From Vicinamibacteria bacterium (GTDB lineage: Bacteria > Acidobacteriota > Vicinamibacteria > Fen-336 > JAGNNV01), in assembly GCA_019694155.1 (NCBI GenBank), contig JAIBCN010000031.1:1-64000 (forward strand): DNA of 64,000 nucleotides, given 5' to 3'. Made by a program: the position numbers and the translations under genes. Positions 1 to 64,000 of the stretch are shown here, one piece after another; positions within the stretch are counted from its first letter, which is position 1, and every line of letters starts with the position of its first letter. The notes beneath the pieces were generated by a model. It searched no databases. It worked only from the letters and a program-made list of their open reading frames with translations, and had not been told where the DNA came from.

Positions 1-145
1 CCGGCGGGTACCACTTGAAGGGGACCTGGGCCACGTCGGCGAGATAGCCGCGGCGAGTCAGTTCCTTCTGGAGCGAGATCACGAGCATCTCGGCCCCGCC
101 ATTGATGAACGGAGCCTGCGCCGCGCAGATCAGAACCCGCTTCAC
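1..145 (-). CDS. Glycosyltransferase, N-terminal fragment
   Basis: Partial gene cut by the window edge; only the first 48 residues are visible. The start is GTG at 145-143 and the reading begins VKRVLICAAQAPFINGGAEM, followed by a segment with LVISLQKELTRRGY. A short beta strand, then a Gly-Gly turn and a helix with paired arginines, is the usual opening of a GT-B fold sugar transferase (GT4-like, acceptor-binding half). The start overlaps the stop of the upstream gene by 4 bp (GTGA), so it continues the same operon. The donor and the catalytic half are outside the window. Confidence 0.7.
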   Translation of the reverse strand, partial: MKRVLICAAQAPFINGGAEMLVISLQKELTRRGYLADVAQVPFKWYPP

Positions 146-732
146 CCGAGCTTCTCTTCCAGCGCGCGCAGCCTCTCTCGTATGGATCGCAGCGCCGCCT
201 CGTGGGAGACGCGGCCTTTCTCACCCTCGCCGAGGACCACGTCGATGCGCCGCGCCATATCGTGGACGTGGCGCACCAGCTCGCGCTCGAGTTCGCGGTG
301 CCGGGTGTCGATGTCGTCCATTCGCTTCTGCATGCGCTCGATGACCGCGTCATAGTGAGCGTGGGTCGCGGCGAAGTGCGCGGCGGTCCACGAGACGAGG
401 GCGTTGTCGAGCTGCACCTGGTCCGAGTTGAACTTCACCTGGGCTTCACGCTCGCGGGAAGCGCCCGCGAGAAGAGTCGAAATACCTCCCGAAGTCCGCC
501 CGCCCGCCGTCCAGGACTCGTTCACCGGCCCGAGGTCGGGCGGCGCCGGCGGAGTCCAGGCCGGAGTCTCGAGGTCTCGATGTTCCGATCGGGCCATCTC
601 CCTCACGACCTCTTCCGGGCCGAGCAGGGTTTCGGCGGAACGAGCCGCGGGTTCTCCGCGCCCCGCATCCCTGGCGCGATCGAGAGCTTCGGCGCTCTTC
701 GTCCGCTCGCTTTCCAATTCCTCTGGCGTCAT
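142..732 (-). CDS. Hypothetical coiled-coil protein of polysaccharide cluster
   Basis: About 196 residues from the ATG that opens MTPEELESERTK; the reading frame extends further upstream but would then run into the preceding methyltransferase gene. Residues 1-60 are charged. The middle has a conserved-looking block (LGPVNESWTAGGRTSGG, then a Q..FN..LV pattern) that I associate with small proteins or methyltransferase extensions seen in glycan clusters. The last 70 residues are strongly heptad-like (ERMQKRMDDIDTRHRELERE and onward), which predicts a coiled coil. No signal peptide or membrane segment is seen. It sits between a methyltransferase and a glycosyltransferase, so a scaffold or length-control role is possible, but no function can be assigned from sequence. 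Confidence 0.65.
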   Translation of the reverse strand: MTPEELESERTKSAEALDRARDAGRGEPAARSAETLLGPEEVVREMARSEHRDLETPAWTPPAPPDLGPVNESWTAGGRTSGGISTLLAGASREREAQVKFNSDQVQLDNALVSWTAAHFAATHAHYDAVIERMQKRMDDIDTRHRELERELVRHVHDMARRIDVVLGEGEKGRVSHEAALRSIRERLRALEEKLG

Positions 733-748
733 GCGGTCCCTTCGGATT

Positions 749-1486
749 CTATGCGTGCGCTTTCCGGGCCACCGCGAACACACTCGCGCCGATGGGGAGG
801 TTCATGGCGCCGAGGAGACTCGCCTCGACGGACAGCAATCCTCCGAACAGCTTCTCCAGAAGAGGAGGCAGGAGGGATACGTCCGAGCCATGCCGGTTGA
901 GCGCCCGGTCCAGGAACCGCCTTGTGAGAAGCACCGGGAAGAGCAGCGAATTCGCGTAGGTCGACCGCACCAGCTTCAGGCCCGTGCTCTCGAGGAGGCG
1001 TTCCAGTTCGCCCCGCGTGTAGCGATGGCGCGAATGCACCGCTTCGTCGTGCGCTCCCCAGAGAATCCTGAGCGCCGGCACCTTCACGAGCATCAGTCCG
1101 CCCGGTTTCAACACTCGAGCCAGCTCGCGGACGGCCTGGGCGTCGTCCACGACCCACGCGTGATACAGGACGTCGAAGGACGTCACCACGTCGAAACTCG
1201 ACGAAGCGTAGGGCAGGCCCAGCAGGTTGCCCTGGGCGACACGGCCGCCGCGTCTGCGCGTGGTGATCACGGCGAGCGGAGACAGATCGACGCCGTAGGT
1301 GTCTCCGAAGACCGAGAGTTCCTGGAGATTCCAGCCGGTGCCGCAGCCCGCGTCGAGAATGCGGCGTCCCGCGCCCGGCGCCGGGAGCAGTGGGGTAAGC
1401 AGCGCCCGCGCGATCCGGCGCATCCCCACGTACCACCACTGCACGCCCTCGAGGTCGGCCATCACGCGGTACTCTTCCGGGTTCAA
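749..1486 (-). CDS. Class I SAM-dependent methyltransferase
   Basis: 245 residues, a normal length for a free-standing class I methyltransferase. The SAM-binding motif I is ILDAGCGTGWNLQ near residue 42; motif II/III follows as GVDLSPLAV, and the post-motif region has SFDVVTSFDVLYHAW and LKPGGLMLVKVPAL. These are hallmarks of the Methyltransf_11 type that methylates small molecules or glycans. The start overlaps the stop of the upstream GT4 gene (ATGA). Context suggests methylation of a sugar or lipid-linked intermediate of the polysaccharide; the substrate is unknown. Confidence 0.85.
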   Translation of the reverse strand: MNPEEYRVMADLEGVQWWYVGMRRIARALLTPLLPAPGAGRRILDAGCGTGWNLQELSVFGDTYGVDLSPLAVITTRRRGGRVAQGNLLGLPYASSSFDVVTSFDVLYHAWVVDDAQAVRELARVLKPGGLMLVKVPALRILWGAHDEAVHSRHRYTRGELERLLESTGLKLVRSTYANSLLFPVLLTRRFLDRALNRHGSDVSLLPPLLEKLFGGLLSVEASLLGAMNLPIGASVFAVARKAHA

Positions 1487-2685
1487 CTCTTCCTCCGTTC
1501 CTGCAGCAGGCGCTCGTACTCGGCGATGACCCTCTTCGCGATGTGCGGCCAGAGGAAGGGATCGAGAAGTTCTATCGACTCCCGGCTCATCCGGGCCATG
1601 TCGTCGGGCGCCTTCGCCATCTTTATGATCGCGCCCGATAGCGCCTCCACATCGCCAGGGTTCACGAGATACCCGTTGACGCCGTCCTTCACCTTGTCCG
1701 GGATGCCGCCCGCGCGGGTAGCGATCACGGCGAGACCATGGGCCATGGCCTCGAGCGTCACCAGGGACGACCCCTCGAAGCGCGTGGGATGGAGGAACAC
1801 GTCGGAACCCGCGTAGAGAGCATGAAGCGTCTGTTCACCCACGCGACCCGTGAACTGAATGTGGTCCTTGAGTTCCGAGGCCGCGGCCTGGAGAGAGGCG
1901 CGCGCGGGCCCTTCCCCCACGACGAGCCAGCCCCAATCCGGCGGCAGCGACGGGGCCGCGCGGCGGAAGGCCTCGAGCGAATCCCCGAAGCCTTTGTAGC
2001 TTTCGAGCCGGCCCACCGAGATGAACAGAGGGCGCCGCATCGACATCCACGGCAGGACCTCGAAGGTGAATGGGAGAGCGTCTTCGGGGGTGAGGGCTCG
2101 GAGCTCCTCGAGATCGACGCCGTTAGGAATCACGCGCACTCTTCGAGGATCGACTTCGAGGAGCCGCGGGACATCCGCCTTCGTGGCCTCGTCGGTGGCG
2201 ATGACGCAATCGGCAAGCCTCGCCGCTTCCTTCGAGAGCTGCTTCAGGCGGCTCAGGGCGAGTGCCTTGAAGCCCCGCACGTGGTGCTCTTCCATGCCCT
2301 GCGGGTTCATGACCAGAGGGGCTTTGAGCGCGGGGTCCTTGAGCCGTTCCCGGCCGTACCCGAGGGCGGTGAGGCCCTGGGCGTCCACGATGTCGATCTG
2401 CCCCGCGCGCACCCGGGCCGCCACCTCGCGGCCCATGAGCAGGCTGAAGGTCGGATAGTTGAAGGTGCGGTCGAGGACCCGGCCGTGAGGCCCGACGTGG
2501 AAGCGCTGATACTTCACCGTGACCACGTGGCCGGGGAATGCCTCGGAGTTCTTGCCGGGGCGGGTGAAAAGCGTGACATCCACTCCCAGAGCCCGGAGAT
2601 GCTTGGCGAGCGAGTACACCGCCCGCTCCATGCCCCCCGGAGGATGCAGCGGATGGGCGCTGCGAGAGAGGAGCGCGACCTTCAT
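1483..2685 (-). CDS. GT4 family glycosyltransferase
   Basis: 400 residues, full length for GT-B glycosyltransferases. The N-terminus MKVALLSRSAHPLHPPGGME is the typical Rossmann opening with the Gly-rich turn. The C-terminal half has PNGVDLEEL, VGRLESYKGFGD and FEGSSLVTLEAMAHG, which contains the donor-binding EX7E motif. These enzymes transfer a sugar from a nucleotide-sugar to a growing chain at the cytoplasmic face of the membrane. The gene overlaps both neighbours by 4 bp. Linkage and donor cannot be told from sequence. Confidence 0.9.
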   Translation of the reverse strand: MKVALLSRSAHPLHPPGGMERAVYSLAKHLRALGVDVTLFTRPGKNSEAFPGHVVTVKYQRFHVGPHGRVLDRTFNYPTFSLLMGREVAARVRAGQIDIVDAQGLTALGYGRERLKDPALKAPLVMNPQGMEEHHVRGFKALALSRLKQLSKEAARLADCVIATDEATKADVPRLLEVDPRRVRVIPNGVDLEELRALTPEDALPFTFEVLPWMSMRRPLFISVGRLESYKGFGDSLEAFRRAAPSLPPDWGWLVVGEGPARASLQAAASELKDHIQFTGRVGEQTLHALYAGSDVFLHPTRFEGSSLVTLEAMAHGLAVIATRAGGIPDKVKDGVNGYLVNPGDVEALSGAIIKMAKAPDDMARMSRESIELLDPFLWPHIAKRVIAEYERLLQERRKS

Positions 2686-3854
2686 CGCAAAGCGCCTCCA
2701 TAAAGCGCCTCGTAGCGCGGAATGAGGGCCGCAGGGGAAAAGGCGCGGGCGCGCACCGCCGCCCCCTCTTTCAGTCGCGAGCGTACGGCGGCATCATGAA
2801 CGATCCGACCCAGGGCCTCGCCCAGTTGCTCCGCGTCGCCCGCCAGGAGACCGGAGACATCGTCCTCGATGAGTTCCGAAGTTCCGCCCGTGTCCATGGC
2901 CGCGATGGGCGTGCCCAGGGCGAGAGCCTCGAGGAGGACTCGCGACAGAGGCTCCGGCCACGTGGAAGGGAAGACGAGCGCGGTCGCGCGCTTCATCGCG
3001 CGCAGGACGTCGTCCCTCTCCGCCCAGCCGGGCATGTGGATCTCGACACCCTGCTTCGCCGCCTGCTCGTTCACCGCGTTTTGCCCGGAACCGCTGCCGA
3101 GAACGACGAGGGGCAGCGCGGTCTTCGCGTGAGCCATGGCGGGAATCAGAGCACGAGCGCCTTTGTTGGCTTCGAGCTTTCCCACGAAGAGAACGAAGCG
3201 ATCCGGCAGGGGGAGGCGCGGCGGCTCCTCGGCGATCCGGTTGACCTCCGCGCCGTCCACGATGTTGGGAAGGACGTGGATCGAAGGAAGGGCGGCTTCG
3301 CGCAACTCGGCGGCGATGGCCTCGCTCACCGCGATGACGGCGTTCGCCCGGCGCAGAGCGCTCTGCTTTGACGAGAGGTCCCACTTCATGTAGGGGATCG
3401 CGAGGGGTGTGGCGAGAGTGGGTAGCCGGCCGTCCACGCATCGCCACATGTTCGCGGTGGAGCATCGGGGACACAAGCCCCCCTGCGACATGCGCGTCGA
3501 CCAGAAGCACACGGGCCAGTGATCGCGCACGGTCACGACCACTCGCGGCCCCGGATCGAGGGCGAGGGCGCCGAGGGCGGAAAGGGAATGCTGGGCGTGG
3601 ATCACATCCGCAAAGCCGGCGGCTCCGGAGAGCGACCTCCGGAAGATCTCGACCATCCGGCCTCGCCTCAAGGGTCCGGACACGCCGCGCAGGCGAACGA
3701 CCGGCACCGTTCCCTCCATGGGGGGCCCTTCCGCGGTCGTGACCACGGTGACGTCGTGGTCGGCCTCCGCGAGAGCGAGCGCGAGGGCGCGGGTCGACCA
3801 TCCGGCCCCTCCCGAGCGGGGCGGGAAGACCTCGGTCGCGAGAGTGATCTTCAC
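2682..3854 (-). CDS. GT4 family glycosyltransferase
   Basis: About 390 residues from a GTG start at 3854 (VKITLATEVFPPRSGGAGWS), chosen because it overlaps the upstream stop as GTGA and puts the Gly-rich N-terminal loop at the normal place; the frame is open further upstream. Donor-side motifs are FVGKLEANKGARAL and WPEPLSRVLLEALALGTP (EX7E type). A Cys cluster in the N-terminal half (near CFWSTRMSQGGLCPRCS and the following CV) is an unusual feature for GT4 enzymes and could bind a metal. It is one of several tandem GTs in the operon. Confidence 0.87.
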   Translation of the reverse strand: MKITLATEVFPPRSGGAGWSTRALALALAEADHDVTVVTTAEGPPMEGTVPVVRLRGVSGPLRRGRMVEIFRRSLSGAAGFADVIHAQHSLSALGALALDPGPRVVVTVRDHWPVCFWSTRMSQGGLCPRCSTANMWRCVDGRLPTLATPLAIPYMKWDLSSKQSALRRANAVIAVSEAIAAELREAALPSIHVLPNIVDGAEVNRIAEEPPRLPLPDRFVLFVGKLEANKGARALIPAMAHAKTALPLVVLGSGSGQNAVNEQAAKQGVEIHMPGWAERDDVLRAMKRATALVFPSTWPEPLSRVLLEALALGTPIAAMDTGGTSELIEDDVSGLLAGDAEQLGEALGRIVHDAAVRSRLKEGAAVRARAFSPAALIPRYEALYGGALR

Positions 3855-4978
3855 GCGGCTTTCAGCCCCTTCAGAATCGACTCGATCTGCTCGGCGTGAG
3901 CCGCCCATGAGAATCGCGGAGCTCTCTCTCTCGCCTTCCTTCCCATCGCCTCACGGCGCGGGCGATCGTCCGCCAGGGAGCCGATCACTCGCGCGAGGTC
4001 CCCGGGATCGTTCTCTTTGAAGAAGAGGCCCTCTTCGCCCGCGCGCAGGATCTCGTTGAGCGGCGCGATGTCGAGCGTGATGGCGGGCACGCCGCTCGCG
4101 AGCGCCTCGAAGATCTTGAGCGGCGACCAGAAGAAGCCGAGTTCGAGCGACCGCAGCTTCGTGCGGTCATAGGGCGCCACCGAGATATCGGCGCTCGCCG
4201 TCACCTCCGCCATGTCCGCGTAAGGCACGCGTCCAAGATGGAGTCCGCGGAAGTCCGTCGCGGCTCCGGCGTGATCGCCGCCGGCGAGCACGAAGAGAAC
4301 GTCGCCTCGATCCTTGAGCCGTCGCGCCGCGGCCGCCAGCGTGTCGACGCCGTGCCATGGCCGATGCGAACCGCTGAAGAGGACGACGCAGGTCTCCGGA
4401 GCGGCGCCCCAGGCACGCCTCCTGGCTTCGCTGCGCCGGTCGGGATGAAAGGCCTCGACGTTGGCCCCCCAGGTGACGACGTGGGTCTTGCCCCTCGCGA
4501 ACTCCGGCACGATCTCCCGAAGGGGCGAGATCAGGGCCGAGGCCGAGCGCGCGAGGCGCTCGCGATAGCCGCGCATGGGTCTCGTGACCAGCGCCGCGTC
4601 CAGAAGCGCCTTCGCCGAGCCGGGGTGATCCACCACGGGCGAGTTCACCTCGAGAAGGCTCGGCACCGAGGCGTCCGCCGCGGCCAGGATTCCCTCTCCG
4701 CCGAAGTTGTAATAGCGCTCCATCAGCACGTCGGGCTTGAGCCGGTCGATGAGCGACGCGATACGCGGGCGCGCGCGAAACCGGAAGAAGCGATGCGGGG
4801 GCGACCAGCGGATGCGGTGCACGGAATACCCGTCGCCCGGCCCGTCGTCCCCGCCCCAGACCACGGCGTGAACCTCATGGCCGCGCCTCGCGAGCTCCCG
4901 CGAGACCTCGTGCACGTGGACGCTGCCGCCTGTACTCCCGGGGAGCGTCTGATCCGACGCGACGTACAGGATCCGCAT
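3851..4978 (-). CDS. GT4 family glycosyltransferase
   Basis: About 375 residues from the ATG at 4978 (MRILYVASDQTLPGSTGGSV). The GT-B N-terminal loop with Gly-Gly is present. The C-terminal half has FSGSHRPWHGVDTL, VPYADMAEVTASADISVAPY and SPLKIFEALASGVP, the donor-site pattern. The frame is open far upstream but the Met chosen overlaps the previous stop by 4 bp, as elsewhere in this operon. It is a cytoplasmic sugar transferase of the polysaccharide pathway with unknown specificity. Confidence 0.88.
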   Translation of the reverse strand: MRILYVASDQTLPGSTGGSVHVHEVSRELARRGHEVHAVVWGGDDGPGDGYSVHRIRWSPPHRFFRFRARPRIASLIDRLKPDVLMERYYNFGGEGILAAADASVPSLLEVNSPVVDHPGSAKALLDAALVTRPMRGYRERLARSASALISPLREIVPEFARGKTHVVTWGANVEAFHPDRRSEARRRAWGAAPETCVVLFSGSHRPWHGVDTLAAAARRLKDRGDVLFVLAGGDHAGAATDFRGLHLGRVPYADMAEVTASADISVAPYDRTKLRSLELGFFWSPLKIFEALASGVPAITLDIAPLNEILRAGEEGLFFKENDPGDLARVIGSLADDRPRREAMGRKARERAPRFSWAAHAEQIESILKGLKAA

Positions 4979-6111
4979 CAGATGGGCGAGAGCACTCCAA
5001 AGAAGGGCCCCGTCCGGACCTTCCCGAAGAGCGCCACGTCGAGCATGAGAAGCCTGGTGAGGCCCCGGGCCACGAAGAGCGCCGACGACGAGGGCGCGAC
5101 CCGCCCCACGATGTGGCTGCCTGCGGCCTTGTCCCTCGCCTCGGCGTTCGAAGGCGCGCCGACCGCCTTCTTTCGCTGCCGCTGCTCCAGCACCTTGAGC
5201 GCCAGGTCTTCGACCACGGCCTTGGCGAACACGTTGTAGTACGCGCGCTCCTTGACCCTGAGCCCCGCCGACTTCGCGATCTCGTCGAAGTGCTCGTGCG
5301 ACCGGATGGCGTTGATGTGGTCGCTCTTCCGCATCGCCTCCTTGTCGGAGTCCACGAGGCCCATCCTTCCCAGGCGCTTCGCGAGGTGATTGACGCCGCG
5401 CTGGAACGACGCGATCTTCGAGGACTCCATGGCGTGGGTATAGACGAAGATCTTTCCGTCCTTCGTGACCGCGCGTCGCGCCTCGACGAGGACCTCGCGC
5501 ACTCCCGCCTCGTCGAGGTGCTCGAGCACGTCGAGCGAATAGGCGCGCGAGGTCGCCCCGTTTCGCAAAGGAAGCCGGCGAATATCGCCCACCACCAGGC
5601 TGACCGAATCGATAGCCGATTTGAGGAAGAAGGGCGCCATGTCGACACCGCACACCGAGGCGCCCTGTCTGGCGAAATGCCCGGCGAACTTGCCGGCGCC
5701 GCTTCCGAGGTCCAGCACGGCGTCCCCCCGCTTCAGTCCGAGCATGCGCGACACCATCCGCGCTTTCACTCCCGCGGAGAGCACGGGTTCGCCCTCGCGC
5801 ACACCGAGACGCTCCTGGAACTCCTCGTCGGCGTAATGCGAAACCCGCCCCACATCGGTCCGGGGCAGCAGATCGACGTAGTCGTGGGAAGGTCCGTACG
5901 GATAGCGCGTGAGACAGCACGAGCAGTAGAAGCCCTCGCCGCGGTGCTCGAGGGCGCGCTTGTTCGGACCGCCGCAGGCGCAGGCGACCCGCTCCGCGTA
6001 GGACTTCATGCAGACGTCGTGACCCCCCGTCCTGACCCCGCATTTCTCGCAGCCGGCCCTGTCCAGGCAGACCGGGCAGGCAAACTGTTTCATCCAGTCC
6101 GCGTGGATCAT
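4978..6111 (-). CDS. SAM methyltransferase with N-terminal Cys-rich region
   Basis: About 377 residues. The N-terminal ~90 residues contain Cys pairs (FACPVCLDRAGCEKC, CACGG, YCSCCLTRYPY) that look like zinc ribbons of the Trm112-like kind found before some methyltransferases. The SAM motif is AVLDLGSGAGKFAGHFA near residue 140, then GVDMAPFFLKSA and RAYSLDVLEHL. The C-terminal part is hydrophobic in places (SSALFVARGLTRLLMLDVAL), perhaps membrane-associated. The start at 6111 overlaps the upstream stop as ATGA; an internal Met at 6093 is an alternative. Role in the glycan pathway is inferred from context. Confidence 0.82.
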   Translation of the reverse strand: MIHADWMKQFACPVCLDRAGCEKCGVRTGGHDVCMKSYAERVACACGGPNKRALEHRGEGFYCSCCLTRYPYGPSHDYVDLLPRTDVGRVSHYADEEFQERLGVREGEPVLSAGVKARMVSRMLGLKRGDAVLDLGSGAGKFAGHFARQGASVCGVDMAPFFLKSAIDSVSLVVGDIRRLPLRNGATSRAYSLDVLEHLDEAGVREVLVEARRAVTKDGKIFVYTHAMESSKIASFQRGVNHLAKRLGRMGLVDSDKEAMRKSDHINAIRSHEHFDEIAKSAGLRVKERAYYNVFAKAVVEDLALKVLEQRQRKKAVGAPSNAEARDKAAGSHIVGRVAPSSSALFVARGLTRLLMLDVALFGKVRTGPFFGVLSPI

Positions 6112-7442
6112 CGCCGGCCTCGGGCCAGGCTCTCGGGATCGGTGAAGTAGAGCTTCGCCGTCTCGAGAATCCGCTGCGGGACGTCGGTCACCTGCCGGAG
6201 GGCCGTGCCCGGCCAGTCGAGGCGCTGACGGTCCATGAGTTTCAGACCGAACTGCATCATGAGAGAGAGATTCCACCAGATGGCGACAGCGACGAGGAAC
6301 TTCTGCGTTCGCGTCGTCGTCGCCATCAGACCGAACGCAAAACCTATGACGAGGAGGATGCTCGAGTCCACGAACCGTCTCGAGCCGAACGCTCCCGCCT
6401 GGTGCCAGGAGAGAACGGAACCGTTGATGTAGATCTGGGCCAGGAGGGCCGCGGTCACGAAGAGGCCGGGCGCGCCCAGGCGGAAGAGGCCGCGAACCAG
6501 GCCGAAGAACGCGACGAGGAGAAGCGGGGTCCACAGCAGTAGGCCGTGGCCCGGGTCGATCAGAACGTCGAAGAAGTGTGGAGAGGAAAAATCCATCTTT
6601 CGTTGGACGAGCTGGGTGGGACCGAAGGAACCGTTCAGCGCCCGGTAGGCGAGGAGCTGGGGCGCGAACACGAGGCCCGCGGCCCCGAGAACCGCGATGC
6701 CGCGCTCCAGCGCCCGCTTCAGGTCGCCCTTGAGAAGCCGGAAGCCGAGGTCCAGACCGGGAGCGATCAGGAACAGCCCGCCCTGTTCGCGAATCAGCAT
6801 GGCGAGACCGGCGCAGAGCCCCATGAGGATCCAGTCGAAGACCATGTCCCGCTCCCGGGCGCGGAGCCACAGGAAAAAGAGAAGGGAGACCGCGAAGATG
6901 GAGGGTGCATGGGCGAACGCCGGAGCCACGGTCATGTAGTAGAAGGCCGGGGTTCCGAACCAGACCGCGAGGACCGCGAGAAGCGAGAGACCCTCGGTGA
7001 CGCCCATGTACCGCTTGAGGGTCAGGAAGGCGACGAGGAACCCGATGATGGCGAGCAGGGAGGAGCCGTAGGCCACCGCGCCCGCATAGGCGGGAGAGAA
7101 GCCGTCCGCGGGGCCTCGAAGCACGCCGTTCGTCACCAGAGCGTGAGCCGCGAGGAAGAAGGGTGACCACACCACCGCGGAGCCGATGGGGGCGAAGTTG
7201 ATGGGCCGTCCGGTCTTCGGCTCACGCCGGTCGAGGAAGGTCTCCTTGAAGGCCTGCAGGCCCTGCCGATTGCCGTCGTAGAAGTGCTCGTACTCGTTGG
7301 TGAAATCGAGATCGCGATCGAAAACCGCGGAGCGGAGGTGCGAGTAGTACTCGATCTCGTCGGCGCCCCGGATCCTGGTGGACACGAGGGCCAGGGTGAT
7401 CGCGGACGCGATCATGAAGGTGAGCAGAGTGGCTCGACTCAC
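6108..7442 (-). CDS. Polytopic membrane glycosyltransferase-like protein
   Basis: About 444 residues from GTG at 7442. At least ten hydrophobic segments are visible. After the first segment comes RGADEIEYYSHLRSAVFDRD, an acidic periplasmic loop with the D/E pair typical of GT-C type enzymes (PMT/ArnT/GT39) that use lipid-linked sugars. The extracytoplasmic ends carry further acidic and aromatic residues (NEYEHFYDGN). It sits inside the GT operon with 4-bp overlaps on both sides, consistent with a late, periplasmic sugar-transfer step. The exact family is not certain. Confidence 0.75.
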   Translation of the reverse strand: MSRATLLTFMIASAITLALVSTRIRGADEIEYYSHLRSAVFDRDLDFTNEYEHFYDGNRQGLQAFKETFLDRREPKTGRPINFAPIGSAVVWSPFFLAAHALVTNGVLRGPADGFSPAYAGAVAYGSSLLAIIGFLVAFLTLKRYMGVTEGLSLLAVLAVWFGTPAFYYMTVAPAFAHAPSIFAVSLLFFLWLRARERDMVFDWILMGLCAGLAMLIREQGGLFLIAPGLDLGFRLLKGDLKRALERGIAVLGAAGLVFAPQLLAYRALNGSFGPTQLVQRKMDFSSPHFFDVLIDPGHGLLLWTPLLLVAFFGLVRGLFRLGAPGLFVTAALLAQIYINGSVLSWHQAGAFGSRRFVDSSILLVIGFAFGLMATTTRTQKFLVAVAIWWNLSLMMQFGLKLMDRQRLDWPGTALRQVTDVPQRILETAKLYFTDPESLARGRR

Positions 7443-8626
7443 GCGAGGTTCCCCAGGAAATCCTCGATCCGTTCGGCGCGCCTCGCCCAGGAATACTGGG
7501 TCGCTTTCTCGAAAGCGGCGCGGGCGAGGGCCATCTGAAGGGCGCGGTCGGAGAGAACGCGATCGAGGGCCTCGCTCCATGCCTCGACGTTGCCGGGCGC
7601 CACCACGATTCCCGTCCGGCCGTCCTCCACGATCTCGCGCGAGGCTTCGGTGTCCGAGATGAGGAGCGGTCGTCCCGCCGCCATCGCCTCGAAGGCTTTG
7701 ATGGGCGATGTGTGCTCGGAAGTCATGGCACTCTTCAGGAAGGGCGCGGCGACCACGGTGGCGCGCGCCAGCTCCCGGGCCACGTCCTTCTGGGGCAGCG
7801 ATCCGAGGAACCGCACGCGGTCTCCGAGGTTCAGCGACCGGGCGAGCCCCTGGATGCGGTCGAAGTCGCTCTCGCCTTTCAGGCCGCCCGCGATTACGAG
7901 TTCGCCCTTCGCGAGCCGGGCGAAAGCCTGGACGAGGACGTCCACACCCTTCCAGGGGTACAGCTGTCCCGCGTAGACCACCCGCAGATCCTCGGACGGG
8001 GGTGTGAATTCGCGGCTGTTGGGAGTGTCGCATCCGTTCGGCACCACGGCCGTCCGCGGCCGCGGCCCGAAGAGGCGTTCGAACGTGGTGAGGATTCCCC
8101 GGGTGGTCGCAATGAAACCCGAAGCGCCCGTCCAGACCCGGCGTTCGCGGTTTTCGATGCGGCGCCGCTTCGAGGGGCTCGGGCGGGAGGAGAGGCCGTA
8201 GAGGTGATGACGCTCGTCGTACATCACGGCCTCGACGGCGTGGGCCTCGTAGGTCAGGTTCCGGCAAGAGACGCGCACAAGAAGATCCGCGAGCTGCAGA
8301 TCGCGGGTGAGAACGAAGGCGCCGTGCTTGGACGCGCGTCTGGCCACGAGCACGCTCTGGGTGAGGTAGCGCAGTCTCGGGATGAACGAGGAGTTGGGCG
8401 CGTGGCCCACGATCAGCCGGTCCACGTGCAGGCGCGGCGTCGGTTCGACCCCGAACTCGTGGAGGATGGCCTCGGTGGGGCGCGGATCGGAATGGCGGAC
8501 GACGAGGCGCACCTCGCGCCCGCGCGCGGCCAGGGCGTGGGCGGTCTTCACGACCTGGATGCCGTTGGCGCGCGGTGAGGGAAAGCGGATGTCCGAAAAC
8601 ACCCAGACGGCCGGTCGCGTCGTCAT
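7439..8626 (-). CDS. GT4 family glycosyltransferase
   Basis: About 395 residues from ATG at 8626 (MTTRPAVWVFSDIRFPSPRA). The start overlaps the upstream methyltransferase stop. Donor-site motifs: VPNGCDTPN, YAGQLYPWKGVDVLVQAF, GSLPQKDVARELARATVVAA and HTSPIKAFEAMAAGRP. This is the standard GT-B donor half with the EX7E-like motif. The product is cytoplasmic or peripheral at the membrane. It is the fourth complete GT4 gene of the operon. Confidence 0.88.
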   Translation of the reverse strand: MTTRPAVWVFSDIRFPSPRANGIQVVKTAHALAARGREVRLVVRHSDPRPTEAILHEFGVEPTPRLHVDRLIVGHAPNSSFIPRLRYLTQSVLVARRASKHGAFVLTRDLQLADLLVRVSCRNLTYEAHAVEAVMYDERHHLYGLSSRPSPSKRRRIENRERRVWTGASGFIATTRGILTTFERLFGPRPRTAVVPNGCDTPNSREFTPPSEDLRVVYAGQLYPWKGVDVLVQAFARLAKGELVIAGGLKGESDFDRIQGLARSLNLGDRVRFLGSLPQKDVARELARATVVAAPFLKSAMTSEHTSPIKAFEAMAAGRPLLISDTEASREIVEDGRTGIVVAPGNVEAWSEALDRVLSDRALQMALARAAFEKATQYSWARRAERIEDFLGNLA

Positions 8627-9462
8627 GGCTTCTCGAGCACGCATTCGATCTGGGACACCATCACGTCGCCCACCACCGGAATCTCGAGAAAGAAGGGGCG
8701 AAGGAATCCGGGGATCACCCGTTTGAAGAAGCCGGTCACGTACCGCTGCTCCGAAATCAGGCGGAAGGGCGACCTCGAAATCCAACCCGACATGCCGCGC
8801 AGCGTCACCGGGGTGAGTAGGTCGTCTTCCTTCTCGCGGCCCGACTCGGCGAGCTTCACGAAGGTGTTGGCGGACGATTGTTCCTTGAGCATCCAGGGCG
8901 CCCTCGCGGCCAGGAAGACGAAGGCCCGGAAGGCGAGCTTGCGGCCCAGGAAGAGATGGATCGGGACTGGCACCCGCAGCCTTGGGAGGTGCGCGCCGGC
9001 GAGCGAAAGGGTGGGGGCAGTCGAGAGATAGAACCTCCCGCCGTGCTTGAGGACGCGGGCGCACTCGGCGATGTAGGCCTCCGCCTCGGGAAGATGTTCG
9101 ATCACGGAATGCGAAAGGACCACGTCGAAAGATTCGTTCGCGTAAGGCAGGCGCAGGCCGTCGCCCTGGGTGAAGGCCACGTTCCTGATCCTCTTCTCGC
9201 GGGCTAGCTTCGTGCCCGCGTCGGAGAATCGGGGCGAGAGGTCGAGGCCCACCGCGAATGAGACTTCTTCGGCGATCGAAAGCGCAGTGCCGCCGCTGCC
9301 GCAGCCGGCGTCGAGCACGCGGCCCTTGAGCTTGACGCCCGAGCGCTCCACCGACTGGATGACCTTCGAGCTGCGCACGTACTCGAAGACCGCGTAGTCG
9401 TATTCGCTGCGGAAGCGGATTTCCCCCGCGGCACGAATGGCGTCGTTGTCGATCCGTCTCAT
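8623..9462 (-). CDS. Class I SAM-dependent methyltransferase
   Basis: About 279 residues from ATG at 9462 (MRRIDNDAIRAAGEIRF). Motif I is VLDAGCGSGGTALSIA near residue 50, followed by VGLDLSPRFSD and SFDVVLSHSVIEHL. The second half is rich in Phe, Pro and basic residues (FLGRKLAFRAFVFLAARAPW and RVIPGFLRPFF), suggesting it sits on the membrane where lipid-linked sugars are modified. Overlaps both neighbours by 4 bp. Substrate unknown; a sugar O-methylation is the most likely role. Confidence 0.83.
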   Translation of the reverse strand: MRRIDNDAIRAAGEIRFRSEYDYAVFEYVRSSKVIQSVERSGVKLKGRVLDAGCGSGGTALSIAEEVSFAVGLDLSPRFSDAGTKLAREKRIRNVAFTQGDGLRLPYANESFDVVLSHSVIEHLPEAEAYIAECARVLKHGGRFYLSTAPTLSLAGAHLPRLRVPVPIHLFLGRKLAFRAFVFLAARAPWMLKEQSSANTFVKLAESGREKEDDLLTPVTLRGMSGWISRSPFRLISEQRYVTGFFKRVIPGFLRPFFLEIPVVGDVMVSQIECVLEKP

Positions 9463-10565
9463 CGCCGGGCTTCTTCGTATATCTGGAAATAGCGATCGAC
9501 GAGGCCGCGAAGAGAGAAACGCTCGTCGATGAGCCGTGCTGTTCTTTCGCCGATGCGCCGATTTTCTCGCAACGAGGCGGCTATTCCCTCGGCCAGGGCC
9601 TGGGGATTCTCCCTGGGCACGATGCGGAGATCGTCGCGGAACATCTCGCCCAGTTCCAGCCCGCCCGGATTGTCGGTCGAGACTACCCGAGTGCCGCAGG
9701 CGAGCGCCTCGAGAACGACGGTCGGTGTGGCTTCGAGGCGCGACGACAGGACGAAGAGGTCGGCGGCGGCGTGGAGCTTCGCCACCTCCTCGTTGGGAAC
9801 GAGCCCGAGGAAGCGCACGCGGCCGGCAAGTCCGAGCTCGCGTGACAGGGCCTCGAGGCCCGGTCGCTCTTCGCCTGAACCCGCGATGACGAGTTTCGCC
9901 TTGATCTGCGCGGGGTCGAGCAGGGCGAAGGCGCGCAGCAGAGTGGCGTGATCGGCGAGGGGATGAAGCCGCTTGACGTTGAACAGGAGCGATTCGCCCG
10001 AGCCCACGAGGGGAGCCCGCACCGCCTGCCGTTCGGGAGGGGCGAGCGGCGAGAACAGGATGTCGACCGCCGGATAGACGACACTCGCTTCGCGGCAGGG
10101 GACGTTCAATTCCCGGGCGCGGGAGAGGAGGCCAGCGCTGTAGAAGGTGACGTGGCGGGCATTGCGATTGAGCGTTCTGAACGCGTGATTCCGGCCGTCG
10201 TGATGCCAGATTTCCGTTCCGTAGTGGGTGAGGATGTACGGCTTGCCACGCTTGAAGGCGAGGCGGGCCGCCACCTGGTTCATCCACGTGTTCGAGTGCA
10301 CGTGCACCACGTCCGCGTCCTCGATGAGGGGCAACCCCTTCCGCCGGGTTTCCATGGCCTCCAGGAGCTGCGGCAGCCGGGTCACGCGGAAGCGGGTCCG
10401 GCGCCGTACGCAGGCCGTGCGCGCGCGCTCCCTTTCCTCGGCCTCGAAAGTGAGGAAGGAAACGACGTGGCCCCGCTTTTCGAGCTCCACCCCGAGAACG
10501 TGGGGAAGAAGCGCGTTCGCCGCCTGATAGGGCGGCAGGTGCGGAGTCACCATGAGGATTTTCAA
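9459..10565 (-). CDS. GT4 family glycosyltransferase
   Basis: 368 residues, MKILMVTPHLPPYQAANALL at the start. The acceptor half has the conserved HVHSNTWMNQ segment and THYGTEIWHHDG. The donor half has VKRLHPLADHATLLRAFALL and LEATPTVVLEALACGT, the EX7E motif. Overlaps the deacetylase-like gene upstream by 4 bp. Typical glycan-assembly enzyme of the inner-membrane cytoplasmic face. Confidence 0.9.
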   Translation of the reverse strand: MKILMVTPHLPPYQAANALLPHVLGVELEKRGHVVSFLTFEAEERERARTACVRRRTRFRVTRLPQLLEAMETRRKGLPLIEDADVVHVHSNTWMNQVAARLAFKRGKPYILTHYGTEIWHHDGRNHAFRTLNRNARHVTFYSAGLLSRARELNVPCREASVVYPAVDILFSPLAPPERQAVRAPLVGSGESLLFNVKRLHPLADHATLLRAFALLDPAQIKAKLVIAGSGEERPGLEALSRELGLAGRVRFLGLVPNEEVAKLHAAADLFVLSSRLEATPTVVLEALACGTRVVSTDNPGGLELGEMFRDDLRIVPRENPQALAEGIAASLRENRRIGERTARLIDERFSLRGLVDRYFQIYEEARR

Positions 10566-11527
10566 GAGCGGGGCGCTTGGAGGATGTCCGCGTATTCGCG
10601 ATAGGTGACGCCGCGCGCCTCGAGCCGCTTCATGACGTGGTCGAAGACGCGTTCGAGTCTCTCGAAGAAATGATCCACGTCCGCACCGGACCGGTTGTAC
10701 GGGGATCCGTTGGGGACGAGCTCGCTCGAATGGAAGAGCATGTTGAGGGTGGGCACGCCCCGCGCTACCAGCGCGCTCGCCAGCGTCTTCGCATCCTCGA
10801 CGCTCGAGTACGAGGGCCGCAGCCAGACCGCGCGAAGGCCGAGTCGCCTGAGATAACCCCGCCAGGGAATCGCGGGCAGCGACGCATAGAGGCGTTCGAG
10901 AGCCTTGGGAAGAGCGGGGATGGTGGCCGCCGACACGGGAATCTCCAGAAGACTCGAGGCCCCGGCGGTCGTGACGACGCCGTTATCGGGCCGGTAGGGA
11001 GAAACCGGCGCGCCCGCGAAGGAGGGGCCGCCTTTCCGCGTTTCGTTGAAGAGGGGATCGACGCTCGTATCGACCCGATAGCCAAGCGATTCGAGAATCC
11101 GCACGGAACGGGAATCGAAACCGTGACGGCCCGCGCGGTAGCTCACCGGCCGCACGCCCACCGAGGACTCGATCGCGGCCGTCAATTCGCTCAACTGGGT
11201 TTCCAGCTGAGAACCGTCGAGCTGGCTGGGATAACGGCCCCCGAGGTCCTCTTCGCGGTAAGGCGGCGAGCTCCAGGGGTGCAAATGCGCCCCAATTTCG
11301 CACCGCCCTGTGGCGAAAAGGTCGCGGAGGATCGAGCGGGAAGGCTCGCGCGTCGCCATCTCGTGGGTGACGAGATAGGAGGGCCGGACCTCGTAGGCGT
11401 CGCACAGCTTCTGCAGCCGGGGAAGGGCGCGGGCGTTCTCGACGGAGAGCCGCTTCCGCCCTTCGAGCGTCCACTGATCGTCGGCTTCGGTGTCGACGCC
11501 CACCATGAAGAAGGTCGTGCCGCTCAT
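10562..11527 (-). CDS. Polysaccharide-deacetylase-like protein (WalW type)
   Basis: 321 residues. The opening FFMVGVDTEADDQWT and the later GAHLHPWSSPPY and YRAGRHGFD are the metal- and catalysis-site motifs of NodB-like carbohydrate deacetylases (D-x-E near the N-terminus, H-x-H, and R-x-G-R). The DTEADDQW form is the variant I know from proteins called WalW in polysaccharide loci. No signal peptide is visible, so the protein may act on a cytoplasmic or lipid-linked glycan. Overlaps neighbours by 4 bp on each side. Activity is inferred from the family. Confidence 0.8.
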   Translation of the reverse strand: MSGTTFFMVGVDTEADDQWTLEGRKRLSVENARALPRLQKLCDAYEVRPSYLVTHEMATREPSRSILRDLFATGRCEIGAHLHPWSSPPYREEDLGGRYPSQLDGSQLETQLSELTAAIESSVGVRPVSYRAGRHGFDSRSVRILESLGYRVDTSVDPLFNETRKGGPSFAGAPVSPYRPDNGVVTTAGASSLLEIPVSAATIPALPKALERLYASLPAIPWRGYLRRLGLRAVWLRPSYSSVEDAKTLASALVARGVPTLNMLFHSSELVPNGSPYNRSGADVDHFFERLERVFDHVMKRLEARGVTYREYADILQAPRS

Positions 11528-12591
11528 GCGCGGTCAAGGTCTCCGTCGCCGAGGAAGAGATTCCAATTCCCGAGATCATCGAGAACGGGCTGCGGACCCC
11601 CCTTTCCGTCGGGGGTGCCGCGGTAGGCGACGCAGTACTGGACGGCGGTGGTCCCCGACCGGAATCCATGCCTCCGAAAAGCGGCGGCCAGGCGCCGATT
11701 GAAGCAGTAGGCCTCGGCCCGGACCAGGCCTTTCGCGGAAAAGTCTGCGATTGCTGCCGCAAGAAGTGCGTCCTGGGTGCCGAGGTCGGTGGTGTCGCAG
11801 AACAGGTCGGCGATGACGCCGCGGGTGAAGCTCTGGTCTCCCTCATTCCGGATAACCGCGTAGCCCGACAGCGTGCCGCCCGTGCGGGCCTCGAGGACGC
11901 GGTATTGCCGGAAGGGGCAGGCGAGGTACTTCCAGCGCAGGTAGCGCGCGTCACGACGCACACAAGAGGCGTAGGAGGCGCGTGCGCGGGACCAGAGGTC
12001 GTCGTATTCGCCGCCGAAGTCATCGACGGCCCGGACTTCCACGCCGCCCGCCGGGGCCGGGCTCTTCGAAAGAAGCGTCAGCCCGATTCCCAGGACCGGC
12101 GCGGCGATGGTTCCCGCGACCGTTCCCCATTTCTTTCGCGCGACCGCGGTGGAATCCAGAATCTTCAAGAATGACGGGACGGGCCCCACATCGGTGAAGA
12201 GCTTCTTGAAGAGGGGATAGGAAGAGGGGGTAAGACCCAGCGCCAGGGCCACGTCCACCTCGTCGGCCCAGCGATTGGAGAGGGCGATACCGATGCCCCT
12301 GCCCTGAGCGCTCTTCCTAACGAAGTAGTCGTTGCCCGCGGATGCCGTCACCTCGCGGTCTCCCCACCACATGGGAAAAGGCATGGTGGCCATCTGCCCG
12401 AGCAGGGTGTCGCCTTCTCTGGCCATCCAGATGACCGGACCGTCCTCGGGAGTGTTCGGGTTCTCGAAATACTGCCAGTCGTAGCGTTTGCGGCTGCGTT
12501 CCAGGTTCCCGTTTCCGAAGACCTCGGCGTAGAGGGCGAAGAGCTCCGGATCGTGCTCCGGACGCCGGCGGACAATCTCAAGGCTCGTCAT
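11524..12591 (-). CDS. GNAT family N-acetyltransferase, first gene of operon
   Basis: About 355 residues from ATG at 12591 (MTSLEIVRRRPEHDPELFAL). The acetyl-CoA site is YFVRKSAQGRGIGIALSNRW, containing the Q/RxxGxG/A motif of GNAT proteins, near residue 100. A second half (DLWSRARASYASCVRRDARYLRWKY) resembles the paired-GNAT architecture seen in glycan-cluster acyltransferases. No clear SD precedes the ATG. It is the first gene of the minus-strand operon; the 455-bp region upstream carries unusual repeats. An amino-sugar acetylation role is plausible but unproven. Confidence 0.8.
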   Translation of the reverse strand: MTSLEIVRRRPEHDPELFALYAEVFGNGNLERSRKRYDWQYFENPNTPEDGPVIWMAREGDTLLGQMATMPFPMWWGDREVTASAGNDYFVRKSAQGRGIGIALSNRWADEVDVALALGLTPSSYPLFKKLFTDVGPVPSFLKILDSTAVARKKWGTVAGTIAAPVLGIGLTLLSKSPAPAGGVEVRAVDDFGGEYDDLWSRARASYASCVRRDARYLRWKYLACPFRQYRVLEARTGGTLSGYAVIRNEGDQSFTRGVIADLFCDTTDLGTQDALLAAAIADFSAKGLVRAEAYCFNRRLAAAFRRHGFRSGTTAVQYCVAYRGTPDGKGGPQPVLDDLGNWNLFLGDGDLDRA

Positions 12592-12649
12592 GCTTGTGGT
12601 TCTGCCAGGGGAGCGTAGCCGAGGCCGCCCGGAATCTCGATGAGAAGGG

Positions 12650-12726
12650 CCGAAAATTGCTTTTGGGAAAGGGGCGCAGCGTTTGCTGCGTCCCCTTCCC
12701 GAAGCGTGCCTCCTTGGGAGGAGGTT
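12650..12726 (-). ncRNA. Candidate RNA with anti-SD motif and long hairpin
   Basis: On the minus strand the sequence AACCTCCTCCCAAG (12726-12713) is followed by GGAGG, then a hairpin at 12700-12665 with an almost perfect stem (GGGAAGGGG-CGCAGC paired with its complement around an AAAC loop). A TAAAGT hexamer lies just upstream (12737-12732). The 14-nt motif is identical to one in the candidate RNA at 19783-19796. The hairpin is followed by AAAAGCAATTTT rather than a clean U run, so termination is uncertain; the segment could instead be the leader of the glycan operon. Confidence 0.35.
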
Positions 12727-12753
12727 TCCCGACTTTACGGGAGCAGAGTTTGG

Positions 12754-12775
12754 TTTGGAGGGTATTTGGAGGGTA
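12754..12775. repeat. Two tandem 11-bp direct repeats
   Basis: TTTGGAGGGTA occurs twice with no gap (12754-12764 and 12765-12775). On the minus strand it reads TACCCTCCAAA. An 11-bp period is the spacing used by OmpR/PhoB-family regulators. The pair sits in the loop of a 9-bp inverted repeat (12739-12747 / 12785-12793), 16 bp upstream of a minus-strand TAAAGT hexamer. Confidence 0.7.
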
Positions 12776-13046
12776 GTTACGTCTTCTGCTCCCTTAGACG
12801 AGCAACTGGCATGCCATGGTTGCACAATTTCCGGAGTAATTTTATTTTTAGTGACTCCGCTCACTGGAATTTGGTTCAATGGCGCGTCTTACTCAGAGAA
12901 GTCATGAAGAACGGGAAAGGGCGAACGTGTTCCTGGCTCCTGGGCTCGAGTCGGGCGTGGGCGGCAGGACACGGGTTGTCAACCGGCTTGTGTAGTCTTG
13001 TACACTCACGCGCTTTGGAACGTTCTTAAAGAGGTCTACGTAAGAA

Positions 13047-15170
13047 ATGAAGACGAACAAATTCACCGCCCTTTTCGTTCTTGCTGGCGCGGTTTCCCTC
13101 GCGCCAACCCCGTCGCGCGCCGACGTCAAGACGGATCAGGCTATCGCGAAGGCCGAAGAGCAGTTTGCCAAAGGCAAGCCCGACGACGCCATCAAGTCGC
13201 TCGTCAAGCTCGCCACCGGCACTCCCTCGGTTGAGGCCTACCTCGCCTTGAGCCGGCTTCAGGAGATGAATGGAGCCGGAGACGATGCGGCCGCGAGCCT
13301 GGCCAAGGCCGTTGAAGTTTCCGCCTCCGCTACGCCGACCCTCAAGGCCCAGGCGCTCGCCGCCTCGGCCCAGCTCTCGCTCAGGAACGGCACGGGCGCC
13401 GCCGCCCTCGACATGGCGACGAAGGCGGTCGCGGCGGAGAAGAACGGTGCTTCGCTCGGGACGCTCGCCTCCGCGCAGGCGCGGACGGGCGACGCCAAGG
13501 CCGCGCACGCCTCGGCCGATGCCGCGATCGCCGCGGGCGCCACGAGTTCGCTCGCGCATGCCGGCAAGGGCGACGCGTTCACCGCCTCGGGTCAGGCCGC
13601 GGAAGCGGTCGGCGCCTACCGCAAGGCGATCGAGCTCGATCCGAAGAACATCAGCGCGCAGGTGGGCCTCGTCTACGCCCTCATCGCGTCCAACAAGGCC
13701 GCGGAAGCGAAACCGATCGCGCTCAAGGCCACCGAGATGGACAAGAGTTCCGGCGCTGCCTTCGCCGCCCTCGGCTACTCCATCTCCGCGGAGAAGAAGT
13801 TCGATGGCAACGATCCGTCCTGGAGCGACGCGATAGCACAGGCGCAGCAGGGTGTGTTCCTTGCTCCCAAGAACCCCCAGGTGCAGATGGTGGTCGCGAA
13901 GCTCTTCGAGGCGCGCGGCAACTATGACCAGGCCCAGGTGGCCTATCAGGCGGCGCTCGCCGCCGATCCCGCCTACACGCCGGCGAAGACCGCCATCATC
14001 AAGAACAACTTCGTCCGGGGCGATATCGACGGCGCCTTGAAGGCCGCGGGCGAACTCGTGAAGGCGAATCCGGAGAGCCCCGAAGCGAACAAGATGTACG
14101 GCGAGTTCCTTGCGCGCAAGGGCCAGTACAAGGAAGCCATTGCCCCCCTCGAGAAGGCCACCGCGGCCATGCCCACGAACGCGGACGCCTGGGCCATCCT
14201 CGCTCACTCGTATCACATGGTCCGTTCGTTCGAGGATGGAAAGAACGCCTACGCCAAGGCGGTCCAGCTCAATCCCACGAACAACGAGATCAAGTCGAAC
14301 TACGGCTTGCTCCTCGGCATGAGCGGCGATCCGGACAAGGGCGCGCTCGTCCTCGTCGACCTGATCAACTCGCCCGGGTACAAGAGCGCCGCTGGCTTCG
14401 CGAACTACGGCTGGGTGCTCTCGCGCGTGAAACCGCCCCGCGCCGGCGAAGCCATCGCCGCCTACAAGAAGGCGATCGAACTCGAGCCCAACAACGCCGG
14501 CCTGTACTTCGGCATGGGCTGGGCGCAGTACTACGCCCAGAACTACCCCGAGTCCATCGCGGCCTTCGAGAAGTCCGGCGCGATGGACAAGGCCTACTTC
14601 GCGGAGACGCGAGGCGCCGTGGGCTGGTGCCAATACTTCATGGCGGTGAACGCGGACAAGGCCAACCCGAACTTCGCCACCACCAAGGCCGCGATCGCGG
14701 CTGCGGAGGGGGCGGGGCGTCCCGACGCCCGCCTGGCCGACGCGGTGGCCCGCTACGAGAAGGCGATCAAGGACGGTCAGGCGGCGCAGATCGCCGCCGA
14801 AATCGAGCGGCAGAAGCATGAGGCCGCCGAAGACGCGATCGACATCGGCAAGCTCTCGAGGCAGCTGCAGACCGGATCGATTCAGCAGCGCGTGGACGCC
14901 GCCAACGCCCTGGCCGCGGCCGGCGCCGACGCCGCCGAGATCCTGGCCTACGCTCTCGAGACCGATTCCGTTGTGGTCGTTCGGCAGGCCGCTGTGAACT
15001 CGCTCAAGCGCATGGGACCCGCGGCCCGCAAGGCCAAGCCCGCACTCATCCGCTATGCGAGCACCCAGCCGATCGCGAATCCCCGGGCGGGAGCCGACGA
15101 GATGAGACTCGAAATGATGGAGTCCGACATGCGTGCGGTGATCCGCGACATCATCAACAGGCTCAAGTAG
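13047..15170 (+). CDS. Secreted TPR protein with C-terminal HEAT-like segment
   Basis: 707 residues from ATG at 13047 with an AAAGAGG SD about 12 bp upstream. Residues 1-25 form a signal peptide (FTALFVLAGAVSLAPTPSRA). Residues ~28-560 are tandem TPR units (repeated A..Y..A....P.N pattern, for example YRKAIELDPKNISAQVGLVY and YAKAVQLNPTNNEIKSNYG). From ~610 the pattern changes to RVDAANALAAAGADAAEILA and VVRQAAVNSLKRMG, which looks like HEAT/PBS-lyase-like repeats. It would serve as a periplasmic scaffold. It is single-gene, followed by a terminator; no partner is identifiable. Confidence 0.85.
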   Translation: MKTNKFTALFVLAGAVSLAPTPSRADVKTDQAIAKAEEQFAKGKPDDAIKSLVKLATGTPSVEAYLALSRLQEMNGAGDDAAASLAKAVEVSASATPTLKAQALAASAQLSLRNGTGAAALDMATKAVAAEKNGASLGTLASAQARTGDAKAAHASADAAIAAGATSSLAHAGKGDAFTASGQAAEAVGAYRKAIELDPKNISAQVGLVYALIASNKAAEAKPIALKATEMDKSSGAAFAALGYSISAEKKFDGNDPSWSDAIAQAQQGVFLAPKNPQVQMVVAKLFEARGNYDQAQVAYQAALAADPAYTPAKTAIIKNNFVRGDIDGALKAAGELVKANPESPEANKMYGEFLARKGQYKEAIAPLEKATAAMPTNADAWAILAHSYHMVRSFEDGKNAYAKAVQLNPTNNEIKSNYGLLLGMSGDPDKGALVLVDLINSPGYKSAAGFANYGWVLSRVKPPRAGEAIAAYKKAIELEPNNAGLYFGMGWAQYYAQNYPESIAAFEKSGAMDKAYFAETRGAVGWCQYFMAVNADKANPNFATTKAAIAAAEGAGRPDARLADAVARYEKAIKDGQAAQIAAEIERQKHEAAEDAIDIGKLSRQLQTGSIQQRVDAANALAAAGADAAEILAYALETDSVVVVRQAAVNSLKRMGPAARKAKPALIRYASTQPIANPRAGADEMRLEMMESDMRAVIRDIINRLK

Positions 15171-15204
15171 TCGGCGGGGCGCGCCGCGGCGCGCCTCTCC
15201 GAGA

Positions 15205-15243
15205 ATGGCGGGGAGCTCATGGCTCACCGCCATTTTTCTTTTT
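15205..15243 (+). terminator. Rho-independent terminator after TPR gene
   Basis: ATGGCGG (15205-15211) pairs with CCGCCAT (15227-15233), extended by an inner GAGC/GCTC pair, and is followed by TTTTCTTTTTC. The T run lies on the plus strand, so it serves the TPR gene. A GGCGCGCC-based palindrome lies just before it (about 15178-15196). Confidence 0.85.
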
Positions 15244-15261
15244 CGGCCGGGAGCGAGCGCC

Positions 15262-16260
15262 TTATCCCCGCATCCGCTCGATGAACCAGAACGAAACCGC
15301 GGAAACCGCAGCGGAGGCCGGGATAGTGAGGATCCACGCCCACACGATTCGTCCGGCGACCCCCCACTTCACGGCGGACAGGCGCTTGGTGGCGCCTACA
15401 CCCATGATCGCGCCGGTGATGGTGTGGGTCGTCGACACGGGAACGGCGCCGTAGGTCGCGATGAGCAGCGCGAAAGCGCCCGCGGTCTCCGCGCAGAAGC
15501 CGCCGAAGGGCTGGAGCTTGGTGATCTTCGCGCCCATCGTCTTCACGATGCGCCAGCCGCCGAACATGGTGCCGAAGCCGATCGCCGAATAGCACAGGAA
15601 TTCCACCCAGTAGGGGACGTTGAATTCCTTCTGATGCCCCGATGCGACGAGGAGGCTCGTGATGATCCCCATGGTTTTTTGGGCGTCGTTGCCGCCGTGA
15701 TTCAGCGAGAAGAAACCTGCGGAGAGCAGTTGCAGCCTGCGGAAGAGCGTGTCGAGCTTGTACGGATGCCATTTCCTGAAGAGCCACGTCACCCCGACCA
15801 TGAGGCTGAACGAGATGGCCATGCCGATGACCGGCGAAAGGACGATGAAGACGAGGGTCTTTGTCCAGCCCGACGCGATGATCGCGACGAAGCCGCCCTT
15901 GGCCACCGCGGCCCCGGCGTAGCCGCCGATGAGCGCGTGGGAGGACGATACGGGCAGGCCGTAGTACCAGGTGATGAGATTCCAGAAGATGGCGCCCAGG
16001 AGCCCGGCGAGCACCACGTCGGGCGTCACGATGTTCACGTCGATCATGCCCTTGCCCAGGGTCTTCGCTACCCCGGTGCCGAAGACGAACACCGCGGCGA
16101 AGTTGAAGAACGCGGCCCACAGGACGGCGGCCCGCGGCGACATGACCCGGGTCGAGACCACGGTGGCGATCGAGTTCGCCGCGTCGTGGAAGCCGTTCAG
16201 GAAGTCGAAGACGAGGGCCACCAGGATGATGAACCCCACGAAGGAGAAGACTATTTCCAT
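15262..16260 (-). CDS. pit: PiT family inorganic phosphate transporter
   Basis: 332 residues, the compact length of bacterial Pit proteins. The PiT signature is seen twice: FDFLNGFHDAANSIATVVST near the N-terminus and GLPVSSSHALIGG in the middle; a second NHGGNDAQKTMG copy follows. About ten membrane segments. It imports phosphate (as a metal-phosphate complex) by proton symport across the inner membrane. It lies 32 bp downstream of a DUF47 gene, the normal pairing, and after phoB-phoR. Low-affinity Pi uptake is inferred from family. Arsenate may enter by the same route. Confidence 0.93.
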   Translation of the reverse strand: MEIVFSFVGFIILVALVFDFLNGFHDAANSIATVVSTRVMSPRAAVLWAAFFNFAAVFVFGTGVAKTLGKGMIDVNIVTPDVVLAGLLGAIFWNLITWYYGLPVSSSHALIGGYAGAAVAKGGFVAIIASGWTKTLVFIVLSPVIGMAISFSLMVGVTWLFRKWHPYKLDTLFRRLQLLSAGFFSLNHGGNDAQKTMGIITSLLVASGHQKEFNVPYWVEFLCYSAIGFGTMFGGWRIVKTMGAKITKLQPFGGFCAETAGAFALLIATYGAVPVSTTHTITGAIMGVGATKRLSAVKWGVAGRIVWAWILTIPASAAVSAVSFWFIERMRG

Positions 16261-16292
16261 GGCTCTCTACGCGCTTATGGGGAGAGAGAGGC

Positions 16293-16940
16293 TCAGGCGT
16301 TCTTGATCACGACGTTGCCGATCGCGTGCGTGTAGTCCTTGCACGCGTCGCAGGCCGCTTCCAGAGCCTCGTATATTTCCTTCCACTTCATGATGTCGAT
16401 CGGATTGCCGCCGTTCTTGAACAGTTCTCCGATGACCGTCGTGTACAGCGCGTCCGCCTGGTTCTCGAGTTCCGAGATGCGCACCGTGCCGGCCTGGATC
16501 TTCTGCTCGTCGGACAGGTCCCAGATGAGCGACGTGATCCGGTCCATCTCGTCCGCCATCTCCTTGAGGATGAACGCGAACTGCCGCAACGCGGCCGGAG
16601 ACTCGGAGAGCTCGAACACCACGAAGGACTTGGCAACTCCCTCGATGTAGTCGAGGACGTCGTCGAGGCTGCTCGCGATCTCGCGGATGTCGTCACGGTC
16701 GAAGGGCGTGATGAAAGTCGAGTTCAGGGCGAGGAAAATCTGCTTGGTGATCGCATCGCCTTCGTGCTCGATCGCCTTGATCTCGACCGAACGGACGCGC
16801 CGGTCTTCGAGAGACGTGCTCGTGGCGATGGACTCGAAAACCCTCATCGCCTTCACCAGGTTCTTGGTGTCCTGGGCGAGGAGCTCGTGGAAGCGCTCCT
16901 CCTTGGGCATCAGAAGTCGAACAAAGGAGTCGAATTTCAC
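16293..16940 (-). CDS. DUF47/PhoU-like Pit accessory protein
   Basis: About 215 residues from GTG at 16940 (VKFDSFVRLLMPKEERFHEL). The alpha-helical pattern with repeated E/D-rich segments (EIKAIEHEGDAITKQIF, and SELENQADALYTTVIGELF) is that of PhoU-like DUF47 proteins, which bind metal and regulate a neighbouring Pit transporter. An ATG at 16979 and another at 16910 are alternative starts. Lies between phoR and pit in the same orientation; the 78-bp gap to phoR may hold a weak internal promoter. Confidence 0.87.
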   Translation of the reverse strand: MKFDSFVRLLMPKEERFHELLAQDTKNLVKAMRVFESIATSTSLEDRRVRSVEIKAIEHEGDAITKQIFLALNSTFITPFDRDDIREIASSLDDVLDYIEGVAKSFVVFELSESPAALRQFAFILKEMADEMDRITSLIWDLSDEQKIQAGTVRISELENQADALYTTVIGELFKNGGNPIDIMKWKEIYEALEAACDACKDYTHAIGNVVIKNA

Positions 16941-17018
16941 AGGCGGAGACCTCGCGGTGACATTTTCCGCGGGGAGCATAGCAGCCGCCTCGCCGGCCCT
17001 TTGTTCGCTATCGAACTC

Positions 17019-18785
17019 CTAGCCCGCGGGCGGCAGGTGCGTCTCGAACCTCGATCCCTGGCCCGGAACGCTCGCGACGCTCACCGAGGCGCCCATGCTT
17101 TCGGCGAGGTGCTTCACGATGGAGAGGCCGAGACCGGTTCCCCCCAGTTCGCGGCTGCGCGCCGTGTCGACCCGGTAGAAGCGCTCGAAAAGGCGGGGCA
17201 GATGCTCGGGCCCGATGCCCGGGCCGGTGTCCTCGACCGCGACCACCGCGCCCTTTCCCTCCGGAGACACGCGCACGGTAACCCGCCCGCCGTCCGGGGT
17301 GTACTTGAGCGCGTTGTCGACGAGATGCTCCAGGATGCGCCGGAGGCGGTCCGAATCGCCGGCCACCGCGGGCGTGGAACTGAGCGCCGTGTTGAGCTGG
17401 ATGGACTTGCGCGATGCGATTCCCGCGAACGACGCCACCACGTCGCTCGCCACCGCCCCGCAGTCGAAGGATTCCAGCGAGGGCGGTTGGGCCCCCGACT
17501 CCAGCCGCGACAACTCCAGCAGGTCGTCAACGAGCGAAGCCATCCGGTCGGCGTTGGCGCGGATTCTCGAAAGGAAGCGCTTCGCGGTCTCCTGCTCCTC
17601 GAGGCCCCCGTCTTCCAGAGCCTCCACGAAGCCCCGGATGGAGGTGAGGGGCGTGCGCAGCTCGTGCGAAGCGTTCGCCACGAAGTCGCGTCGGATGCGG
17701 TCGACGCGCCTCCTTTCGCTCACGTCGTTGAACGTGATGACGACGCCGTCGGGCGCGCCGGGCGAGGCGGGAAAGGGGACGCCCACGAGGACGAAGGAGC
17801 GTCCGCTTCCCGAAAGGTCGATTTCCGCGGTGCGCCGCTCGCCCGAGGTCAGCACCTGGTCGATCAGGGCGCCGATCTCCGCCTGGCGGAACACCTCGAG
17901 ATAGTGGGTGCCGCTCGCGCCGGTCAGGTTGTGCGACCGCGAAAGCGCGTCATTCGCGAGAAGGACCGTTCCTTTGTGGTCGACGGCGAGCAGGCCATCC
18001 TCCATCGCGGAGAGAACCGCGGAGAAGCGCGCCCGCTCGCGGGTGGCTGCCGCGAACTGCTCCTGGATTCCAGACGCCGCCTGGTTGAGGACGCGCGCGA
18101 GCTGGCCGAATTCATCGTCCCGATCCTCGCGAATGCGCTTGCCGAGGTCGCCCCGGGCCATGGCCTGCGCGCCCTCGAGGATGCGCGACATCGGCTCGGC
18201 GAGCGGCCGCGACAGCCACCAGGCGAGGCCGCTTGCGAGAGCGAGGACGCTCAGAAGGGCGAGGCCCAGCGAGCGCTGGAGCTCGCGCGCCCGCATTTCG
18301 ATCCGGGCCAGGGACAAAGATGCCCGCGCCACCCCGAGCAGCCGGCCCTGGTGGCGGACCTGAACCGCCACGTACAGCTGGCTTTCGTGAGTGGTGTTCG
18401 ACAGGCGCTCATTGGTTCCCTCACCGAGGGAAAGCGCTTCGCGAATCTCGGGACGTCCCGCGTGATTCTCGATCGCGCGCAGCGCCTCGTCGGAGGCACT
18501 CGTGTCGCCGATCACGGCGCCGTTCATGGACACCACGGTGAGCCGCGTCTCCGTCGATCGACCCGCGCGGTCCACGAGGTCGTCCACCCAGTAGCCCGGA
18601 CCCTGGACGCTCCACGGAACCGAAAGAGCCTCGGCCAGAATCCGGGCTTCGGCCCGCAGCCGTTCTCGCGTCTCGGCCCGAGTGTCCTCGCGCAGAACAC
18701 GCCCTTGTACGAAGAGCACCACGATCAGGGCCGCCGCGGCGGTGAGGGCTCCCGCGAGCGTCAACCGGCGCCTGAAGCTCGACAC
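17019..18785 (-). CDS. phoR: Phosphate-type sensor histidine kinase
   Basis: 588 residues. A membrane helix near residues 8-28 (LTLAGALTAAAALIVVLFVQ), a ~140-residue periplasmic sensor, a second helix near 173-192 (LGLALLSVLALASGLAWWLS), then HAMP, a PAS-like segment (FSAVLSAMEDGLLAVDHKGT), HisKA with FVANASHELRTPLTS (phospho-His around residue 370) and a HATPase domain with DNALKYTPDGG, DTGPGI and GTGLGLSIVKHL. It follows phoB immediately (1-bp gap). The PAS-HisKA layout and the location with phoB and pit support PhoR. The periplasmic loop is longer than in E. coli PhoR, which has only a membrane hairpin. Confidence 0.9.
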   Translation of the reverse strand: MSSFRRRLTLAGALTAAAALIVVLFVQGRVLREDTRAETRERLRAEARILAEALSVPWSVQGPGYWVDDLVDRAGRSTETRLTVVSMNGAVIGDTSASDEALRAIENHAGRPEIREALSLGEGTNERLSNTTHESQLYVAVQVRHQGRLLGVARASLSLARIEMRARELQRSLGLALLSVLALASGLAWWLSRPLAEPMSRILEGAQAMARGDLGKRIREDRDDEFGQLARVLNQAASGIQEQFAAATRERARFSAVLSAMEDGLLAVDHKGTVLLANDALSRSHNLTGASGTHYLEVFRQAEIGALIDQVLTSGERRTAEIDLSGSGRSFVLVGVPFPASPGAPDGVVITFNDVSERRRVDRIRRDFVANASHELRTPLTSIRGFVEALEDGGLEEQETAKRFLSRIRANADRMASLVDDLLELSRLESGAQPPSLESFDCGAVASDVVASFAGIASRKSIQLNTALSSTPAVAGDSDRLRRILEHLVDNALKYTPDGGRVTVRVSPEGKGAVVAVEDTGPGIGPEHLPRLFERFYRVDTARSRELGGTGLGLSIVKHLAESMGASVSVASVPGQGSRFETHLPPAG

Positions 18786-19478
18786 CTACTCCGTCTCCCC
18801 CGGATCGGCCAGCCGATAGCCGATCGGCTTTACCGAGGCGATACGGGAGGCGATGGTCGGCAGCTTCTCGCGGAGTCGGCGGACATGCACATCGATGGTC
18901 CGCATACCTTCGATATAGCTGTAGCCCCAGATGTCCTCAAGCAACCGCTCCCGGGAAAGCACGCGGCCCCGGGCATCGGCGAGCGCCACCAGCAAAGAGA
19001 ACTCCTTAGCGGTCAGGTGGACGATCTTCCCCTGCTCGGTGACGGTGTGGCGCGCCCGGTCGATCCGGATCGTGCCGATGGAGATCGCGTCGTCGGCCTC
19101 GTCGTTGCGGTCGACGCGGCGCAGGATGGCCTTCACTCGAGCCGCGAATTCCTTGGGGGAGAAAGGCTTCACGATGTAGTCGTCGGCGCCGATCTCGAGT
19201 CCCACGATTCGATCGGTTTCCTCGCTGCGCGCGGTCACGATGACCACGGGCAGGCTCTTCAATTTCGGCGTGGCCCGGATCTGGGTCAGCACGCTGAGGC
19301 CGTCCTTGCCGGGGAGTTGAAGATCGAGCACCACGAGGCGGTAGGTCTCCGCCGCGAGCTTCGATAGGGCCTCGAGGCCGTCGCGCGCCAGGTCGCATCG
19401 CCACCCGTCACGCTCGAGATAGTGCGTGATCAGGCTCGCGATGTCGGAATCGTCTTCAACAACGAGAGCGCGCGCCAT
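18786..19478 (-). CDS. phoB: PhoB-type response regulator
   Basis: About 230 residues from ATG at 19478 (MARALVVEDDSDIASLITHY). Receiver: acidic pair EDD, phospho-Asp in YRLVVLDLQLPGKDG, Thr in VVIVTARSEE, Lys in DDYIVKPFSPKEF. C-terminal winged helix: LTAKEFSLLVALADARGRVL and TIDVHVRRLREKL, the DNA-recognition helix of OmpR/PhoB regulators. It binds direct repeats with 11-bp period; matching sites occur around the gene (19680-19712 upstream of its own operon). Transcribed with phoR, DUF47 and pit as one run. Confidence 0.92.
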   Translation of the reverse strand: MARALVVEDDSDIASLITHYLERDGWRCDLARDGLEALSKLAAETYRLVVLDLQLPGKDGLSVLTQIRATPKLKSLPVVIVTARSEETDRIVGLEIGADDYIVKPFSPKEFAARVKAILRRVDRNDEADDAISIGTIRIDRARHTVTEQGKIVHLTAKEFSLLVALADARGRVLSRERLLEDIWGYSYIEGMRTIDVHVRRLREKLPTIASRIASVKPIGYRLADPGETE

Positions 19479-19488
19479 CCGCACAATC

Positions 19489-19668
19489 TTAGGGGTTTCG
19501 CGTGTTCGGGGCGCTCGACGGCTCCGAACCCAGGCCGTCGCTTGGATCGGTGGCCCAGACAACCGCGCCCACGAAGATGGCGAGCGCCACCAGGAGAACG
19601 ACGAGCCGGAGCGCCTGCCGCCCCGGGGGGTCGGTCGGATGAAGCAGTTCGATCGAAGGGGCGGACAT
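19489..19668 (-). CDS. Small single-pass membrane protein before phoB
   Basis: 59 residues from ATG at 19668 (MSAPSIELLHPTDPPGRQAL), then one clear membrane helix (LRLVVLLVALAIFVGAVVWA) and a short Ser/Pro-rich outer tail. It stops 10 bp before the phoB start and so is probably the first cistron of the phoBR-pit operon. The Pho-type promoter at 19712-19680 would start transcription only about 5 nt before the ATG, making the message nearly leaderless. No family recognised; a role as a small regulator of the kinase or transporter is speculation. Confidence 0.55.
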   Translation of the reverse strand: MSAPSIELLHPTDPPGRQALRLVVLLVALAIFVGAVVWATDPSDGLGSEPSSAPNTRNP

Positions 19669-19679
19669 GGCGCCCCCCC

Positions 19680-19712
19680 AAGATGCCCCGTCCGCGTGAC
19701 GTTCCTGTGACA
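19680..19712 (-). promoter_or_regulatory. Pho box and -10, upstream of phoB operon
   Basis: Minus strand: TGTCACA (19712-19706), 4 bp, CGTCACG (19701-19695), 9 bp, CATCTT (19685-19680). Two GTCA half-sites 11 bp apart match the PhoB box layout. Points at the small ORF and phoB, suggesting autoregulation. Confidence 0.6.
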
Positions 19713-19738
19713 TGTGATTCACGAGGGCTTAGCTCCAG

Positions 19739-19771
19739 GGTCACGAAGGCGTCATGGCCGAAGCGGAAGAT
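19739..19771 (+). promoter_or_regulatory. Pho box and -10 driving candidate small RNA A
   Basis: Plus strand: GGTCACG (19739-19745), 4 bp, CGTCATG (19750-19756), 9 bp, GAAGAT (19766-19771). Diverges from the phoB-operon site 27 bp away. Downstream is a hairpin-ended segment, not a gene start. Confidence 0.55.
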
Positions 19772-19777
19772 CCCCGG

Positions 19778-19900
19778 CAACGAACCTCCTCCCAAGTCGG
19801 CCGGATCGGCCGCAACACTCAAAGGGCTTAAGAAGCTCTCCTCAAAGGGTCACGCAAAGATGGGCTGCGGCCGGTCTCCACAGACCGGCCGCAGCCTTTC
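19778..19900 (+). ncRNA. Candidate Pho-activated small RNA A
   Basis: Predicted to begin about 7 nt after the -10 at 19766-19771. The 5' end carries AACCTCCTCCCAAG (19783-19796), complementary to Shine-Dalgarno sequences. Then come stem-loops CGGCCG-gat-CGGCCG (19798-19812), AGGGCTT/AAGCTCT (19823-19839) and a perfect 15-bp hairpin (19863-19877 with 19882-19896, loop CCAC) followed by TTTCGTGT. No open reading frame of interest lies in it. The weak U tract leaves open an attenuator for the PHP gene starting at 20054. Confidence 0.5.
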
Positions 19901-20053
19901 GTGTCAGGCACGACTCCTCAGGAAATTTTCCGATCGTCTCAAGAACGCCTTCGTGGCGACCTTCGAACGCCGCTTTGGTGGGATCTAATCCCTCGCGACC
20001 TCAAGCAGCACTTCAAGCGGCGAGGAGAAGCTCCATGACGAAAGCAGGCCACC

Positions 20054-20989
20054 GTGCGCTGTGACCTTCACGTCCACACGCGCTACTCGGGTCCCGTGGA
20101 CATCCCGGTTCTCCGGCATTTGAGCCGGGAGTGCTATTCCGAGCCCATCGAGGTCTACGAGATCGCCAGGCGCCGGGGCATGGACCTCGTCACCATCACG
20201 GATCACGACACCATCGACGGCGCTCTCCAGCTGGCGCACCGGCCGGACTTCATCGTGGGCGAGGAGGTGACCTGTCAGATGAGCCCCGGCCGCGAGATCC
20301 ATCTTGGCGTCTGGGATCTGAATGAGGCCCGGCACGCGGCCATCCAGTCCCGTCGCCGGGATCCGGAGGCGCTGTTTGCCTGGCTTGCCGAGAACCGTGT
20401 CCCCGCCTGCATCAACCATCCCTTCTCCCCTCTCACCGGCCGGAGGGATGTCGACGACTTTCACCGCGCCTTCCGGGGCCTTTCGCTCATCGAGGCCCAG
20501 AACGGAATGATGCCCGCCGCCACCAACGAGTTCGCCCGTCTGGCTGGTCGCGCAGAGGGACTCGCCCCCGTGGGAGGAAGCGACGCCCACACTCTCGCCG
20601 GTGTGGCCCGCGCGTTCACCACGGTACCCCGCGCCTCCAGCCGGGAGGATTTCCTCGAGGGCTTGCGTCACGGCTTCACCGTTCCCGCCGGAGCCTCCGG
20701 AAGCTACGCCCTCCTCACCGATGCGGTGTTTCGGGTGTTCGCGGGGACGGTCCGCGAGAACAGTTCGCTCGCCCTGCGCTCCGCCGGGGACTTCGCGCGC
20801 TTTGCCGTGGTGGCCCCGGTCGTCCCCATCCTGGCGCTCGTCCCCTTCGTGACCTTCGCAAGCTACCTTCACGAAGTCCGAGGCGGCCGGAGGAACCACG
20901 CCTCCTACCGGGCGTCGCTGACCACTGCTCTCGCTCCCGCGAAGCGCCCATTGCTGGGATCGCGCCTCGCCCTGGGGAACGGATCATGA
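20054..20989 (+). CDS. PHP-domain phosphoesterase
   Basis: 311 residues from GTG at 20054. The PHP metal motifs are at the very N-terminus: CDLHVHTRYSG, then LVTITDHDTIDGA, later INHPFSPL and GGSDAHTLAG, which together form the trinuclear metal site of PHP phosphoesterases. The C-terminus has one hydrophobic segment (FAVVAPVVPILALVPFVTF). The family hydrolyses small phosphate esters or nucleotides; here it probably scavenges phosphate. A 9-codon ORF with a good GAGGAG SD (ATG at 20035, TGA ending 20064) overlaps the start, so translation may be coupled, or one base may have been gained (see findings). Overlaps the PAP2 gene by 4 bp. Confidence 0.82.
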   Translation: MRCDLHVHTRYSGPVDIPVLRHLSRECYSEPIEVYEIARRRGMDLVTITDHDTIDGALQLAHRPDFIVGEEVTCQMSPGREIHLGVWDLNEARHAAIQSRRRDPEALFAWLAENRVPACINHPFSPLTGRRDVDDFHRAFRGLSLIEAQNGMMPAATNEFARLAGRAEGLAPVGGSDAHTLAGVARAFTTVPRASSREDFLEGLRHGFTVPAGASGSYALLTDAVFRVFAGTVRENSSLALRSAGDFARFAVVAPVVPILALVPFVTFASYLHEVRGGRRNHASYRASLTTALAPAKRPLLGSRLALGNGS

Positions 20990-21519
20990 ATGCGGTTCTC
21001 ACCTACCTGGGCAACAGCGACCGCCGCCTTTCCGACCGCTTCGCCGACTGGAGTCCGCCGCGCTGGCTCCGTCTCTGGATGCTGTCCGCCACCCGCCTGG
21101 GCGACGGATGGCTGTGGGCGTTCATCGCCCTGGGCCTCCTCGCCGCGGGCGACTACGGCGTTCTGGCCGCCGCGAGCGCCGCCTGCGGCCTGGCGAACGG
21201 CATCATGATCGCGCTCAAGAGGAAGTTCCGCCGGTCCCGTCCGTGCGGCCAGGGAATCAACCAGTTCTTCCAGCTCGTGAAAGCGGATCTCTCGGCCTTC
21301 GACGGCTTTTCATTTCCTTCGGGCCACACGATGAACGCCTTCGCGATCGGCACCGTGCTTTCCAGGATGCATCCGTCCCTCCTGCCCGTGATGGCCTTCA
21401 TGGCCACGAGCATCGCGGCCTCCCGCCTCGTGCTCCGCATGCACTTCCTGACCGACATCCTTGCCGGCGCCTTCCTCGGCGTCGCCATTGGAGGCTTTGT
21501 CTGCCGCGCCTTCAGTTGA
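20986..21519 (+). CDS. PAP2 family membrane phosphatase
   Basis: 177 residues with several membrane helices. The three PAP2 motifs are present: LKRKFRRSRPCG (KX6RP), FPSGHTMNA (PSGH) and SRLVLRMHFLTDILAG (SRX5HX3D). Such enzymes dephosphorylate phosphatidic acid, PGP or isoprenyl pyrophosphate at the membrane. Start overlaps the PHP gene stop (ATGA). In this island it would release phosphate from lipids and give diacylglycerol, the acceptor for the nearby glycolipid-type transferase. Confidence 0.9.
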   Translation: MNAVLTYLGNSDRRLSDRFADWSPPRWLRLWMLSATRLGDGWLWAFIALGLLAAGDYGVLAAASAACGLANGIMIALKRKFRRSRPCGQGINQFFQLVKADLSAFDGFSFPSGHTMNAFAIGTVLSRMHPSLLPVMAFMATSIAASRLVLRMHFLTDILAGAFLGVAIGGFVCRAFS

Positions 21520-21550
21520 CGTAAGAAGGCGGCGCCGCGATGGCCCCTCT

Positions 21551-22129
21551 CTACTTCCGGCAGCGATAGACGAAGGCCGGAGGGATGTTCCGCCAGACGC
21601 GCGCGGAAACGTCCACCACGGAAAAGCTCGACTCGAGCATCTTCCTGAAGCGGCGCCCGGCGGGAAGCCATGCGGCGTGGCTGTAGGCGAAGGTGGCGAA
21701 CCCGCCCCCGGGGCGAAGAGCGCTCACCGCGGGCTCGAGGAGCCGCCTCTGTTCCTCAGCGGAGAGGATCACCCACGGCAGGCCGCTGATCACGCAATCC
21801 ACTTCCGGGCCGGAGGGGCCCAGGTGGCGACCGAGGTTCTCCGCGGAGTCGTTCACCACTTCGGCTCGCGGGAATCGCTCCGCCACCGCGCGGGCGAGCT
21901 CGGGGTTGATCTCGAGGCAGATCAGACGCGCCTCCGGTCTGAGTTCACGCTCGATGAACCGGGTGAAGACGCCGGTGCCCGGCCCAAGCTCCACGACCGT
22001 CCTCGCCTGCGCCAGGTCCATGCCCTCCACCATGGCGCTCGCGAGATACCGCGAACTGGGCGTGATGGAGGCGGTGTGAAAAGGTCGTCGGACGAACGCG
22101 GCCAGAAAGTGAGCGCGGTCTCGCACCAT
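21551..22129 (-). CDS. Phospholipid N-methyltransferase-like protein
   Basis: 192 residues. HTASITPSSRYLASAMVEG at the N-terminus is the characteristic opening of bacterial PmtA-like phospholipid methyltransferases; the SAM motif TVVELGPGTGVFTRFIE and LEINPELAR follow, and CVISGLPWVILS is the NLPF-like site. The enzyme would methylate phosphatidylethanolamine (psd lies 1.2 kb away). Convergent with PAP2 (31-bp gap). Its promoter lies in the 22130-22230 interval, which also contains a plus-strand Pho-like site. Confidence 0.78.
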   Translation of the reverse strand: MVRDRAHFLAAFVRRPFHTASITPSSRYLASAMVEGMDLAQARTVVELGPGTGVFTRFIERELRPEARLICLEINPELARAVAERFPRAEVVNDSAENLGRHLGPSGPEVDCVISGLPWVILSAEEQRRLLEPAVSALRPGGGFATFAYSHAAWLPAGRRFRKMLESSFSVVDVSARVWRNIPPAFVYRCRK

Positions 22130-22196
22130 GCCTCATGATCGGTCCGTCCTTCGACATCGGTGTGTCGGGACCGAAGTTCACGCCGGCAAAACACCA

Positions 22197-22230
22197 GGGT
22201 CGCATGCGGGTCACCGCCCGCCGCTACCGT
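22197..22230 (+). promoter_or_regulatory. Pho-like box upstream of lipid-type GT4
   Basis: GGGTCGC (22197-22203), 4 bp, GGGTCAC (22208-22214), then CTACCG after 9 bp or TACCGT after 10 bp. One half-site is GTCG rather than GTCA and the -10 is poor. A start near 22237 would make the GTG at 22238 leaderless. Confidence 0.35.
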
Positions 22231-22231
22231 C

Positions 22232-23338
22232 GTGTCCGTGACGCCTCTTCCTGCGCCGCGACCCCCGATCCGCAGAAAGCAACGGCTCGCCCTCGTCACC
22301 GACGCCTGGCATCCCCAGACGAATGGTGTCGTCAACACCCTGTCCCGCCTGGTGAAGCACCTCGAAACCTCGGGGATGGAAGTCCTCGTTGTCTCTCCGC
22401 AGGGGCATCGCACTGTTCCTTTTCCCTCCTACCCGGAGGTTCGAGTGGCCTGGGATCCATGGAAGGCGATCCCCAGACTGCGGAACTTCGAGCCCGACGC
22501 CGTGCACATCGCCACGGAGGGTCCCATCGGTCTTTCGGTTCGGGCGTGGATGGCTCGCCGGAACCTGTGCTTCACCACGAGCTTCCACACCCGCTTCCCC
22601 GAGTACCTGAGCGCGCGCGTGCCCGTTCCCCTCGATTGGGGCTATGCGGTGGAGCGTTGGTTCCACGGCCGCGCGGAGCACACCCTCGTGGGCACCGAGA
22701 CCTTGATCCGCGAGCTTCGAGAAAAACGGGTCGGGCGGACTCTCGTCCATTGGCCCCGGGGTGTCGATACCGATCTGTTCCGTCCCGACCGGCGTGACAT
22801 CGGGATCTACCCGTTCCCGGGGCCGGTCTGGCTTTACGTCGGCCGGGTGGCGGTGGAGAAGAGCCTCGAGGACTTCCTCAGCCTCTCTCTTCCCGGAACG
22901 AAGGTGGTCGTGGGCGACGGCCCTTCGCGGGCGGCGCTCCAGAGCCGCTTTCCGGAAACGATCTGGCGCGGCTACCGGTTCGGGGAGGATCTCGCCGCCC
23001 ACTACGCGAGCGCGGATTGCTTCGTCTTTCCTTCGAGAACCGAGACCTTCGGCAATGTGCTCCTCGAGGCCATGGCCTCCGGTCTTCCCGTCGCCGCCGT
23101 ACCCTCGCCCGGACCCTCCGACCTGATCCGCGATGGCGGCAACGGTGCCCTTGGCGCGGACCTCGGCGCGTCGTGCCTGCGCGCACTCTCGTGCTCGCGA
23201 AACGAGGCCCGCGCCACCGCCCTCGGGTACAGCTGGCGGGCCAGCCACGAGGTGTTCCGCAACCACCTGGTGCCCATGGTCGGAAGGCACCCGCTCGCCT
23301 TCCTCAAGACACCTCGCGCCGCGAGGGCCGCCGGCTAG
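22232..23338 (+). CDS. GT4 glycosyltransferase, glycolipid (SqdX/MgdA-like) type
   Basis: About 368 residues; GTG at 22232 or 22238 is the likely start, upstream codons being non-conserved. LALVTDAWHPQTNGVVNTLS is the opening shared by the diacylglycerol glycosyltransferases of the SqdX/PimB-like branch. Later TSFHTRFPEYLSARVPVP, PRGVDTDLFRPDR, YVGRVAVEKSLEDFLSL and ETFGNVLLEAMASGLP (EX7E). Such enzymes make glycolipids that replace phospholipids when phosphate is short. Convergent with psd, 7 bp apart. Substrate assignment is by family resemblance and context. Confidence 0.8.
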   Translation: MSVTPLPAPRPPIRRKQRLALVTDAWHPQTNGVVNTLSRLVKHLETSGMEVLVVSPQGHRTVPFPSYPEVRVAWDPWKAIPRLRNFEPDAVHIATEGPIGLSVRAWMARRNLCFTTSFHTRFPEYLSARVPVPLDWGYAVERWFHGRAEHTLVGTETLIRELREKRVGRTLVHWPRGVDTDLFRPDRRDIGIYPFPGPVWLYVGRVAVEKSLEDFLSLSLPGTKVVVGDGPSRAALQSRFPETIWRGYRFGEDLAAHYASADCFVFPSRTETFGNVLLEAMASGLPVAAVPSPGPSDLIRDGGNGALGADLGASCLRALSCSRNEARATALGYSWRASHEVFRNHLVPMVGRHPLAFLKTPRAARAAG

Positions 23339-23345
23339 CCCCTCC

Positions 23346-24218
23346 TCACCCGAGGATGCGCAGCAGTGGCTCGCCCATCCGGATGGCCCTTCCCTCGGAC
23401 ACGTTGGGTGCGAGGTTCAGTTCGCCGGGAGCGAACACGATGATGGTGGAGCCCTGTTCGAAGCGGCCCATTTCCTGACCCTTTCGCAGAATGGCGTCGC
23501 AGGCAATGACGTTGGGGCCCTTGTACCTCAGGTGAAGGCGCACGTCGAGAAACTCGAATCTCATGCTCGCCACCAGGACCGCGGCCACGGGCACCAGGGT
23601 GACCCTGTGGCCCGTCTGCAGCAGCGTCGTCTGAATGACCGCCCGCTCGTTCTTCGCATAGAGCCGTTCGACCCGTCGAAGGGCGATGGGGTTCACGTTC
23701 CAGGTGTCGCCGGAGATGTAGGTCACCCGCTCGACGCGACAGTCGTGCGGCGCATGAAACCGGTGGTACATGTTCGACTTCAGGCGAAGGGTGATGTAGG
23801 TGCCGTTCGTATAGGAGCGCACCAGTTCCGGGTCGTGAAGCAGGTCCGCGAGGGTGTACGGGAATCCCTTGGCCTGGATCAACTCGGTTCCAAGCACCCG
23901 ACCCGAGGCTCCCACGATCGCGTCGCACGGACTGACGAGCACATCCTCCTGACGATCGATGGGCCGGGCGCCCTCCTTCAGCTCGCGGATGAAGCAGTCG
24001 TGAAGGCTCTCGAACCGTCTCTTTCTGGCCTCCTCCAGGTGCAGGTCGTCGGCAAAGAGGCGGAACGCCCACAGCGAGGGCCGGCTCACCAGGGGATTCC
24101 TGATCCGGCAGAACCAGCCCATGAAATGGGTGAGAAGCGTGCGGGGAATGCGATTCGTGAGCAGGAAGTTCAGATCCTCCTGCTGCAGGAGGTTCCCGAG
24201 GGCGGTCTTCATGGTCAT
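23346..24218 (-). CDS. psd: Phosphatidylserine decarboxylase
   Basis: 290 residues. The catalytic Asp region VSPCDAIVGASGRVLG, the His segment MYHRFHAPHDCRV, and the self-cleavage site RFEQGSTIIVF (the GST that yields the pyruvoyl group) are all present. It makes phosphatidylethanolamine at the inner membrane. ATG at 24218 or 24212 (MTMKT). The start is only 38 bp from the divergent aminotransferase, and the plus-strand Pho box at 24213-24230 covers the psd start codons, so PhoB bound there could block psd transcription. Confidence 0.92.
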   Translation of the reverse strand: MTMKTALGNLLQQEDLNFLLTNRIPRTLLTHFMGWFCRIRNPLVSRPSLWAFRLFADDLHLEEARKRRFESLHDCFIRELKEGARPIDRQEDVLVSPCDAIVGASGRVLGTELIQAKGFPYTLADLLHDPELVRSYTNGTYITLRLKSNMYHRFHAPHDCRVERVTYISGDTWNVNPIALRRVERLYAKNERAVIQTTLLQTGHRVTLVPVAAVLVASMRFEFLDVRLHLRYKGPNVIACDAILRKGQEMGRFEQGSTIIVFAPGELNLAPNVSEGRAIRMGEPLLRILG

Positions 24219-24245
24219 CGGGATGTCGTGCGCCGGTCGGACACT
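24213..24245 (+). promoter_or_regulatory. Pho box between psd and aminotransferase
   Basis: GGTCATC (24213-24219), 4 bp, TGTCGTG (24224-24230), with a third GGTCGGA (24235-24241) in the same 11-bp register; 9 bp after the second unit is GACACT (24240-24245). The predicted start is ~5 nt before the ATG at 24257. The first half-site overlaps the psd start codon on the other strand. Confidence 0.45.
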
Positions 24246-24256
24246 AAGGCCCCAAT

Positions 24257-25999
24257 ATGGAGACCACCATCGCGTTCTACGCCCTGGGCGGGGCCGCTGT
24301 GCTCGCCTCGCTGTCCCGATTGAAGACCCGCCTGGAGCTGTCGCAGGCGAAGCACCCTTCGCTTGGAGGTCACGCCCGCCTGGCCTCTCGCCTTGCGAGG
24401 CTGGTGCCGTTCTATGAATACGACGAGACTCGCTTCTTCCGGGTCGATGCCGCGCCCGCCGAAATCGAGAGCCGAAGGCGCGGGGCCTTCGAGCGGCTTT
24501 CCGAAAGGCTCCAATCGAGCCGGCCCGACACCCTCCGTCTCACTGCGGAAGTTCTGCAGGGCATCTCCGACCTTCAGTTCACTTCCGCCTACCGGGTTCC
24601 CTATCAGTTCAGCCGCCTTGTCCGTGAGCGGCTGAGCACCGGAGCCTTCACGGCTTCGTCTTCCGGGGTGACGGTCACCGATGTCGACGGCAACCGGTCG
24701 TACGACCTCACGGGTTCGTACGGCGTCAACGTCTTCGGCTACGACTTCTACAAGGAGTGCATGCGGCGCGGTCTCGAGCGCGCACGCGAGCTCGGCCCCG
24801 TGCTCGGTTCGTACCATCCGGTGGTTGCCCGGAACGTGGAGCGGCTTCGCGAAATCTCCGGCCTCGATGAGGTGTCCTTCCACATGTCGGGCACGGAAGC
24901 GGTGATGCAGGCGGTCCGGCTCGCCCGCTACCACACGCGAAGATCGCATCTCGTCCGTTTCTGCGGCGCCTATCACGGCTGGTGGGACGATGTTCAGCCG
25001 GGTGTGGGGAACCCGGGTGTTCCCCACGAAACCTACACGTTGAAGGAGCTCGACGAGGACACCCTCCGGGTCCTGCGCACACGCCGGGACATTGCCTGCG
25101 TGCTGGTGAATCCTCTCCAGGCCCTTCATCCGAACGAAGCCGCGCCCAGCGATTCGACGCTCGTGAGCACGCGTCGCGCCGGCTTCGACCGGGAGGCTTA
25201 CACCGCGTGGCTGAGGCGGCTGCGCCAGGTGTGCGCAGAGCGCGGCATAGTCCTGATCTTCGATGAGGTCTTCGTTGGCTTTCGCCTCGCTCGGGGGGGA
25301 GCGCAAGAGTATTTCGGGGTGCGCGCCGATCTCGTCACCTACGGCAAGACGCTGGCGGGCGGTCTCCCCATCGGCGCGGTTTGCGGCCGGAAGGACCTGA
25401 TGAAGCGGTTCCGGGACGATCGGCCCACGGACATCTGTTTCGCCCGCGGCACTTTCAATTCGCACCCCTACGTCATGGCCTCGATGTTCGAGTTTCTCGA
25501 GCACCTCGAGACCGAGGAGGCGCGTCGCGTCTATGGCGACCAGGATACGACCTGGGATGCGCGGGCGCGGGCGCTCAACGAGCGAATGCACGAACTCGAT
25601 CTGCCGGTCCGGGTGGCGAACCTGTCCTCGATCTGGACCGTCCTCTACCCGCAGCCTTCCTGCTACAACTGGATGTTCCAGTACTACCTTCGAGCCGAAG
25701 GCCTGGCCCTCAGCTGGGTGGGAACCGGACGGTTGATCTTCAGCCTGAACTATACGGAGGCCGACTTCCAGGTGGTGGCCGCCCGCTTCGAGGCGGCGGC
25801 CCGGCAAATGAAGGAAGACGGCTGGTGGTGGCATCGCGACGGCGAGACAGGGAAGTCCATCCATCGTCGGATCCTGCGGGAAATGATCGCGGCCCGGTTC
25901 GCAAAGGAACCGCGGACGGCCCGAGGCTCCGGAGGCGATCAGGCGGCCGGCGCGCTCGTCGGCACGATTGGGTCGAGCAGCTCGCCACGCAGCACGTAG
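24257..25999 (+). CDS. Membrane-anchored class III PLP aminotransferase
   Basis: 580 residues. An N-terminal hydrophobic helix (TTIAFYALGGAAVLASLS) precedes ~100 residues of linker and a class III aminotransferase domain: HMSGTEAVMQAVRLAR, CGAYHGWWDD, LIFDEVFVGFRLA, and the PLP lysine in DLVTYGKTLAGGLPIGAV. This resembles glutamate-1-semialdehyde aminomutase relatives, but these are soluble and ~430 residues. The extra N-terminus suggests action on a membrane lipid or lipid precursor. Its position opposite psd under a Pho-like box points to phosphate-starvation lipid chemistry. The last 61 bp overlap the convergent next gene. Substrate unknown. Confidence 0.8.
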   Translation: METTIAFYALGGAAVLASLSRLKTRLELSQAKHPSLGGHARLASRLARLVPFYEYDETRFFRVDAAPAEIESRRRGAFERLSERLQSSRPDTLRLTAEVLQGISDLQFTSAYRVPYQFSRLVRERLSTGAFTASSSGVTVTDVDGNRSYDLTGSYGVNVFGYDFYKECMRRGLERARELGPVLGSYHPVVARNVERLREISGLDEVSFHMSGTEAVMQAVRLARYHTRRSHLVRFCGAYHGWWDDVQPGVGNPGVPHETYTLKELDEDTLRVLRTRRDIACVLVNPLQALHPNEAAPSDSTLVSTRRAGFDREAYTAWLRRLRQVCAERGIVLIFDEVFVGFRLARGGAQEYFGVRADLVTYGKTLAGGLPIGAVCGRKDLMKRFRDDRPTDICFARGTFNSHPYVMASMFEFLEHLETEEARRVYGDQDTTWDARARALNERMHELDLPVRVANLSSIWTVLYPQPSCYNWMFQYYLRAEGLALSWVGTGRLIFSLNYTEADFQVVAARFEAAARQMKEDGWWWHRDGETGKSIHRRILREMIAARFAKEPRTARGSGGDQAAGALVGTIGSSSSPRST

Positions 26000-26553
26000 A
26001 GCGGCGCCTTGTAGTAGAGCTTTATGTCGTGAAAGGGGTCGGTGAGGATCTTCGCGAACCACGCGAAGCCGCTCATCACGCCTTTGAGGAAGAAGAGATG
26101 GACGGTCCGGAACAGCACCGCTCCGATGCCCAGAAAGAGCCAGACCATCGAGAGATTTCGCAGGAAGCCCGCAAGGTCGCCGGGGGCGTCCAATAGACCG
26201 AGAAAGGTCGGGCTCGCCGCGAGGATCAGGGGAGAGAGAGCCCATAGGGTCAGAAGCACCACCTTGCGCCGGAGGTTGTAACCCACCTTCACCGCCTCTT
26301 TGTACTCGTGGGTGGCTTGGTTGGCCTCGTCATAGCCCTTGGGCTCGAAGAAGAAATGGCCGATCTGGCGGGAGACCATGGCGATGAGCCAGCCGAGCAG
26401 AGCCGCCGCCGCCGGCGAGGTGAAGAGCAGAACGTAGGCGCAGAGAAACGTGATGGCGGACAGCAGGTGGAGCGACTGGTTGATCCGGCTGTGATGGTAG
26501 TAGCGATGGTCATCCCAGCGCTGCTCTTCAAGAGTTCGCAGAAATTCGCTCAC
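25939..26553 (-). CDS. Small polytopic membrane protein, Mpo1/DUF962-like
   Basis: About 204 residues from GTG at 26553, which has an AAGGAGA SD 8 bp away. Four or five membrane helices. YYHHSRINQSLHLLSA, then RQIGHFFFEPKGYDEANQATHE, show the His clusters and GH..E pattern reminiscent of Mpo1/DUF962 proteins, which oxidise 2-hydroxy fatty acids with iron in yeast. I am not sure of this family link. A Pho box with a good -10 (TAAATT) lies upstream at 26635-26603. The 3' end overlaps the convergent aminotransferase by 61 bp. Confidence 0.68.
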   Translation of the reverse strand: MSEFLRTLEEQRWDDHRYYHHSRINQSLHLLSAITFLCAYVLLFTSPAAAALLGWLIAMVSRQIGHFFFEPKGYDEANQATHEYKEAVKVGYNLRRKVVLLTLWALSPLILAASPTFLGLLDAPGDLAGFLRNLSMVWLFLGIGAVLFRTVHLFFLKGVMSGFAWFAKILTDPFHDIKLYYKAPLYVLRGELLDPIVPTSAPAA

Positions 26554-26602
26554 GGCGGTTCTCCTTGGAATCAGGGGGAAGGCGGGGACGGCTCTCACGC
26601 CG

Positions 26603-26635
26603 AATTTAGGGATGCTCTACGACCCTTGCGTGACG
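26603..26635 (-). promoter_or_regulatory. Pho box and -10 for membrane protein gene
   Basis: Minus strand: CGTCACG (26635-26629), 4 bp, GGTCGTA (26624-26618), 9 bp, TAAATT (26608-26603). The -10 matches TATAAT at four of six positions. Overlaps the 3' end of the zinc-ribbon ORF. Confidence 0.55.
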
Positions 26636-26878
26636 GTCGCCTGATGGACCGATGACGTCGGACGGGCCCGGCCCCTCGCTTCCTCCCAGGAATCGAGCGC
26701 GAAATCGGCGGGGCAGTGCGAACAGTCTTCGGCAGGACTCGCATCGGAACAGAGTGAGACCGAGCAACCGCAGGTGAAAAGGAACGCGGTGCCGGGAGAG
26801 GCGCACATAGCGGCTCAGGCAATGAGTGCACTCGCCGCCCTCCGCGTTCAGCCCTCGAGCGATCGTTCGCCAGTACAA
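26606..26878 (-). CDS. Small zinc-ribbon protein
   Basis: About 90 residues from a TTG start at 26878, preceded by GGGAG. Two Cys pairs, ECTHCLSRYVRLSRH and FRCESCRRLFALPRRF, spaced ~32 residues, form a probable zinc ribbon; the segment between them is hydrophobic and basic (RVPFHLRLLGLTLF). The tail after residue 60 is low complexity and may not be conserved. A Pho-like box at 26930-26897 would start transcription ~10 nt before the TTG. Function unknown. Confidence 0.5.
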   Translation of the reverse strand: MYWRTIARGLNAEGGECTHCLSRYVRLSRHRVPFHLRLLGLTLFRCESCRRLFALPRRFRARFLGGSEGPGPSDVIGPSGDRHARVVEHP

Positions 26879-26896
26879 GCTTGGTTCTCCCGTCCG

Positions 26897-26930
26897 GTCA
26901 TACCGTTCCGCTGAGACGTTGCTATGACAG
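26897..26930 (-). promoter_or_regulatory. Pho-like box for zinc-ribbon ORF
   Basis: Minus strand: CTGTCAT (26930-26924, identical to the E. coli Pho half-site), 4 bp, ACGTCTC (26919-26913), 10 bp, TATGAC (26902-26897). Confidence 0.45.
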
Positions 26931-26978
26931 GCGGCCCTCGTCCCCCCGTCCCTCGCCTTTTCTCGCAGTTGTCCCTCG

Positions 26979-27011
26979 CGTCATCAAGGCGTCATCCAGC
27001 TCCGGCACAAT
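26979..27011 (+). promoter_or_regulatory. Pho box and -10 driving candidate small RNA B
   Basis: CGTCATC (26979-26985), 4 bp, CGTCATC (26990-26996), 9 bp, CACAAT (27006-27011). The two half-sites are identical. This is the clearest Pho box of the set together with 28151-28168. Confidence 0.65.
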
Positions 27012-27017
27012 GCTCTC

Positions 27018-27132
27018 AATCTCCTCCTAAGGTCGTTCGAGCCCGAATCTCGAACACGCGTCCGGGAGCCGAAGGGCTCCATTGGGGCTGCGGCTGGTCC
27101 GCCAGAGATCAGTCGCAGCCCTCGTTCTTTTC
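27018..27132 (+). ncRNA. Candidate Pho-activated small RNA B
   Basis: Starts about 7 nt after the -10. An unpaired 5' end with CTCCTCC (27021-27027) is followed by GTTCGAG/CTCGAAC (27035-27055, perfect 7 bp), GGAGCC-gaag-GGCTCC (27065-27080) and a 12-bp terminator hairpin (27085-27096 with 27110-27121, one G-U) followed by TCGTTCTTTTC. The anti-SD motif at the predicted 5' end is shared with candidate A. Ends 80 bp before the orphan regulator gene. Confidence 0.58.
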
Positions 27133-27213
27133 ACGGAGTTAACGCCCCCGACGCGCCACCTTCTCTTCGCATCCTTAGCGTCCGCTTGATCCAGTAGCAG
27201 AACCGAGGAACGA

Positions 27214-27966
27214 ATGAACCAGTCCGAAGCGCTCGAATCTGCCCCTCGCAACGGCGAGACCCCCCCGGAGAAGACACGCGCCGCCGAATCGCGCCGGAGA
27301 ATCGTGATCATCGAAGACGACCGCGACATCGCGGACGCCATGAGTTACGCGCTCGACCGCGCAGGCTTCAGTGTTCGAATCGCCCGCACCGGAGAAGAGG
27401 GCCTGGACGCGGTGCGCAAGGGAGCCGACCTCGTCCTGCTCGACCTCAACCTTCCCGGCATGGACGGCATGGAGGTCTGCCGGATGCTCCGCCGCCAGCC
27501 CGGCTCCACCCATACCCCGATTCTCATCGTCTCCGCCCGCGGCGAGGAGGTTGACCGGGTGCTCGGCCTCGAAATGGGCGCAGACGACTACCTGGTCAAG
27601 CCGTTCTCGATGAAGGAACTCGTCGCCCGCTGCAAAGTTGGACTGAGGCGCCTGGAGGCTCAGATCGACGGCCCTGCGGGGTACCGCGACGAGAACTTCG
27701 AGATCGAGTTCGACGCCTACGTGCTGCGGTACCAGGGTGAGGAGATCCGCCTCACCCACAAGGAGTTCGAGCTTGTCCGCTACATGGTCGAGCGGGCAGG
27801 CCGCGTCCTCACCCGCGAGCGGCTCCTGGACCGGGTCTGGGGCCATGACGCCGAAGTCGACGCCCGGAGCATCGACGCGCACGTACGCCGGCTGCGCGCC
27901 AAGCTCGGTCCGGCCCGCCATCATGTAGAGACAGTCATCGGGATCGGTTACCGCTTCGTTCGGTAG
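27214..27966 (+). CDS. Orphan OmpR/PhoB-family response regulator
   Basis: 250 residues from ATG at 27214 with a GAGGA SD. A ~28-residue Glu/Arg-rich N-terminal extension precedes the receiver (RIVIIEDDRDIADAMSY, phospho-Asp in DLVLLDLNLPGMDG, TPILIVSARGEE, DDYLVKPFSMKEL) and a winged helix (LTHKEFELVRYMVERAG and SIDAHVRRLRAKL). No kinase gene is adjacent. It is surrounded by Pho boxes and two candidate small RNAs, so it may be a PHO-regulated second-tier regulator; the phoR product could also phosphorylate it. Confidence 0.88.
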   Translation: MNQSEALESAPRNGETPPEKTRAAESRRRIVIIEDDRDIADAMSYALDRAGFSVRIARTGEEGLDAVRKGADLVLLDLNLPGMDGMEVCRMLRRQPGSTHTPILIVSARGEEVDRVLGLEMGADDYLVKPFSMKELVARCKVGLRRLEAQIDGPAGYRDENFEIEFDAYVLRYQGEEIRLTHKEFELVRYMVERAGRVLTRERLLDRVWGHDAEVDARSIDAHVRRLRAKLGPARHHVETVIGIGYRFVR

Positions 27967-27988
27967 CCCGCGACTGGTTTAACCCGCG

Positions 27989-28021
27989 CGTCGCGGCGAG
28001 GTCACGATCGATCCCTACTCT
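27989..28021 (+). promoter_or_regulatory. Pho-like box and -10 driving candidate small RNA C
   Basis: CGTCGCG (27989-27995), 4 bp, GGTCACG (28000-28006), 9 bp, TACTCT (28016-28021). Lies 22 bp after the orphan regulator stop. Confidence 0.5.
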
Positions 28022-28027
28022 CCCCCC

Positions 28028-28120
28028 GATTCAAAACGCCAACTTCGGGAGCGGATCCCGAGGACATCAGCCGCAAACCGGGTGGAGGCCAGGGTGCCTG
28101 GTCCTCCACCCGGTCTTTTC
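28028..28120 (+). ncRNA. Candidate Pho-activated small RNA C
   Basis: Follows the Pho-like promoter. Contains TCGGGA/TCCCGA (28045-28061) and a strong terminator: ACCGGGTGGAGG (28077-28088) pairs perfectly with CCTCCACCCGGT (28103-28114), with an inner CCAGG-gtg-CCTGG, followed by CTTTTCC. It lacks the clear CUCCUCC motif of A and B. The terminator may equally serve the upstream regulator gene. Confidence 0.48.
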
Positions 28121-28150
28121 CTGGGGGGCGAAACCGCAACTTGACGCCCC

Positions 28151-28183
28151 CGTCACACCGTCGTCACACGCCCTTCCTAGCCT
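28151..28183 (+). promoter_or_regulatory. Pho box and -10 of TonB receptor gene
   Basis: CGTCACA (28151-28157), 4 bp, CGTCACA (28162-28168), 9 bp, TAGCCT (28178-28183). Identical half-sites. The predicted start is about 42 nt before the ATG at 28232, leaving room for the CAGGAGG SD. Confidence 0.65.
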
Positions 28184-28231
28184 AGCCGCCTCGTCGAACC
28201 CAAGATTCTGATCTTTCAGGAGGATCGCTTC

Positions 28232-31200
28232 ATGCCCACCCCGTCTTCATTCGCGCTCGTGCGCCACCTTCGGCTTCCGCTGCGCCGCGCCATGGCCTTC
28301 ATTCTGGGCCTGAGCCTCGTGGCCCTGGCTGGCCCCGCCGTCGCGCAGACCGACAACGGCCGCATCACCGGGGTCGTAAAGGACCCTTCGGGCGCCGTGG
28401 TGCCGGGAGTCAGCGTGACCCTAACCAACGACCTGACGGGTGATGTCCGGGAGACGGTGGCCAACGCTCAGGGGCGCTATTCCTTTCTGGGGCTGAAGCC
28501 CGCGCCCTACACGCTCAAGGCCCAGCTCTCCGGCTTTCAGCCCAACGAGGTGAAGGCTCAGAAAGTCTCGGCGGGCCAGGAAGTCAATCTGGATTTCTCT
28601 CTCAAGCAGGCGAACCTCTCCGAGACCATCGAGGTGGTCGGCGAAGTCAGCGCCATCGACCTGTCGTCCGCGCGCATCGGCGCCAACGTCAACGAGCGGG
28701 AAGTGGGGCAGCTTCCCATCAACGGCCGCCAGCTGTCCCAGCTGTATCTCCAGGCCCCCGGCTCGGTCAACACGGGAACCGGCACCTTCGGCGACGTCCG
28801 CTTCGCGGGCCGCGCGGTGCAGCAGAACATCATCCGCTACGACGGCGTCGAGGGATCGGCCGTCATCGACGCCTCTCCTGGCAACCTGAATGGCGAGATT
28901 CCCTCGCCGTTCCGGCTTCAGGCGAGCCTGGAGAACGTGCAGGAATTCCGGGTCGAGTCCAGCAACTTCCCGGCGGAGTACGGAACCGGCACCGGCGGTC
29001 AGATCACCGTCATCACCAAGTCCGGGAGCAACAAGTTCCATGGCTCCGCCTTCGAGTACTTCCGCGACGAGTCGCTCGACAGCCCGAACCGCTTCGATCC
29101 CACGGTGAATGGCGTCCAGCAGAAGTCCCCGCTTCGGCAGCATCAGTTCGGTGGTTCGCTCAGCGGCCCCCTCATGAAGGACCGGGCCTTCTTCCACCTC
29201 AGCTACGAGGGATATCGCCTGGACTCCGGCATCAACTTCGTGGAGGCGGTTCCCTCCGCTGCGGCGCGCGCGCGCGCCGTTCCCTCCATCCTGCCCCTGC
29301 TCGACGCTTTCAAGTCGCCGAGCGCCGTCATCCTGCCCGGCGCCTCGGCCAACCCTGATTTCGACATCGCCCAGCTCCAGAGCGTCGCGAACGTCAACGA
29401 GAACTCTTTCGCCGGCCGCCTCGACATCAAACTCAACGGCTCTCATCGCCTCTACGCGCGCTACTTCAACGACAAGGGAGAGAACGACCAGCCGGAAGGC
29501 GTCACCGGCCGGCACGTCCTGATCGAGAGCCGGCCGCAAAACGCGGTTCTGGCCCTCCAGAGCAACTTCGGCGTTTCCTCCCTCAACGAGTTCAAGATCG
29601 GATACAATCGGGCCGACACCTCCGTCTCCGGCATCGCGCCGACCGTGAACGGAATCGACCTTTCCGCCATCACCATCAACATCACGGGGAGTGTCGCCAA
29701 CAACGGCATCGTGGGACAGGGTTCCTCGTCCGGGACGGCGATCCCCGGCGGCCTGGTTCGGCAGAACTCGGCCACCAACGGCCGCGGCGCCCCCTACGAG
29801 CCGTACTCGCTCTCCTTCATCGATGTCTTCTCGTCGAACCGCGGCTCGCACCTGTTGAAGGCGGGCGCCGAGGTTCGCTTGATCCGCATGAAGACCGACC
29901 GCCTGGGCGGCACCACCTACACGTATTCGAACCTCAACGCTTTCCTCGCGAACACTGCCCAGCAGATCCAGTACCTAGGCGATCTCTCGGCGCCCTCGCC
30001 CTTCAACAACGGGGTCACCGGCGAGCGGAACGCCCGCACCGAGTTCTTCGTCGCCTACCTTCAGGACGAATGGAAGGTCCGACCGAACTTCACCCTCAAC
30101 TACGGGGTGCGCATGGACAAGTACAAGCCTCTCCGCGAAGCCAACGACCTTGGCATCATGTTCGACACCGTAAAGGGCGTTCTCCTGCCCAAGGGCACTC
30201 CTTTCTTCAAGTCGTCGGCTGTCTTCCAGCCGCGGGTGTCCTTCACCTACGCCCTCGGAGAGTCCGGCAAGACGGTTCTTCGGGGCGGTGCCGGACTGAT
30301 GGTGGGTCCGGGTCAGATGGAGGACCAGATCCAGCCCATCGAGAGCGACCGCGTTTCTTCCACGATCAGCGGCGGCGCCTTCCCGACGGCATCCGCGACA
30401 TTCGTGTCGAACTTCACGAACAATCCGAACAACCGCACCTACCAGCCCCGCGCCTATTCACCGGACTACAAGCTCCCCGAGAAGGTCTACCAGTACACGC
30501 TCAGCATCCAGCGCGAACTCGGATACAACACCACGCTCAGCGCCGCCTATGTAGGGAGCCAGGGTAGGAACCTCTTCCTGCGGTCGATCACCAACCAGAT
30601 CACGGAAGTCCGGACCAACGCGAACCCCGCATCGGCCGCGGTGGTCATCCGGCAGTTCGACATCATCAACGCCGACGGCAGCATTTCGCGACCGTACGCA
30701 GAGATCGATCTCAAGACCAGCGGCGGCCATGACCAGTACAACGCACTGCAGGTCTCGCTCAGCCGGCGCATGCAGCGGGGCCTGACCCTGAACGCCCAGT
30801 ACACCCTGGCCAAGAGCACCGGCAACTCCGCAGGTTCGAACGAAGCGGTCACCGCGGGGAACAACGCGGTCAGGATCTCGGACTTCGACTACGACGACGG
30901 CTACAACCGCTTCGACGTGCGCCACACGTACAACGCATCCGCCCTCGTGAACCTGCCCATCGGGAAGGACCGGGCCCTGAACCTCGGCCCCCTGAACGCG
31001 ATCTTCGGAAACATGGATCTGGGCCTCATCTTCAACGGCCGCAGCGGTCTGCCCATCGACGTGCTCGTGACCCGTCCCGACGTGGCCTACGTGGATGCGA
31101 GCGGAGCGGTGTTCGGCGCTCCGGCCGTCGGACGCACGGCGGTGATCAATACGCCGGGCGGAGGCGCCTCCCGCAACACGCGCCGGCCCAATCTCATTCC

Positions 31201-31600
31201 CGGCGTGAGCCCCTACCTCAAGAACGGCCTGCAGTGGCTCAACCCCGCCGCCTTCTCCATCCCGGCTCCAGGCCAGTTCGGGAATCTCAAGCGAGGCGAG
31301 ATTCGCGGCCCCAGCTTCCGCCAGCTCGACCTGACCGCGATCAAGAAGATCAACGTCGGCGGATCGACCCTCGACCTTCGCCTGGAGGTTTTCAACCTCC
31401 TCAACACGGACAACTACGCGAACCCCTCGGGAACCATCGCCAACGCGATCGGGGTGGGAAACAACCTGGTGCAGCCCAATCAGCCGCTGACCCAGGCCGC
31501 CGCGGGAAGCACGTTCGGGCTCCTGCGTTCCACGGTGGGCACCACGGTCGGTCTCGGAACGAACCGCCAGATCCAGATCGCCGCGCGCTTGAGCTTCTGA
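28232..31600 (+). CDS. TonB-dependent receptor, Oar-like
   Basis: 1122 residues with an AGGAGG SD. Signal peptide to about residue 38 (LVALAGPAVAQ). Residues ~43-120 are a carboxypeptidase-regulatory-like fold (GRITGVVKDPSGAVVPGVSV), then the plug (NEREVGQLPINGRQLSQLYL onward, with YGTGTGGQITVITKSGSN) and a long beta barrel ending in the expected C-terminal Phe (IQIAARLSF). Such receptors take up large ligands in Acidobacteriota and Bacteroidota-like groups. The Pho box just upstream suggests phosphate-starvation induction and hence uptake of an organic-phosphorus or metal-phosphate ligand; the ligand is inference. Confidence 0.9.
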   Translation: MPTPSSFALVRHLRLPLRRAMAFILGLSLVALAGPAVAQTDNGRITGVVKDPSGAVVPGVSVTLTNDLTGDVRETVANAQGRYSFLGLKPAPYTLKAQLSGFQPNEVKAQKVSAGQEVNLDFSLKQANLSETIEVVGEVSAIDLSSARIGANVNEREVGQLPINGRQLSQLYLQAPGSVNTGTGTFGDVRFAGRAVQQNIIRYDGVEGSAVIDASPGNLNGEIPSPFRLQASLENVQEFRVESSNFPAEYGTGTGGQITVITKSGSNKFHGSAFEYFRDESLDSPNRFDPTVNGVQQKSPLRQHQFGGSLSGPLMKDRAFFHLSYEGYRLDSGINFVEAVPSAAARARAVPSILPLLDAFKSPSAVILPGASANPDFDIAQLQSVANVNENSFAGRLDIKLNGSHRLYARYFNDKGENDQPEGVTGRHVLIESRPQNAVLALQSNFGVSSLNEFKIGYNRADTSVSGIAPTVNGIDLSAITINITGSVANNGIVGQGSSSGTAIPGGLVRQNSATNGRGAPYEPYSLSFIDVFSSNRGSHLLKAGAEVRLIRMKTDRLGGTTYTYSNLNAFLANTAQQIQYLGDLSAPSPFNNGVTGERNARTEFFVAYLQDEWKVRPNFTLNYGVRMDKYKPLREANDLGIMFDTVKGVLLPKGTPFFKSSAVFQPRVSFTYALGESGKTVLRGGAGLMVGPGQMEDQIQPIESDRVSSTISGGAFPTASATFVSNFTNNPNNRTYQPRAYSPDYKLPEKVYQYTLSIQRELGYNTTLSAAYVGSQGRNLFLRSITNQITEVRTNANPASAAVVIRQFDIINADGSISRPYAEIDLKTSGGHDQYNALQVSLSRRMQRGLTLNAQYTLAKSTGNSAGSNEAVTAGNNAVRISDFDYDDGYNRFDVRHTYNASALVNLPIGKDRALNLGPLNAIFGNMDLGLIFNGRSGLPIDVLVTRPDVAYVDASGAVFGAPAVGRTAVINTPGGGASRNTRRPNLIPGVSPYLKNGLQWLNPAAFSIPAPGQFGNLKRGEIRGPSFRQLDLTAIKKINVGGSTLDLRLEVFNLLNTDNYANPSGTIANAIGVGNNLVQPNQPLTQAAAGSTFGLLRSTVGTTVGLGTNRQIQIAARLSF

Positions 31601-31610
31601 CTTGCGCGTT

Positions 31611-31644
31611 CTCCTCCGGCCTCGACTATGTTGGGCCGGAGGAG
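31611..31644 (+). promoter_or_regulatory. Hairpin that sequesters the arsC SD
   Basis: CTCCTCCGGCC (31611-31621) pairs perfectly with GGCCGGAGGAG (31634-31644), with a 12-nt loop. The 3' arm contains the only SD-like run (GGAGGAG), 9 bp before the ATG at 31654. No T run follows, so it is not a normal terminator. Confidence 0.65.
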
Positions 31645-31653
31645 CCTGATCCG

Positions 31654-32052
31654 ATGAAGCGCATCGTCTTCGCCTGCGTCCACAACGCCGGCCGTTCGCA
31701 GATGGCGGCGGCCTGGTTCAACCGGGTGGCCGACCCTCGGAAGGCTCACGCCGTCTCCGCCGGAACCCAGCCCGCGGATCACGTGCATCCCGTGGTGATG
31801 GACGCGATGGAGGAGAGGGGCATCGACCTTTCCGTGGCCAGGCCGACGAAGCTCACGCCGGAACTGGCGCAGGGCGCGGCGTTTCTCGTGACCATGGGGT
31901 GCGGCGAAAGCTGTCCCTACATCCCGGGAGTCCCGATCCTCGACTGGCCGCTCCCCGACCCCAAGGGGCAGGGAATCGAATCGGTGCGCGTAATCAGGGA
32001 CGAAGTCGAGGCACGGGTGCGTGCGTTTGTGAAAGAGAACGGCTGGGACTAG
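31654..32052 (+). CDS. arsC: Arsenate reductase, LMW-phosphatase fold
   Basis: 132 residues from ATG at 31654. MKRIVFACVHNAGRSQMAAA contains the CX5R loop of the thioredoxin-linked ArsC / low-molecular-weight phosphatase family; TMGCGESCPYIPG and LDWPLPDPKG carry the second and third Cys and the Asp of arsenate reductases. It reduces arsenate to arsenite in the cytoplasm. It lies 53 bp behind the TonB receptor gene, probably cotranscribed, with its SD in a hairpin. No arsR or arsB is nearby, so detoxification export must be elsewhere. Confidence 0.86.
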   Translation: MKRIVFACVHNAGRSQMAAAWFNRVADPRKAHAVSAGTQPADHVHPVVMDAMEERGIDLSVARPTKLTPELAQGAAFLVTMGCGESCPYIPGVPILDWPLPDPKGQGIESVRVIRDEVEARVRAFVKENGWD

Positions 32053-32062
32053 CCCCCCCGGC

Positions 32063-34750
32063 TCAGACCTTCGCGTGGCGCAGCCGAAGGGCGTTGCCGA
32101 TCACGGAGACCGAACTGAGGCTCATGGCCGCCGCCGCGATCATCGGCGAAAGCAGCAGTCCGAAGAACGGGTACAGCACGCCCGCCGCGATGGGGACGCC
32201 GACCGAGTTGTAGATGAAGGCGAAGAACAGATTCTGGCGGATGTTCTTCATGGTGGCGCGCGACAGGTTTCGCGCCCGCGTAAGTCCGAGGAGATCGCTC
32301 TTCACGAGGGTGATTCCCGCGCTTTGAATCGCCACGTCCGTGCCCGTTCCCATGGCGATCCCCACCTGCGCCTGGGCGAGGGCCGGGGCGTCGTTGATGC
32401 CGTCGCCCGCCATGGCCACCGCCTTTCCGTTCATCTGCAGCTTCTTCACCGCGTCGGCCTTGTGCGCCGGCAGGACCTCGGCGAACACATCCTCGTCGGC
32501 AAAGGCGAGCGTGCGTGCGACGGACAGGGCGGTCGCCCGGCTGTCGCCGGTCAGCATGACCACACGAAGTCCCGCGTCGCGCAGCTGCGTGAGGGCTTCC
32601 TTCGTCGAGGCTTTGATCGGATCGGCCGCGCCCAGGAATCCCGCGACCCTTCCGTCCACGGCCAGGAACATCACGGTCTGGGCTTCGGCGCGCGCCGTCT
32701 CGGCCCGCGCGTTGAGCGCGGTCGAATCGACTTCGAGATCGTTCAACAGCGCCGGGTTTCCAAGCGCCACCCTCCGGCCGTCGATGTCACCCATCACGCC
32801 CTTGCCGGTGATCGATCGGAAGCCGGCGGCCGCGCTTAGATTGAGCCTCTTCGCTTCGGCGGCCGCGACTATGGCCGCCGCGAGAGGATGCTCGCTCCCG
32901 CGCTCGAGACTCGCGGCGAGGCGCAGCACCTCGTCCTCGCTGAAGCCCGGCAAGGCGGCCACCGATGCGACCTTCGGCCGGCCCTCGGTGAGAGTCCCCG
33001 TCTTGTCGATCACCAGGACCTCGACCTTCTCCATGGCCTCGAGCGCCGCCGCGTCCTTGATCAGGACGCCCGCGGACGCTCCGCGACCCACGCCCACCAT
33101 GATCGACATGGGAGTTGCGAGCCCAAGGGCGCACGGACAGGCGATGATCAACACCGCCACCGCGTTCACGAGGGCGTGCGCCAGCCTCGGCTCGGGCCCG
33201 AACAGGGCCCACGCGAAGAAGGTCAAAGCCGAGACGGCGATGACCGTGGGCACGAACCACCCCGCCACCCGGTCGGCGAGCCTCTGGATGGGCGCCCGGC
33301 TGCGCTGGGCCTCGCTCACCATCTTCACGATCTGAGCGAGGAGAGTGTGGCTGCCCACCCGCTCGGCCTGCATCACCAGGCCGCCGGTGCCATTGATGGT
33401 GGCGCCGGTGACGGGATCGCCTTTTTGCTTTTCCACCGGAATGGGCTCGCCGCTGATCATCGACTCGTCGACCGAGCTCGCTCCCTCGAGCACCTTTCCA
33501 TCGACGGGGATCTTCTCGCCAGGACGCACCCGGAGGCGGTCTCCGACCATGACGTCCTCGAGCGGAACGTCGGTCTCGCTTCCATCCATCCCAATGCGTC
33601 TCGCGATGCGAGGCGCGAGGCCCAGAAGGGCGCGGATGGCGCTTCCGGTGCGGCTGCGCGCGCGGAGTTCGAGGACCTGGCCGAGGAGAACGAGCACGGT
33701 GATGACCGCCGCCGCCTCGAAGTAACGGTCCACCATGCCGTGGTGTCCGCGGAACGAGGCGGGAAAGAGCTGGGGAAACAAAGTGGCGGCCACGCTGAAC
33801 GAATACGCCGCACCGGTGCCGATGCCGATGAGCGTGAACATGTTGAGGCTCCGGTTCACGAAGGAGGCCCACATTCTCTGAAAGAACGGCGCCCCGGCCC
33901 AGAGGACCACCGGCGTTGCGAGGGTCATCTCGATCCACCCCTGGAGCTGAGGTGACATCAGGTTCTGCAGCGGCGAACCGGGAAGCATGTCGCCCATGGC
34001 CAGCAGGAAGACCGGGACAGTGAGAGCGAGCCCGACACGGAACCTGCGGGTCATGTCCACGAGTTCGGGATTGTCGGGTTCGTCGACGGTGACGGTGCGG
34101 GGTTCGAGGGCCATGCCGCACTTCGGGCAGCTCCCGGGCCCATCCTGCACGACCTCCGGATGCATAGGACAGACGTATTCCGTCCTGGTGGCGGGCGGGG
34201 CGATCGTCTCCGGCTCGAGAGCCATGCCGCACTTGGGGCACGCGCTCGGGCGGTCGGAACGGACCTCGGGATCCATCGGGCAGACGTAGGCGGTGGCCGG
34301 CCCCGCCTCGGTAGGGCCCGGCTCCTTGGGCTTGTCCTTCGGTACCACCGAGCCGTCGGCAGCGATGTACCTGCCTGGGTCGGCGGCGAATTTCCTGAGG
34401 CAGCCCTGGCAGCAGAAGTAGATGGTCCGGCCCTGGTATTCGGTCGATCCGGCGGCTTTGGCGGGGTCGATGCGCATGCCGCAGACGGGGTCGAGAGCCA
34501 GGTGCGTCGCATCGGCCACGGCAGGGGCGGCCATGGTCAGGGCCTTTGACTTCGCGGGGAGATAGCGATCCGGGTCAGCCTCGAACTTCGCCTGGCAGCT
34601 CTTGCCGCAGAAGTGGACCAGCCGGCCGCGGTGGCGGACCGACCCTGCGGCCCTGGCCGGGTCGATCTTCATTCCGCAGACGGGATCGGTGACTTTGGGC
34701 GGAGCGCCGTCGCGGGAAGCATCGGACGTGGAGTGGGGATGCTGATTCAT
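32063..34750 (-). CDS. P1B-type heavy-metal ATPase with two YHS domains
   Basis: 895 residues. Two N-terminal YHS domains ([17 protein letters not shown] and [17 protein letters not shown], each with FCxxxC) and two CPMxPEV...[10 protein letters not shown] metal-binding segments replace the usual HMA domain. Then the P-type core: membrane motif [13 protein letters not shown], phosphorylation [13 protein letters not shown] locus [11 protein letters not shown] and hinge [12 protein letters not shown]. The CPC motif fits copper or silver export from the cytoplasm. No CsoR or CueR-like regulator adjoins. Convergent with arsC (11 bp apart). Confidence 0.9.
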
Positions 34751-34879
34751 GGTGTCTCCTTCACTCCTGAGAACGCGGGGGGAATCGCTTCCTTACAGTC
34801 GCGCATCCAGATCTTTTCATGCCGTGGTTCGCCGCGTTTGAGTTCATGGACAGAAACGGGGGATCGGTCGGCCGGTTCC

Positions 34880-35908
34880 TCAGTCGCGGAACGCCGCGTC
34901 GCGCGCGCGAAGTCTGTGCTCGGCCATGAGGGCCAGGAACTCCCGCGTGCTCATCCGTCTCCGGTGCCGGTTGCGCCACCGCTCGCCGAGAATGCGCGGC
35001 AGAGCGGCCAGGGCCGAGCCGTAGGCCCGGAGGGTCACGCCAACCAGGTGGAACACGCCCGCCTGGGCGGCCAGCCGGGCGGAAGCGCCGCGTCCGGTCA
35101 GAGCGGCCCAGGCCTGCAGAGTCAGCCGGCCCGCGGTGAAGGCGGGGCTAACGACGATGAGGGCCACGGGGAACGTACGACAGAGCACGAGGACTCGGTT
35201 TCGCTCCACGTAGAAGGCTTTCTGGCTCGAGTAGGCCCCGACGCTTCGCGAGTAGTGATGGTATGCGACGGCTCCGGGCGCCAGTGCGCACCCCCATCCC
35301 GCGAGCCGCCCCCGCAGCCCCAGTTCCGTGTCGTCGCCGTAGAGGAAGAGGGACTCCTCGAACAAACCGACATCGTCGAGCATGCGGCGGGTGTACAGCG
35401 CCGCGGCGCCGCTCGGGAAGAGTGCGGTCGAGCACTGATCGTACTGCCCTTCATCGCGCTCCAGCCGGCCTCGGCCCCTGTTCAGTCCGTCCGGGTAGAG
35501 AAGGTGCCCCATCGTGTCGATCACCCCGGGCTCGGAAAAGAGGAGCACCTTCGCCGCGACCATGCCGATGGTCCGGTCGGCCTCCGCGGCTTTGACCAGC
35601 TCGTGCACGAACGCCGGCGCCGCGACCGCATCGTTGTTCAGCAGCACGATGTGGCGCCCCCGGGCCTCCCGGATCCCCAGGTTGTTTCCCCCTCCGAACC
35701 CCAGATTGCGGGCGGACCGCAGGAGGCGCACGCGGCTGCCGAATGCGGCCTCGATCTCTTCCGCCGATCCATCGACCGATGCGTTGTCGACCACGATCAC
35801 TTCGAGCCCATCGAACTCCTGCTCGAGGAGGCTCTTCACGGACTCGTCTACGAAGCCTCGGCCGTTGAAGTTGAGTACGATCGCGGTTACCGCCGGAGCT
35901 TCGTTCAT
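34880..35908 (-). CDS. GT2 family glycosyltransferase, rhamnosyltransferase-like
   Basis: 342 residues. GT-A fold: TAIVLNFNGRGFVDES, then VIVVDNASVDGS, NLGFGGGNNLGI, the DXD-like IVLLNNDAV, and a late LYGDDTELGLRGRLAGWG. These match the WsaF/rhamnosyl-type GT2 group. A C-terminal amphipathic region follows. Overlaps the upstream TPR membrane gene by 4 bp (ATGA). Donor not determined. Confidence 0.88.
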   Translation of the reverse strand: MNEAPAVTAIVLNFNGRGFVDESVKSLLEQEFDGLEVIVVDNASVDGSAEEIEAAFGSRVRLLRSARNLGFGGGNNLGIREARGRHIVLLNNDAVAAPAFVHELVKAAEADRTIGMVAAKVLLFSEPGVIDTMGHLLYPDGLNRGRGRLERDEGQYDQCSTALFPSGAAALYTRRMLDDVGLFEESLFLYGDDTELGLRGRLAGWGCALAPGAVAYHHYSRSVGAYSSQKAFYVERNRVLVLCRTFPVALIVVSPAFTAGRLTLQAWAALTGRGASARLAAQAGVFHLVGVTLRAYGSALAALPRILGERWRNRHRRRMSTREFLALMAEHRLRARDAAFRD

Positions 35909-37605
35909 CGGAGCCGGGCCCGCAGCCGGGCGAACGCTTCAGCTTCGTCGGAGTCGCTGACGAACGGGGCGCCTGCCTCCAGAAGTCTGCGCGCTTTCTG
36001 ATCGTCTCCTTGCTTCAACACGAGCGCCGCGAGGTTCGCGTAGGCGGTGGCGAAGGTGGGCTCGGCGTTGATGGCCGCTTCGAATTCAAGGGCCGCCTCA
36101 TCGTCGCGTCCCAGCCCTTGCAGGATCTGTCCCAGGTAGTCGTGAACCGAAGCCTCGCCCGGCTTTCTCTGGAGGGCCGATCGGAGCGCCACGACCGCCT
36201 GCGCCGGGCGACCGCGCTCCCCGTAGTAGAGGCCCAGATTGGCCCAGTAGCGGTAATTCGATGGATCCAATCGCGTCGCCCGTATGAAGAGATCCTCGGC
36301 CCGCGGGTCCCCGCGCTCCGCATACGACTCGGCGAGCGCGCACAACGCGTCGGGAGCGTTGGGTGACCGGGCGACCGCGTCCTCCCAGGCTCGAACGGGG
36401 TCGCCGAGCACCCATTGATACGAGAGGCTGCGCGCTGAAAGCACAACGAGGACGACCAGGCCGAGACGGAATCCACCGATTCGCCAAAGGAGGCCTCCCA
36501 GGGCGAACGCGACCCCGATGCTGCCCAGGTAGGCCCGGTGGTCGACCACCATCTCGTTGAGGGACACGATCGAGGAAGACGGCAACAACCCCGCCGCCAG
36601 GCACACGACCGCGAACGACCACTCGGGCCGCTCCCTCCGCTTGACCACGGTGACGATGGCCATCACCGTCACCAGGAACAGGAAGGCCATCGTTGCGCCA
36701 TCGGGCGGCCACGTCGCCGGGGGGTGATGGCGGTACAGGGCCGGATCGAGGGGGATCACGGCCCTGAAGAAGTAAAGGGGGAATGCCGCGGCCTGCGTGA
36801 GCAGGTAGAGACCAGGATCGATGGCCGGCGGAGGCAGCCATGCCCCCGTGGCCAGTCGCCGGGCGAGAAGACCAAGGGGCAACACGGCGAGGAAGGAAGC
36901 GTGAATCCAGAGCCGGCCCTTGATGGCCGCGGCTCGCTGCTCGGAAACGAAGAAGTAGTCCAGGAGGATCAGCATCAACGGCAGAGCAGCGGCCTCCTCC
37001 TTGGTGGCAAGTGCAAAGAGGAAGAAGCCCATCGCGGCGCCAAGGCGCCTCCGGGGTCCGCCGGAAAGGACGCTCACCGCCACCCTAAGGCTCGCCAGGG
37101 TGAATAACGCCGAGAGCGCGCTGGAGCGACTGGCGACGTAGGCCACGGTTTCGGCGGCCATCGGACTCGCCACGTAGAGGCAGGCTCCGAGCAGAGCGAT
37201 GGGCTTCGCCTGGGCCAGCCGCAGGCGCTGCGCCATCCACAGGAACAGCGACGCGAGGAGGGCCCCGTTCCCTGCGTGTATGAGGACATTGACAAGGTGG
37301 TAGTGCCAGGGGGCGATGCCGCCGAACGCGTAGTTGAGAGCCCAGGTGACGTTCAAGAGCGGGCGGGCCGGTTCGTACCGGAGCACCACGCCGATGTTCT
37401 GGAGGCTGCGGATCGACGGGTTTCTCAGGATGAGCTCCCCGTCGTCGAACACGAAGCCGCCCGCCACCGATGGCAGGTAGACGGACAGGCCGACGGCGGC
37501 GGCGATAAGCGGCGCCCACGAGAGCCACGCCTGATCCCGCTCTCCCTGTCTTGTGTCCTGCGCGATCGAATTCGGATCGCGCTTTCTCTTTCGCGGTCGG
37601 GTCAC
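35905..37605 (-). CDS. TMTC-like membrane transferase with TPR tail
   Basis: 566 residues. About ten membrane helices with a first periplasmic loop FVFDDGELILRNPSIRSLQN, the FDD-E region of GT-C type O-mannosyltransferase-like (TMTC, DUF1736-style) proteins, then HYHLVNVLIHAGNG. From ~residue 425 three to four TPR units (LDPSNYRYWANLGLYYGERG and so on) extend to the end. Probably transfers a lipid-linked sugar onto a periplasmic target recognised by the TPRs. Overlaps neighbours by 4 bp on both sides. Confidence 0.8.
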   Translation of the reverse strand: MTRPRKRKRDPNSIAQDTRQGERDQAWLSWAPLIAAAVGLSVYLPSVAGGFVFDDGELILRNPSIRSLQNIGVVLRYEPARPLLNVTWALNYAFGGIAPWHYHLVNVLIHAGNGALLASLFLWMAQRLRLAQAKPIALLGACLYVASPMAAETVAYVASRSSALSALFTLASLRVAVSVLSGGPRRRLGAAMGFFLFALATKEEAAALPLMLILLDYFFVSEQRAAAIKGRLWIHASFLAVLPLGLLARRLATGAWLPPPAIDPGLYLLTQAAAFPLYFFRAVIPLDPALYRHHPPATWPPDGATMAFLFLVTVMAIVTVVKRRERPEWSFAVVCLAAGLLPSSSIVSLNEMVVDHRAYLGSIGVAFALGGLLWRIGGFRLGLVVLVVLSARSLSYQWVLGDPVRAWEDAVARSPNAPDALCALAESYAERGDPRAEDLFIRATRLDPSNYRYWANLGLYYGERGRPAQAVVALRSALQRKPGEASVHDYLGQILQGLGRDDEAALEFEAAINAEPTFATAYANLAALVLKQGDDQKARRLLEAGAPFVSDSDEAEAFARLRARLR

Positions 37606-38690
37606 GCGCGCCCCGCCAGTTCCCTGTAAGCGGACTCGAAGGCCTGGGCGGCGGCGGACCAGGTGAGATGCATTCTCGCGAAATCGGCCACGCTCCGCGC
37701 CTCCTGTTCGGCCAGGCCGCGATCCCGAAATCGCGAGCGCGTCGCGTCCGCGAGCGCGCTCACGTCATCGGGAGGCACCACGCAGCCGCCGGCGCGTCCG
37801 TACCACTCGCCGCATCCGTGGCCGCCGGCGACCACGGCCGCGGTTCCAGCGAGCGCGGCCTCGAAGGGAACCAGGCCAAAGGCCTCGCCGACCGCGGGGT
37901 GCACCAGGATGTCGGCGCTCGCGTAGGCCCGGGCAAGATCGTCCCCCGAGAGCACGCCGCGAAACGCAACTCGGCCTTTCATGGCAGCGAAGAGACGTTG
38001 AAATGACGGCCCCAGAGGGCCCACGAGTTCGACATCCGCTTCAGGCAGCCGTGCGAGCAGTTCGACGAGAAGGTGACCGCGTTTTTGCGGACGATCGTTC
38101 CCTACAAAGAGAAGCCGAATTCGATTGCTCGGGGGGAGCTTCGAAGATGGCGAGCCGCACGCATCGACACCATTCGGTATGACTTGAGCGGGACGCGGAA
38201 GGTCCCGGGCCTCACTCGCGCTCACCGCAACGAGCGCGCCTGCATCGCGCACCAGACGGTTGCCAACCACGCGGTCGAACAGCGACTTCGCCATGGCGCG
38301 CTGTCCGTGGTGGGGAAAAGTCCCCGCGGTCTGGAGAAGCCAGGGCGCGCGCGCGGCCGTGGCGGCCTTCCAGGCCGTCACGGCGAGCCCGTTCCGGTGT
38401 CCCTGCAGGTGCATGACATCGAACGACTTCAATTCGGCGCCCAGGAATCGACGGAGACCTCTGGCAAGGGGAAAGAGGAAGCGGGCCGGAAGCGCCGGGC
38501 CGGGAAAGCGCAGGACGCGGACATTCTCCTCCTCGGCTTCCCTGGGCACGCCCTCCCCCAACAATGCGGTCACCACCGTTACCTGGTGCCCCCGCGCGGC
38601 GAGGGCCCGGCACAGGGACGCGGACGAACGCGCCATTCCTCCGTAGGCCCAGAACGGTTCATAGAAAGGCGTTACGTGCAGAATCCTCAT
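37602..38690 (-). CDS. GT4 family glycosyltransferase
   Basis: About 362 residues from ATG at 38690 (MRILHVTPFYEPFWAYGGMA); a Met seven codons earlier (38711) is possible. Donor-side motifs: VIPNGVDACG, FVGNDRPQKRGHLLVELL and EAFGLVPFEAALAGT. First gene of the three-gene minus-strand unit; diverges from the ABC exporter with 66 bp between starts. Glycan-assembly role from context. Confidence 0.87.
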   Translation of the reverse strand: MRILHVTPFYEPFWAYGGMARSSASLCRALAARGHQVTVVTALLGEGVPREAEEENVRVLRFPGPALPARFLFPLARGLRRFLGAELKSFDVMHLQGHRNGLAVTAWKAATAARAPWLLQTAGTFPHHGQRAMAKSLFDRVVGNRLVRDAGALVAVSASEARDLPRPAQVIPNGVDACGSPSSKLPPSNRIRLLFVGNDRPQKRGHLLVELLARLPEADVELVGPLGPSFQRLFAAMKGRVAFRGVLSGDDLARAYASADILVHPAVGEAFGLVPFEAALAGTAAVVAGGHGCGEWYGRAGGCVVPPDDVSALADATRSRFRDRGLAEQEARSVADFARMHLTWSAAAQAFESAYRELAGRA

Positions 38691-38756
38691 GGTATCGGCG
38701 GCCGCCAGCATAGCGGCCGCAACCGATGCCGGATGCTACAGTTTCCGCCAAACCGC

Positions 38757-39533
38757 ATGTCCTTGCTGCCCAAATGGTCGCGGTCTCTCGGTCCGCTCGT
38801 GGTGGCGGATCTTCGCCGCCGCTACGCGGGATCGGTTCTCGGCGGGCTGTGGGCGCTGCTGTCGCCGCTTCTCGAGGTCGCGGCCTACGGCATCGTCTTT
38901 GGCTGGATCCTTGGAGCCGGCCGTGGCTCAGGCATGCCCTATGCCATCCTCATCGCCTCCGGTCTCTTTCCGTGGATGTGGTTTCGCGAGGCGGTCGAGG
39001 GTTGCTCGACCGTTCTCATCGACAATCGCTGGGTACGGCGCTCACGGGTTCCCCCGGAGTTGCTCGTGGCCCGCGTCCTCCTCGTATCGTGTCCCCGGGC
39101 TCTGGTCGGCCTGATCGTGGTTTTCGGCTACGCGGCGATCAGCGGGCCGGGAACGTCCGTTGGAACGTGGGCGCTGCCCGTCATCGCCCTCGGGCTCCAG
39201 GGGCTCGCCTCGTTCGGCCTTGGCCTCGCCATTGCGCCGCTCACCACTCTGTTCCCCGATCTGCGCCCCACACTCGTCTCCGGCCTGACGCTGCTCACCT
39301 TCGCGAGCCCGGTGCTCTACCCAGAGACCATGGTTCAGCCGCCCTTCGCGACCGCTCTCCTCTGGAACCCTTTCAGCCACGCTCTCCGCCTGTATCGGAG
39401 TCCCATCGAACCCCTGGCCTGGCCTTCGGCGTTCCTCTCCGTGGTCGTGGGGTTGGCCTCGGTCCTCCTCTTCTGCGTTGTGGGGGCCCTCGTGCAGGCG
39501 CGTCTCCGCTTCAAGGCGCGGGACGTCTTGTGA
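38757..39533 (+). CDS. wzm: Polysaccharide ABC exporter permease
   Basis: 258 residues, the length of Wzm/ABC-2 permeases, with six membrane helices. LRRRYAGSVLGGLWALLSPL near the N-terminus is the conserved entry motif (YKGSVLGxLW-type), and ASGLFPWMWFREAVEGCSTVL and PVLYPETMV follow. It exports an undecaprenyl-linked O-antigen-like polysaccharide through the inner membrane with the ATPase encoded next, whose start overlaps by 4 bp (GTGA). Confidence 0.88.
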   Translation: MSLLPKWSRSLGPLVVADLRRRYAGSVLGGLWALLSPLLEVAAYGIVFGWILGAGRGSGMPYAILIASGLFPWMWFREAVEGCSTVLIDNRWVRRSRVPPELLVARVLLVSCPRALVGLIVVFGYAAISGPGTSVGTWALPVIALGLQGLASFGLGLAIAPLTTLFPDLRPTLVSGLTLLTFASPVLYPETMVQPPFATALLWNPFSHALRLYRSPIEPLAWPSAFLSVVVGLASVLLFCVVGALVQARLRFKARDVL

Positions 39534-40681
39534 CCTCCAAACCAGCCATCGAGGTCCGGTCCCTGGTGAAGACATTCGGGGCGGGTCGTGGTCAGGTGGC
39601 GGCCCTTAGCGACGTGACGTTTGATGTGCCGTCCGGGTCGGCCCTCGCCATCGTAGGCGAGAACGGGTCGGGGAAGAGCACTCTCCTGGACACCCTCCTG
39701 GGCCTGACCCCACCCACCTCGGGGTCGGTGCGCATCCAAGGCGAGACCGCCGCCCTTCTTGAACTGGGAGCCGGGTTCTTCCACGAGCTCACGGGGCGGG
39801 AGAACGCCATGCAGCTCGCCCTTCTGGCGGGGGCTTCTTCGTCGGAGGCTCGGGCCCTGGCGGAGCGGGCCGCGGAGTTCGCTGAGCTCGGCGATTTCTT
39901 CGAGCGTCCGGTGCGCACCTATTCGGCGGGCATGCTCATGCGCCTCGGCTTCGCCATAGCCTCGAACCTGAAGGCCCCCGTGGTGATTATCGACGAGGTC
40001 CTGGCCGTGGGCGACGGCTACTTCCAGCGCAAGTGCATCGATCGACTGGTCGAGATGCGGCGGAATCAGACGACCCTGGTGATCGCGGCGCACGACCTGC
40101 ATGCTCTGCGCGGCCTGTGCGACCAGGCTTTGTGGCTCCGGAATGGACGAACGGCGGCCCTGGGGCCGGTCGATGTCGTGCTCTCGGCCTACGAGGATCA
40201 CCTGCGCAAGAGAGGCGCCGTCCGCGCCGAGGCCCCGGGGACAGGGGGGACCGGCGAGGTGGTGATCCGAAGCGTGCGCCTGACCGATGCCCATGGCGCC
40301 CCCCGGGCGGAGTTCCGCAGCGGTGAAACCCTACGCGTTGAGGTCGAGTTCGAGACACGCGAGCCGCTGGATTCACCCGTCATGGGCGTCGCCCTTTTCC
40401 GGGACGACGGGGTCTACTGCTACGGGCCCAACACTCTCTTCGATGGACAGTTAACCGGACGCTACGATGGCCGCTATGTCCTCGTGGCGTCCTTCGAAGG
40501 TCTACCCCTGCTGGGTGGCCGCTACGAAGCCTCGGTCGCCTTCTACGACAAGCAACACGTCTACGCCTACGCATGGCACCATCGCTTGTATCCTTTTACC
40601 GTGCTGACCGAGCGTCCGGACCACGGTCTGGTGTGGCTGCCTCATAGGTTCGACGTGCGTCGCCTCGACGAGGCGCGATGA
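39530..40681 (+). CDS. wzt: Polysaccharide ABC exporter ATPase, Wzt-like
   Basis: 383 residues from GTG at 39530. Walker A AIVGENGSGKSTLLDTL, Q loop region, signature TYSAGMLMRLGFAIA, Walker B VVIIDEVLAVGD and switch His (VIAAHDLH). From residue ~235 a beta-rich C-terminal domain (RSVRLTDAHGAPRAEFRSGE to the end) resembles the Wzt carbohydrate-binding domain that checks the chain end before export. That would make export depend on a terminal modification, perhaps by a methyltransferase. Overlaps both neighbours by 4 bp. Confidence 0.9.
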   Translation: MTSKPAIEVRSLVKTFGAGRGQVAALSDVTFDVPSGSALAIVGENGSGKSTLLDTLLGLTPPTSGSVRIQGETAALLELGAGFFHELTGRENAMQLALLAGASSSEARALAERAAEFAELGDFFERPVRTYSAGMLMRLGFAIASNLKAPVVIIDEVLAVGDGYFQRKCIDRLVEMRRNQTTLVIAAHDLHALRGLCDQALWLRNGRTAALGPVDVVLSAYEDHLRKRGAVRAEAPGTGGTGEVVIRSVRLTDAHGAPRAEFRSGETLRVEVEFETREPLDSPVMGVALFRDDGVYCYGPNTLFDGQLTGRYDGRYVLVASFEGLPLLGGRYEASVAFYDKQHVYAYAWHHRLYPFTVLTERPDHGLVWLPHRFDVRRLDEAR

Positions 40682-41520
40682 CGGGAGATCAGCCGCCACC
40701 CGGGCCCGGACCGGTCCCGGGTTACGCGGATCCGCTGGCCGGGTTCTTGAAGCTGGCCCGGCAGGAGGGTGCCCTCGAAGGAGACGGTCTTGACGCCTTC
40801 CTGACCGGCCTGCGCGAGCGCGCCGACCGGATCATCACGGACCGGATGGGCCGGACGGAGACGAGGCTTCGGGAGCTGGAGACCGAGAACCAGTCGCAAA
40901 AGGATGCGTTGGCGGGCTCCGACAGAGAGAGAAACTGGTTGCGCGAGACCATTGGGACTCTCGAGGGAGAGAGAGACTGGTTGCGCGGGACCGTTGGCAC
41001 TCTCGAGGGAGAAAGAGACTGGTTGCGCGAGACCGTTGGCGCTCTTGAGGGAGAAAGAGCCAGTTTGCGCGAGACCACGGGCACTCTCGAAGAAGAGGGA
41101 GCCCGCTTGCGCCAGGCGATGAACACGCTTGAGGGAGAGAAGAACTGGCTGCGGGAGGCCGTTGGCGCTCTCGAGGGCGAGAGAGACTGGTTGCGCGAGA
41201 CCCTCGGCGCTCTCGAGGGCGAGAGAGACTGGTTGCGCGAGACCCTCGGCGCTCTCGAAGGCGAGAGAGTCCGGTTGCGAGAAACCATCGGCACTCTCGA
41301 GGCTGAAGCGACTCTGCGACAGAAAGCGATTGGTGAAGCGGAGGAGGAGCGACGCAAGGCCACGGTCGCCCATGAGTCGCTTCTCACCCATCATCGGGAC
41401 CTCCTGGCTCGAATCGCCGGCCAGCTGAGGGAGATCGCGTCTCTCTCGCCACTCCGAGCCCAGGAGGTCCGCCGCCGCTTGCGCGCGCTCGCCGATCTGT
41501 TGGGCGTGGACACCCGTTGA
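40678..41520 (+). CDS. Stand-alone 14-residue-repeat coiled-coil protein
   Basis: 280 residues. Residues 1-85 are a Pro-rich start and a helical head (FLKLARQEGALEGDGLDAFL). Residues 86-225 are ten tandem 14-residue units with the pattern DWLRETxGALEGER; 14 residues are exactly four helical turns, so a long regular coiled coil is expected. The last ~55 residues form a distinct basic helical tail. Located directly after wzt in the same overlapping run (ATGA). By analogy to the coiled coil of WbdD that sets O9a chain length, it could be a molecular ruler; this is inference. Confidence 0.8.
   Translation: MTGDQPPPGPGPVPGYADPLAGFLKLARQEGALEGDGLDAFLTGLRERADRIITDRMGRTETRLRELETENQSQKDALAGSDRERNWLRETIGTLEGERDWLRGTVGTLEGERDWLRETVGALEGERASLRETTGTLEEEGARLRQAMNTLEGEKNWLREAVGALEGERDWLRETLGALEGERDWLRETLGALEGERVRLRETIGTLEAEATLRQKAIGEAEEERRKATVAHESLLTHHRDLLARIAGQLREIASLSPLRAQEVRRRLRALADLLGVDTR
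40933..41352 (+). repeat. Ten tandem 42-bp coding repeats
   Basis: The repeats encode the 14-residue units of the coiled-coil protein. At DNA level the seventh and eighth units are near identical (both read GACTGGTTGCGCGAGACCCT), a state that favours slippage and gain or loss of whole units. Confidence 0.85.
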
Positions 41521-42392
41521 TCAGCGCGGTCGTTCCGACCCGCGGCGGCGATAGCCGTCTCGCCCGCCATCTGCCGAGCGTCGTCGCCGCGCTCGTCTCG
41601 AGCGGCGACACCTGGGAGATCATCGTTGTCGATGACGGTGATACGCTGAAAGCGACACCGGTGAACGCCCGCGTGCTCCCCCTCTCGGTGTCTCGCGGGT
41701 ACGGCCCCGCCGTCAACGCCGGGGTCGCGGCCGCTCGAGGCGACCTCCTCCTGGTGCTGAACGACGATGTGAGCCTGGAAGAGACTGCGGTTCGCCGCCT
41801 GCTTGAGGCGCTTCCCTCCGATGGTGTGTTCGCGGTCGCGCCCCGGATCGTGTCGCCTCTCGCCAGATGTGGCGACGAGGGTGGAAAGGCCGGAGCGTTC
41901 AGAGCCGGCTTGCTGGAGATCGAGGAGGCGCCCGCCTCCGAGACCCATCCCACGCTCTATTCGGTCGGATGCTGCTATCTGTGCCGCAAAACGACCTTCC
42001 TAGCTCTCGGCGGTTACGACGATGTTTACGCGCCGTTCTACTGGGAAGACGTTGATCTCGGCTACCGCGCCTGGCAACGAGGTCTGGCGTCCCTGCATGT
42101 GCCGTCGGCGGTCTGCCATCACGAGGGCTCTGCGACCATCGGAGAACGCTCCATGGACGAGCGCCTCCGGGTCTGGCACAGGAACTGGGCGCTGTTTCAC
42201 CTCCGGAACGTTCGGGACCGGCGCGAGCGCGCGGCCTGCCTGGGAGCGTGGGTTGCCTATGCCCTTTTCGAAGATCGGCCTGCGGTGCTCGGGGGCTTGG
42301 TCCAGGCGATCGAGGGCTTCGTTCCGCTGGCGGGGACGCCCGCGGCCGCGCGCTCGGACGGGGAGATCCTGCGTCTGGTGATGGCAAGGTGA
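41517..42392 (+). CDS. GT2 family glycosyltransferase
   Basis: 291 residues from a TTG start at 41517 overlapping the previous stop. GT-A features: ISAVVPTRGGDSRLARHLP, WEIIVVDDGDT, GYGPAVNAGVAAARGD, LVLNDDVSLEE (DXD) and PFYWEDVDLGYRAWQRG. The ED-D motif and the C-terminal helix are as in rhamnosyl-type GT2s. Part of the exporter operon. Confidence 0.86.
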   Translation: MISAVVPTRGGDSRLARHLPSVVAALVSSGDTWEIIVVDDGDTLKATPVNARVLPLSVSRGYGPAVNAGVAAARGDLLLVLNDDVSLEETAVRRLLEALPSDGVFAVAPRIVSPLARCGDEGGKAGAFRAGLLEIEEAPASETHPTLYSVGCCYLCRKTTFLALGGYDDVYAPFYWEDVDLGYRAWQRGLASLHVPSAVCHHEGSATIGERSMDERLRVWHRNWALFHLRNVRDRRERAACLGAWVAYALFEDRPAVLGGLVQAIEGFVPLAGTPAAARSDGEILRLVMAR

Positions 42393-43849
42393 GAACGCTG
42401 TTTCTCTCACCGAACGTCCCCTACCCGGCGATCAACGGCGGTCACCATCGGAACCTGGGTCTCATACGCTCCCTCTCTCGTTTCTCTACGGTCGAGGTTC
42501 TCGCCATCGGCCTTCCCGGCGATCCCCGCACCACGCTCGCGCGGAGGCACTTTGAGGAACTGGGTGTGACGCTCGATGTCCATGCCCCCACGGGCCCTGG
42601 CCCTTCCGAGGACGATCCCGGGGCCACGGAGCGCGCGCCCGATGCCGCTTCGCACTTCCGAAGTCCGGGCCTCGCCGCGGATCTCCAGCGACGTTTCGCG
42701 TTGCGTGCCTTCGACGTGGTTCACTTCGAGGAAGTCGTCATGGCGCAGTACCTCGGAAACCTCCCCTGCCCGATGGTGATCGACCGGCAGAAGGTCGACT
42801 GGGCCTACCACGAAGCCATGGCTCGAGTCGGGGCGGGGGAGGCCCTTCCGCACCTGCAGGAAGCAGCTCGCTTCCTCTGGTGGGAGCGTCAACTGGCGGG
42901 GAGCTTCGATCGCATCCTCGTTCCGGGCGCGGGAGACCGCGAGCTTCTCGAACCGCTTCACGGCCCCGGAACCGTGAGCCTTGTGCCCATCGCGATCAGC
43001 GACGACCTCCAGCCCCCCCGGGGCGTCTCGCGCCGAGTCGACCATGTGCTTCTCTACGGCGCACTCGACTACGGTCCGAACGTCGAGGCGCAGCAGTGGT
43101 TCTTCCGGGAGGTCTGGTCGGATCTTCGCGCTGCCGCGCCTCACATGAAGGTCCTCATCGTGGGCTCCGGGCGGCCCCCTCTCGCCGCCGAGCCGCCGCC
43201 CTCTCGAGCCTCGGGGGTCGAGGTCATCGGCTTTGTGCCCGACACCCGTCCTGTCCTTCAGGCCCACGGCGCTCTGGTCGTGGCCGTGCGCGTGGGCGGC
43301 GGCGCGCGCACCAAGATCCTGGAGGCGCTCGCGTGCGGCATGCCCGTGGTCTCCACGGCCATCGGCGTGGAAAACCTGGGTCTCGTCCCCGGACGGGACT
43401 TCCTGCTTGCCGAAACCGCGTCCGACATGACTCAGGCTCTCCTTCGCCTGAGCCGGGACACGGGGCTCGTTGCGACTCTCGCGCGAGAGGGCGCGAAACG
43501 CGCGGCCGCATATCGCTGGAGCCAGGTGGACACCACGGTGGAGGGTGTCTACAGGGATGTCCTATCCAGCGGGGCTCGGCGGCGGCGTGGCGATCCTCGT
43601 CCATCATGGCCCGGCGGGCCCGAGTTCGATCGGATCTGTTTCGAAATCGACCGCGTGCGCGGGCGGAGGCCGCCCCATTTCCGTCATACCTTGAACAGGC
43701 TCGGACGGCGGCTGCGGCGTTCACGTCCCATCGCGTGGGCCGAGTCCCGCCTGGCCTCGCTTCTGGGCCGGTTTCTTGTCTCTTCTTCGACAGGCTTTCT
43801 GGCGAGACGGCTTCGGGCGCGTCTCGCTCTGCACGGCCGGCGAGGCTAG
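42389..43849 (+). CDS. GT4 glycosyltransferase with C-terminal extension
   Basis: About 486 residues from GTG at 42389 (VRTLFLSPNVPYPAINGGHH), overlapping the previous stop (GTGA). Donor half: LLYGALDYGPNVEAQQWFFR, VIGFVPDTRPVLQAHGALVV, GGGARTKILEALACGMP. The last ~90 residues (PSWPGGPEFDRICFEIDRVR to the end, very Arg-rich) go beyond a normal GT4 and may bind the membrane or a partner. The last gene of the plus-strand exporter operon, convergent with the next gene (18-bp gap). Confidence 0.85.
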   Translation: MRTLFLSPNVPYPAINGGHHRNLGLIRSLSRFSTVEVLAIGLPGDPRTTLARRHFEELGVTLDVHAPTGPGPSEDDPGATERAPDAASHFRSPGLAADLQRRFALRAFDVVHFEEVVMAQYLGNLPCPMVIDRQKVDWAYHEAMARVGAGEALPHLQEAARFLWWERQLAGSFDRILVPGAGDRELLEPLHGPGTVSLVPIAISDDLQPPRGVSRRVDHVLLYGALDYGPNVEAQQWFFREVWSDLRAAAPHMKVLIVGSGRPPLAAEPPPSRASGVEVIGFVPDTRPVLQAHGALVVAVRVGGGARTKILEALACGMPVVSTAIGVENLGLVPGRDFLLAETASDMTQALLRLSRDTGLVATLAREGAKRAAAYRWSQVDTTVEGVYRDVLSSGARRRRGDPRPSWPGGPEFDRICFEIDRVRGRRPPHFRHTLNRLGRRLRRSRPIAWAESRLASLLGRFLVSSSTGFLARRLRARLALHGRRG

Positions 43850-43867
43850 CCGACGGCTTTACGATGA

Positions 43868-45994
43868 TCAGCCGCCGGTCCCTTTCGATACGCTTAGCGC
43901 ATCCAGGCGAACGAGACAGTAGTCAATTGACGCCTGCCCCTCCGGGATCGTCACCAGCAGGGCCAGTCGGCGACCCTCGGGCACGTTCACCGAGGCACTG
44001 AACCCGGGCAATCCTCCAGGGTGGCGCACGATCCGGGCAGCGTCTTCGAAACCGCGGCCGAGGGCTACCGACCCCAGGCGCAACTCGACGCCACGGCAGC
44101 GTGGGTCGGTGAAGTCCAGAGTGCCTTGGACCTTGACCGGACCATCGCCCTGCCCCAGATGGACGGCCACGGTCGGCGCACCCGCGTCGCGCGGCGCGGG
44201 GTGGAGCACGACGCGGGTCGCGGAGTCGCCGAGGGCGCTCTCCCAGGCCGGGAAGTGTCCGCTGACGACGACCCAGTCGGGTTGGGTCGACGCAGGCTCG
44301 GAGACTGCGCGCTCGAACATCTGCAGTGTCTTGAGCCCCGGATCGAGAGCGGTCGCACGCACGCGCCGGAACAGCACGACCTTGACGCGCCAGCGCAAGC
44401 CGACTGTCTCCGGGTCCGGCTCGAAGTCAGAAGCGATTCCGACTCGGTCCCGGAACATCGCGTAGCTGACCGAGACAAGGTCCTGCTCCTCGGGCTGGAG
44501 GTGGAGCTGAATCGGCATGGCCACGACCACGCACCTGGTGTTGACCAGCATGGAGATCGGGTAGTTGTCTCGGGTGTCGACCTCGGGGGTCTTGAGAACG
44601 TCGAGTCGAGTGTTCCATCGACCGTAGAACTGCCGCTCCGCCTGCACGAGGAGGTCCGAGTTGAGGGTGTACGAGGAACTGACGACGTAGACCGGTCGGT
44701 CCCGTCCGCATGTCGCGCGCAGGCGGTCGACCAGGGAGCGAAGAGCCCCAAGGTCGTCTCGAAAGGGAGGAGACGCGGAGACCGGGAGCAACGATTCCAT
44801 CAGTACCGTATCAGCCCTCGGCGGGCGCGACAGGCTGACGCCGAACGTGACCACGAGGTAGGCGAGGGCTGGAAGCACCCACGTCCGGCTCCGCGCAGAG
44901 CTGCTCCATAGTCTCCAACCCCAGGCCACGAGACCGACGACGACGGCCGGAGCGACATGGAAGCAATACTGCATACCGGCCTGACGGATGAAGATGCTCC
45001 ACACGGCGGCCGCGAGCAGACCTTCGGTCGCCACAAAGAGCGCCGCGGGCCCTTGCAGAATGCCCCACCGTACGCCCAGAGCAAGTCCGGTGGCCGAGGC
45101 GATGGCGATCGGGATGCCGTAAGGCACCACGAGTGAATAGGCCGCGTCGGAGATCGGAAGCATGTAGCCTCGATAGAGGTCGTAGTAGTCGCGCGTGGCG
45201 ACAAGACTCACGAAAGGCTCCGCTACGACGATGGCGAATGCGAGCCCGGCCGCGGCGCTCAGGCCCGTGAGCCAGGCGGTTCGTGCGGCGGCGTGCCGCG
45301 CCGCGACTGCAGGTTCCCGGCGACGCCGCTCCAGGAAGCACACGACTGCCATGGCCACGAGGAAGGCCGGCACGGTCACGAGGAAATGCCGCCGTATGAG
45401 AACGGCGCCTGCCAGGCATATGCCGATGACCGGCGGCTGCCACCACCGCTCGAGCGTCGGGTCGGCCAGGTACATCACGATGGCAAGGGCGAACACGAGG
45501 GCCGCGGCGCTGTCCGGGTATCCGCGCAGTACGGGAAGCCAAAGGCCCGGCAACAACAATGCGACCGCCGCGGTTATCCAGGTGATCCGGCCACGCGGGG
45601 CCCGCAGGGTGCGCGCCGCGATCCCACCCAGTACCACGGCATAGGGGACCTGATAGATGAGGGCCACGGCCAGCACGTAGGGGAGACGCGTAGATCCGAA
45701 GAGCGTCAGGAACGGCGCCAGGGGGAGGGCGAAGAGCGCGTTGTAGCTCTGCCCCAGTGTGCCGCGGACAAACTCGATGCCGGCGTCTTTCGATTGCTCG
45801 AAGGCCCGCACGGTCCGCGCGGCGAGGTCCTGGTAGCCGGCGTAGTCCCACCAGTAGATGGTGCGCTCGGATCCGACGTACACGCTGCAGAGCGCGGCCG
45901 CGAAGAGAGAGGCGCCCAGGTAGCCGAGCAAGGCGCCGGCTCTTCTCCATCCGATTGCGGTTCGCTGCGACCGACTCAATTCGTCGCCATGCAC
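43868..45994 (-). CDS. Large membrane GT-C-like protein with globular C-terminus
   Basis: 708 residues. About eleven membrane helices in residues 20-420. The first outer loop IYWWDYAGYQDLAARTVRAF has the acidic-aromatic pattern of GT-C transferases. Residues ~430-708 are soluble and periplasmic (beta-rich ends VAVHLGQGDGPVKVQGTLDF). It probably transfers lipid-linked sugars in the periplasm. Starts inside the end of the upstream GT4 gene (19-bp overlap). Confidence 0.75.
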   Translation of the reverse strand: MHGDELSRSQRTAIGWRRAGALLGYLGASLFAAALCSVYVGSERTIYWWDYAGYQDLAARTVRAFEQSKDAGIEFVRGTLGQSYNALFALPLAPFLTLFGSTRLPYVLAVALIYQVPYAVVLGGIAARTLRAPRGRITWITAAVALLLPGLWLPVLRGYPDSAAALVFALAIVMYLADPTLERWWQPPVIGICLAGAVLIRRHFLVTVPAFLVAMAVVCFLERRRREPAVAARHAAARTAWLTGLSAAAGLAFAIVVAEPFVSLVATRDYYDLYRGYMLPISDAAYSLVVPYGIPIAIASATGLALGVRWGILQGPAALFVATEGLLAAAVWSIFIRQAGMQYCFHVAPAVVVGLVAWGWRLWSSSARSRTWVLPALAYLVVTFGVSLSRPPRADTVLMESLLPVSASPPFRDDLGALRSLVDRLRATCGRDRPVYVVSSSYTLNSDLLVQAERQFYGRWNTRLDVLKTPEVDTRDNYPISMLVNTRCVVVAMPIQLHLQPEEQDLVSVSYAMFRDRVGIASDFEPDPETVGLRWRVKVVLFRRVRATALDPGLKTLQMFERAVSEPASTQPDWVVVSGHFPAWESALGDSATRVVLHPAPRDAGAPTVAVHLGQGDGPVKVQGTLDFTDPRCRGVELRLGSVALGRGFEDAARIVRHPGGLPGFSASVNVPEGRRLALLVTIPEGQASIDYCLVRLDALSVSKGTGG

Positions 45995-47202
45995 CGCCGG
46001 TAGTAAGCCTCCAGACGTTCGATGTAACGGTCGAGATCGAACTCTTCCCGGGCGACCTCGGACGCGCGCCGGCCGAGACGGAGACGAAGCGCGTCATCTT
46101 CCGCGATCTTGCGCAGTCCTCCCGCCAGCGCTTCCGGGTCCCTCGGGGGAACCACGATCCCCGTCTCGCCGTCGACGATGGCTTCAGGGGTTCCACCGGC
46201 GCTGGTGGCCACGATCGCCATTCCGCTGCTCATCGCCTCGACGGGCACCGCGGCGAACGGCTCGTCCCACTCGCTCGGAAAGACGAGCACGTCGTGGGAC
46301 CGGCAGAAGTCTCTCACCACCTCACGGTGCACCTTGCCCTGGAGAGTGACGTGCTCGACCATGTCTTCTTCGACGATCACACGCTTCAAGAAGTCCATGA
46401 AGGGGCCCGTGCCCTCCCCGCATATGTCGAGATGCGCCCGAATGCCGCTGCGACGCAGGCGTCCGAGGGCGCGAACCGCCGTCTGGGGCCCCTTGCCCTC
46501 CCAAAGCGAGCCGACGAAGAGAAGACGCAAGGGCTCGCTGGCGGTTCGTGGTCCACGCGGCGATGCCGCGAACTCGCTCGTCGGAACACCGAGGTGGATC
46601 ACCTCGATCTCCGATGCGGACAGGCCGGCGCGAACGTAGACGGACTTCATGAACTCACTGATGGCGATCAGGCGATGCGGAAGCGCCCAATGTCGCAGGA
46701 CGGGCTGCAAAGCCCGGCGCGCGGCCCGGAGCAGCAGCTTCTTCCAGGGTGCCACGGGTTTGAGGAGAGCCTCGAGATCGAACAGGCTGTAGTAGAGCCA
46801 CTTGTCGCACACGTGAACCACCACGGGAGCGTGGCCGGACAGAGCGGCCACGAGCGGCGACAGCGAAGTCATGTAGAGATTCCAGACGATGACCACGTCG
46901 GGACGCTTCGCGGCCAGCCAGCGGCGCGTTACGCCGTAGCTGTACGGACTGAAAAGATGGAGACGAACGGCCTCCCATGGTGATGGCAGGCGGCCCCCGA
47001 GGAAGGTCTCTTCCTTGCGGTCCAGGTCGATCTCGAGACCGCCCGTCAGATCCTTGTGGGACGGCAGGTTGACGCCTCGGCCGCACAGGACGGACACCTG
47101 GTGCCCTCGAGCCCGCAAGGCGCGAACGACCTCGTCGCAGAGCATTTCGTTCCCACCCACCACGTAGGGTGGGTACAGGTTGTTGATGAAGGCGAGGTGC
47201 AT
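45976..47202 (-). CDS. GT4 family glycosyltransferase
   Basis: 408 residues, MHLAFINNLYPPYVVGGNEM with the GT-B Gly-Gly loop. Donor side: FVGSLWEGKGPQTAVRALGR, DVLVFPSEWDEPFAAVPVEAMSSGMA in parts (E..E motif), and TGIVVPPRDPEAL. Upstream neighbour of the large GT-C protein. Diverges from the next plus-strand gene with a 66-bp gap between starts. Confidence 0.9.
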   Translation of the reverse strand: MHLAFINNLYPPYVVGGNEMLCDEVVRALRARGHQVSVLCGRGVNLPSHKDLTGGLEIDLDRKEETFLGGRLPSPWEAVRLHLFSPYSYGVTRRWLAAKRPDVVIVWNLYMTSLSPLVAALSGHAPVVVHVCDKWLYYSLFDLEALLKPVAPWKKLLLRAARRALQPVLRHWALPHRLIAISEFMKSVYVRAGLSASEIEVIHLGVPTSEFAASPRGPRTASEPLRLLFVGSLWEGKGPQTAVRALGRLRRSGIRAHLDICGEGTGPFMDFLKRVIVEEDMVEHVTLQGKVHREVVRDFCRSHDVLVFPSEWDEPFAAVPVEAMSSGMAIVATSAGGTPEAIVDGETGIVVPPRDPEALAGGLRKIAEDDALRLRLGRRASEVAREEFDLDRYIERLEAYYRRCMATN

Positions 47203-47268
47203 CGGGACGCCTCTTTATCCTCTCACGCGGCCAAGCGGATCCGCTTCTCGCGCCTCCGCCCCGAGCCT

Positions 47269-49044
47269 ATGATGATCCGGTTGCCTGATGCCCACCGCGC
47301 TTCGTCGACCGTGATGCCCCTTCGGCAGGCGTCGACCAGGGGACAGCTCCTGATGGTTGGCGCCGTCGTCGCCCTCCTGACCGTTCCCTTCGCGACCAGG
47401 GCCGTGCACCTTGATGACGTGTACTTTCTCGAGGTCGCCGCGAATGTACTGAGAGATCCATGGCAGCCGTTCGCGGGGGCGGTGGCGCTCGAAGACATCG
47501 ATTACCGCGTCTTCGCACGAACCGGAAAATGCCCGACCACCTTCGCCAGCATGTCGCATCCGCCCCTGGTTTCGTACGTCATGGCGCTCGTAGCCTGGCT
47601 GGCCGGCGGGTTCCGCGAGCTGCCTCTGCACCTCGCCTTCGACCTGTTCGCCCTGGTCGCGGCATTCGCGATGTATGACCTCGCCAGGCGCTTCACCCCG
47701 CGCCCGCTCGTGACCACCCTTCTCCTCGTGTCCTCGCCGGTGTTCGCGATCAGCGCCCAGGGCCTCATGACGGACATGCCCGCCCTCGCCCTCTCTCTGA
47801 CCGCCCTGGCGGTCTTCATCCGTGGAAGCGATCGCCGTCTTGGTCCAACGATTCTTCTCTCGGGCGTTCTGGCCGGGCTGGCCATCATGACGAGATACTC
47901 GGCCTTTCTCCTGCTGCCCCTGTTCTGCGCCTATGCGCTCGTTCAGGGCCGGGCGCGAAGGGCGTGGCCTGCCCTCGCCGGAGCCGCCATGGTCCTGGGC
48001 CTATGGGCGGCTCAGAACATGGCCGTCCACGGCCAGCTGCACATCGTCGCGAGCGCCCGTCACTATCGCCTCTTCTTCGCGGAAGGAGGGCTTGACTGGG
48101 TGGGCTTCGTGAAAAAGACCCTCGGCGACCTGAGCGGCCTCGGGGGCACGTCGTTTGTGGCTGCGGGCCTTCTCCTCGCCACGGGCCTCCGGCGCCGGGC
48201 GACTACCTTCGGACTGAGCATGCTCGCGGCGGCGCTGGTCTTCGTGGTACGCCCCGCGGGCATCGAGCGGCTGGATCTCTACACGACTCTCGAGATCACC
48301 ACGGTGGCCCTCTCCTTCGCCGGAGGCGCCCTGCTCCTGGTCGAAGGATTGTGGCCGGTTTCCGAAGCGGCGCCGCCGGGCGCCGAGGCCGAGCGCGACG
48401 GACTCTTCCTCGCCGCATGGCTGCTACTCGCCATCGGGGTCGCCCTCTTCCTGCTGCCCTTCGGCACCGCGCGCTACATGCTTTCGGTTCTGCCGCCGCT
48501 CTGGATCCTCCTGGTCAGGCGTTTCGGCAGCCGCGAGTCCGGTCCGCCTCGCGTCCGCGCGGCCGCAGGGCTGGTGATCGCCCAGGGGGTTGTGCTGAGC
48601 CTCGTGCTGGGCGCCGTGGACCAGGAGTACGCCGGAAGCTACCGCGACTTCTCGGTCCGCATCCGCGAGTCGTATCCCAGGCGCAACGTGTGGTTCGTCG
48701 GCGAGTGGGGGTTTCGGTACTACATGTCCCAGGCACACGGGAAGTACCTCAGGTCGACCGACGACGGCCCGCAGCCGGGCGACATCATCGTGCGGCCTTT
48801 CAATGCGGGCATGCATGAGATCTCCCCTTCGCTTCGGTCGCGATCGGCGCTCGTCGAGCAACGACAAATGCCGAGCCGATGGCCGATCCGCCTCATGAAC
48901 TTCGAAGCGAAAGCCGGCTACTACTCTCACCACTGGGGCTATCTTCCCTGGGCGGTTTCCGACGCCCCCCTCGAAACCGTGGATGTGTTCGAGGTTCGCT
49001 CGCCAGCTCCTCCGGCCGAACCGGTTCCATGCGCATCCTCCTGA
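47269..49044 (+). CDS. GT39/PMT-like polytopic membrane protein
   Basis: 591 residues from ATG at 47269 (MMIRLPDAHR). About twelve membrane helices. The first outer loop has LDDVYFLEVAANVLRDPWQP, the DD/DE signature of GT39-type transferases, and MSHPPLVSYVMALVAWLAGG is the conserved HPPL helix start. Uses polyprenyl-phosphate sugars at the periplasmic face by family analogy. The 3' end overlaps the next GT4 gene by 16 bp. Confidence 0.82.
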   Translation: MMIRLPDAHRASSTVMPLRQASTRGQLLMVGAVVALLTVPFATRAVHLDDVYFLEVAANVLRDPWQPFAGAVALEDIDYRVFARTGKCPTTFASMSHPPLVSYVMALVAWLAGGFRELPLHLAFDLFALVAAFAMYDLARRFTPRPLVTTLLLVSSPVFAISAQGLMTDMPALALSLTALAVFIRGSDRRLGPTILLSGVLAGLAIMTRYSAFLLLPLFCAYALVQGRARRAWPALAGAAMVLGLWAAQNMAVHGQLHIVASARHYRLFFAEGGLDWVGFVKKTLGDLSGLGGTSFVAAGLLLATGLRRRATTFGLSMLAAALVFVVRPAGIERLDLYTTLEITTVALSFAGGALLLVEGLWPVSEAAPPGAEAERDGLFLAAWLLLAIGVALFLLPFGTARYMLSVLPPLWILLVRRFGSRESGPPRVRAAAGLVIAQGVVLSLVLGAVDQEYAGSYRDFSVRIRESYPRRNVWFVGEWGFRYYMSQAHGKYLRSTDDGPQPGDIIVRPFNAGMHEISPSLRSRSALVEQRQMPSRWPIRLMNFEAKAGYYSHHWGYLPWAVSDAPLETVDVFEVRSPAPPAEPVPCASS

Positions 49045-50378
49045 CGACGCATGCCTTCCTCCCGGACTCCGTGGCCGGGGTCGAGGTCTACACGTTCCGC
49101 CTGGCCACGGCTCTCGTCGAGCTTGGCCACGCAGTGGCCGTGGTCACCGCCGTCCACGACCTCGCCGCCGCTCCCCACACCGTTCGCCGCCGGAAGGTCG
49201 GGCTGCTGGATGTGGTCGAGGTCGTCAACACGCATGCGGAAGGAACCCTGCAGGCGACGTATCGCAATTCGGCGATCGACGGGATTCTCGAGGAGCTCAT
49301 CCGCGATTTCCGCCCGGATTGCCTTCATGCGCAGCATCTGCTCAACCTCTCGAGCGGCCTCTTCGTGTCCGCTTCCTCGCGCGGGCTCCCGATCTTCCTC
49401 ACTCTCCACGACTACTGGCTGTCTTGTCCCCGTGATGGTCTGCGCATACAGGCGAGCGGGACGTTGTGCGTTTCCGTGGACCATCGCACCTGCGCCTCGT
49501 GCCTTGCCGATAGCCCTTACTTGCCGCCGCCGCTCCAACGGGGGGCGGTGAAGGCCCTTCAGCGGGCCGGCCTTGGCCGTCTGCTGCATCTCTCCCGCCG
49601 ATGGTGGCCGGGTGCCACGCTGCGAATCCTCTCCGCCGTGCGACACCGGAGCCCGGCCAGGCCTTTGCCGCTGGCCTCGGACCTGGACCTTCGCGATGAT
49701 CACTTGAGAGCACGCGTCGCGACCGCCACGGCTATTCTCGCGCCCACTCGATTCGCGGCGGAGCGCGCCATCGAATGGGGTGCGCCGGGCGACAAGGTGC
49801 GGGTCCTCTCTCTGGGCGCGATCACAGGTCCGACCCGAAAGCGCCAGGCGGCTTCGCGGCGCCGCTTCGCCTACCTTGGCACCGTCGCGCCACACAAGGG
49901 GCTGCACGTGATGCTCGAAGCGCTCATGGGCCTGCCGAAGCGGGACTGGCGCCTCGACATCATCGGCAATCCGGCAATCAATCCCGCCTACACGGAACGG
50001 CTTTGGGCGATTGCGCAAGGTGACGAACGGATCCGTTTCCGTGGCCCCGTTCCTCCCGCCCAGAACGAAAGCCTCTGGTCCTCCATCGACGTGCTGGTAC
50101 TGCCCTCTCTCTGGTGGGAGAACTCGCCGCTCGCGGTTCTGGAGGCGCTCGCGGCCGGCATTCCCGTCGTCGCCTCCCGGACCGGGGGCGTTCCCGAGAT
50201 CCTCCCGTCCGGGGCGGGAATCCTTGTGCCTCCGGGAGACGTCGCCGGCCTCCGCGGCGTGTTGGAGGATGTGATCGATGGCCGTCTCTTCGATGGCCCC
50301 CTTGACCCGCTGCCTCTGAAAACCGCACGGGAGGGCGCGCTCGAGCTCTCCGCTCTCTACGACGAGGCGGCGCGATGA
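49029..50378 (+). CDS. GT4 family glycosyltransferase with Cys insert
   Basis: 449 residues from ATG at 49029 (MRILLTTHAFLPDSVAGVEV). Middle segment LHDYWLSCPRDGLRI, then CVSVDHRTCASCL, is a four-Cys insert seen in some GT4 enzymes. Donor side: YLGTVAPHKGLHVMLEAL, WWENSPLAVLEALAAGIP (EX7E) and GILVPPGDVAGL. Overlaps both neighbours. Confidence 0.88.
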   Translation: MRILLTTHAFLPDSVAGVEVYTFRLATALVELGHAVAVVTAVHDLAAAPHTVRRRKVGLLDVVEVVNTHAEGTLQATYRNSAIDGILEELIRDFRPDCLHAQHLLNLSSGLFVSASSRGLPIFLTLHDYWLSCPRDGLRIQASGTLCVSVDHRTCASCLADSPYLPPPLQRGAVKALQRAGLGRLLHLSRRWWPGATLRILSAVRHRSPARPLPLASDLDLRDDHLRARVATATAILAPTRFAAERAIEWGAPGDKVRVLSLGAITGPTRKRQAASRRRFAYLGTVAPHKGLHVMLEALMGLPKRDWRLDIIGNPAINPAYTERLWAIAQGDERIRFRGPVPPAQNESLWSSIDVLVLPSLWWENSPLAVLEALAAGIPVVASRTGGVPEILPSGAGILVPPGDVAGLRGVLEDVIDGRLFDGPLDPLPLKTAREGALELSALYDEAAR

Positions 50379-51328
50379 GCCGCGAGCGTGTGGGGGTCGT
50401 GGTTCTCGATTTCGGGCGCCCCGAAGACGCGGCTCGGGCCGCGGCCTCGGCGCGCTCCGCGGACCGCGTGCTGATCGTCGAGAACGGCGTCGGGCCGGGG
50501 ATTTCCTCGGATGATCGACACCTGCGCTTTGCGGAGAACCGGGGCTTTGCGGGAGGCATGAACGCGGGACTGAAGCAGCTTCTGGCGGAGGGTTGCGACC
50601 GCTTGCTCCTTCTCAACAGCGACGCGGTGCTGGAGCCCGGTTGCCTCGGGCTCCTCGCGGACGCCTTTACCGATCCCGCTCTGGCCGCGGTCGGGCCGTT
50701 GATCCTGCGTGAGGAAGACGGCCGAGTCGAGTCACGCGGCGTGAGTGTCGACCTGCGCTTTGGCCGCGTGCGGCTCGAAGCCCATGGACAGATCCCGCGC
50801 GATGAAGAGGGCGTGGTTCCCGTGGACGCGCTCTCGGGCGCGGTCCTCATGCTCCATCGCCGCGCAGTCGAACGGGTCGGCCTGCTGGACGAGGCGTATT
50901 TCTTTTCCTTCGAAGACATCGACTGGTGCGTCCGGGCAGGGCGGGCCGGCCTTGCTCTGGCCGTCGTGCTCCAAGCACGGGCGCGCCACGCCGGAAGCCG
51001 TACCATCGGTCGTGCCTCGTCCGATCGGTTCTACTACTCGGCCCGGAATCATGCCCGCCTTCTCAGTCGGCATCGATCCCCTGCTCCCATCCCGCTATCG
51101 CTCCGAATCGGCGCGGTCGCGGTTCTCGAACTGTCGCATGCGCTGAGGCAGACAGACGCCCGCCGCGGGCAGGCCGCCCGCGCCGTCCTGGCCGGCCTCC
51201 GCGATGCGCGCCTTGGACGATTTGGCCCCCGGTTCTCCGCCGCGGCATCCGCGATGAGCCTGTCCGATTTCGGCCCCGCCGCAGAGAACGAGTCGCACCC
51301 GCGCCGCGACGAAGGCGGCGCCGCTTGA
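50375..51328 (+). CDS. GT2 family glycosyltransferase
   Basis: 317 residues. GVVVLDFGRPEDAARA, then NRGFAGGMNAGLKQLL, LLLLNSDAVLEPG (DXD-like) and FSFEDIDWCVRAGRAGL place it with the rhamnosyl-type GT2s, like the gene at 34880. Overlaps neighbours by 4 bp, its stop overlapping the TTG start of the next gene. Confidence 0.86.
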   Translation: MSRERVGVVVLDFGRPEDAARAAASARSADRVLIVENGVGPGISSDDRHLRFAENRGFAGGMNAGLKQLLAEGCDRLLLLNSDAVLEPGCLGLLADAFTDPALAAVGPLILREEDGRVESRGVSVDLRFGRVRLEAHGQIPRDEEGVVPVDALSGAVLMLHRRAVERVGLLDEAYFFSFEDIDWCVRAGRAGLALAVVLQARARHAGSRTIGRASSDRFYYSARNHARLLSRHRSPAPIPLSLRIGAVAVLELSHALRQTDARRGQAARAVLAGLRDARLGRFGPRFSAAASAMSLSDFGPAAENESHPRRDEGGAA

Positions 51329-53008
51329 TTCAGAAACGGCCGGACGAGGCGCATGCCCTCCCCGTGGAGGGGTCGGGTCTGACGGCTCGCGTGAGCACGG
51401 CTCTGTTCCTGTTCGCCCTTGTCCTGCGTCTGCCCATGCTCCCGGTCCGCCGCCTGGTGGAAGGGGACGGCGTCCACTATGCCACCCTGGCTCGAGCCAT
51501 CCTGGAAGGCGATCTTTCCGGCCTGGCAAACCCGTACTGGTCGAATCTGTGGCCGGGCATCATCGCGGCCACGGCCTGGATCACCCACCTCGACGTCGTG
51601 ATGGCGGGGCGGACGGCCTCGCTGCTGGCCGGCAGCGCCCTGGCTCCGGCCACCGCCGCTCTGGCCAGCCATTCTCTGGGGCGACGAACGGGCCTCATCG
51701 CCGGCCTGCTGGTGGCGGGCCATCCCTGGCTCATCCACTTTTCGACTCTCGTTTTCACCGAGTCCTTCTTCGCTCTGCTCCTCGTGATGGCGCTCCTGAG
51801 CTCGGTCAGGCGCGAAGACGGGCCGGGCGGGGCCGCCGCCGGCGCCTGGGCCGGCCTGGCCCTGATTACGCGTCCCGAGGCCAGTGCCGTGATCGCCGCA
51901 ATCACCTTGGGGTTCCTGCGACGCGCGCGGGCTGCCGGATACAAGGCGGTGTTTCCCGGGGCCGCCCTCTTCGTGACGATCGTCCTCGCGTTTCTGCTGA
52001 CCAGGGTCTTGGTCGTTCACCAGTACTTCGACCTGTGGGATTTCGGCGGAACAAAGGGCACCGCCAACCTGTTCGTGGGGCTCGCCAGGACGGACGCCGA
52101 GAAGGAGCGGGTGGCGACGGAAGTCACTTCCGAAGGACAGAATGCCCTCGCCAAGTCCGCGGAAGAAACCACACTTCTCGGCTTCGCATCGGAAAACCCG
52201 GAGCTTGTGGCTCGTCACGTCCGGGCAAACCTCAACGAGTTCACCGCCTCCGCCCTGAGAGTGTTTCCCTTCGTTTCCCTCGTTGGCGGTCGACCGCCGC
52301 TGTGGGAGGGGGGGGTGGCCTCCCCTGTTGGCGGCCCACTCCATCGGCCTCTGCGCGATCGCGCTCCTTGGTCTAGGGCTGTGTCTGGTCGGGCCACGTC
52401 CCCCGTGGCTGCTCGCCCTGACCCCCACCCTGTATGCGGCGGGACTGATGCTGTTCCTCATCCATGACAGGCTGGTGGTGCCCCTCGTCCCCCTCTTCCT
52501 CGTGTTCCTGGCCCACGGGCTGGCTCGCGCAACGGAATGGCTGCCTTCTCCCGGCGCGCGCGGTCGTTTGGGCCTCGCCGTGGTGGCCGGCCTCCTGGGT
52601 CTGTTGTCGGTGCTCGGGCTGCGGCACGCGCCCGCCCTGGACTATTCCTCCGACCCCGTCGTCCAGCGAACCACCGGTGAGTGGCTCGCCGCCCACTACC
52701 CGCAGGACACGACCTTCATGACGTCGGCGGTGCTGGTTGGCTTCTACTTCCACGACGCGGCCCATTCTGACCTCGAGGTATCGATCCCATGGGCCGGCTA
52801 TCCCAGGGTGCTCGAGGTCGCCCGAAACGAAGGCGCGAGCCTGATCGTCGTTCCGGAGTGGCACCTCAGGGTGACCGGCCATCCCGCGGCCGAAGAACTC
52901 CTCCGGCCGGAGCAGAACCACCCGGGGCTCCGGCTGGTCGCCGAGCTGAGTGAAGAGGGAGAGCGAATCTTCATCTACGAACTCGAGGAGCGCCCCTCCA
53001 GCCCGTGA
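51325..53008 (+). CDS. Polytopic GT39-like membrane protein, frameshifted at G8
   Basis: Two frames together make one protein of ~560 residues. The first part runs from the TTG at 51325 (LIQKRPDEAHALPVEGSGLT) through helices and the first loop EGDGVHYATLARAILEGDL. At 52308-52315 there is a run of eight G. Reading seven G joins FPFVSLVGGRPPLWEGG to WPPLLAAHSIGLCAIALLGL without a break; with eight the upstream frame instead runs off into a non-membrane tail ending at 52467. The second part (to 53008) has further helices and a soluble tail. Either assembly or read error, or phase variation. Confidence 0.75.
52308..52315 (+). repeat. G8 homopolymer, frameshift point
   Basis: Eight consecutive G. 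Loss of one restores the long frame of the membrane protein gene. Such G runs are classic slippage sites. Confidence 0.9.
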
Positions 53009-53078
53009 CCCAACCGGCCCTCGCTGCAGCGCGGATGGTTCCCGTTGGCTGCGGTTAGACTGCCCGCGAAATGCGCTC

Positions 53079-53792
53079 GTGAGATCCGAACTCCTCATCA
53101 CCTTGCCGGCCCTCAACGAGGCCAACAATCTGTCCGAGGTCCTTGGCGCGCTGCGGGTGTCGTGGCCCGAGGCGGTCTTGCTCGTGGTCGACGACGCTTC
53201 GACCGACGCCACGGCGGCCGTGGCCCGCTCCCATGGAGCCCTGGTTGCCACGCTTCCGTTCCGCCTCGGGTACGGCGGCGGCGTTCAGGCTGGGATCAAG
53301 TACGGACTCCGGCACGGCTTCCCGATAGTCGTGACGTTCGATGCGGACGGTCAGCACGATCCCCTGGACATCGGTCCCCTCGTCGAGGCCGTTCGAGGCG
53401 GGGCCGACCTTGCGATCGGCTCGCGCGTGCTGGCGAGCGAGTCTTATCGCGGAGGCTTCGCGCGGCAGTGGGGCCGCAGCCTCTTTGCCGGATTGGCGCG
53501 CGGACTCACGGGCCTTCGCATCACCGATCCCACTTCCGGGCTCAAAGCCCTCGGCCCGCGCGGCCAGGCGCTCTTCGCACTCTCCCGCTTCCCCGACCGA
53601 TACCCCGACGCCGACGCTCTCGTACTGGCGCGGCGGGCACGGCTCACCATCACCGAGCGACCGGCCCGCATGAGACCCTCGCGCAACCGCCGGAGCATGC
53701 ACGGCGGCCTGGGCGCGGTTGCTTACGTATTCAATATGCTCTTCTCGCTCTTCGTGGCCACGACCGGCCGTGATCTCCATCGGAAGGAGTGA
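53079..53792 (+). CDS. DPM1-like polyprenyl-phosphate sugar synthase (GT2)
   Basis: 237 residues from GTG at 53079. LITLPALNEANNLSEVLGAL, LLVVDDASTDATAAVARSHG, GYGGGVQAGIKYGL and the DXD VVTFDADGQHDPLD are the signature of dolichol-phosphate-mannose synthase-like GT2 enzymes, which charge a polyprenyl phosphate with a sugar. Its product would feed the GT-C transferases of this region. Overlaps the DUF2304 gene by 4 bp. Confidence 0.87.
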   Translation: MRSELLITLPALNEANNLSEVLGALRVSWPEAVLLVVDDASTDATAAVARSHGALVATLPFRLGYGGGVQAGIKYGLRHGFPIVVTFDADGQHDPLDIGPLVEAVRGGADLAIGSRVLASESYRGGFARQWGRSLFAGLARGLTGLRITDPTSGLKALGPRGQALFALSRFPDRYPDADALVLARRARLTITERPARMRPSRNRRSMHGGLGAVAYVFNMLFSLFVATTGRDLHRKE

Positions 53793-54175
53793 CGGTGCCC
53801 ACGCGACAGATCGTCGTCTTCCTTGCCCTCGTTCTCATCCTCTTCGTTGCCATCCTTGAACTGGCCCGGCGACGAGTTCTTCGGGTGGAATACTCCTGGC
53901 TGTGGATCGCGTCGTGCCTGACGACCGTTCTCTTCATCCTTCGCTACGACCTTCTCGTCAAGCTGACGGACTTCGTGGGAGGCGTGGTTCCGACTTCGGT
54001 CCTGTTCTTCCTCTGCATCCTGTATCTCGCCCTGCTCTGTCTTCACTATTCGATCCGCATCTCAGCCCTGACCCACCAGGTCAAGGATCTGGCTCAGGAG
54101 GTGGCTCTCCTTCGATTGGGCCTGGAAAACGCCGATACCGCGCCTCTCGATGCGCCCGGCCCGCGACTGGAATAG
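53789..54175 (+). CDS. DUF2304 small membrane protein
   Basis: 128 residues from GTG at 53789; GTG at 53795 with SD AAGGAG is the alternative. Three helices (RQIVVFLALVLILFVAILEL; LWIASCLTTVLFILRY; TSVLFFLCILYLALLCLHYS) and a C-terminal coiled segment (ALTHQVKDLAQEVALLRLGL). DUF2304 proteins commonly follow DPM1-like GT2 genes and may help move or present the charged lipid. Convergent with the next gene, 30 bp gap. Confidence 0.82.
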   Translation: MTVPTRQIVVFLALVLILFVAILELARRRVLRVEYSWLWIASCLTTVLFILRYDLLVKLTDFVGGVVPTSVLFFLCILYLALLCLHYSIRISALTHQVKDLAQEVALLRLGLENADTAPLDAPGPRLE

Positions 54176-54205
54176 CGAGCCGGGGGCACGAGACAGCCGG
54201 GCAAG

Positions 54206-56353
54206 TTACATTGGGTCTTCGGTCATCCTGAGGCCCGAGAGAACCAGGCAGGGTGCATCGCCCTCCATCGCGCTGCCGGGCAGGCCCGGCATCAGACAGG
54301 TGAGCTCGACCAACTGCCAGCCGCGCTTCAGCTCGCGAGAGTAGCGGACTTCCCCCGCGTTGGCCGCGAAAAACAGGGGGGCGACGACTCCATCGACAAA
54401 TCGGAGTTCGACGCCCCGGGACTCGGTGAGGGCGCGCCCGGCGAATCCGATTTCGTAGTGACCGTCTCGCGGCGCCCACAATCCGATGCGCGCGTGGGAC
54501 AGCACCGTCCGCTGGGGATTTGCGGAGGCCTGCTCGAGAGGAAGAAAGCCCCGTTCGGGGGAGGCAAAAGCGGGGGCTTCTGCTTGTGCGACGGAGAAGA
54601 CCGCGGCTTCATCGTCCTCGTATGCGGGTGCGCCGAGCAGGTCGGCGAGAACCACGCGCGCCCGCGGCGCCGCGTCGTTGAGTCCTGGCAGGTACCTGAA
54701 GTCGTTCTTGAGCAGAACGACATCGGCCGCCCCGTAGGCGCGCAGCACCACCCGTGCCGCGGCGGGAAGGATCGAACCGCTGATGTGATCAATATCGGCG
54801 CCGTCCAGCGTGAGGCTCCTGATCTCGCGAAAGCCCGGAAGCGCTTCGAAAGGCTGGGGCGGAACGCCTCGCGATAGGTAGCCCCCGAAGACGGCGCGCC
54901 CGTGGCGCGTCTGATACAGCATTCTCTGGGGTAGCTGCGCCGGTGAGTCGGGTATCGGCGCTTCCAGCACGACGCTGTTGGCGGGCCCCGTCAGATGGTC
55001 GTAGGCAGCCGGAATGTGCACCGAAGCGAGGGGATAAGGTACGGCCGCGGTCTCGAAGAGAGCGAGGCAGCCGGCCGCGGGCAGGAACGTGGCGGCAAGC
55101 GCGCCCTTGCGGACCAGCAGACGCTGCGCGCCCAGCGCCGCGAGCACGGCGAGTCCGATGCCTCCGATCAGAACGAACCGGGAAGGCGCGTGCGCGAGCG
55201 TTCCGTAGGGCAGCTGATACAGCAGAAAGTAGGGCATCGACACCGCCCACGGTCCGATGCGCACAGTGTGCCCCAAAACCTTGAGGTGGGGCCCGAGGGA
55301 CAGGAGCAGGAACAGGATCCACACCCACCGGAAGGTGCGGGCTTCGGATGATCGCGCATCGCGCCAGCCGAGCAGGGCGAGGGTGAGGGGCACAAATCCG
55401 AGGAACACGGTGTTCTCCACGACGTTGTCGCCTGGACCGAAGAGAGCGGTCCGGATTCCGTCGATTGCCCTGCCCCACAAGGGATGAGCAGACGACGGAA
55501 GGACGAAGCCCAGGAGGTCCGCCGAATTGGCGAGGGTGTCCCCGAAGGGATCACCCAGACGCCCGCCCCGTCCGGACGCGCGGAAGATCCCGAGCCATGA
55601 AGGGCTCGTCGCGGCCGCCGCGATCAGCAAGGGTGGGGCGATGCGGGTGAACATCCGCGCCCCTGCGGCACCTCCTTCGGACCAGCATCTTTCGAAGAGG
55701 AAGACGCAGACGAGGAGAACCAGGCCTCCCGTCAGATACCAGTTGGTCAGCCCGGTCAGCATCGTGAACACAGCAAGGCCGGCCGCGTTCGCCCAGCCCC
55801 CCTCCCTGGCGCAGCGAAGCAGGAACAGAGCGGCGAAAGGCAGCCACTCGGTGGAGAGCAGGTCGAGGTGCCCCATCATCCGGCTGAAGCGGTACGCGCT
55901 GAACGCATACATGACGCCGCCGAGGAGCGCCGCTTCACGCGAGCCCCCGGGGCCGAGAATGCGCCGCGCGAGGAGATAGATGCCGAATGCGCTGCCCGCG
56001 AACGAGAGCCACACGAGGATGTTGTAGCTGATCGTTGGCCCGAGCAGGGCGGTGACGGGGGCCATCAGAGCGCTCGGGGCGAGCATCAGGCTGTGGAAGT
56101 ACAGATCGGCCCCATCCGGTTGGTGCAGGAGCGACGTGTGAAACGGGTTCCGCAGGCCGAGGAGCGCGTCCTCTACCCACCACAAATCCCAGTAGTAGGC
56201 CCAGTAGTCTCCGGGGTCGTTGGGGTCGCCGGGCACGTGAGTGCCGAGATGCAGCGCGAGGGGCCAGGTGGCCGCCACGGTCAGGACGAGGAGCAGCGCG
56301 GCGACGAAGCCGTGTCCCTGGCCGCGACCGTTCCGGTTCTCGGGATGGGCCAT
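54206..56353 (-). CDS. Large polytopic membrane protein, YfhO/GT-C-like
   Basis: 715 residues. About thirteen helices in the first two thirds, opening with FVAALLLVLTVAATWPLALH and the loop HVPGDPNDPGDYWAYYWDLW; an acidic-aromatic first loop is typical of GT-C proteins. The last ~200 residues form a soluble domain. It pairs with the YfhO-like gene upstream (5-bp gap) and probably adds sugars from lipid carriers. Confidence 0.75.
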   Translation of the reverse strand: MAHPENRNGRGQGHGFVAALLLVLTVAATWPLALHLGTHVPGDPNDPGDYWAYYWDLWWVEDALLGLRNPFHTSLLHQPDGADLYFHSLMLAPSALMAPVTALLGPTISYNILVWLSFAGSAFGIYLLARRILGPGGSREAALLGGVMYAFSAYRFSRMMGHLDLLSTEWLPFAALFLLRCAREGGWANAAGLAVFTMLTGLTNWYLTGGLVLLVCVFLFERCWSEGGAAGARMFTRIAPPLLIAAAATSPSWLGIFRASGRGGRLGDPFGDTLANSADLLGFVLPSSAHPLWGRAIDGIRTALFGPGDNVVENTVFLGFVPLTLALLGWRDARSSEARTFRWVWILFLLLSLGPHLKVLGHTVRIGPWAVSMPYFLLYQLPYGTLAHAPSRFVLIGGIGLAVLAALGAQRLLVRKGALAATFLPAAGCLALFETAAVPYPLASVHIPAAYDHLTGPANSVVLEAPIPDSPAQLPQRMLYQTRHGRAVFGGYLSRGVPPQPFEALPGFREIRSLTLDGADIDHISGSILPAAARVVLRAYGAADVVLLKNDFRYLPGLNDAAPRARVVLADLLGAPAYEDDEAAVFSVAQAEAPAFASPERGFLPLEQASANPQRTVLSHARIGLWAPRDGHYEIGFAGRALTESRGVELRFVDGVVAPLFFAANAGEVRYSRELKRGWQLVELTCLMPGLPGSAMEGDAPCLVLSGLRMTEDPM

Positions 56354-56358
56354 GGGCT

Positions 56359-58497
56359 TCAGGTGTTTTCAGGTCTTCGTGGCCACAAGGCGATGGCGGC
56401 CATGGCGGCCACGAGAGTCCCAATGGAGAGTGCGCGCCCCGCGAGGAAGGACACGGGCCGGAACGTGAACTCCACGCGATGCGAGCCGCCGCCCAGCGCC
56501 ACCGCGCGGACCACGTAGTTGGCCGTCAGTATTTCTCGCGGCTCTCCATTCACCCGAGCCTCCCATCCCGGATACCAGGCGTCGCCCAGGACGAGCAGTC
56601 CCGGCCGCGACAAATGGGCGTCGAGGACGACTCGCTCGGGTTCGTACAGCGCGATGCGCACCTCCGCCGTGCCCTGCTCGCTCATCGGGGCCAGGCCGGG
56701 AGTCCGCTCGAGGAGCGCCTCGTTCGCCAGGTCCACCGATCCCTCCCTGAGAGCCGCCAGGACGGCCGCGGCGTCAGGCATCACTCGGTAGCGCCAAACG
56801 ACGAAGGCGCGCGGCAGCGCGCTCATTCTCTCGTACACGCGGGCGCCTCCTTCGTAGCGCAACACCAACTGCGGGTCCGTGAGCACGCGATCCGTGACGA
56901 TGAACCTGAGATTGATCAGATCAAGCAAGGGAGATTCGACGCGCGAGAGAACGACTCCGTGATAATCGGGATCAGCTCCCACACTCGGGTCGGCCGTCGC
57001 CATGTATTCGCGATACCGACGGTTGAAGAGGGACTCGTATCCGCCGACGCTATCGAGCCCATAGGCCATCCCGCTGTCCGGTGGGAGCACGCCGGGAGTG
57101 CCCGTCACTCGCCACTTCCCCGGGATCCCCTTGAGGAACTCGATGGCGTCGTTGCGGGGATAGACCAGGCGCTCGTCGGCCATGGTCAGGTGCCGGCGAC
57201 CGAAGTGGAGCAGATCAAGGGCGCCCAGAATGAACAGGGTCGCGATGCCGGCCTGTCGCCATGGGAGTCGCCGTGCCTGTCCCGAAAGCCAGTCGAAACC
57301 CAGGGCGGCGAGGCCCGATGCCGCAAAAGTGAACAGGCAGACAATCCGCGTCGAGCCGATCCCCAGCCGATAACCGGGGACCAGGAACCAGAGGGCCGCG
57401 TCGAGAGGCGTCTCGAGATACACGAGCAGCGCCCCGATCCCGAGAGCCGCGAAATAGGCGGACGCCCGGCTTCGCACACGGGCCAGGGCGAGGAAACAGA
57501 GCGCCAGGGGCACCACCCCGACGTATCCGCACAACTCCGTGTAGTTGAGGGCGCCTCGGTAGCTGCCGTCGAGGGGGCTGCCGAAGTAGTCCGGCGCGAT
57601 GAGCGTGATGAGGTGGCGCAGGATGTTCACATTGACCAGGGCCAAGGAGGGATGCGTTTCCGCCCGGTGCGACAATCGGATCAGTTCAATGTGGGGCAGG
57701 AGTTGCACGGCCGAAAGGCCCGCAGCGAGCAGTGTCATGCCTCCGAGTTCGAGCGAAGCCCTCCGCCACTGCGTCGCCCGGAAGATGGCATAGGCGATCG
57801 TCGCGGCGATCAGGTACAGGGAGATCTGCAGGAAGCCCACCAGAAACTGCAGGCACATGACGGCGACGAACAACGCCGCCGCCCCCCGGCTTCGATGCTC
57901 GATCCAGAGGTCGGCGGCGAGGACGGCGAGAGGAATCCAGAGTGCCACGCCCACCAGGTTCAGCATCTCGAGCCATACGATGAAGAAGCCGTTCAGCATG
58001 AAGACGAGGCCGCCGAAGGTGGAGGCCGCGCGACCGAGGCCCATGCGGCGGAGCAGCAGGAACATGAAGGCGCCCGCGAGGAGGAGCTGGAGCGCCGCCG
58101 AGTAACCGAACGCCTTAGGTGCGCGGGCGACCAGGAAGAAGACGTTCAGCGGAGAGAGGAGCCCGGATTCGCCGTTCGCGAGGAATGGAGTTCCCGAAAA
58201 GAGGTAGGGGTTCCAGAGCGGCAGCCGGCCCTGGCGGATGGACGAGGCGCCGTACTCGCGTACGGGAAGGTAGTAGAGGATGCTGTCGCTCAGGTCCTGG
58301 TTGTGGACTCGGGAGCCGTCTCCGAGGCCCTCGGCCCAGGGGGGCCATACCTTGAGAAAGTCGGCTGCGACCAGGACCGACGAGCCCCGGAGCGTGGGCC
58401 ACAAGAGGCCGGCCACCGCGATGGACAGGATGACCAGGCAGAGCCCGGTTCGAAGGATTCGCGCCCGGGGCGACTCGGACGCCCCTTTTAATCCCAC
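56359..58497 (-). CDS. YfhO family membrane protein
   Basis: 712 residues from GTG at 58497. About twelve helices; the first outer loop VLVAADFLKVWPPWAEGLGD and the later SDSILYYLPVREYGASSIRQ, PLWNPYLFSGTPFLANGES are the YfhO hallmark (putative periplasmic glycosyltransferase that decorates teichoic or other surface polymers). C-terminal soluble beta-rich domain ends VRAVALGGGSHRVEFTFRPV. Transcribed with the 54206 gene. Confidence 0.87.
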   Translation of the reverse strand: MGLKGASESPRARILRTGLCLVILSIAVAGLLWPTLRGSSVLVAADFLKVWPPWAEGLGDGSRVHNQDLSDSILYYLPVREYGASSIRQGRLPLWNPYLFSGTPFLANGESGLLSPLNVFFLVARAPKAFGYSAALQLLLAGAFMFLLLRRMGLGRAASTFGGLVFMLNGFFIVWLEMLNLVGVALWIPLAVLAADLWIEHRSRGAAALFVAVMCLQFLVGFLQISLYLIAATIAYAIFRATQWRRASLELGGMTLLAAGLSAVQLLPHIELIRLSHRAETHPSLALVNVNILRHLITLIAPDYFGSPLDGSYRGALNYTELCGYVGVVPLALCFLALARVRSRASAYFAALGIGALLVYLETPLDAALWFLVPGYRLGIGSTRIVCLFTFAASGLAALGFDWLSGQARRLPWRQAGIATLFILGALDLLHFGRRHLTMADERLVYPRNDAIEFLKGIPGKWRVTGTPGVLPPDSGMAYGLDSVGGYESLFNRRYREYMATADPSVGADPDYHGVVLSRVESPLLDLINLRFIVTDRVLTDPQLVLRYEGGARVYERMSALPRAFVVWRYRVMPDAAAVLAALREGSVDLANEALLERTPGLAPMSEQGTAEVRIALYEPERVVLDAHLSRPGLLVLGDAWYPGWEARVNGEPREILTANYVVRAVALGGGSHRVEFTFRPVSFLAGRALSIGTLVAAMAAIALWPRRPENT

Positions 58498-58732
58498 GCT
58501 CGACCCACCATCAACACCCCAGCCGGTCTCCCCTGGTCTTCACGGGGAGAGATTCTTCCACAGCGCCGCACACGAACGTCGCACCCACGATTTACAAAGT
58601 TCGAGTCGGGTCGATCGTCGGAGTTGAGAGCGACCCGAGACCCGCCCGCGAGAGATGTTGAAGCGGATGGCGCGGCCGGGTCGCGGGCCAGCACACTACA
58701 CGGCGCTATGGTACGAGCGGGGGTCACGAATC
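58498..58732. other. Divergent intergenic region
   Basis: Between the GTG of the YfhO gene and the next plus-strand ORF. A 7-bp stem TCTCCCC/GGGGAGA (58527-58550) is the only structure noticed. No clear promoter seen. Confidence 0.4.
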
Positions 58733-59188
58733 ATGGAAATCCGCCGCCGATCGCGCCCGTCGAGAGGATTCGTCGTTGCGATCCTGGGAGTGCTGCTTGC
58801 CGGCATCCCCGGATACCGGCTGGCCGTTCGTCTGGTCGCGGGCCCGCCCCCGGACGACCCACGCTCCGCGGGCTTTCTGAACAGGGTTGCGGCGAACATC
58901 AACCCGCTTTTTCCCCGGCAGGTCGACGCTGAGACCGAGATCACGCGGGTGTCCGCCCTCGACGGAATCCTCGTCTACCACTATCGCTTCATCAACGTCG
59001 CCTCAGCCGACGTGCCGAGAGCGGTCCTCGCGAGGCTCCGTCCCACGGTCATGAGATCGTCCTGCGGCAATGAGGGGACCCTGAACAACTTCATCCGGAG
59101 GGACATCACCCTCCGCTACTCCTATTCGGACAAGTCGGGCCGGGCACTCGCATCCTTCGACATCACCCGGGCGGATTGCGGGGTTTGA
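58733..59188 (+). CDS. Hypothetical protein with N-terminal membrane helix
   Basis: 151 residues from ATG at 58733, GC-rich SD-like GAGCGGGGG upstream. One helix near residues 13-32 (FVVAILGVLLAGIPGYRLAV), then a soluble domain with VYHYRFINVASADV, CGNEGTLNNFIRRDITLRYSYSDKSGR and a C-terminal DITRADCGV. Two Cys residues could pair in the periplasm. Resembles small conserved hypotheticals with an exported domain, but I recognise no family. Confidence 0.6.
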   Translation: MEIRRRSRPSRGFVVAILGVLLAGIPGYRLAVRLVAGPPPDDPRSAGFLNRVAANINPLFPRQVDAETEITRVSALDGILVYHYRFINVASADVPRAVLARLRPTVMRSSCGNEGTLNNFIRRDITLRYSYSDKSGRALASFDITRADCGV

Positions 59189-59379
59189 GCGATACCAGCT
59201 CGCCCGGGCGCGAGATTTCCCCAGACGTCGAAGAGCCCTCCGCAGACATTGACGGCCGGCTTTGACGCGCCTACGATTCGGCAACATTGCGCGCCGCTCT
59301 GGTCGAGCCGGACGACTGGAGCACGTTGGGGCTCGACGGCGTGGCCAGAGAAGGGGCGCGGCAAAAAGAGGAAGCAGCC
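59189..59379. other. Intergenic region before delta-60 protein
   Basis: 191 bp with no clear promoter elements or strong hairpin. Confidence 0.4.
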
Positions 59380-62300
59380 ATGCCCCAGTCGGCTCTAGCC
59401 ACTCTCAGCACCGTTGTTCGCTGCGTTCGAAGAAACCTTGGGAGGTTCCACCGTCCCGCTCTGGTTGTGGCCGTTGCTCTCGCTGCACCCGTCTCCGCCC
59501 GCGCCCAGGCCACACTGTTCTCCGAGTCCTTCGCGAGCAACGCCGCGGGATGGACCCTCGACCCCGAGTGGCAGATCGGCGCCGCTTCGTCAAGCACCGG
59601 TCACGGCTTTGGAAATCCCGACCCTGCCCTGGATTTCACGCCGACCAGCGACAATGGGATTGCGGGCACGATCATCGGCGGCAACCTGTCGACGACGCTT
59701 CACGGTCCCCGATACCTCACCTCACCTGCGATCGACGCGGCCGGGCGGACGGGGCTGACTCTGAAATTCAGGCGGTGGCTCAACTCCGATTACTCGCCCT
59801 ATATGACCAGCCAGATCGAGGTCTTCAACGGCTCCTTCTGGTCGCTTGTCTGGAGCAACGGCAGCACGGCCGTTACGGATGATGCGTGGACGCTGCAGCA
59901 GTTCGACATCACCCCATACGCAAATTCTCAACTGCGCGTGCGGTTCGGAACGACTATCGGCGCATCCGGTGCCTATTCGGTCAGCGGCTGGAACCTCGAC
60001 GACATCGAAATCACGAGCGACGGCTCTGCGCCGCTGGTCACAGACCCGCTCTACGGGAACATCGGCGCCAGCTCGGCGACGCTCGGCGGGACGGTGGCGA
60101 GTGATGGAGGCCTCGAAGTCACGGCACGGGGGGTCGTCTGGGCTCTGGCCGCCACCAACACTGACCCGCAACTCGGGGGTCCCGGGGTTACGTCGGTCCC
60201 GACCACGGGAACCACCGGCCCCTTCACAGTCGACCTCACGGGCCTGCCCGCTGCGACGGAAATCGCCTTCCGCGCCTGGGCCACGAATGCCGCGGGCACG
60301 GGGTATTCGACCGTTGCGACCTTCACCACGTCGGTCAACCCTCCGACCGTTGTTTCCCCCACGAGCACGGCATGGACCGCCTCCGGCGCGCTCCTCGGCG
60401 GGACCATCGCATCCGACGGCGGCCTCCTCTCACGGGCCGTTGTCGTGTCGGAGACCGCCGTCGATCCGGATCCTCAGCTGGGGGACCCGGGAATCCTCGT
60501 CTTTCAAGCGGCGGGAGGGGATCCGGGCCCGTTCCTGCTGCAGGCAACCGATCTCGCGCCGGCGACGGCCTATTCATTCAGAGCCTGCGCCGCCAATCCC
60601 GGCGGCACCGGTTGCTCGGAGGTCGCAACTTTCTCGACTCTCGGATCGACCGACCTCGAGAATCTGACCCTGAGTCGAGGAACGCTTTCTCCCGTCTTCT
60701 CTCCCGCGGTGCTCTCCTACTCCGCGAACGTGGGGGGGGACGTTGCGAGCCTGACCCTGACCCCCACCGCCGCCATTGGGACTTCCGCTCTGGAAGTGCG
60801 CGTGAATGGAGGGCCTTTCCAGCCGACCACTTCCGGCGCCGCGTCGCCCACGCTCGCACTGCTTCCCGGTCTCAACCCGGTCGAGGTGCGCGTGACCTCC
60901 GCGGATCTGCTCTCCACAAAGACCTTCACCATCGCGGTCACTCGGGGGCCCCTCGACGGGGATGTCGAGCACGGCTTCAACCCAGGAGTGGCGGGCGTGG
61001 TTTTCGCGACCGCTCAGCAGCCCGACGGACGGATTCTCATCGGCGGCAGCATCACCTCGGTGGGAGGAGTCCCGAGGAGCAACATGGCGAGACTCAATCG
61101 CGACGGCAGCCTCGACGCGACTTTCAACCCGCAGATCGACGGACCCGTCCTCGCGATCGCCGTGCAGAAGGACGGGAAGATCATCATCGGCGGTTCCTTC
61201 TCCGCCATCGGAGGAGAGCTGCGCGCCAGTCTGGCCAGGCTCGACGCGGATGGAGCCCTGGATGCGACCTTCCTCGACGCCGGAGCCGATGGTCAGGTGG
61301 AAGCGATCGCCGTCCAGCCCGACGGGAAGATCGTGGTGGCGGGAGGGTTCGGGTTCATTGGCGGCGGGCCGAACGCTTACCTCGCCCGGCTCACGGTGAG
61401 CGGCGCGCTCGATTCCGGTTTTGCGCCCTCTCCGGACGGGATGGTTCGAGCCCTCGCCTTCCAGGACGACGGAAAGCTCCTGGTGGGAGGCGAATTCAGC
61501 TTCATCGGCGGCGAAGCGAGAACGTACATCGCCCGCCTCAACTCCGATGGCTCGGCGGACGTGAGCCTGGAGGGCGCCCTGAACGGCCCCCTCTACGCGA
61601 TGACCTTGCAGGCCGACGGGAAGATCCTGGCCGGCGGGGTGTTCTCCAACGCCAGCGGCTCCCCGCACTCCAACCTGGCGCGCCTGAACCCGAGCGGCGC
61701 CGTCGACCCGAGCTTCCAGGGCGACCTCAACGCCGTGCCCTCCGCGATCGTCGCCCAGACCGACGGGAAGATTCTGGTGGGCGGATCGTTCAGCCTCGCC
61801 GGAGGGGCGAGTCGCGCCGGTCTTGCCAGGCTCGGTTCCGATGGAACTCCCGAACCGGACTTCCAGCCCATGGTTGAAGGCACGGTGCTTGCGCTCTCCC
61901 TGCAATCGGACGGCAAGATCCTCGTCGGGGGCGCCTTCATCACGGTCGGCGACTTCCCGAGGCCGGTCTTCGCCAGGCTGCGAAACGGACCGGCGACGGA
62001 GACCTTGAGTGCGCCCTCGTCATCGCGCGTCGAGTGGCTGCGCGGGGGAACGGCGCCCGAGTCGACGCGGGTGGAGTTCGAACTGAGCACCGATCAGGGC
62101 GGCAGCTACACGACGCTGGGCTCCGCCACCCGGATCGCGTCTGGCTTCGAGCTGGAGGGGCTGAGCCTTCCGGCGAGCGGCCACATAAGGGCACGGGCCC
62201 GCATTCCGAGCGCCCGGCAGGGCGGATCGAGCGGTCTCGTGGAATCGGTGGCGGCCTTTGGCGTCACCGATGTCCCCGAAATCTCGGTGAGCGGTAACGG

Positions 62301-64000
62301 CGTCGACATCGTGAGCGGAGACTCCACTCCGAGCGCCGCCGATCACACCGACTTCGGTTCCGCCAACATCGCGGATCAGACGGTGATCCGCACCTTCACC
62401 ATTCTCAACACGGGCGTCGGGAACCTGAGCCTGGGGGCGGTCAGCCTGAGCGGCCCGGGCGCCGCGGCCTTCGCGGTGAGCTCTCAGCCCCCATCGACCA
62501 CCGCCTTTGGCACGACTTTCCAGGTGACCTTCGAACCCAAGACCGCGGGCCTCCTCGCGGCCACGCTGAGCTTCACCAACAGCGATGCGGACGAAAGCCC
62601 CTTCACTTTTGCGGTTTCCGGGGCCGGACTTGTCTCCGGCAACGCGGACCTCGCGGATCTGTCGCTCAGCGGCGGTTCGCTCGCGCCGCCTTTCGATCCC
62701 GCGACTTCGAACTACTTCGTGGAAGTCCCGAACAATGTCCTCTCCACTGCCGTCGGCGCAGCACCCGCCGAGGCTCACGCCTCGATCCAGGTTCGCATCG
62801 GCGGCGGCCCTTACCAGAGTCTCAACGATCCGCTGCCATTGAATCCCGGTGAAAACGTCGTTGATGTGCGGGTCATCGCCCAGGACGGGGTTACCACGAG
62901 GACCTACTCCATCACGGTCGTGCGGCTCGCCCCCCAACCAGGGGAACTCGACGCCGAGTTCACGCCCGTTGCCTCCGCACCGGTTTCGACCATTGTCGTG
63001 CAACCCGACGGCAAGATCGTCTTGGCCACGCTCGACGCAGGTTTGCAGCGCCTCGATCCTCAGGGCGCGCTCGATCCTGGATTCCAGTCCGTGCTCGGAG
63101 GGGGGATCCCGCTTCATTCGATCAACGCACTTTCGGACGGGAAGCTACTGGTGGGCATGGGCTTCTTTGGCCTCTTCCGGGCCAATGCCGACGGGTCGAT
63201 CGATTCGGGATTCACCCCCGACGTCAACGGAGACGTCATGGTCGCGACTTTGCAGCCGGACGGGAAGATCCTCATCGGTGGAAACTTCTCCTCCGTGGGG
63301 CTGGGGTTCTGCAACAACCTCGCAAGGCTCAGCGCCGCCGGCTCCCTCGAGTCGTCGTTCAATCCGAACCCGAACGGCGCTGTGCGGGCCCTGGCTCTTC
63401 AGCCGGACGGGAAGATCGTGATCGCCGGAGATTTCACGGGAATCGGAGTGGACCTTCGAAACCATGTCGCGCGCCTCAACGCGGATGGATCCCTCGATCC
63501 CGATTTCGATCCGGATGTGAACGGGGCGGTGTGGAGCGTCCTCCTTCAGAAAGACGGGAAGATCGTGATCGGCGGAGCATTTACCGCCGTCGGCGGCCAG
63601 GTCAGGAATCGCATTGCGCGTCTCAATCCCGATGGCTCCCTCGACACGGCGTTCAATCCCGGGGCGGACGGAACGGTGCTGACTCTGGCCGCGCAAGCAG
63701 ACGGAAAGCTCCTCGTGGGCGGGCAGTTCATGACCATCGGAAGCGTCCCGCGCAACTACTTCGCACGCCTGGAGGGGGATGGCACCGTCGATGCCGCCTT
63801 CGACCCGAGTCCGGATTCGTGGGTATCCGCCGCCGCCGTTCAGGCGGATGGGAAGATCCTCATCGGAGGGTTGTTCGGTTTCGTGTCCGGCCTGCCTCAG
63901 GCCCATCTGGCTCGAATCCACAATGACCCGGCCCCTCAGAGGCTCAACCTGACCGGTCCCAATCGAGCCGAGTGGCTCCGCGAGGGCGCATCGCCCGAGG
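59380..64000 (+). CDS. Giant secreted delta-60-repeat protein, partial
   Basis: 1540 residues visible, open at the window end. ATG at 59380 with AGAGGAA SD; signal peptide RPALVVAVALAAPVSARAQA. Order: a jelly-roll/lectin-like domain (~48-210, ending GWNLDDIEI), two fibronectin-III-like domains of the TGGTVASDGG type, a cadherin-like beta sandwich (DLENLTLSRGTLSPVFSPAV), seven delta-60 units of the form QPDGKILIGGSF..ARLN.DGSLD..F.P (60961 on), a choice-of-anchor-D/ASH-like domain near 62300-62620, a second cadherin-like domain (LADLSLSGGSLAPPFD), then seven more delta-60 units. Each set of seven ends in a W-L-R-xG segment (EWLRGGTAPE and EWLREGASPE). Cell-surface or secreted. Function unknown. 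Confidence 0.88.
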   Translation, partial: MPQSALATLSTVVRCVRRNLGRFHRPALVVAVALAAPVSARAQATLFSESFASNAAGWTLDPEWQIGAASSSTGHGFGNPDPALDFTPTSDNGIAGTIIGGNLSTTLHGPRYLTSPAIDAAGRTGLTLKFRRWLNSDYSPYMTSQIEVFNGSFWSLVWSNGSTAVTDDAWTLQQFDITPYANSQLRVRFGTTIGASGAYSVSGWNLDDIEITSDGSAPLVTDPLYGNIGASSATLGGTVASDGGLEVTARGVVWALAATNTDPQLGGPGVTSVPTTGTTGPFTVDLTGLPAATEIAFRAWATNAAGTGYSTVATFTTSVNPPTVVSPTSTAWTASGALLGGTIASDGGLLSRAVVVSETAVDPDPQLGDPGILVFQAAGGDPGPFLLQATDLAPATAYSFRACAANPGGTGCSEVATFSTLGSTDLENLTLSRGTLSPVFSPAVLSYSANVGGDVASLTLTPTAAIGTSALEVRVNGGPFQPTTSGAASPTLALLPGLNPVEVRVTSADLLSTKTFTIAVTRGPLDGDVEHGFNPGVAGVVFATAQQPDGRILIGGSITSVGGVPRSNMARLNRDGSLDATFNPQIDGPVLAIAVQKDGKIIIGGSFSAIGGELRASLARLDADGALDATFLDAGADGQVEAIAVQPDGKIVVAGGFGFIGGGPNAYLARLTVSGALDSGFAPSPDGMVRALAFQDDGKLLVGGEFSFIGGEARTYIARLNSDGSADVSLEGALNGPLYAMTLQADGKILAGGVFSNASGSPHSNLARLNPSGAVDPSFQGDLNAVPSAIVAQTDGKILVGGSFSLAGGASRAGLARLGSDGTPEPDFQPMVEGTVLALSLQSDGKILVGGAFITVGDFPRPVFARLRNGPATETLSAPSSSRVEWLRGGTAPESTRVEFELSTDQGGSYTTLGSATRIASGFELEGLSLPASGHIRARARIPSARQGGSSGLVESVAAFGVTDVPEISVSGNGVDIVSGDSTPSAADHTDFGSANIADQTVIRTFTILNTGVGNLSLGAVSLSGPGAAAFAVSSQPPSTTAFGTTFQVTFEPKTAGLLAATLSFTNSDADESPFTFAVSGAGLVSGNADLADLSLSGGSLAPPFDPATSNYFVEVPNNVLSTAVGAAPAEAHASIQVRIGGGPYQSLNDPLPLNPGENVVDVRVIAQDGVTTRTYSITVVRLAPQPGELDAEFTPVASAPVSTIVVQPDGKIVLATLDAGLQRLDPQGALDPGFQSVLGGGIPLHSINALSDGKLLVGMGFFGLFRANADGSIDSGFTPDVNGDVMVATLQPDGKILIGGNFSSVGLGFCNNLARLSAAGSLESSFNPNPNGAVRALALQPDGKIVIAGDFTGIGVDLRNHVARLNADGSLDPDFDPDVNGAVWSVLLQKDGKIVIGGAFTAVGGQVRNRIARLNPDGSLDTAFNPGADGTVLTLAAQADGKLLVGGQFMTIGSVPRNYFARLEGDGTVDAAFDPSPDSWVSAAAVQADGKILIGGLFGFVSGLPQAHLARIHNDPAPQRLNLTGPNRAEWLREGASPE
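60985..62010 (+). repeat. First set of seven delta-60 repeat units
   Basis: Seven units, each ~48-50 residues, of the form xAxxxQPDGKIxxGGxFxxxG...ARLxxDGxxDxxFxP. Seven such units can close a beta propeller. Last unit is irregular (RPVFARLRNGPATETL). Confidence 0.8.
62989..63948 (+). repeat. Second set of seven delta-60 repeat units
   Basis: Seven units beginning VSTIVVQPDGKIVLATLD and ending near IHNDPAPQ. The first two are shorter and diverged; the rest match the first set. Followed by EWLREGASPE, as after the first set. Confidence 0.8.

Follow-up and report, generated by a model that had tools for sequence, protein, structure and literature searches.

A putative phosphate-controlled small RNA family with an anti-Shine-Dalgarno motif in Vicinamibacteria

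Introduction

The pho box of Escherichia coli has an 11-bp period and a GTCA core and stands in the place of the -35 element of its promoters. The regulators OmpR and CpxR control small RNAs such as MicF, OmrA/B, and CpxQ, which repress outer-membrane proteins. PhoB of E. coli binds direct repeats in its phosphorylated form (PMC10294691). Among small RNAs that carry anti-Shine-Dalgarno motifs, the ar14 RNAs of alpha-proteobacteria combine three predicted hairpins and ultraconserved CCUCCUCCC motifs with stems that diverge in sequence (PMC10746234). The CcsR RNAs, named "conserved CCUCCUCCC motif stress-induced RNAs" in Rfam, are processed from one transcript together with the DUF1127 gene ccaF1 and are made from an RpoH promoter (PMC10253847).

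Here, we analyze a 64-kb stretch of DNA (referred to as the window) that is part of a 120-kb contig (C73) of the 5.27-Mb genome of an uncultured member of the Acidobacteriota. Its nearest relatives among the compared genomes are uncultured Vicinamibacteria (Acidobacteriota), with G001 being the genome of a sister species. An initial annotation of the window had described one intergenic block (26980-27132; block B or copy B in the following) as a Pho box followed by a three-hairpin RNA with the layout of a trans-acting small RNA. We consider it likely that block B is indeed a Pho-induced anti-Shine-Dalgarno small RNA gene and one of a small multi-copy family. Among open-licence papers, we found none that deals with small RNAs in this bacterial class or with its Pho boxes.

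Layout of the block and its promoter signature

Block B lies in a 335-bp spacer between the gene of a small CxxC protein (26606-26878, - strand) and a phoB-like gene on the + strand (Table 1). The small protein has CxxC pairs, belongs to no Pfam family, and is almost restricted to this genome. A small open reading frame at 26924-27142 was considered as a gene and set aside, with no support found for it.

The identical CGTCATC half-sites and the CACAAT hexamer noted initially are both present, and the half-sites (26979-26985 and 26990-26996) form an 11-bp direct repeat. By itself, a 7-mer that recurs after 11 bp is nothing unusual (the window has 14), and CTCCTCC, with 11 occurrences per strand, is frequent in this genome. 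The more specific pattern GTCAY-N6-GTCAY was observed four times in the window versus 0.30 expected from shuffles. At all four of these boxes, as well as at a small RNA locus of G001, a 10-nt gap separates the box from a hexamer of the form NANNNT; as in a pho box, an 11-bp direct repeat thus takes the position of the -35 element at a fixed distance from the -10 element. Searching 14 genomes for GTCAY-N6-GTCAY-N11-ANNNT gave 46 matches versus none for the reversed pattern, a rough control, with about one chance match per genome expected as judged from the window shuffles. This genome has five such matches, of which four are in the window (at RR1, copy A, copy B, and an Oar-like receptor gene), and G001 has two (at RR1 and at C379:18243).

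Table 1. Features of the window at and around the predicted small RNA genes.
Feature	Position	Strand	Remarks
PHO4 (Pit) phosphate transporter	15262-16260	-	Pfam
DUF47/PhoU-like gene	16293-16979	-	Pfam
PhoR/PnpS-like histidine kinase (HAMP-PAS-HisKA-HATPase)	17019-18785	-	domain/family models
RR1, OmpR/PhoB-family response regulator	18786-19478	-	PF00072 and PF00486; TIGR02154 213.5 bits, below cut-off
Box and -10 facing RR1, GTCACAGGAACGTCAC...CATCTT	19680-19711	-	pattern search and RR1 orthologue upstream regions
Box of copy A, GTCACGAAGGCGTCAT	19740-19755	+	GTCAY pattern search
-10 hexamer GAAGAT, copy A	19766-19771	+	10 nt past box
Predicted small RNA, copy A	19779-19903	+	found with model from copy B alone; fold z -5.25
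GTCAY-N6-GTCAY direct repeat, copy B	26980-26995	+	in relatives, also present ahead of RR1, OprO/P porin, and TonB receptor genes
-10 hexamer CACAAT, copy B	27006-27011	+	10 nt past box
Predicted small RNA, copy B (about 110-115 nt)	27018-27132	+	start inferred from -10; fold z -4.33; relatives A and C
Unpaired CTCCTCC (anti-Shine-Dalgarno)	27021-27027	+	mean unpaired probability 0.88; present in A and C
Hairpin 1, 7-bp stem	27035-27055	+	stem of different letters at same place in A and C
Hairpin 2, 6-bp stem	27065-27080	+	also present in A; shortened to 4 bp in C (weak in G001)
Hairpin 3, terminator-like, 16-17 bp	27084-27122	+	followed by TCGTTCTTTTC; arms common to A and C
TTAAC-type Pho box of phoB-like gene	27126-27153	+	overlaps predicted RNA tail; conserved in G001, G008, and G013
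phoB-like response regulator	27214-27966	+	in relatives of the same order often directly follows phoU (named from sequence)
Box and -10 of Oar-like receptor gene	28152-28183	+	pattern search
Oar-like outer-membrane receptor, candidate target	28232-31600	+	PF25183, PF13620; Shine-Dalgarno pairs with RNA 5' end

The RR1 gene is followed in order by the genes of the PhoR/PnpS-like kinase, the DUF47 protein, and the PHO4 transporter. In relatives, the GTCAY box is found 43 to 52 nt upstream of RR1 orthologues (G001, G006, G007, G009, and G010), upstream of OprO/P phosphate porins (identified with Pfam in G004, G006, and G007 and by their likeness in G009 and G010), and upstream of TonB receptors (G008 and G013). 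Because it sits at these porins and receptors and at RR1 with its phosphate gene cluster, the GTCAY repeat is, as far as sequence context can tell, a genuine phosphate-regulon-type box. The same placement overruled a non-Pho reading of the box at 26980, which had come from its poor score by a PWM of the pst TTAAC boxes. As a separate observation, two GTCAY boxes lie about 93 nt apart at TonB receptor genes of G013 and G008 (L091, G013:C229:46018 and 46111; L252, G008:C141:11572 and 11664).

Two apparent types of Pho box

In this clade, pst and phoB promoters carry a different repeat, TTAAC-N6-TTAAC. With pstS set aside, the one at the phoB-like gene of the window is the top match in the 120-kb contig, its core score being 17.6 compared with 10.4 for the runner-up. 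This repeat was also seen at the pstS promoters of L081, L084-L089, and L092-L094. Vicinamibacteria seem, from these promoter sequences, to have two kinds of Pho box: TTAAC at pstS and the phoB-like gene, and GTCAY at OprO/P porins, RR1, TonB receptors, and the small RNAs. RR1 is likely the activator of the GTCAY box, and this box type most likely belongs to RR1 and not to the phoB-like gene with its own TTAAC box. The Pho box originally proposed at block B was thus right in kind, though it is probably RR1's rather than that of the neighboring PhoB-like regulator. Like the promoters bound by PhoB, the GTCAY boxes are direct repeats; unlike at the E. coli pho box, the regulator here would probably be a second PhoB-family protein, RR1, next to pst and phoB promoters with TTAAC repeats.

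Two side observations concern the region behind the phoB-like gene. In G001 (L083, reverse complement, about 4210-4290), the TonB-receptor-like gene after phoB carries a box of the TTAAC type (GTTTACACGGAAGTAACGG), and the receptor gene after phoB in the window has a GTCAY box. At 28034-28120 (+), the phoB-like gene is followed by a non-coding stretch (CAAAACGCCAACTTCGGGAGCGGATC...) with a strong terminator hairpin and paired changes that is conserved in G001 (L083, reverse complement from 4106). The covariance model R1 (see below) scores 17.6 and 13.9 bits on these stretches, which may correspond either to one more structured RNA or to a conserved 3' end.

Copies of the block in two species

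A covariance model built from block B alone (R1) finds 19783-19905 over its full length (30.3 bits, E 4e-9), with the same fold. This copy A (block 19740-19903) lies 7.2 kb from copy B on the same strand and shows, after its box and a 10-nt gap, GAAGAT, CCTCCTCCCAAG, two stem-loops of other letters, and a 16-bp hairpin with arms (GGGCTGCGGCYGGTC) common to copy B, ending in a short tail (TTTCGTGT). The third member, copy C, is found in G001 at C379:18243. Here, GTCACAAAGGTGTCAC is followed after 10 nt by GATACT and then by CTCCTCCTAA, one hairpin, another that is weak, and GGGCTGCGGCCGGTCC...CCGCAGCCTTTGCTTCTTC. Its neighbors, named by reading their sequences, are an exonuclease-like gene and a superoxide-dismutase-like gene, and the gene that comes after it is encoded on the other strand. 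All three members have in common, in this order, GTCAY-N6-GTCAY, the 10-nt gap, NANNNT, a predicted start about 7 nt further on, CTCCTCC, hairpins, and near-identical terminator arms, and no reading frame common to them is evident. Among the loci of relative Vicinamibacteria examined (0.9 Mb, overlaps counted), the full signature of box, -10, and anti-Shine-Dalgarno motif occurs only at A, B, and C.

The trans-acting small RNA layout suggested for block B therefore recurs at two more loci, one of them in another species. The proposed covariance-model search in relatives was less productive: R1 found copy A in its own genome and no convincing homologue in 148 other genomes, with the best E of 0.0018 in one genome being expected by chance over so many. 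A match at G002:C143 was discarded as lying inside reading frames. A DNA search of the region in 60 relatives gave short chance matches only, and Rfam models gave nothing relevant on the region. The family is known from this species and one sister species, and the best reading of these sequences is that A, B, and C form a new small RNA family that would belong to no Rfam family.

These copies also bear on whether block B could be no more than a GC-rich spacer that contains hairpins and a repeat by chance, as would fit the commonness of its repeat spacing and of CTCCTCC and the lack of R1 homologues in the 148 other genomes. We regard this as very improbable because of the second and third copies, the former with its low E-value and the latter in G001; moreover, the composite of box, -10, and CTCC(TCC) was found twice in the 120-kb contig versus 0.03 times in Markov-1 sequences.

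RR1 and the phoB-like gene, divergent neighbors in G001, are 7.7 kb apart here. The two small RNA copies lie at the inner ends of the RR1/phoB-like interval (15262-27966), as if genes had been inserted between duplicated spacers.

Hairpin 3 sits between the box promoter and the phoB-like gene, all in the same direction, so that block B might alternatively be a 5' leader of this gene. Transcripts that begin at the box at 26980 would then either terminate at the hairpin or extend into 27214, an attenuation mechanism by which RR1 would be coupled to phoB. Copy A, too, has a same-strand gene downstream (20054), and the arrangement of RR1 and phoB in G001 suggests that they are probably functionally linked. 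However, the phoB-like gene has its own conserved Pho box and a -10 element past hairpin 3, and the phoB gene of G001 is entirely without the block. Because of its setting between exonuclease-like and superoxide-dismutase-like genes, with no same-strand gene close behind, the G001 member is not part of a phoB leader, and we find such a function unlikely for block B.

Predicted fold of the RNAs

Read as a small RNA of its own, copy B is predicted to fold at -53.9 kcal/mol, which none of 200 shuffles equalled. Hairpin 3 alone accounts for the corresponding z of about -4.3. The two perfect stem-loops of the initial annotation are present, but hairpins 1 and 2 together are at the level of shuffled sequence (z -1.35; 16 of 200 shuffles as good). 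The fold z of B, A, and C changes from -4.33, -5.25, and -4.03 to -1.35, -0.04, and -1.21, respectively, when the last hairpin is left out. Conversely, the stability of hairpin 3 is exceptional and equalled by only 6 of 47,924 40-nt windows of the contig. Its A and B versions differ at one pair by a double change (T-A to C-G) and at two others by G-U/G-C exchanges, as read from an alignment of three members only. MAFFT aligned neither the stems nor the seed of C correctly, so that its alignment of A, B, and C was not used for a covariance model. Stem covariation of hairpins 1 and 2, which a conserved small RNA was expected to show, cannot be claimed because their energies are at shuffle level and hairpin 2 is weak in G001; going by the sequences, only the terminator hairpin is clearly conserved. 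All three hairpins may form, with only the terminator-like one standing out in the models.

The U-rich tail described for this terminator is less informative than its stem. Its T's coincide with the TTAAC box of the phoB-like gene and are kept at the phoB gene of G001, where the small RNA block including the hairpin is wholly absent; for this reason, they alone are no evidence of termination, and their conservation suggests that they are retained for the TTAAC box rather than for termination.

With significant structure in the terminator hairpin only, this hairpin could also be an insulator or terminator that shields the phoB promoter, in which case the box transcript would be short and meaningless and the arms a copied terminator. 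The arm pattern occurs at just two sites of the genome, copies A and B, both in the window as after a local duplication, and in 0 of 20 relatives (the G001 arms deviate slightly from it). Yet box, spacing, -10, and CTCCTCC are shared along with the arms, also in another species and context, and these signals are shared while the intervening stem letters differ. We therefore judge mere insulation to be quite improbable.

A predicted anti-Shine-Dalgarno seed and a candidate target

A small RNA gene, the reading we prefer, would make CTCCTCC its seed. This motif had been described as unpaired and close to the 5' end, which the predictions largely bear out for all members: in B, A, and C, it is located at +4, +8, and +4 with unpaired probabilities of 0.88, 0.79, and 0.94. 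An accessible seed complementary to Shine-Dalgarno sequences (0.79-0.94 unpaired) is what characterizes anti-Shine-Dalgarno small RNAs; their own promoter and terminator and the lack of an ORF find their sequence counterparts in the box, the -10 hexamer, hairpin 3, and the absence of a shared frame.

A first candidate target is the Oar-like outer-membrane receptor. When the 87 gene starts of the contig are ranked, its Shine-Dalgarno region (CAGGAGGAUC) comes only 3rd with B, 14th with A, and 12th with C, and any gene with a strong Shine-Dalgarno sequence would score too. A longer 5' region of this gene and copy B are predicted to form a duplex of -22.1 kcal/mol. Because the receptor gene carries the same GTCAY box, we infer that the receptor may be held in check by the small RNA.

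Comparison with described small RNAs

Copies A, B, and C resemble ar14 and NfeR1 (RF02344) in their three predicted hairpins, an unpaired anti-Shine-Dalgarno motif, and stems of very different letters, and copy A contains the exact CCTCCTCCC. Unlike ar14 RNAs with one motif per hairpin, they have a single CTCCTCC at the 5' end only, and they have a phosphate-type box. The RF02344 model scores copy A at 21.6 bits versus a gathering cut-off of 58.8 and matches neither B nor C. Membership in ar14 was therefore rejected on both cut-off and motif number.

The anti-Shine-Dalgarno motif, the presence of several copies, and the relation to stress are shared with CcsR1-4 of Rhodobacter. Unlike CcsR RNAs, copies A and B appear as genes in their own right that do not share a box or a terminator, and the copies lie far apart. 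The CcsR1 model gives 10.2 bits versus a cut-off of 65.3, and Pfam finds phosphate and other families but not DUF1127 in the scanned flanking genes, which include part of the small ORFs near copy A and in the G001 flanks. By analogy, the best reading is that A, B, and C would work like ar14 and CcsR RNAs without being members of either.

An OmpR-family regulator that drives an RNA that may in turn repress an outer-membrane protein also recalls MicF, OmrA/B, and CpxQ. This is an analogy only, with both target and repression being predictions here.

Discussion

The computational results that support a small RNA gene at block B are the GTCAY box with its connection to phosphate genes, the layout shared by three members, a CTCCTCC that is accessible in the predicted folds, and a hairpin resembling a terminator. 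In the proposed scheme, phosphate stress would lead a PhoB-family regulator, most likely RR1, to bind in its phosphorylated form to the GTCAY repeat, which would replace a -35 element, and transcription would start from about position 27018. The transcript, if made, would be an RNA of about 110 to 115 nt that would end at the hairpin 27084-27122, just before the Pho box of the phoB-like gene. Its free 5' CTCCTCC would pair with Shine-Dalgarno regions of mRNAs, possibly including that of the Oar-like receptor, and lower their translation.

More tentatively, and leaning slightly to the side of doubt, we propose that these RNAs could be, for the Acidobacteriota, the first family of anti-Shine-Dalgarno small RNAs under phosphate control, one that has duplicated and is mobile between loci. 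They might form one feed-forward circuit with RR1, the phoB-like gene, and the outer-membrane receptor, with GTCAY boxes serving one PhoB-family regulator and TTAAC boxes the other. If the small RNA reading is right, it would define a two-type Pho-box code for Vicinamibacteria and provide a promoter signature able to find small RNA genes. It would also add another case of CCUCCUCC-type anti-Shine-Dalgarno RNAs outside the alpha-proteobacteria, hinting at a repeated origin of the seed.
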